Positions 1-20,518 of a stretch of 20,518 bases of DNA are shown piece by piece. The stretch covers positions 1 through 20,518 of IMG/VR virus record IMGVR_UViG_3300033064_003186, one strand, 5' to 3'. Below the pieces are notes generated by a model, which saw only the letters and a list, made by a program, of their open reading frames with translations, was not told the origin of the DNA and did no database searches. Every line of letters starts with the position of its first letter. The stretch's first letter is position 1. The position numbers and the translations under genes are program-made. The DNA is from a virus.

Positions 1-57
1 CACCAATCGACCACAAAACGGAAAGTCAAGAAGCGCTCTGCTAAGAGTTTCGGGTAG
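1..57 (+). CDS. C-terminal end of an upstream gene (partial)
   Basis: Frame 1 is open from the window edge to a TAG at 55-57 and encodes an 18-residue, very basic tail rich in Lys, Arg and Ser, ending Ser-Phe-Gly. It stops four bases before the methyltransferase ATG, the tight spacing seen through the rest of this window, which supports a real gene end. A terminase large subunit often precedes the portal in phages, but nothing in these 18 residues identifies one. The stretch is too short to rule out chance. Confidence 0.45.
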   Translation, partial: HQSTTKRKVKKRSAKSFG

Positions 58-60
58 GCT

Positions 61-1272
61 ATGAAGCCATATTTCGAAGATAAGTACGTGACTATTCTGC
101 ATGGAGACTGCCGCAAGGTCCTTCCTGAGGTATCTGGGATAACGGCTGTCGTTACGGATCCCCCCTATGGTTTGTCGTTCATGGGGAAAGCATGGGACCA
201 CGGCGTTCCTGGCCCTGAGTTCTGGGCAAAGATAAGCGATTCCTGCCTTCCGGGTGCCCCGTTGCTTGCTTTTGGGGGTACGCGAACATATCACAGGCTG
301 ATCTGCGCTATTGAGGATTCTGGGTGGGAGATACGGGACTGTCTGATGTGGCTCTATGGTTCGGGGTTTCCCAAGTCGCACCCCATAAGCAAGGCTATTG
401 ATAAGGCCGCCGGTGTTTCGCCTATAGACATGGGGGCTTCACCTAATTGGAGGGAATCCAAGCGCGACAGGGAGAAAGACGGTAAGCTTGAAGTCAGAGG
501 GAAGAACGCAGGACGGGTTACCACTCCCGCAACACAATCTGCACGACTCTGGCTAGGCTATGGCACCGCCCTGAAACCAGCCTTCGAGCCTATCTGCCTG
601 TCTATGAAGTCTCTGGACGGCACGTATGCCGCAAATGCACTGGAGTATGGAATTGGGGGAATCAACATTGACGGGTCTCGCGTGAGTACAAATGATGTCC
701 AGGAAATAGGCAAACCGTCTTGGGGTGGCCCCATGAAGCAACTGTCTGGTGCGCCAGGTCAAAAGGGGAAGCTGGTTCCACGTACTCCTCCATCGAATAA
801 AGGTCGCTGGCCCACAAATATAATCCACGACGGAAGCCAATCAGTGCTGAACTTATTTCCCGACAGCAAAGGGGCACAGGGAAGCGTAAAGGGTACGGAG
901 CCGAGCCATACAGGAGACGAGAATGCACATTGTTATGGCAAGTACGGCCGCGTGTCTTCAGAAAAGCGTGGTGACTCAGGATCGGCGGCCCGGTTTTTCT
1001 ACTGTGCCAAGGCAAGCAAATCAGAACGTGGCGAAGGAAACGACCATCCCACTGTCAAGCCATTGGCACTCATGCGCCACCTGCTGACCCTTGTGACTAT
1101 GCCCGAGCGCAACCTGATACTTGACCCGTTCTGTGGCTCAGGGAGTACGGGAGTGGCTTGTAAAGAGTTGGGCTTGTCCTGCATCCTGATTGATGAAGAT
1201 GAACATGCTTGCGAAATTGCTGCTGCCAGAATGTCGGCAATTAGAACGACTCAAGCGGTCCTTCCGCTCTAA
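61..1272 (+). CDS. Beta-class DNA methyltransferase (N6-adenine or N4-cytosine)
   Basis: This 403-residue protein would transfer a methyl group from S-adenosylmethionine to adenine N6 or cytosine N4 in DNA. The catalytic motif IV, Asp-Pro-Pro-Tyr, is at residues 33-36. The AdoMet-binding motif I, DPFCGSGSTG, is at 355-364, just after the family's HPTVKP element at 329-334. Motif IV preceding motif I defines the beta class (Pfam N6_N4_Mtase). The long middle part (about 100-320) is the likely target-recognition region. No restriction enzyme is visible beside it, so it is probably an orphan phage enzyme that protects phage DNA or modifies the host genome. The start has only a weak GGGTAGG upstream (52-58). 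The specificity cannot be read from sequence. The gene sits directly before the structural operon. Confidence 0.9.
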   Translation: MKPYFEDKYVTILHGDCRKVLPEVSGITAVVTDPPYGLSFMGKAWDHGVPGPEFWAKISDSCLPGAPLLAFGGTRTYHRLICAIEDSGWEIRDCLMWLYGSGFPKSHPISKAIDKAAGVSPIDMGASPNWRESKRDREKDGKLEVRGKNAGRVTTPATQSARLWLGYGTALKPAFEPICLSMKSLDGTYAANALEYGIGGINIDGSRVSTNDVQEIGKPSWGGPMKQLSGAPGQKGKLVPRTPPSNKGRWPTNIIHDGSQSVLNLFPDSKGAQGSVKGTEPSHTGDENAHCYGKYGRVSSEKRGDSGSAARFFYCAKASKSERGEGNDHPTVKPLALMRHLLTLVTMPERNLILDPFCGSGSTGVACKELGLSCILIDEDEHACEIAAARMSAIRTTQAVLPL

Positions 1273-1317
1273 CCGTACCCTCAGTGTATGCCTCCGTGCA
1301 TCTCACGCCGAGCATCC

Positions 1318-1347
1318 AGTGTACATTAAATTTGATAAATGTACATT
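1318..1347. promoter_or_regulatory. Paired TGTACA palindromes, candidate operator
   Basis: AATGTACATT at 1338-1347 is a perfect 10-base palindrome. A near copy, AGTGTACATT, lies at 1318-1327. The centres of the two TGTACA cores are exactly 20 bases apart, about two helical turns, so two protein dimers could bind the same face of the DNA. Together they also form an 8-base inverted repeat (1320-1327 with 1338-1345). The pair lies in the gap between the methyltransferase and the portal, just upstream of a TTGACA box. A repressor or activator site is the simplest reading, but no regulator gene is in the window. Confidence 0.45.
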
Positions 1348-1353
1348 TGATGC

Positions 1354-1382
1354 TTGACAACTTTCCGCTTTTTTCCCATTCT
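1354..1382 (+). promoter_or_regulatory. Possible promoter for the structural operon
   Basis: TTGACA at 1354-1359 is a perfect -35 consensus. Seventeen bases downstream is CATTCT (1377-1382), only a 3-of-6 match to TATAAT, so a standard sigma-70 promoter is doubtful. The position is right: the only sizeable gap before a long run of co-directional virion genes, with a paired palindrome directly upstream. The pyrimidine-rich stretch at 1361-1386 could instead belong to a phage-specific promoter. Confidence 0.35.
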
Positions 1383-1408
1383 CTCAGTAAATCGTATAGG
1401 AGTGTTCT

Positions 1409-3481
1409 ATGCCTCTTGCTGGGGACCCGCTGAGTTCAACTGCCGTTGAAGCCAAAAGACCTTTCATCCAAGTTCAGAACAACGCTCAACTTGATGCTCA
1501 AAAAGATCAAGAGATGAAGATGGCGGCTGCTGACAAGGCACAGCAGACTCCGGAGAAGCTTGCGCTCCTTGCTTATCTTGAGCGACTCTGGGAAGAAGCC
1601 AAAACTTACAAAGAAGAAACTGGCGTTCACGATGAGATGATCAGGAATCTTCGTCAACGAGATGGAGATTACGAGCCAGATATTATTGCCGACATAGAAG
1701 AGATCGGTGGCACAGATATTTTCCTCGGCATTACCGATGTCAAATGCAGAGCCGCTGAAGCCTGGATCAATGATGTCCTGAATGCCGACCATGACAAGCC
1801 CTGGAGTTTGTCTCCTACTCCTCTCCCTGAACTTCCCGACGAATTGAAAAACGGTATCGTAAAGGAAACGATGGATCAGGTTATTCAAAATGTTATCGAA
1901 GGCGGAGAGCCGCTTGAGATTCAGGAGATCCAAGACTTTGCCGCTGACATGAGACAGGACATTGATGACAAACTTTACGCTGAGGCACAGACTCGCGTAG
2001 GGCGGATGGAAGTTGTTATCAACGATCAGATGGTTGAAGGCAACTGGCAGAATGCTTGGGATGATTTCGTATCGAATCTTGTGACGCTGAAGTGTGGCTT
2101 CATCAAGGGTCCTGTTGTTCGAAGAAAAAAGAAAATGAATTGGGTGAAGGTGAACGGCCGGAGTAAGCCTGAGATTACGCTAGAGCTTACGGTAGAGTTT
2201 GATGCTCCGAACCCGCTGGATATTTTCGAATCAAGAGGCATGACGAACGTGGATGACGGAACGCTTATTGAGCGGATCCGTTTCACTCGACTTGCTCTCC
2301 AGCGCATGAAGGGTACGGAAGGGTACGATGATGCCGCGATAGATTTGGTGCTTCATCATTTCGGGCCGGATGGCTACACGAATTACACCGAGACGGATGA
2401 CACCAGGAAGAAGCTTGAAGAGAAGGGCTGGGATACAAAGTTCACGCCTGACTCTATCGAGGGGTTGGAGTATTGGACTTGCGTTCAGGGCGCCATGCTT
2501 ATCGATGTCGGCATGGAGAAGGATCCAGATGGAAAAGCAATCAAGCCTCTTGAAGAGTACGAGATAAATGCAATTCGTATTGGCCCCTACATTATCTATC
2601 GAGCGATCAACGATGACCCTCTTGGTAGACGTTCAATTTTCAAAAGTGGCTGGGCGAAAGTTCCTGGCTCGTTTTGGTTCAAGGGTGTTCCCGAGTTGAT
2701 GGCCGACCTTCAAAGAATTTGTAATGCCAGTATCCGGGCGCTGGTAAATAATCAGAGCATGGCCTCTGGCTCTCAGATGGTTTACTCTGACATCAGCCGA
2801 CTGCCTGCTGGCAACGACATCGAAGAATCCTACCCCGGACAGGTTCATCAGTTTACGAGTCTTGGTGCTGGGAATGAAAAACCTCTTTACACTTTGGATA
2901 TCCCATCTCATGCAACTGAGCTCATGGGGATCTATACATCTTTTGCGAATCTTGCGGATGAGTACACAGGCATACCTGCCTACGAACATGGTCAAGGGAC
3001 TCATGTTGGGGGAGCTGGCAGGACACTTGGCGGGTTATCTATGTTGATGACCAATGCAGCGCGTGGAATCAAACTTGTCATCATGCGAATTGACAAGAAC
3101 GTTCTTAGGTTAGCGATTCAAAGAACGTATGAATTCAACATGCTGTACCATCCAGACGAGACGATCAAGGGGGATGTAGAAGTTCAACCGGAGGGTATCC
3201 TTGCGCGGATAATCAAAGAACAGTTGATGCAGCGAAGGATCGAATTCTTGAACGCAACGAACAATGAGACAGACCGAAAGATCATGGGTCTTGAAGGCCG
3301 CGCAACCGTCCTGCGCGATGCGGCCAAATCACTTGACTCAAGAGCTGGCGGCGTCGTGAAGACTCCAGAACAGATCGAAGAACTCGAGGAACAGGAACAA
3401 CGGCAACAGGAACAAATGCTTCAGGTTCAAATGCAGCAGATACTTGCTGCAGGCCAGGGAGCCCCACGAACAGGAGGATAG
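1409..3481 (+). CDS. Portal (head-tail connector) protein
   Basis: This 690-residue protein is the likely portal, the dodecameric ring at one capsid vertex through which DNA is packaged and ejected. Support comes from size, from position before scaffold and capsid genes, and from a portal-like central region around residues 424-450 (FKGVPELMADLQ, then NASIRALVNNQ). That pattern recurs in large podovirus portals, where a helix packs along the DNA channel. The N-terminal 30-60 residues are hydrophilic. The C-terminus (about 650-685) is Glu/Gln-rich and should form a coiled coil, as barrel or tail segments of large portals do. AGGAG at 1398-1402 lies six bases before the ATG. The last codons contain the ribosome site (AGGAGG, 3473-3478) of the next gene, so translation is probably coupled. 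Family relationship is by pattern, not by search. Confidence 0.85.
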   Translation: MPLAGDPLSSTAVEAKRPFIQVQNNAQLDAQKDQEMKMAAADKAQQTPEKLALLAYLERLWEEAKTYKEETGVHDEMIRNLRQRDGDYEPDIIADIEEIGGTDIFLGITDVKCRAAEAWINDVLNADHDKPWSLSPTPLPELPDELKNGIVKETMDQVIQNVIEGGEPLEIQEIQDFAADMRQDIDDKLYAEAQTRVGRMEVVINDQMVEGNWQNAWDDFVSNLVTLKCGFIKGPVVRRKKKMNWVKVNGRSKPEITLELTVEFDAPNPLDIFESRGMTNVDDGTLIERIRFTRLALQRMKGTEGYDDAAIDLVLHHFGPDGYTNYTETDDTRKKLEEKGWDTKFTPDSIEGLEYWTCVQGAMLIDVGMEKDPDGKAIKPLEEYEINAIRIGPYIIYRAINDDPLGRRSIFKSGWAKVPGSFWFKGVPELMADLQRICNASIRALVNNQSMASGSQMVYSDISRLPAGNDIEESYPGQVHQFTSLGAGNEKPLYTLDIPSHATELMGIYTSFANLADEYTGIPAYEHGQGTHVGGAGRTLGGLSMLMTNAARGIKLVIMRIDKNVLRLAIQRTYEFNMLYHPDETIKGDVEVQPEGILARIIKEQLMQRRIEFLNATNNETDRKIMGLEGRATVLRDAAKSLDSRAGGVVKTPEQIEELEEQEQRQQEQMLQVQMQQILAAGQGAPRTGG

Positions 3482-3487
3482 AGCGAG

Positions 3488-4978
3488 ATGAAGATGAAAC
3501 GAATTGGACTGATGATTTTAACAGCGGTGCTTTGCATGACCGCGCCGGTTTTGGCTAACTGGCGCGAGAAGGTGGACATCGGCAATCTTCGGGTTGTGAC
3601 GTTGACCGCAAATCCGTATAAAGGGAACACGGCTATTACGGTTGAGTCTGCGATCACGTTTGAGGCGGCTATCACGATAGCGGCTGATATAGACGTGGGC
3701 GGCTATGACATTACTGGTGCTGGCGATATAGCTACTACCAGTCTTGATGTCAACTCTGTTGCGGCTACTGACTATGTTCGCATGGATCAGACGAATACAA
3801 CGGGAACATCCACAGAACCGTATATGGAGATCACTGATGCACGTACTGGCACATTTGCAGATACGGCGGCTGAGGCTTCTCTTGTCATAACTGCGGCTGG
3901 CGCATACGGGCTTGCGGTTGTTGATGGTATCGTAAACATCGAAGCTGAAATTGATTGTACTGGCGACATGACGCTTGACCCGGCTGGTGACGATCTGATT
4001 GTTGATGCTACCATTGATGCTACGGCCATTACGGTTGATGCTGGTGCTGGTATTGATGTGAAGTCTGCTGGTACGCTTGATATTGGCGTTTTAACTGCCG
4101 ATGCCGTTGACATAGGCAAAACTACCGAGATAACCACGATCAAGGGGCTTCTGAATGTAGACGAAGCGGCTACCTTTGATATTACTGTCGGTGTGACTGG
4201 AGACCTAACTGCAAGTGGAAACTTACTCGGTGACGATGCAACGGTTGTCTCCAATATTGCTACGATAGCGACAGACCTTATTGTGTCTGACGGATCGGCC
4301 CTTGCGATAGGTGATGCGTCTGAAACGATTGCCATAACCTCATCCGACTGGACGATTTCAACGTCTGGTGCGATGGCTGGAATTGGTGCGATTGGATGCG
4401 ACAGCATTGCTGTAGTGGGTGCAATATCAGCCAACGGCACGATTGCTGGCGACGACGATACTGTGGTTACTGGACTGTCGAACACAACTTGGGTTGCGGC
4501 AAGTACGTTGACCATTGGGACTGCAACTGTTGTTCCGACCTCGGCTACTGAGTTGACGATCACCGAGACCACGCTGACGCATTCCGGAACAACGCTTGGT
4601 GCGGCGGCTATTACGGCGAGTGGAACGATCACGGCTAACGGCGACATCACTGGTGATAATGACACCATCGTTTCCGGCGTAAGCAATGTCACGTTGGTTG
4701 CTGGTGCGGAACTGACAATAGACGGTAAGTACGCCGTTGTCGGTCCTGATGCAAGTAACGGGTATATGGTGCAAATGGGTGGTGGTGCAGGCGTAACGAA
4801 CGGTGCGACGATCACATATCCAACGGCCTTTTCTTCGGCCCCGATTGTCATACTTGGCTACAATATAGCAGGTTCGGCAACGAACGCTTATCCTTCGTCA
4901 GTTGGAGCGACTACGTTTGTCGTGAATGGTACGGCGGGTATAGTCCAGAACTGGGTCGCTTATGGAATCAGACCGTAA
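3488..4978 (+). CDS. Fibre-like repeat protein 1 with N-terminal signal peptide
   Basis: This 496-residue protein is dominated by short Thr/Ala/Gly/Ile/Val/Asp-rich beta repeats, typical of phage fibres and other elongated beta-structured virion proteins. It starts with a classical Sec signal: a basic n-region (MKMKR), a hydrophobic core (residues 6-17), and a Val-Leu-Ala cleavage site after residue 23. The last 65 residues or so, containing YPTAF, TNAY and a final NWVAYG, resemble receptor-binding tip domains of fibres (Gp53-like C-terminal type) and recur in fibre-like protein 3. Residues 249-305 are shared with fibre 3. The ribosome site AGGAGG (3473-3478) is inside the portal's end, nine bases from this ATG. 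Its place between portal and scaffold is unusual for a fibre. It could alternatively be a secreted adhesin or a capsid-surface fibre. The role is inferred from composition and context. Confidence 0.65.
   Translation: MKMKRIGLMILTAVLCMTAPVLANWREKVDIGNLRVVTLTANPYKGNTAITVESAITFEAAITIAADIDVGGYDITGAGDIATTSLDVNSVAATDYVRMDQTNTTGTSTEPYMEITDARTGTFADTAAEASLVITAAGAYGLAVVDGIVNIEAEIDCTGDMTLDPAGDDLIVDATIDATAITVDAGAGIDVKSAGTLDIGVLTADAVDIGKTTEITTIKGLLNVDEAATFDITVGVTGDLTASGNLLGDDATVVSNIATIATDLIVSDGSALAIGDASETIAITSSDWTISTSGAMAGIGAIGCDSIAVVGAISANGTIAGDDDTVVTGLSNTTWVAASTLTIGTATVVPTSATELTITETTLTHSGTTLGAAAITASGTITANGDITGDNDTIVSGVSNVTLVAGAELTIDGKYAVVGPDASNGYMVQMGGGAGVTNGATITYPTAFSSAPIVILGYNIAGSATNAYPSSVGATTFVVNGTAGIVQNWVAYGIRP
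4232..4402 (+). repeat. Fibre module shared with fibre-like protein 3 (copy 1)
   Basis: Residues 249-305 of fibre-like protein 1 align without gaps over 57 residues to 273-329 of fibre-like protein 3. By my count 38 of 57 positions are identical, including SNIATIATDL, AITSSDW and IGCD. The DNA differs at many synonymous positions, so the copies are not a recent duplication. Confidence 0.75.
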
Positions 4979-4991
4979 TTGAATTGATCTG

Positions 4992-5018
4992 GCTGGGGCT
5001 TCGACTTGAGGCCCCAGC
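4992..5018 (+). terminator. Strong intercistronic hairpin after fibre 1
   Basis: GCTGGGGC (4992-4999) pairs with GCCCCAGC (5011-5018). The stem extends through one T-G wobble and two more pairs to a five-base loop GACTT (5003-5007), giving 11 pairs. No T-run follows, so it fits a factor-dependent terminator, an RNA processing or stability element, or an attenuator. It begins 13 bases after the fibre 1 stop (TAA at 4976-4978) and ends 17 bases before the best start of the next gene. Confidence 0.5.
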
Positions 5019-5035
5019 TTCAGATGGGGAGAAAG

Positions 5036-5332
5036 ATGAGTCGAGACGACGAAAGATTGATAGAGAGCAAGAAGCTTTCGAAGGCACTATTAGATCTTCG
5101 TGGTGCTCCGCTTGAGTTGTACCTGGAATCTCTCGTAGAACGACTTGTCGAACAGGATGCAGAGAACAGGGTGCTGGATGGGGCGGCTCTCTATCGTGGG
5201 CAAGGGAAGTCACAGATGCTTGTTGAAATAATTTCGCAGGCTGAATCTGCCGAAGAGGTAATGGCTAAAGCTATGGCCGCAACCTCAAGGCGGGTCAGGA
5301 AACAAAAAGGGAAAAGCGGGAGACTCGGGTAA
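5036..5332 (+). CDS. Small hypothetical protein preceding the scaffold
   Basis: I do not recognise this 98-residue protein. It is charged and mostly helical in character, with a segment LYRGQGKSQMLVEII around the middle and a Lys/Arg-rich C-terminus. Small helical proteins with a similar central pattern are common beside portal and capsid genes in phages, so a minor head or assembly role is plausible but unproven. I chose the ATG at 5036 because GGGGAG (5026-5031) lies four bases upstream. The frame is open further upstream to a TTG at 5006 and an in-frame ATG at 5024, but those starts fall inside or against the hairpin and lack a ribosome site. The gene is bracketed by two hairpins, at 4992-5018 and 5347-5372. 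Confidence 0.6.
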   Translation: MSRDDERLIESKKLSKALLDLRGAPLELYLESLVERLVEQDAENRVLDGAALYRGQGKSQMLVEIISQAESAEEVMAKAMAATSRRVRKQKGKSGRLG

Positions 5333-5346
5333 TGAGCCCTGCAAAA

Positions 5347-5372
5347 TTGTGCATACCGGAAACGGCGCACAA
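5347..5372 (+). promoter_or_regulatory. Hairpin next to the scaffold ribosome site
   Basis: TTGTGC (5347-5352) pairs with GCACAA (5367-5372). An inner CCG (5356-5358) pairs with CGG (5363-5365) around a GAAA loop (5359-5362), with a small internal loop of ATA opposite C. The structure ends directly before the purine-rich ribosome site (GAGAGG, 5374-5379) of the scaffold gene. It could set scaffold translation or protect the downstream message. No T-run follows. Confidence 0.4.
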
Positions 5373-5383
5373 AGAGAGGCATG

Positions 5384-6511
5384 ATGTCATCATCATTGAC
5401 AAAAGAAGATAGACAGCAGCTTCCAGCGGCAACGCTGAAGAAGTTGGATGAGGCAGAGAAGGCGGAGAAGAAGGCGGAAGAGGAAGCGGAAGCGGCTAAG
5501 GCTGCTGTGGTAGCGGAAGAAGTTCCGGCGCCCGAAGATGCTCCTCCCCCTCCTGAAGAGAAGCCTGATGAGCCCGAAGTTGTTCCTCCTGAGGAACCCG
5601 TTGAGCCCGTTACTCCTGAGCCTGGTGCTGAGGAAGTTGTAGTGGAGACTCCCGGGAAAGAATCAGTGCAGGACCAGTTGAGGAGACTCAAAGACCTTGA
5701 AGAGGAGTTGCCTGGAACACCGTTCAAGACATTGAAGGGTAAGTATGATGCAGAGGTTCCGCGTTTGCATGAGGAGAAGAAGGTCCTCGAGGCGCAAGTG
5801 GCCGAATTACGGGCCAGGTTGACTGCTGCACCATTGGAGCCAGAGGTTCCGCCTGAATTGTCATTGCTTGATCCTGATGAGCGGGAAGCCGTTTCTGAAG
5901 AGGGCGATAGTATCGTTCTGAAACAGGCGAAGGGTGTTATAAGCGCGGCGGAGAAGAAGTTATTGGATAGAATAGAGGCTCTTGAACAGAGGTCAACGGA
6001 AACATCAAACCAGCGCCTGTCGGACGAACGTGAGTTGAGAGAGACTCAGATCATGGCGAAGGTGGAAGAAGCTCTTCCTGGTGCGGATATGATCAATAAG
6101 AGTCCTCAGTTTACTCAATGGCTTGATCAGCCGGATCCCAATAGCATGACGGGGGCGACCTACGGTGCTAGAGGGGCTGATGTGTTATACCGCGGTGACG
6201 TTAAGGGGATAGAGGCAATTCTAAGAGAGGGTGCTGCAGCCATTGGGTTAAAACTTGATGGTGTTGAAGATGGTGAGCCGGCTCGGGTTCCGCCCATTAA
6301 GCCGGCAAAGCAGAGTGCAAGTGCGCCTCCGTCACAAACTGAAAAGAAAATGGTCAAAGAGAGTACGGTCTTGAAGTTTTTCAATGACCAAAATGCTCCC
6401 GGTGGCCTTCGACATAACGATGGAACAGCCTGGACTCAGGATGAGATCAGGGCGAAGGAAAAAGAATTCGATCAGGCAGAGGATGAAGGCAGAATACTTC
6501 AGGGGAAGTAG
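5384..6511 (+). CDS. Capsid scaffolding protein
   Basis: This protein of about 375 residues is very acidic and lies directly before the major capsid gene, where scaffolds are encoded. The first third is Ala/Glu/Lys coiled coil, then a Pro/Glu/Val-rich low-complexity stretch (about 45-95). Long charged helices follow around 105-145 and 180-230. The C-terminus (about 320-375) is Lys-rich then mixed, where scaffolds usually bind coat protein. The scaffold would guide coat subunits into a prohead and then leave. There are two adjacent ATGs, at 5381 and 5384. I prefer 5384 because GAGAGG ends at 5379, only one base before the first but four before the second. No protease gene is seen nearby and no protease motif is visible in this protein. 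Confidence 0.75.
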   Translation: MSSSLTKEDRQQLPAATLKKLDEAEKAEKKAEEEAEAAKAAVVAEEVPAPEDAPPPPEEKPDEPEVVPPEEPVEPVTPEPGAEEVVVETPGKESVQDQLRRLKDLEEELPGTPFKTLKGKYDAEVPRLHEEKKVLEAQVAELRARLTAAPLEPEVPPELSLLDPDEREAVSEEGDSIVLKQAKGVISAAEKKLLDRIEALEQRSTETSNQRLSDERELRETQIMAKVEEALPGADMINKSPQFTQWLDQPDPNSMTGATYGARGADVLYRGDVKGIEAILREGAAAIGLKLDGVEDGEPARVPPIKPAKQSASAPPSQTEKKMVKESTVLKFFNDQNAPGGLRHNDGTAWTQDEIRAKEKEFDQAEDEGRILQGK

Positions 6512-6555
6512 GCTGTGTTTTTGATTTCCTGGTCATAACATAAGGAGGATGACTA

Positions 6556-7494
6556 ATGAGTTATCCAACAGCAGCTGGATTCAGAGATATTGGCTCCAGC
6601 GACATGAAAATGATCCCGACCATTTACAGTGCTAAATGGCTTGTAAAGTTCTACAGGCGTACTGTGTTTGGAGCGATCTCGAACCATGACCATGAACAGG
6701 AAATCAAGAACCACGGTGATACCGTTGAGATTCGGGCAATCCCCGACGTCACTTCGCGTACCTACCGCAAGGGCCAGGTCCTGAATTACGAACAGCCGAC
6801 ATCTTCGGCTACTCAGCTCCTTATTGATCAAGGTCAGTATTGGGCGTTCGTGACGAATAAGGTTGATGATGTTCAGACAGATATGAAGGACTACATCAGC
6901 AAGTGGGGCGATGACGCAATGAAGCAGACGCAGATAGCTATTGACTTAGCTGTTCTGGGTAACGTCTACTCTGATGCAAGTTCCACGAACAAGGGTTCAG
7001 CGGCCGGTGCGGTTACTGGCAATATCAACCTGGGTGTTGATGGCGGAGTTAGTGTTCTTCTTTCGAACTCCGACGTCCTGGATAAGATCGTACAGTGTGG
7101 ACAGGCTCTTACTGAGAACAACATCCCTGAAGAGGGACGTTGGATGGTTATCCCGGCGTGGATGGCTACTCTCATTTCTACCAGTGACCTGAAAGATGCG
7201 TCCCTGGCTGGCGATGATACTTCGATCATACGGAATGGTCGTCTGGGTAAGATAGCGACATTCACCCTCTACCAGAGCAACCAGCTCTCTACAGGTGCGG
7301 ACAGTTCCGCGAATACCTGTACCCGAATTCTGTTCGGTACGAACCACGCGATCACGTTTGCGACTCAGATCACAGAGAATGAGCATCTGACGAACCCGAA
7401 TGACTTCGGGATGTTGCACCGTGGCCTCCAGGTTTACGGTTACAAGGTTGTGAAACCGACAGCGCTTGGTGTGCTGTTTGCTTATGCGGCGTAA
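6556..7494 (+). CDS. Major capsid protein (HK97 fold)
   Basis: This 312-residue protein should form the icosahedral shell. It follows the scaffold and has the strongest ribosome site in the head region (AAGGAGG, 6542-6548), as expected for the most abundant product. The segment at residues 22-70 (SAKWLVKFYRRTVFGAI, then KNHGDTVEIRAIPDV) is the pattern seen at the start of many HK97-fold coat proteins of phages with no long N-terminal delta domain, and residues 50-85 fit the E-loop region. The middle (about 165-205) carries a helix then WMVIPAWMATLI, typical of the A-domain core. The C-terminus (LHRGLQVYGYKVVKPTALGV) is a typical coat ending. An intercistronic hairpin follows at 7504-7535. Confidence 0.87.
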   Translation: MSYPTAAGFRDIGSSDMKMIPTIYSAKWLVKFYRRTVFGAISNHDHEQEIKNHGDTVEIRAIPDVTSRTYRKGQVLNYEQPTSSATQLLIDQGQYWAFVTNKVDDVQTDMKDYISKWGDDAMKQTQIAIDLAVLGNVYSDASSTNKGSAAGAVTGNINLGVDGGVSVLLSNSDVLDKIVQCGQALTENNIPEEGRWMVIPAWMATLISTSDLKDASLAGDDTSIIRNGRLGKIATFTLYQSNQLSTGADSSANTCTRILFGTNHAITFATQITENEHLTNPNDFGMLHRGLQVYGYKVVKPTALGVLFAYAA

Positions 7495-7503
7495 TTAAGT
7501 AGT

Positions 7504-7535
7504 GTGTGGGCTTAGGTAGATCCCTGAGCCCATGC
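7504..7535 (+). terminator. Intercistronic hairpin after the capsid gene
   Basis: A 13-pair stem with three G-T wobbles has the core TGGGCTTAGG (7507-7516) pairing with CCTGAGCCCA (7523-7532) around the loop TAGATC. It begins ten bases after the capsid stop. No T-run follows, but a purine-rich tract leading to the next ribosome site does. It may stabilise the capsid message or partly terminate it so that capsid protein is made in excess. Confidence 0.5.
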
Positions 7536-7569
7536 CTCTGAAGAAAGAAAAGAGAAGGGGATAAGAAAG

Positions 7570-7998
7570 ATGACAACTGATAGTACATATATCAAAACGG
7601 GAAGCCCTGGCGTTGGTGGCCGAGTGGTTCCGATTCTTAACCAGTTTGTAGTGAACTTTGCGACTACGAATGGTGTTGCTGACACCATCTATCCGATCTT
7701 CCAGTGCCCAGAGGACTATGTGGTTCTCAGTGCTGGGTATGAGATTCTGATCGCTGGTACGGCGTCTGGGACGTTGGACCTTGGTAAGGCCGGAGGCACG
7801 GAGTTGCTTTCTGCTGTTGCTATCGATGCGGCAGTTGGGACGAAGGCACAGGGCGCTATGGCTGCTCCAGTGTTCTTCTCGGATAGCGATTCGATTGATA
7901 TGCAGGTCGCGGCTGCTACGCCCGTGCTTGGCAAGATGCGACTCTGGTGGGTTGGCATTGATGTTTCGGAATTGAACATCATCAATGACTTTGCATAG
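7570..7998 (+). CDS. Small capsid-associated protein (decoration or head fibre candidate)
   Basis: This 142-residue protein is beta-rich and small-residue-rich, with few charges. It starts MTTDSTYIKTGSPGVGG and has a core alternating hydrophobic and small residues (for example APVFFSDSDSIDMQV). I do not recognise a named domain. Lying directly after the major capsid gene, with its own ribosome site (AGAAGGGG, 7553-7560), it is in the slot commonly used for decoration or head-stabilising proteins. No signal peptide or membrane segment is visible. It could equally be a small tail or fibre-associated protein. A strong hairpin follows it. Confidence 0.6.
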   Translation: MTTDSTYIKTGSPGVGGRVVPILNQFVVNFATTNGVADTIYPIFQCPEDYVVLSAGYEILIAGTASGTLDLGKAGGTELLSAVAIDAAVGTKAQGAMAAPVFFSDSDSIDMQVAAATPVLGKMRLWWVGIDVSELNIINDFA

Positions 7999-8020
7999 CC
8001 TGTAAAGTAGACTGATTTAA

Positions 8021-8050
8021 TGCCCCGGGCGGTTTCGACCGCCTGGGGTA
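8021..8050 (+). terminator. Very stable TTCG-loop hairpin ending the head-gene block
   Basis: CCCCGGGCGGT (8023-8033) pairs with ACCGCCTGGGG (8038-8048) across a TTCG loop, with one G-T wobble. T8021-A8050 and a G-T pair extend it to 13 pairs. It lies 22 bases past the stop at 7998 and opens a 196-base gap, so it is the best candidate for a transcript end. There is no T-run immediately 3', so intrinsic termination is uncertain and RNA stabilisation is an alternative. Confidence 0.5.
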
Positions 8051-8194
8051 AGTCTCTATCTGGAGTTGCCCCTTGAATTGTTACAGAAGCATATTATCTT
8101 TTTCCCTCTCCTGTTCTTTTCCGCATTCCCATTTTGATTTTGAGTGTAAGCCTATTTTGAATGAATCCGTATGTGCTAATGGAGGAGCCGAATA
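8051..8194 (+). promoter_or_regulatory. Leader region of fibre 2, pyrimidine-rich
   Basis: This is the second long gap in the window. It holds TATTAT at 8092-8097 (5 of 6 match to a -10 box) but no -35 box at a proper distance. A pyrimidine tract (about 8098-8130) contains TTTCCGC (8118-8124) then CCCATT (8128-8133). The same two words, in the same order, lie upstream of the portal at 1362-1368 and 1375-1380. The ribosome site GGAGGAG is at 8181-8187. A promoter is plausible but I cannot define it. Confidence 0.3.
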
Positions 8195-10045
8195 ATGAAG
8201 AAGCTTTGTTTAATTTTGTCAATGATCCTGCTGTGTTCAGTAGTGGGTTATGGAGCTGATGGTTATGCTGATGGTCAGAAGACGATAAGCTCTTTCGTCA
8301 TTACTGGCGATATTGATATGAATGGCTTTGGTATTACTGATGTTGATGACATTACCGGCGATGGTACTGGTAGCATCACGAACTTCTTGAACGTGTGGGC
8401 TACTACAGACTTCTATGAGGGGGGTGTTGCGCTGGATACGAAGTATGTTCTGCTGACAGATGTAAACTACCTCGGCGCATTGACGAACGGTGTTGTAGCC
8501 GCTGGTGATGCATGGGCCGGGACAAAGGCTGGCAGAATATGGACCATGACCTATCCCACAAACAACTCAGCGTTTACGAATGACTCATTGTTCTTGGATG
8601 CGACTGCGGCAGATTTGCTGTATCTTGGAATCTTAGCTAAGGCCGCTGACTCCGACAAACTGGACAACATAGATTCAACAGGCTTTTATCGGATCACAGG
8701 CGATACGCTGGAAGGCGACATTGTCGGCGGCTACTACAACCTCACCAACGTCAACAACGGAACCTTCACGAACGGAATGTTTTGGGGAAATCTGGATTTG
8801 TTTGGGGCCAACACAAAGTACCTCACGCTGACAGACGATATCGAAGCGGAAGTTGCGGCGGCAACGGCTGGCGATACTCTCGTTCTGGCAAAGGGAACCT
8901 ACACGGTTACAGATGACATCGATATCGACAAGGCGATCACCATCGACATGAACGGTGCGACCATTGCCTGTGCTACCGACGCGAAGTACATCTTCCATAT
9001 CGTAGCAGATGACGTGACTGTTAAGAACGGCTTGTTCAGTATCAACGCCTCTGGAACTTACCCCGCGTTTGCGGATGGCTCTGCCGGAGCTGTGTTTGAC
9101 AACGTGAACTTCGAGAACATTACCGCCACCTTCACGGCACACTCTGGAGACCAACGAGGTTTCCAGTACTACGATGCTGGTGGGTATCTGCGGGATATAG
9201 TAATAAAGGGTTTGCAATCAACGGACCTCCGGTGCAGAGGGGTCTATATGGCAAACCTTGCTTCGGCTGAAGCCGCGACAAAGATAGACTGTTACAATGT
9301 AGTTGTTGAGCAGGCTGTAGCCGCTGGCGTGTTAAGTCATGCGTTCAGCGTCTTGGATAGCTCTGCTTCTCAGGATGCCACTTTGAACCTTTACAACTGT
9401 AAGGGCGTGGCCACTGACGCTACTGGTGATTCCTATGGAGCCTCCGCCACTGGCTCAGATGCGATCTTGAACATCTACGGCGGTACATTCAGCGGTGGTA
9501 GTTACGATGTAGCGGCCCTCAGTTCTGGAGTGCCGACAATCTACTCGTCAACGCTTGTCAACGGAACTACGGTGGGAACGGTGACATCTGTCGGCGAGTT
9601 CAATGCGGCTTCATTCCATGCAAACAATTCTCTCTGTGAGGCTGACTTCAACGACGGAGCATCACAGGACTTCAGTGCCGCAGGATACACCCACATAACA
9701 AACTTCGAGATTAACGTCTGTCATGCGATTTATACGTCCACAGAAAGCAATGCAACGGTTTCTGTCGCTGGCTGGTACAATGCGTATATGATGCTTTCGT
9801 GGAAATCATCTAGTGCGGCAAATGTGGCTTGCCACATGTTTACGAATGGTGTGAATGCTGTTACTGCGTCTGGAAATCTATTAGGATGGGATGCGTCTAC
9901 AACGGTTACAGCAAACAGTCAGCAAGCATCGTTTACGAAGCATATTTACCTGACCGCTGGAACTGTTGTTGATTGGAGAATACAAACGGGAGCTAATGAA
10001 ACTCTCACTTGGAATCATGGAACCGTGGGATTGGAATTGAAGTAA
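8195..10045 (+). CDS. Fibre-like protein 2: signal peptide, beta-helix, C-terminal jelly-roll-like domain
   Basis: This protein has 616 residues. Residues 1-20 or 21 form a Sec-type signal peptide: MKK, a hydrophobic core, and a Gly-Tyr-Gly-Ala cleavage region. Residues 25-200 are Asp/Gly/Thr-rich beta repeats with words such as TGDIDMNGFGITDVDD. From about 205 the pattern AEVAAATAGDTLVLAKGTY then VTDDIDIDKAITIDMNGA is the classic entry into a pectin-lyase-type parallel beta-helix, running to about 460. The last 145 residues or so alternate strands with NVACHMFTNG and NETLTWNHGTVGLEL, resembling a C1q/TNF-like jelly roll. This build is typical of tail spikes or depolymerases that bind or cut surface polysaccharide. 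No catalytic residues can be assigned by eye. It stands alone between head genes and the membrane-protein block. Confidence 0.68.
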   Translation: MKKLCLILSMILLCSVVGYGADGYADGQKTISSFVITGDIDMNGFGITDVDDITGDGTGSITNFLNVWATTDFYEGGVALDTKYVLLTDVNYLGALTNGVVAAGDAWAGTKAGRIWTMTYPTNNSAFTNDSLFLDATAADLLYLGILAKAADSDKLDNIDSTGFYRITGDTLEGDIVGGYYNLTNVNNGTFTNGMFWGNLDLFGANTKYLTLTDDIEAEVAAATAGDTLVLAKGTYTVTDDIDIDKAITIDMNGATIACATDAKYIFHIVADDVTVKNGLFSINASGTYPAFADGSAGAVFDNVNFENITATFTAHSGDQRGFQYYDAGGYLRDIVIKGLQSTDLRCRGVYMANLASAEAATKIDCYNVVVEQAVAAGVLSHAFSVLDSSASQDATLNLYNCKGVATDATGDSYGASATGSDAILNIYGGTFSGGSYDVAALSSGVPTIYSSTLVNGTTVGTVTSVGEFNAASFHANNSLCEADFNDGASQDFSAAGYTHITNFEINVCHAIYTSTESNATVSVAGWYNAYMMLSWKSSSAANVACHMFTNGVNAVTASGNLLGWDASTTVTANSQQASFTKHIYLTAGTVVDWRIQTGANETLTWNHGTVGLELK

Positions 10046-10064
10046 TGAGAAACGGGGAGTCTCG

Positions 10065-10187
10065 ATGAGCGAGAAGCCGGAAAGAACGGGATGGCTCTGG
10101 ACGGCCATAGTGATCTTTGGTTTGGCACTGATTATTCTGGTGGCTTCGGGTATTACAGCATTGGTAGCGGCAACGACTGGGGGATGA
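10065..10187 (+). CDS. 40-residue single-pass membrane protein (holin-like candidate)
   Basis: This short ORF starts at ATG 10065 after GGGGAG (10054-10059, spacing five). It encodes a charged head (MSEKPERTG) followed by one long hydrophobic helix (residues 10-36) and a Thr-Thr-Gly-Gly end. Its TGA overlaps the next ATG as ATGA, the coupling seen elsewhere in this window. Size and topology fit a small holin, pinholin or other lysis accessory protein, and it begins a block containing a second membrane protein and a PLA2-like protein. The function is inferred only from these facts. It is easily missed because a longer reading frame overlaps it. Confidence 0.6.
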   Translation: MSEKPERTGWLWTAIVIFGLALIILVASGITALVAATTGG

Positions 10188-10654
10188 TGATGGACAAGGA
10201 AAAATCAGAGATGCAGAAGGTTCTTGGTGACAAGCTTAAAGATGAAATCAAAGAATCAGATGCCGCCGTCAAGGACATGAAGGATCGAGAGAAAAGCTGG
10301 GATGAGTCAAGGCCGATTGTGGCTGATGGTCTTGGGCTTGTGAGTCATCGTGATGCTGTAACTCATGCTGGTCTTCAGGACGTTACCAAAGAACTTGGAA
10401 AGCTTGCTGACGTTGTGATACAGAACAATGGCCATGTGGCAACGGTGAATGTTCCATTTTTAGGCCCTGCCCCCGTCAAGTATGTTGTTGCGGTTATTAT
10501 GACGGCCTTGGCCTTGGGGACCTATGGTATTGTCGAGATAGTTAAGGCAGGGAGGTTTAATGAATTTGCTGAAGGGATAAACGATCTCCGGGGAAAGCCA
10601 ACGGCGTCAATGGGTGCTGAGACAGCAGAAGGAATTGCAAAGATAGATGAATAG
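10184..10654 (+). CDS. Coiled-coil protein with one membrane segment
   Basis: This is a 156-residue protein. Residues 1-40 are densely charged, Lys/Glu/Asp-rich coiled coil. Residues 60-82 form a second amphipathic helix. One hydrophobic segment spans about 98-120 (VKYVVAVIMTALALGTYG), followed by a hydrophilic tail. Three Met codons in a row (10184, 10187, 10190) offer starts. The first overlaps the previous stop, and GGGG at 10180-10183 best serves the third. The frame is open upstream to an ATG at 10091, but that start would overlap most of the 40-residue gene and has no ribosome site. The role is unknown. Candidates are a holin or antiholin partner, a spanin-like linker, or a membrane-bound anchor for the next gene's product. 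Confidence 0.65.
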   Translation: MMMDKEKSEMQKVLGDKLKDEIKESDAAVKDMKDREKSWDESRPIVADGLGLVSHRDAVTHAGLQDVTKELGKLADVVIQNNGHVATVNVPFLGPAPVKYVVAVIMTALALGTYGIVEIVKAGRFNEFAEGINDLRGKPTASMGAETAEGIAKIDE

Positions 10655-11096
10655 AGAACCCATAGCAGTGTCGCTACAAAGAGAGCGTGATGAGTATCTC
10701 AAGATGCAACTCTCGATTCAGTTGTTTCAGCCAAGCGAGGTGGTTAAGACAGCGATCCTTGAGGCGTACCATGATCCCAATTGGCCCTGGCAGAAAAGCG
10801 ACGGGTGTACGGGCGTCAGTGAGATATATTTCCCGAAAGGCTTTAAGTTTCCTCCGTGCGTTATGCACGATCACAAGTGCCATTTGGCTTCCCTGGCAAA
10901 GACTCGCAAAGAGAGGAACGTTCTTCGACTGGAAGGCGACAATCTTCTTTACTTGGCAAACCGCGATTATGGCGTATCGAGGATCCGGAGCAAGGCTCGA
11001 TGGCTTGGTGTCCGAATATATTGGAATTTCTGGGGTAGGTGGAAGTCCTTGAAAAGTGGCGTTCATTCTGGTAGAGATTGTTGTCGAGGCCTATAG
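10647..11096 (+). CDS. Phospholipase A2-like (DGCTG / C-x-x-HD) small protein
   Basis: This is a 149-residue protein. Asp-Gly-Cys-Thr-Gly at 52-56 is followed by PPCVMHDHKC at 69-78, with His74-Asp75, then Asp98 in RLEGDNLLYL. The order of a DGC-Ser/Thr-G loop, a Cys-x-x-His-Asp pair, a later Asp, and a C-terminal aromatic stretch (GVRIYWNFWGRW, 121-132) matches a family of small phage and bacterial proteins. These resemble phospholipase A2, where the His-Asp pair activates water and DGCxG resembles the calcium loop. If active it would cut membrane phospholipids. It overlaps the previous gene by eight bases and follows two membrane proteins, a lysis-like context. AAGGA at 10629-10633 is too far for a good ribosome site, so translation is probably coupled. 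No signal peptide is seen. Activity is inferred, and a structural role is possible. Confidence 0.55.
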   Translation: MNREPIAVSLQRERDEYLKMQLSIQLFQPSEVVKTAILEAYHDPNWPWQKSDGCTGVSEIYFPKGFKFPPCVMHDHKCHLASLAKTRKERNVLRLEGDNLLYLANRDYGVSRIRSKARWLGVRIYWNFWGRWKSLKSGVHSGRDCCRGL

Positions 11097-11122
11097 TGGG
11101 CAAAATATAAGGAGAGATGAGC

Positions 11123-11569
11123 ATGAGCGGTAAAGTCATATATCTGAGAAAACAGGGAACGAATGAGACTATGGCGGTATTTCAGGGAGCACCTATCCTT
11201 GAGAACCCTTCGGTTGTCCAGATTGACCTGAAGGAGCATGAGGCGTGTATTGCCGAACGGCGCAAAGCTTCAGAGGCTGATCGCATGGCCAAGAAAGAAG
11301 GATTTTCCAGCGTTGCTGATAAGGCTCATGCCGCTGTTGTAGAGAAGAACCAGGCGAGGAAGCCGGCGAAGGTCAAGCGTGTGCCTTCCAAGGACAGTGA
11401 GGAAGATATGGCGGCTAAAGCTGCTGTAGCAGAAGAGAAGGCCAAAGCCAAGGCAGAGGCCGATGAAAAGAAGGCGGCAAAGAAAGCCGAAGCTGAGAAG
11501 GTCAAGGCCGAGAAAAAAGCCAAAGCTGATGCAGCCAAAGCAGCCAAAGCCGCAAAGAAAAAGAAATAG
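11123..11569 (+). CDS. Phage protein with histone H1-like Lys/Ala tail
   Basis: This 148-residue protein has two parts. Residues 3-43 form a compact domain (GKVIYLRKQGTN, then AVF and PIL) that is clearly related to residues 26-67 of the next gene's product. From about 95 to the end the protein is almost pure Lys/Ala/Glu, ending KKAKADAAKAAKAAKKKK, like histone H1 or TolA-type helices, and it probably binds DNA or forms a long charged helix. The ATG at 11123 is preferred because AAGGAG (11109-11114) lies eight bases before it. The in-frame ATG at 11117 is only two bases from that site. Proteins with such N-terminal domains often precede head-tail adaptor genes in phages. The exact role is unknown. 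Confidence 0.6.
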   Translation: MSGKVIYLRKQGTNETMAVFQGAPILENPSVVQIDLKEHEACIAERRKASEADRMAKKEGFSSVADKAHAAVVEKNQARKPAKVKRVPSKDSEEDMAAKAAVAEEKAKAKAEADEKKAAKKAEAEKVKAEKKAKADAAKAAKAAKKKK

Positions 11570-11583
11570 AAAGGGCGTGTACA

Positions 11584-12051
11584 ATGGAAGAACTGAAACA
11601 GGTTGGTGATCTTCGGATTGCTACAGAGGATGATAACCCGTTTGCCGTGAGGAAGATCGGCAAGCTTATTCATTACGTTCAGAAAAAGGGAACGAACGTA
11701 AGCCATGCTGTATTCTCGAATGCGGCTATCCTGGATCGAGTTAATGGATTCGGCCTTCAGGAAATCAAGGATATGGAATTCATCTCTGAAGCCCAGCACC
11801 AAAAGAACATTGGTATTGTGACAGCAGAGGGGAAGTCTACGGTTTTGGCCAAGGCGAACGCTGGTCCTGATGCCGATGCTGATGCAGCGAAAGGGGATCC
11901 GTTCCCCGAAGATTGGCAGAAGCTGACGAAGAAAAAGCTTCTGGCGCTTGTGACCCTCCAAGACCTCGATGTGGACTTGAAGGGAACCAAGGTACAGCTC
12001 ATTGAAAGAATAGAAGCCTGTAGGGAAGGTAAGCCGGCTCCTACAGCCTAA
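11584..12051 (+). CDS. Paralogue of preceding gene with C-terminal SAP/HeH-like domain
   Basis: This 155-residue protein opens with a short lead, then residues 26-67 (GKLIHYVQKKGTN, AVF, AIL) matching the domain at the start of the previous protein. A flexible Ala/Asp-rich linker (about 92-105) leads to residues 114-146 (LTKKKLLALVTLQD, then GTKVQLIERIEA). This fits the helix-extension-helix pattern of SAP or HeH/LEM-like domains, which bind DNA or act as small docking modules. AAAGGG (11570-11575) is eight bases before the ATG. The two genes look like a tandem duplication whose tails diverged, one H1-like and one SAP-like. Position before the adaptor gene suggests a virion or packaging-linked role. 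Confidence in the SAP call is moderate because the domain is short. Confidence 0.62.
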   Translation: MEELKQVGDLRIATEDDNPFAVRKIGKLIHYVQKKGTNVSHAVFSNAAILDRVNGFGLQEIKDMEFISEAQHQKNIGIVTAEGKSTVLAKANAGPDADADAAKGDPFPEDWQKLTKKKLLALVTLQDLDVDLKGTKVQLIERIEACREGKPAPTA

Positions 12052-12071
12052 AGAACCAGGGAGTACCAACA

Positions 12072-12425
12072 ATGTCAACTGTCGCAAATGCCATTACGCG
12101 CATAAGAGAGCAGATCAAGGACGATGTAGCCAATGCTTCTGACCAATATCGTTGGGATGATGATCTTCTTATTCGGCTGATAAACGATGGGATATATGAC
12201 ATTGTTGGTACTCACCCTGAAGCAAGCTATCTCGCCTCGATCTCAGTAGCTGATCCTGTGCGTGTCACAGCCGTTGCTGACGATCTTCCCATCACGGACT
12301 ACTATCTTACCTCTCTGGTAGACTTCGTGGCCGGTAGGGTGCTTCTGGAGGATTCTGAGGACGCTGGAAACCTTGTTCTGAGTAACGAGCACAAGGATCT
12401 CTCTGGCGAGAGCAAGGAGCAATAA
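12072..12425 (+). CDS. Head-tail adaptor protein
   Basis: This is a 117-residue, mainly helical protein. It has the pattern of small phage adaptor proteins (DUF6682-like): an N-terminal helix, then YRWDDDLLIRLINDGIYDIV around residues 26-45, a Pro containing turn (GTHPEASY), a short beta part, and a C-terminal helix (TSLVDFVAGRVLLEDSEDAG). Such proteins dock to the portal ring and receive the tail. AGGGAG (12058-12063) is eight bases upstream of the ATG. The stop overlaps the next start as TAATG. The family label is from memory of the pattern, not from a search. Confidence 0.65.
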   Translation: MSTVANAITRIREQIKDDVANASDQYRWDDDLLIRLINDGIYDIVGTHPEASYLASISVADPVRVTAVADDLPITDYYLTSLVDFVAGRVLLEDSEDAGNLVLSNEHKDLSGESKEQ

Positions 12426-13027
12426 TGAGTAATACGACAACTTTCATCACGATGTACGATCAACTGATGCCTGAACTCCCCAAATGCCCTCAGGCCTTGA
12501 TTGATAAGCATACCCGGAACGTATGGATCAAGTTCTGCCATGAGACCCAAGCGTGGACTTATGATCTTACTGCTATAAACATTCGTGATGGCGTTCAAGA
12601 GTATCGGCTGGATGGTCTGCAGCCTAGTTATTCTCAGATAGATACCTTGGTGACTGTGACCAGGGAAGATGTTGTCATTGAACCTGGGACTGGATACACG
12701 ATGGCCAATAGGCAGATGTCTATCTGGCTTGAGGATGAGCCAAGCGCTGACGTTACGGCCGGCTTAGAGATTCAGGTAGCGTTACGTCCGACAAGATCAG
12801 CGACATACATTGAGACTCGCCTGTATGAAGATTGGGAAGAACAGGTTGCCAAGGGGATTCTGTCTGTTCTGATGAAGATGCCGGGTAAGTCGTGGTCGGA
12901 CAAGACCATGGGGAATCGGTATGACCGTGAATTTAGAGATACGATAGCGAAAGCACGAATTCAGCAGACCCGCGGTGGCATGAACAAGAGGACGGCGGCC
13001 CGGGCTCCAAGAGCGTACCGATGGTAG
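12425..13027 (+). CDS. Tail connector protein (tail tubular A-like)
   Basis: This 200-residue protein starts with MYDQLMPELPKCPQALID and KFCHETQAWTYDLT (about residues 10-45), a pattern common in short-tail connector proteins encoded just after the small adaptor. A beta-rich middle (about 50-125) holds EYRLDG and IQVALRPT. A helical end (YEDWEEQVAKGILSVLMKMPG, 140-158, then a basic tail ending RAYRW) follows. Its place, one gene after the adaptor and a few before the nozzle, fits the T7 gp11-like tail tube slot. The ribosome site AAGGAG (12414-12419) lies inside the previous gene. A different connector role cannot be excluded. Confidence 0.6.
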   Translation: MSNTTTFITMYDQLMPELPKCPQALIDKHTRNVWIKFCHETQAWTYDLTAINIRDGVQEYRLDGLQPSYSQIDTLVTVTREDVVIEPGTGYTMANRQMSIWLEDEPSADVTAGLEIQVALRPTRSATYIETRLYEDWEEQVAKGILSVLMKMPGKSWSDKTMGNRYDREFRDTIAKARIQQTRGGMNKRTAARAPRAYRW

Positions 13028-13037
13028 GAGGAGATTA

Positions 13038-13403
13038 ATGAACCCTTTGATTGTGTACAGTGATGATGACAGACCCTCGATCTGGTTTCAGATAATCAAT
13101 GATGATGGTGTGGTGGATCTTTCGGATGCCGATACCGTTGTAACGTGGAAGTTCCGGGCGGCAGAAACGGAGTCTGTCCTTTCGACGGGAACCTGCACAA
13201 AGGTCAAGGGTGATGGAGTAACTGGTTGGGTTCAGATGGACTGGGGAAGCACCGACCTGGATGATCTTGATGGCGGAAGCTACGAGATCGAGATATCTAT
13301 TTCGTTTGACGGCTCTATACAGACGGTGAATTGGTTTTATCATCTTAATGATATTTCTGATATTGAAGAGACAATGCCTGTGCTGGTCAAGGAGGATTTC
13401 TAA
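13038..13403 (+). CDS. Small beta-sandwich structural protein (BppU-N-like)
   Basis: This 121-residue protein is acidic and beta-rich. It begins with IVYSDDDRPSIWFQI, then DLSDADTVVTWKFRA (about residues 27-41), later GWVQMDWGSTDLDDLDGGSY and EIEISISFDG. This order resembles the N-terminal domain of phage baseplate-upper proteins (DUF2479/BppU) and other Ig-like phage modules that anchor fibres. It may dock a fibre to the tail, since fibre-like protein 3 is encoded two genes later. The ribosome site AGGAGGAG (13026-13033) overlaps the previous stop and is four bases from the ATG. The functional call is inference. Confidence 0.55.
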   Translation: MNPLIVYSDDDRPSIWFQIINDDGVVDLSDADTVVTWKFRAAETESVLSTGTCTKVKGDGVTGWVQMDWGSTDLDDLDGGSYEIEISISFDGSIQTVNWFYHLNDISDIEETMPVLVKEDF

Positions 13404-13759
13404 TGAGTGATCTGCGAGGCCTCAGAGCCGCATGGACAATAAAATCGGAGGACGTGAACGTGAGCACAACATTTACCATAGCCCTTACCACGGTGACGGC
13501 TTCCAGGATAGACGCCTTAATAACGATTGGCGGATCTGCGAGATATCTTGTGGACTTCTGGCTTGTCGATGCAATTTCTGATCCAAATCTTCGAACCGTG
13601 GATCCTCCGAGCGGGAATCAGGAGGTCGAGTGGTCAAAGGTAACGGCGGCAGATGGGACATATACGCATAGTGTTATTAATGTGACTGCCGGCAAGACTT
13701 GGTACTTGGTGGCGATCTGGGGTGGTCGATACGTTGTCAGCGCTGCAATCAGCTTCTAA
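13403..13759 (+). CDS. Small beta-rich hypothetical virion protein
   Basis: I do not recognise this 118-residue protein. It is beta-rich, with short strands such as TFTIALTTVTASRIDALITIGG and a C-terminal TWYLVAIWGGRYVV. It has no membrane segment or signal peptide. Its ATG overlaps the previous stop (TAATG at 13401-13405), and AAGGAGG (13389-13395) sits seven bases upstream, so both genes are co-translated. Placed between an Ig-like protein and a fibre-like gene, it is probably a minor tail or fibre-attachment protein. Confidence 0.5.
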   Translation: MSDLRGLRAAWTIKSEDVNVSTTFTIALTTVTASRIDALITIGGSARYLVDFWLVDAISDPNLRTVDPPSGNQEVEWSKVTAADGTYTHSVINVTAGKTWYLVAIWGGRYVVSAAISF

Positions 13760-13772
13760 GGAGAATAAGGAC

Positions 13773-15503
13773 ATGAGAAAACATATCGCAATACTGACTG
13801 TGCTCCTCATGGGGGCTTCTGTGTTTGGTGCGTCTCCGTGGCCATCGAGTGATGTTTACCCGAGGATGTTTGGTACGAACAAGACAGACACGGTGATGAA
13901 TACAGCGCTCACGGCCATAGGGACCAGGGTGTGCCGAGTGATTGTGGATGGTGGGACTTGGACGATATCCAACAATGTCACCTTCCCAACAAATACTCAT
14001 GTTTACATTGCGGCCGGCTCAAAGCTGAGTATCGCCAACGGCAAGATCGTTACGTTTAATGGCGGGTTTGATGCTGGGGCTTATGACGTTTTCGATGGTA
14101 CGGGGGTAACTGCTGGCTCTCCCAAGATGATGTATCGTCTTGTTGAGTGGGGGAGTGCGACCACGTATCCGATGGGGGTAGGTGCGACAGATGATCTTCT
14201 TGCCAGCAATAAGACCGTTTCTGGTGTATGGCTGATAACGAATGCGGCCAGTAGCTTCGGTGGTGTGCTTGGGGCGAACATTCCAGACCTTACCGCGGCA
14301 GAGATCGTCTCTGGTGCTTGGGTTCATTCTGCGAATCTTTCTCTGGATGATGGGGTGGGTGATTCTCCTTCGTTCATTTTACAGGATGCCGACAATAAGA
14401 CGTTTACGATAGCGAAACTGGATGCCGGAAATACCACGTTTACCTCTACAGAGGGTGACTTCCTGTTCACTCCATATGGTGATGACTTCCTTCTGGATGG
14501 TGGTCTTACCGTGGGGAGTGCTACTGAGGCCGGTGATAATAATCTGCGGGTAGAGGGTGATGGGACGTTCAACGGGAATATACTTGGAGATGATGCTACG
14601 ATTATTTCGAACATAGCGACAATCGCCACGGATCTTCTTGTGTCGGATGGAGCTGCCTTGACGATTGGATACAGTGCAGATACGACAGCTATCACATCTT
14701 CTGACTGGGCAATAGGCGCAACTGGTATAGCGTCCGGACTTGGGACAATTGGGTGCGATGGGAACATTACGCTGACCGCCGCAAGTGGGGATGCGACGAT
14801 TTCCTCTATTGGCGCTTCCAGTCAGGATGGCATGGTTCTTTTGGATGCTGATGCCGGGGGTGATAATGCAGATAGCTGGTGGATGATCTCTCGGGCTTCC
14901 GACAATTACTTTGTCCTGGCGAACCATACAACGACGAATCTGACCGTTACGGCGACAGGAAATGGGACGATTACCGGAGATTGGGATATCGATGGGAATG
15001 ACCTGACATCTCCGGCAGACCTGACGATCACGCCGGCCGGAAATGAGGTTCTGATTGATGGTGGGTTGAACGTGGGTGGGACAACGCAGCCTGGAGATAA
15101 CAATCTTAGGGTTGAAGGGACTTCGGCCTTTGTCGGGGCTGGTACGGCTACGGCTGACTTCACGTTTAACGGTGGGATTATTGGTGATCAGGCGACAGAC
15201 ATCACGTTGGTTGATGAGGCGACATTCGTTGATCTTACTGTTACGAATTCACCATCGTTTGTGTCTCGTTATGCGCTTTTGAGCAAGGATACTTCTACTC
15301 AGTATGCGACTGAGCATGGAACGTGTACGAACCTTCAGGCCGTAAGCTTTACGACTGCGTTTGCTGTGGCTCCCCAGATATTCCTGACGTATCAGGCGGC
15401 TGCAACTACGAATGCTTATGCAACGTCAATAACGGTCAATGGGTTTACGGCTGGCGGAGAACTGGTGAAGTCTATGGCATGGTACGCTATCGGTCAGAAA
15501 TAG
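13773..15503 (+). CDS. Fibre-like repeat protein 3 with signal peptide
   Basis: This is a 576-residue protein. I start at ATG 13773, after AAGGAG (13758-13763) and a second TAAGG (13766-13770), giving an N-terminus MRKHIAILTVLLMG that is a clear Sec signal with a Val-Phe-Gly-Ala cleavage region at 17-20. An upstream in-frame ATG at 13722 would bury the signal inside a longer protein and overlap the previous gene. Residues 40-110 look like the start of a spike or fibre stalk. A repeated 37-residue unit follows (232-268 and 419-455), and residues 273-329 match fibre-like protein 1. The last 60 residues (TTAFAVAPQIFLTYQ, TNAY, final WYAIG) match the tip of fibre 1. This probably forms a trimeric fibre with a receptor-binding tip. 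Confidence 0.68.
   Translation: MRKHIAILTVLLMGASVFGASPWPSSDVYPRMFGTNKTDTVMNTALTAIGTRVCRVIVDGGTWTISNNVTFPTNTHVYIAAGSKLSIANGKIVTFNGGFDAGAYDVFDGTGVTAGSPKMMYRLVEWGSATTYPMGVGATDDLLASNKTVSGVWLITNAASSFGGVLGANIPDLTAAEIVSGAWVHSANLSLDDGVGDSPSFILQDADNKTFTIAKLDAGNTTFTSTEGDFLFTPYGDDFLLDGGLTVGSATEAGDNNLRVEGDGTFNGNILGDDATIISNIATIATDLLVSDGAALTIGYSADTTAITSSDWAIGATGIASGLGTIGCDGNITLTAASGDATISSIGASSQDGMVLLDADAGGDNADSWWMISRASDNYFVLANHTTTNLTVTATGNGTITGDWDIDGNDLTSPADLTITPAGNEVLIDGGLNVGGTTQPGDNNLRVEGTSAFVGAGTATADFTFNGGIIGDQATDITLVDEATFVDLTVTNSPSFVSRYALLSKDTSTQYATEHGTCTNLQAVSFTTAFAVAPQIFLTYQAAATTNAYATSITVNGFTAGGELVKSMAWYAIGQK
14466..14576 (+). repeat. Internal 37-residue repeat of fibre 3 (copy 1)
   Basis: Residues 232-268 contain LDGGLTVG and AGDNNLRVEG. 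The second copy is residues 419-455 (15027-15137), with IDGGLNVG and PGDNNLRVEG. By my count 22 of 37 positions are identical with no gap. Confidence 0.75.
14589..14759 (+). repeat. Fibre module shared with fibre-like protein 1 (copy 2)
   Basis: Residues 273-329 of fibre 3 match residues 249-305 of fibre 1 (4232-4402) over 57 positions without gaps, with divergent synonymous codons. Confidence 0.75.
15027..15137 (+). repeat. Internal 37-residue repeat of fibre 3 (copy 2)
   Basis: Residues 419-455, partner of the copy at 14466-14576. The shared core GDNNLRVEG is identical. The unit resembles a repeating stalk element. Confidence 0.75.
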
Positions 15504-15514
15504 GGGGATGAAGA

Positions 15515-17548
15515 ATGCCTATTATAGGGCTGAATACGTTCCGTGGTTTGTTCCCTAAGATCGACCCTCGCCGGCTTGGTCAGGAAGATGCTCAGGTAGC
15601 TGAGAATACAAATCTGATTCCGAGAAACTTAACTCCATTTCTTGAGCCGGCGACTACGCAAGCGCTCACTGATGCTCTCCAAGAAACGATCTTCCTTTGG
15701 AGGCGTAACGATACGACTGAATGGCTGAGTTGGGCGCTGGACATTGATGTCATCAAGGGGCCTATCTATGAGGATCAGTACGACAGGATCTACTATTCCG
15801 GGAATGGCGACATCAGGATTAAGGGATGGGATGGCGGGGTCAGTGACCGTGTGGCTTCTCTGCCTTCTCCTGATGCGCCTACTGTATCTTCAAAGAGTTG
15901 GATCTTTGATGCGAGCGTGGTGACTGCCACGTACAAGGATACGTCCGGGACCTACCAGTTATCGCTTTCCGGGTATGAGCGGAATGAGGGGGTTCTCAAG
16001 TTCATCTTTCATCTTGCCTCCCATATTGCTGGAGAGGCGCCCTGGCAGTATCGGCTGACCATTCCTGATACCGGTGATGATCCTGCTTCTGCAAGCACTC
16101 CTACGAATCTTACGGATGATCCTTCTGATATCTATGAGGATAAGATTGATTTGCTTTTGGATGGCACAAAGTACGCGACATTCCAGGTGACTCAGATCGA
16201 CTACACGAATTATCAGTGGGATGCCGATGTGGGCAATGGCTATACGATTCCCTTTGATATCGAGTTTACGGTGAACATGAATTATGAACGTGCGACAAAT
16301 CAGTTTGTGTACTATGTCGAAACGTTTGTTGATGACTGGGGCATGGAAGGGCCGCCTTCAAGGATTGATCAGGCTACAGCGCAAAATCCTGCCCCTGTCA
16401 CTCGAATAACATCTTCGCCCACTGACCTTTACCAGAAGAGCGAGGCTACGGAGTGGCAACCGGGCGAAGTCTTGAACCTTGCTCTTGGTGGTGATACTCC
16501 GGGTGGCTACTTTCTTTCTAAGCGTCGCATTTACAGGTCTGCTGCCGGCACATCTGAAGATGCTTTCTTCTTCCTCGCTGAGGTTGATGAGGACCAGACC
16601 ACGTATGCAGATAGTAAGTCCGACGCTGAGCTTGCGGAACCGATGCCTTTGGTGCAGAACCCGCCTGATGGTCTACAGGGGCTCATAGGGATGCCTGGAG
16701 GCTTCACAGCGGCCTTCAAGGGCAAAGAGTTGTATATGTCGCCCTTATACCTGCCTCACAGCTATCCCGACCAGTACAGGCTCACCTTCGAGTTTGATGT
16801 TGTGGCTATAGCGGCCAGCGGGAATGACATCATTGTGATGACAACGGGGAGTCCCTACTACGTTACGGGATCGCATCCTGAAGTGATGACGCAGACGAAA
16901 CTTATGGTGAACCAAGCGTGTGTTGCGAAGAAGGGTGTTGCCGCGATAGGGAACCTTATCCTTTATCCATCCCCTGATGGTATTGTCGCTGTAGAGAATG
17001 GATCCGCAAGGTTGATCTCGGAGCCATACTTTGACCGAACAAGCTGGCAGGCTCTGGCGCCTTCTTCGATGATCGGGGCTTCCCACGATAAGAAGCTGTT
17101 TGCGTTCTTCACGGATGATGCACTGGTCTGGGACTTTGATGAGGGGCCGCGGTCACTGGTCAAGACCACTCAGCGGGTGACTGGCCTGTATGATGATCTC
17201 GAGGATGATATTCTGTACATGATCCAGAGTGCTGAGATTACGTCTTGGGAGGGTGGCACGGATTACTTGACGGCCAAGTGGCGAAGCAAGGAGTTCCAGT
17301 TGAAGAAGCCATTGGAGTTTAACTCTGGCAGGGTTGAGGCGGACAGCTACGATAACTGCGTTCTCCGGGTATATTCGAAGGGGGTTGCTGATGTTACGGC
17401 ACAGCTGATCATAACGGTAAACGTTATAGATGGGCTGGCATTCCGGTTGACGAAGGCACGGCCTGAGCGTGTTTGGACGATTGAGGTAGAGAATGATTCT
17501 CCCGTTACAGAGATAGCGATTGCTACGAGTATGGAGCTTCTTAGATGA
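15515..17548 (+). CDS. Tail nozzle / tail tubular protein B-like
   Basis: This 677-residue protein starts with GLNTFRGLFPKIDPRRLG, then AQVAENTNLIPRNLTPFLEP. That opening recurs in podovirus nozzle proteins (T7 gp12-like or stabilisation type), where such proteins form a hexameric beta-propeller-like tube through which DNA leaves. The body is beta-rich, with Trp/Tyr-containing blades such as EWLSWALDID and DRIYYSGNGDIRIKGWDGG, and later KGVAAIGNLILYPSPDGIVAVENG (about 474-497). GGGGG (15503-15507) is seven bases before the ATG and overlaps the fibre stop. The 3' end overlaps the next gene as ATGA. No enzymatic motif is visible. Confidence 0.72.
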   Translation: MPIIGLNTFRGLFPKIDPRRLGQEDAQVAENTNLIPRNLTPFLEPATTQALTDALQETIFLWRRNDTTEWLSWALDIDVIKGPIYEDQYDRIYYSGNGDIRIKGWDGGVSDRVASLPSPDAPTVSSKSWIFDASVVTATYKDTSGTYQLSLSGYERNEGVLKFIFHLASHIAGEAPWQYRLTIPDTGDDPASASTPTNLTDDPSDIYEDKIDLLLDGTKYATFQVTQIDYTNYQWDADVGNGYTIPFDIEFTVNMNYERATNQFVYYVETFVDDWGMEGPPSRIDQATAQNPAPVTRITSSPTDLYQKSEATEWQPGEVLNLALGGDTPGGYFLSKRRIYRSAAGTSEDAFFFLAEVDEDQTTYADSKSDAELAEPMPLVQNPPDGLQGLIGMPGGFTAAFKGKELYMSPLYLPHSYPDQYRLTFEFDVVAIAASGNDIIVMTTGSPYYVTGSHPEVMTQTKLMVNQACVAKKGVAAIGNLILYPSPDGIVAVENGSARLISEPYFDRTSWQALAPSSMIGASHDKKLFAFFTDDALVWDFDEGPRSLVKTTQRVTGLYDDLEDDILYMIQSAEITSWEGGTDYLTAKWRSKEFQLKKPLEFNSGRVEADSYDNCVLRVYSKGVADVTAQLIITVNVIDGLAFRLTKARPERVWTIEVENDSPVTEIAIATSMELLR

Positions 17549-18150
17549 GCCCGATAGACTTGAATAGAAATTTGGCTACTGACTTTATTGGCCGTGGTAT
17601 TCCTGACCGGAGTGGCGTGACCGACCCGAGCGCGAAGCGTGTTCTTGATGCTTTGGCTGAGACCGTTCAGCAAATGGGTAAGCGGATGAATGAGATAAGC
17701 AAGGCTTTGAATACTGCTGAAGGTGCTGTAGCGGCGAAGGCGGCTACGGCTGGGTCTGGTGTGGAGGAACCCTCTGCTGGTACACCTTCTTCTCCAGGGC
17801 AAGTGCTTGAGGGGCAGCATTCCGTGGCTGTCGTAGGGAACAAGATCCAGTTTGTGAACGATAAAGAGCCCGGGAACCTGTATGTATATGCTACAGACGC
17901 TGAGGGCAATCGTGGATGGATGACGGCGGTAGACTTTGTGAATGTTGTTCTTGGCGATGCACTGGAAACATATTTGGAGGCGTGGATGACAACGTGGGTA
18001 GCGGCGAATACTGTTGAGGAGCTGATGACCTCTACCAGCAGTTACAGCGAGGGCACGAAACAGTTTGTGAATATCCTTCGCCGGTATCGAGTGTTTGGTG
18101 TTGAGGGTGTTGTTCCGAGTGTGATCTTTACGGCTGAGGAGTGTCCATAG
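17545..18150 (+). CDS. Tail-proximal structural protein, unknown
   Basis: This 201-residue protein is not recognised. Residues 30-60 form a heptad-like helix (KRVLDALAETVQQMGKRMNE) followed by an Ala/Gly/Ser/Pro-rich linker (65-90). A beta part (VAVVGNKIQFVND, then LYVYATDAEGNRGWMTAVDF) and a helical C-terminus follow. It overlaps the nozzle stop by four bases, so translation is coupled. Coiled coil plus beta core plus position suggest a small oligomeric tail or fibre-linked virion protein. Confidence 0.55.
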   Translation: MSPIDLNRNLATDFIGRGIPDRSGVTDPSAKRVLDALAETVQQMGKRMNEISKALNTAEGAVAAKAATAGSGVEEPSAGTPSSPGQVLEGQHSVAVVGNKIQFVNDKEPGNLYVYATDAEGNRGWMTAVDFVNVVLGDALETYLEAWMTTWVAANTVEELMTSTSSYSEGTKQFVNILRRYRVFGVEGVVPSVIFTAEECP

Positions 18151-18887
18151 TGACCGTTGGAAAACTACAGGCTACGGCAGGTGGCAAGATGCTTATTCAT
18201 GCGAGTGGTAAGCTGATGGCCGAATGCTGTTGCGACCAATGCGAACTTGATTTTTCTGGAACGCTTGCCTTCCGGTATATCGCTAATCAGGTCTACACGG
18301 AGACTCAGGATGTGAGCCTTATAAATACCGGCGATAGTAACGTCACATGGCTTTCCGCTCTGTCTGGAGACTCTGAGGTAGCAGACAATGATACTGTGAA
18401 TCCGTCTTCTGGCTCCCTTAATTCAGGCATAAGTGTTGTTGTGGAAAATACTATCGATGGATCCGGCATAGGCGTTAATGGTACTTATACTGGCACCTTG
18501 ACGGCTACGGGTTCCCCGGGAGCGTGTACAGCCGATGTCCCCGTTACTTTATTGGTGGCAGCCCTCTTTACCGGCAACATCAAATATCACCTTGAGTACA
18601 CTGTTCCTGGTTTCGGGTATGATGGTACATTTGCTTATCAGTCTCCCGGGTATTGGTTTCATGCTATTGGGCCGGTGGAGCGAATGTCACTCTGGATTGA
18701 TGTGAATGGTGCTCGACTTCAATATAGGAATGCCGTTGGCGTCTCGTTCACAATAAGTCCAGATTTTGATGTGACCTTTAGATATAGCGATGGCTACCCG
18801 GCTGGAATTTCAGCATGGTGGAATGGTTGGGATCCTATTTTCGGCGGTAATCCCATTCAGGTAGAAATAGGTCCTTCCGTATGGTAA
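18150..18887 (+). CDS. Ig/BACON-like tail protein with N-terminal Cys cluster
   Basis: This is a protein of about 245 residues. The best start is GTG 18150, which overlaps the previous TAG and lies eight bases after GAGGAG (18136-18141). Another GTG at 18141 overlaps that site. The first 25 residues have repeated Gly-Lys hairpin words (GKLQATAGGKMLIHASGKLM) and then Cys26-Cys27-Cys28 and Cys31. Residues 32-135 have the alternating strand pattern of a BACON or other Ig-like carbohydrate-binding domain (VSLINTGDSNVTWLSALSG, later GTYTGTLTATG). The rest is beta-rich with many aromatics, such as ISAWWNGWDP. Surface attachment or sugar binding is likely. The Cys cluster may bind metal or form disulfides. 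Confidence 0.5.
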   Translation: MTVGKLQATAGGKMLIHASGKLMAECCCDQCELDFSGTLAFRYIANQVYTETQDVSLINTGDSNVTWLSALSGDSEVADNDTVNPSSGSLNSGISVVVENTIDGSGIGVNGTYTGTLTATGSPGACTADVPVTLLVAALFTGNIKYHLEYTVPGFGYDGTFAYQSPGYWFHAIGPVERMSLWIDVNGARLQYRNAVGVSFTISPDFDVTFRYSDGYPAGISAWWNGWDPIFGGNPIQVEIGPSVW

Positions 18888-19138
18888 TGAAAGAGATTCA
18901 GAATGGCTATCTTGAGGCAGACAGAACAAAGAGTCCCCCGGCGCGTGTGCCTGGGTATGAGGCGGCATTTGGTGATCCTTATGTCTTTCTTCCTGAACTG
19001 CCGGCGTGTGATTTCAGGACAAAGAAGCTTGTTGTTGAGAGCTGCTGTGGTGCTACCGAAAAGACGCATTGCTCTGAACTGGATGCTTTTGTTACAAGAG
19101 AGCAATGCTTAAAGTGTGAAACGACTCACGATGAATAG
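18887..19138 (+). CDS. Small six-cysteine protein (zinc-ribbon-like)
   Basis: This is an 83-residue protein. I prefer ATG 18887, which overlaps the previous TAA as TAATG. ATG 18881 in the same frame is possible, and neither has a good ribosome site. Six cysteines are clustered in the C-terminal half: Cys41, Cys53-Cys54, Cys62, and a C-x-x-C pair at 74 and 77. With acidic and His residues nearby this looks like a small metal-binding fold. Its neighbour also carries a Cys cluster, hinting at a functional pair in tail assembly or redox chemistry. The function is unknown. Confidence 0.55.
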   Translation: MKEIQNGYLEADRTKSPPARVPGYEAAFGDPYVFLPELPACDFRTKKLVVESCCGATEKTHCSELDAFVTREQCLKCETTHDE

Positions 19139-19147
19139 GAGGCGGAG

Positions 19148-19816
19148 ATGCCATTAGGACAAGGTTATCAGCGAAAATCAGAAGGGCTGCTCGGCAGGGC
19201 GGAAGGGGCGTATGGCTCTCTGAGGCGTGGTGGTGGAGAGACAAGTGCTTTGGGAAGTAGTCTTGCTGGCCAGTATCGAAGAACGTTTCAGCCATTGAAC
19301 GAGCGTATCGTTTCAGAGGCGCCGATCAACAGCAATGATCTCGTAGATAGGGCTTCGCTGGATACGGGGTTGGCCTTTGATAAGGCTCGAGGGATTCAGT
19401 CACGTAATCTGAGCCGTATGGGTGTCAATCCGAATAGCGGTAGGTTTCAGGGCTTACAGCAACAGTTACAGCTTGCTCAGGCAGCGGCTGAGGCGGGAGC
19501 CAAGACCAGGGCACGGCGTTCCGGCCGGCGAGAAAGCTTTGAGAGGATGATTGCCGCGGCAGGGCTTGGTAGGAATCTTCCTGGTCAGGCGACAAGCGCG
19601 ATGCAGTCGGGATCCTCACAGCAAGCCAGGGCGGGAGAGGGCTTCCGGGCATTGGCTGGTGACTATGATCGGTTAGCGGGTGATGTGGCCGAAGATAAAG
19701 AGACTGATAGTTTTCAGGCCGAGTTGAACAATCTCTTCGGCGGTGGTGGCGGTGGTGGTAGGCGTCAGGTAGGATATAATCCCGGTGGGTTTGGAACGTT
19801 CAGCCGTACCGTTTAA
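19148..19816 (+). CDS. Internal virion protein (ejection-type)
   Basis: This 222-residue protein is basic, Ala/Gly/Arg/Gln-rich and largely helical. Residues 75-105 contain LAFDKARGIQSRNLSRMGVN then PNSGRF. The GVNPNSGRF motif (92-100) is often seen in small internal proteins of podoviruses encoded after the tail genes, like T7 gp14 by position. The C-terminus is a Gly-rich linker followed by GFGTFSRT. AGGAGG (19137-19142) lies five bases before the ATG. The protein may be packed inside the capsid and ejected to form the channel through the envelope. No membrane helix is obvious. Confidence 0.62.
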   Translation: MPLGQGYQRKSEGLLGRAEGAYGSLRRGGGETSALGSSLAGQYRRTFQPLNERIVSEAPINSNDLVDRASLDTGLAFDKARGIQSRNLSRMGVNPNSGRFQGLQQQLQLAQAAAEAGAKTRARRSGRRESFERMIAAAGLGRNLPGQATSAMQSGSSQQARAGEGFRALAGDYDRLAGDVAEDKETDSFQAELNNLFGGGGGGGRRQVGYNPGGFGTFSRTV

Positions 19817-19837
19817 TTTCAGGAAGGAGAGTGTACC

Positions 19838-20518
19838 ATGAGCGTCTATAGTGGTCGAGTGAGAGGTCGGAAGGCGAATCGTCGGTATGGCCTTCAACTT
19901 GCGGCGAGTAATCGTGCTGATGAGCGATTGAAGATGGAGAAGTCTCGATCAAGGCGTAGGTCTTCACCAAGGGGTTTAGGGGCTGTAAGTCAACCTCCCG
20001 TTGATGAAGGAACATTCTTTACGAGGGACAGAGATCGTGGGTTGGGTGCGACTTCTGATGTTCAGGTTATCAAGCCTCCATCTGGTTTGGGCAAAGAAGC
20101 CAAGGCTGAGTCCGGGTTTGCCGTAGCGAGGCGTGAACGTGCGCTGATAGACCATCTCAAGGGCAAGGGCGTGGATGCCGCAAGAGTCCAGCTTAACCGT
20201 GATGGGTCTATGGAGATTTTGAATTCCGGTGGTAAGTCTGGGGTATTGAACCCTGAACAGGTTGCGAACATTATGAAAGACTTTGGGCCGGGTGCTGAGA
20301 AGGCGGCTATCAGGGCTGAGGATCTTGCATTGAAGAAGAGTGGCCAGGCAATCACAAGGAAAGGCCAAAAGCTAACGGCTCGGGCTCAGGATATCAAAGA
20401 GAAAGGGCTAGACGATGGACTTGGTTTGAGCGCTAAGGATATGCGTACCTTCACCGTATTGAACGGTGATGTTCGAAATGCACTGAGCCGCGTTGAGTCC
20501 CTTGTTTTTAGCGGAACG
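19838..20518 (+). CDS. Internal virion protein, partial (runs off the window)
   Basis: An open frame from ATG 19838 continues without a stop through the last base, giving at least 227 residues. GGAAGGAGAG (19821-19830) upstream is a good ribosome site. The N-terminal 50 residues are very basic (VRGRKANRRYG, then SRSRRRSSPRG), suggesting DNA contact. Later parts are mixed helix with Lys-rich patches (KKSGQAITRKGQKLTARAQD). Following an ejection-type gene, it is probably a second, larger internal virion protein (T7 gp15/gp16 slot). The end is unseen, so any transglycosylase or other enzyme domain further on cannot be judged. Confidence 0.6.
   Translation, partial: MSVYSGRVRGRKANRRYGLQLAASNRADERLKMEKSRSRRRSSPRGLGAVSQPPVDEGTFFTRDRDRGLGATSDVQVIKPPSGLGKEAKAESGFAVARRERALIDHLKGKGVDAARVQLNRDGSMEILNSGGKSGVLNPEQVANIMKDFGPGAEKAAIRAEDLALKKSGQAITRKGQKLTARAQDIKEKGLDDGLGLSAKDMRTFTVLNGDVRNALSRVESLVFSGT

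Follow-up and report, generated by a model that had tools for sequence, protein, structure and literature searches.

The window, by which we mean the whole stretch of DNA analysed here, is a complete IMG/VR record of 20,518 bases and covers the structural half of the genome of a short-tailed phage. It encodes a portal protein (phrog_332), a scaffold-like protein, a major capsid protein (MCP; phrog_267), tail proteins (phrog_399 and phrog_437) and a phrog_511 protein, together with three fibre-type proteins, P0001, P0002 and P0003, each of which starts with a predicted signal peptide. The positions of their genes are referred to below as slot A (at 3488, following the portal gene), slot B (at 8195, following the capsid and decoration-like genes) and slot C (at 13773, just before the phrog_511 gene). 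The relevant features, with predicted cuts marked by a slash, are as follows.

1409..3481, plus strand: portal protein, phrog_332, encoded immediately before fibre A
3488..4978, plus strand: fibre A, P0001, 496 aa, with a signal at residues 1–23, an anchor-like motif NWREKVDIGNLRV, a repeat shaft and a C-terminal H-lectin/gp53-like tip
3488..3556, plus strand: predicted Sec/signal peptidase I signal peptide of fibre A, cut VLA/NW
6556..7494, plus strand: MCP, phrog_267, the query used for finding relatives
7570..7998, plus strand: clade-conserved gene following the MCP gene, without a signal peptide, possible decoration protein
8195..10045, plus strand: fibre B, P0002, 616 aa, with a signal at residues 1–20, a weak NosD-type beta-helix match at 217–290 and a C1q/TNF-like knob at 477–616
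8195..8254, plus strand: predicted signal peptide of fibre B, cut GYG/AD
13038..13403, plus strand: 121-aa protein without a signal peptide, conserved just upstream of fibre C, putative virion-side adaptor
13403..13759, plus strand: 118-aa protein without a signal peptide, immediately preceding fibre C and in the same position in relatives, putative adaptor
13773..15503, plus strand: fibre C, P0003, 576 aa, with a signal at residues 1–19, a tailspike-body domain, a shaft and an H-lectin-like tip
13773..13829, plus strand: predicted signal peptide of fibre C, cut VFG/AS
15515..17548, plus strand: phrog_511 'internal virion protein', homologue of the Bcep22-like head-closure/virion protein
18141..18887, plus strand: 248-aa beta-rich protein, the sole fibre-like protein of the window without a signal, candidate virion adhesin

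Predicted signal peptides and fibre modules

A preliminary description of this DNA had placed potential signal peptidase sites at VLA (residues 21–23 of P0001), GYGA (18–21 of P0002) and VFGA (17–20 of P0003), and these residues and coordinates were all found to be right. Using the -3/-1 rule, the likely cuts fell at A23/N24 in P0001, G20/A21 in P0002 and G19/A20 in P0003. A good Shine-Dalgarno score was seen only at the first ATG of each gene (6, 5 and 5 for P0001, P0002 and P0003, respectively) and never exceeded 2 at the in-frame starts further downstream, ruling out an artefact of start choice. A GTG at 13722 that would extend the third open reading frame had no Shine-Dalgarno sequence, and orthologues aligned from residue 1 of the 13773 start. 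A rule-based detector requiring a basic n-region, a hydrophobic core and a -3/-1 site was positive for all three fibres and for none of the 20 other genes in the window; in shuffled controls the pattern was present in 206 of 6000 sequences with the first 40 residues shuffled, and in 51 of 6000 with the mature part shuffled. Applied to 32 Escherichia coli genes, the detector called three genuine signals (CirA, MepS and YejA) but also three inner-membrane proteins, so that on its own it does not distinguish signal peptides from signal anchors; support for the predicted cleavage of the fibres comes instead from the conservation of the cleavage site in relatives, described below. Promoter and terminator scans showed no excess, and an Rfam search resulted in no family match.

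The structure models obtained were poor overall (mean pLDDT 44 and 40, mostly low confidence), and only their C-terminal domains were therefore used. The modelled C-terminus of P0001 had an H-type lectin fold close to AP22 gp53 and the tips of R-pyocin fibres (Z 8.9 to 4mtm over 77 residues; Z 7.6–8.6 for pyocin fibres), and that of P0002 formed a C1q/TNF-like knob with the phi812 central spike as its best match (Z 12.6). The NosD-type match of P0002 was far below the cut-off. The body of P0003 showed 41% identity over 64 aa (E 8e-4) to the interior of the Arya tailspike, its tip having only a weak H_lectin match, and a 90-aa module was common to P0001 and P0003 (57% identity). Approximately 250 N-terminal residues of the Arya tailspike, a region expected to hold a particle-binding domain, are missing from P0003. 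In a relative (L086), a signal-bearing protein of 981 aa matched two PHROG tail-fibre families (5e-14 and 7e-13). As judged from these models and matches, the mature parts of the three proteins are phage fibre modules, with a predicted receptor-binding tip in P0001 and knob in P0002. Pfam and NCBIfam searches identified no membrane-anchor, outer-membrane anchor or sorting domain in the fibres, ruling out an identity as autotransporter or sorting-domain adhesins; a defence-protein identity was likewise ruled out, as none of the three matched a defence protein in PADLOC.

Distribution of the signals among relatives

Direct homologue searches with the fibre sequences gave no matches, and relatives were therefore reached via the capsid protein, searches with which gathered approximately 120 contigs. 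A fibre-like slot A protein of 140–590 aa with a signal peptide was encoded directly after the portal gene in 18 distinct phages including the window; with its site reading GYG/W, the slot A protein of L011 escaped the strict rule. In two further cases (L088/L089 and L092) the portal gene was followed by the next conserved gene, and a slot-A-type protein, again with a signal, which in L092 was of a Tat-like RR type, was located upstream of the portal gene. Including these two, the signal was present in 20/20 slot A proteins. Immediately beyond the predicted cut these have a common motif, approximately R/Y-E-x-[YLF]-[ST]-[IV]-x-x-L-[RK]-V, the remaining sequence and the tip being variable. The -3/-1 rule held at the boundary between signal and motif in all 20, with A or G at -1 in each, figures that overstate the statistics given that the boundary was read by eye and may shift by one residue; one position upstream the rule held in none, and the h-region itself fits it at 15–50% of positions. 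The slot A signals had a mean length of 23 residues, with an uncharged stretch averaging 16.

In the case of slot C, patterns taken from the mature portion of P0003 identified seven loci with the same gene order, two of which were already in the contig set, and all of them (7/7) encode a signal peptide. Homologues of both slots thus keep the signal, a check that had been proposed for the window's proteins. Homologues starting downstream of the hydrophobic segment, named in the preliminary description as an observation that would count against it, were not seen for nearly all relatives; the candidate exception is a protein of L097 without a signal peptide, which starts M-ARHEELSIGQL, that is, where mature slot A proteins begin, with a weak match by hmmsearch (E 0.58). 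A DNA-pattern scan for the anchor motif without a signal peptide returned only the L097 contig itself, and the equivalent scan for the motif with a signal peptide returned nothing. In another branch (L016, L021, L031 and L032) an unrelated signal-bearing protein of 107–115 aa is encoded after the capsid gene. A scan of genome contigs for hosts resulted in only two distant MAG contigs (42–43%).

Fibre-like proteins were also picked by a composition filter, made non-redundant and assessed with the strict signal rule. A signal was detected in 36 of 43 such proteins of the clade, whereas in capsid relatives the count was 3 of 77 (Fisher p 4e-20, for sequences that are not independent), and one of those three (from L089) actually belongs to the clade. 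Among the seven proteins of the clade failing the strict rule, four were signal-like by eye (two in L005, L086 18641 and one in L090), L087 8667 was doubtful and two had no signal. In the MCP tree, signal-bearing genomes grouped in one region. Fibres had no signals in complete or near-complete outgroup genomes, Roseobacter CRP-345, Rhizobium RHph_TM3_14A and ctYwJ313, with G011 as one possible exception, and fibres in the same locus of capsid relatives were free of them. No fibre-like protein of T7 or P22 was called by the detector, and the only such call in lambda was Lom, a known outer-membrane protein. The view that phage fibres normally lack signals is therefore in agreement with the capsid relatives and the known phages checked. 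The position of the slot A fibre after the portal gene had no precedent in the outgroups. On the sequences compared, the signal on fibres is a trait of a clade of uncultured short-tailed phages, in which it is predicted on almost all fibre and spike proteins.

Probable export of the fibres and their possible fate

The phrog_511 protein of the window has approximately 30% identity to the head-closure/virion protein of Bcep22-like phages, in which 3–4 tail fibre genes precede the head-closure gene (PMC9144972). In PEp14 this locus encodes a cellulase, an EPS depolymerase and a fibre, all of the genes tested being without a signal. Based on this homology and gene order, slot C corresponds to the tail-fibre locus. 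The best cultured matches of the capsid protein were with other phages, for example, Rhizobium RHph_TM3_14A (43%).

The n- and h-regions and the -3/-1 sites make it a well-supported prediction that fibres of the clade pass through Sec, with putative cleavage by signal peptidase I, and export of the fibres as such, whatever its purpose, appears probable. If the mean signal length is a guide, the host may be a diderm. The signals, the conserved cleavage context, the fibre modules and the fibre locus are read directly from the sequence; the export, cleavage, trimerisation and docking proposed here would build on them as follows. Late in infection the fibres would be made in the cytoplasm and passed through SecYEG, and the host signal peptidase I would cut at the small-residue -3/-1 site. 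The mature fibres would then fold as trimers in the periplasm of the diderm host. Only at lysis, as the contents of the two compartments mix, would they meet the particles assembled in the cytoplasm; docking would involve the short N-terminal segment freed by cleavage, the companion proteins without signal peptides encoded at 13038 and 13403, or both.

That the three proteins are receptor-binding proteins, of the tail-fibre or tailspike type, in a clade of Bcep22-like short-tailed phages which remain virion fibres and dock on particles at lysis is the reading we favour over a non-virion role, tentatively and at rather less than even probability. It is suggested by the fibre locus, the number of signal-bearing fibres per genome and the motif at the mature N-terminus, as well as by the start of the L097 protein exactly at this motif (weak, see above) and by the 58-kb genome G002, in which no large fibre candidate without a signal was seen. 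To our knowledge, no tailed phage has been described as exporting its fibres and docking them later, which counts against this reading.

Alternatively, the proteins may be exported decoys or adhesins that are no part of the virion, binding glycans or receptors of the host, whether periplasmic or on the cell surface, and blocking re-adsorption of sister phages, stopping progeny from sticking to debris or modifying the envelope. We regard this Llp-like action, by proteins unrelated to T5 Llp, as a serious though somewhat doubtful possibility. All the signals, together with the lectin-like or knob tips, would be explained, as would the fact that P0003 begins with the tailspike body and lacks the particle-binding part that one would expect, a feature that speaks against docking. 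Small fibre-like proteins without signals (the 248-aa protein at 18141 of the window; 192 aa at 27530 of G002) could be the real virion adhesins, again in opposition to docking. T5 Llp, a phage-encoded periplasmic lipoprotein blocking FhuA, offers a precedent for an exported phage protein that blocks a receptor (PMC9586334), and the tail fibres encoded at the equivalent locus of JC1 were not among the proteins listed from virion mass spectrometry of that phage (PMC9144972). However, there are several such proteins per genome where a single decoy would do, they are encoded in a tail-fibre locus that in capsid relatives is occupied by fibres without signals, and no outer-membrane anchor or sorting domain was matched.

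It is unlikely that the hydrophobic N-terminus does not function in export and is either retained as a virion anchor or membrane-active segment or cut by another, cytoplasmic protease. This would be compatible with the detector result, which does not discriminate between signal peptides and short anchors, and Sec-independent N-terminal processing has been annotated for lambda gpB and P22 gp7; yet neither of these was called by the detector, the uncharged stretch is short for a membrane anchor, and A or G occupies -1 in every slot A protein with the rule failing one position upstream. Chance or artefact, in the form of wrong start codons or hydrophobic coding noise, has a negligible probability: any single N-terminus can be hydrophobic and approximately 3% of shuffled N-termini pass, but this explanation is refuted by conservation of the signals across slot A (20 proteins) and slot C (8 proteins), and the Shine-Dalgarno sites lie at the right ATG and the signals in the window are exclusive to fibre-type genes. 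The original claim that the three signals are real and not due to chance thus agrees with all sequence tests run, on start codons, shuffles and conservation.

Textbook assembly of tailed phages is cytoplasmic. Routing of a whole fibre set to Sec would mean either that virions are assembled across two compartments or that receptor-binding modules are spent on the exterior of the infected cell, and either reading changes how the fibre genes of uncultured phages should be read. The complete sequence of events, in which a tailed-phage lineage exports its receptor-binding proteins, has them matured by signal peptidase and adds them to capsids only at lysis, with assembly split over two compartments, is conceivable but doubtful. 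Signal peptides on phage fibres can in any case characterise a lineage instead of resulting from wrong annotation. Among the titles, abstracts and passages obtained from full-text searches of the open-access literature, where absence is not proof, no tail fibre, spike or virion structural protein with a signal peptide was seen, consistent with the earlier statement that no ordinary known phage system explains the signals. The comparison with known systems suggests that what is new is the unusual route, predicted export, the fibre modules themselves being ordinary.

A close resemblance in gene order is seen with Bcep22-like podoviruses (Lessievirus: Bcep22, JC1; also PEp14, PBC5 and POI1126), which have a phrog_511 homologue immediately preceded by fibre or depolymerase genes, a genome size of approximately 55–61 kb and a giant protein encoded downstream, as in G001/G002; they differ by the signal-less genes tested in the PEp14 locus and the low phrog_511 identity. 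The tip fold of P0001 is that of Acinetobacter phage AP22 gp53, R-type pyocin fibres and H-type lectins, although only about 77 residues are in common, the sequence is below the Pfam cut-off and the clade proteins carry signal peptides. The tailspike of Enterobacter phage Arya (NC_031048 gp15) shares its body with P0003; in Arya this domain starts near residue 254 after an N-terminal part, and in P0003 it follows the signal peptide. Superinfection-exclusion lipoproteins of the T5 Llp/Cor type are also phage-encoded and exported, and act at host receptors (PMC9586334), but unlike the clade fibres they are small lipoproteins without fibre modules, encoded outside the tail-fibre locus. Trimeric autotransporter adhesins, found on some prophages, are exported and trimeric with a repeat shaft and a tip. 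The clade fibres differ from these in having no match to a C-terminal membrane anchor and in being encoded within a structural operon.

Signal sequences on small proteins of relatives

In another branch of relatives, a signal-bearing protein of 107–124 amino acids, unrelated to the fibres and containing paired cysteines (AHECEECDNPGKPHYHAMFF), was encoded immediately downstream of the capsid gene (contigs L016, L021, L031, L032, L073, L074, L076 and L078), for example:

L021:8678-9025, directly after the capsid gene
L031:2771-3118, directly after the capsid gene
L032:7808-8155, directly after the capsid gene
L016:4214-4537, directly after the capsid gene

Proteins of about 120 amino acids that carry a signal and may be single jelly rolls recurred downstream of the capsid gene or of the giant protein:

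L085:6371-6727
L091:4368-4718
L088:11435-11794
G002 36500-36865
G001 63708-64079

The 101-kb contig G001 (loci L132-L136) carried the structural module of the clade together with a tape-measure-like gene at about 90 kb, and may be a chimaeric assembly or represent two phages. Twin-arginine (Tat) signal sequences were found on small phage proteins encoded upstream of the structural genes in two relatives, each matching the TIGR01409 profile at or above its cut-off:

L005:462-818, small Tat-signal protein
L009:2082-2426, small Tat-signal protein

Genes at and near the fibre slots

The slot B position (after the capsid and decoration-like genes) of contig L097 encoded a 321-amino-acid protein lacking a signal peptide (L097:8620-9585), which starts with the motif that immediately follows the signal in proteins of slot A, the gene after the portal. 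Two places upstream of slot C, which precedes phrog_511, two relatives encoded a protein matching E1_FCCH (7e-13 and 1e-13, respectively). It also had a weak match to the endosialidase beta-barrel family, and these matches hint at a domain linked to fibres:

L170:2022-2630, E1_FCCH-matching gene
L168:2019-2627, E1_FCCH-matching gene

Within the window, the protein encoded at 10647-11096 was DUF1353-like (E 0.022, below the cut-off), matched phrog_1158 (2.6e-6) and contained the motif CVMHDHKCH. A GC-rich inverted repeat without a T run, CCCCGGGCGGTTTCGACCGCCTGGGG, was located at 8023-8048 in the gap upstream of fibre B.

Virion proteins of a cultured podovirus

The virion proteins listed from mass spectrometry of the cultured Bcep22-like podovirus JC1 do not include its three annotated tail fibres (PMC9144972).
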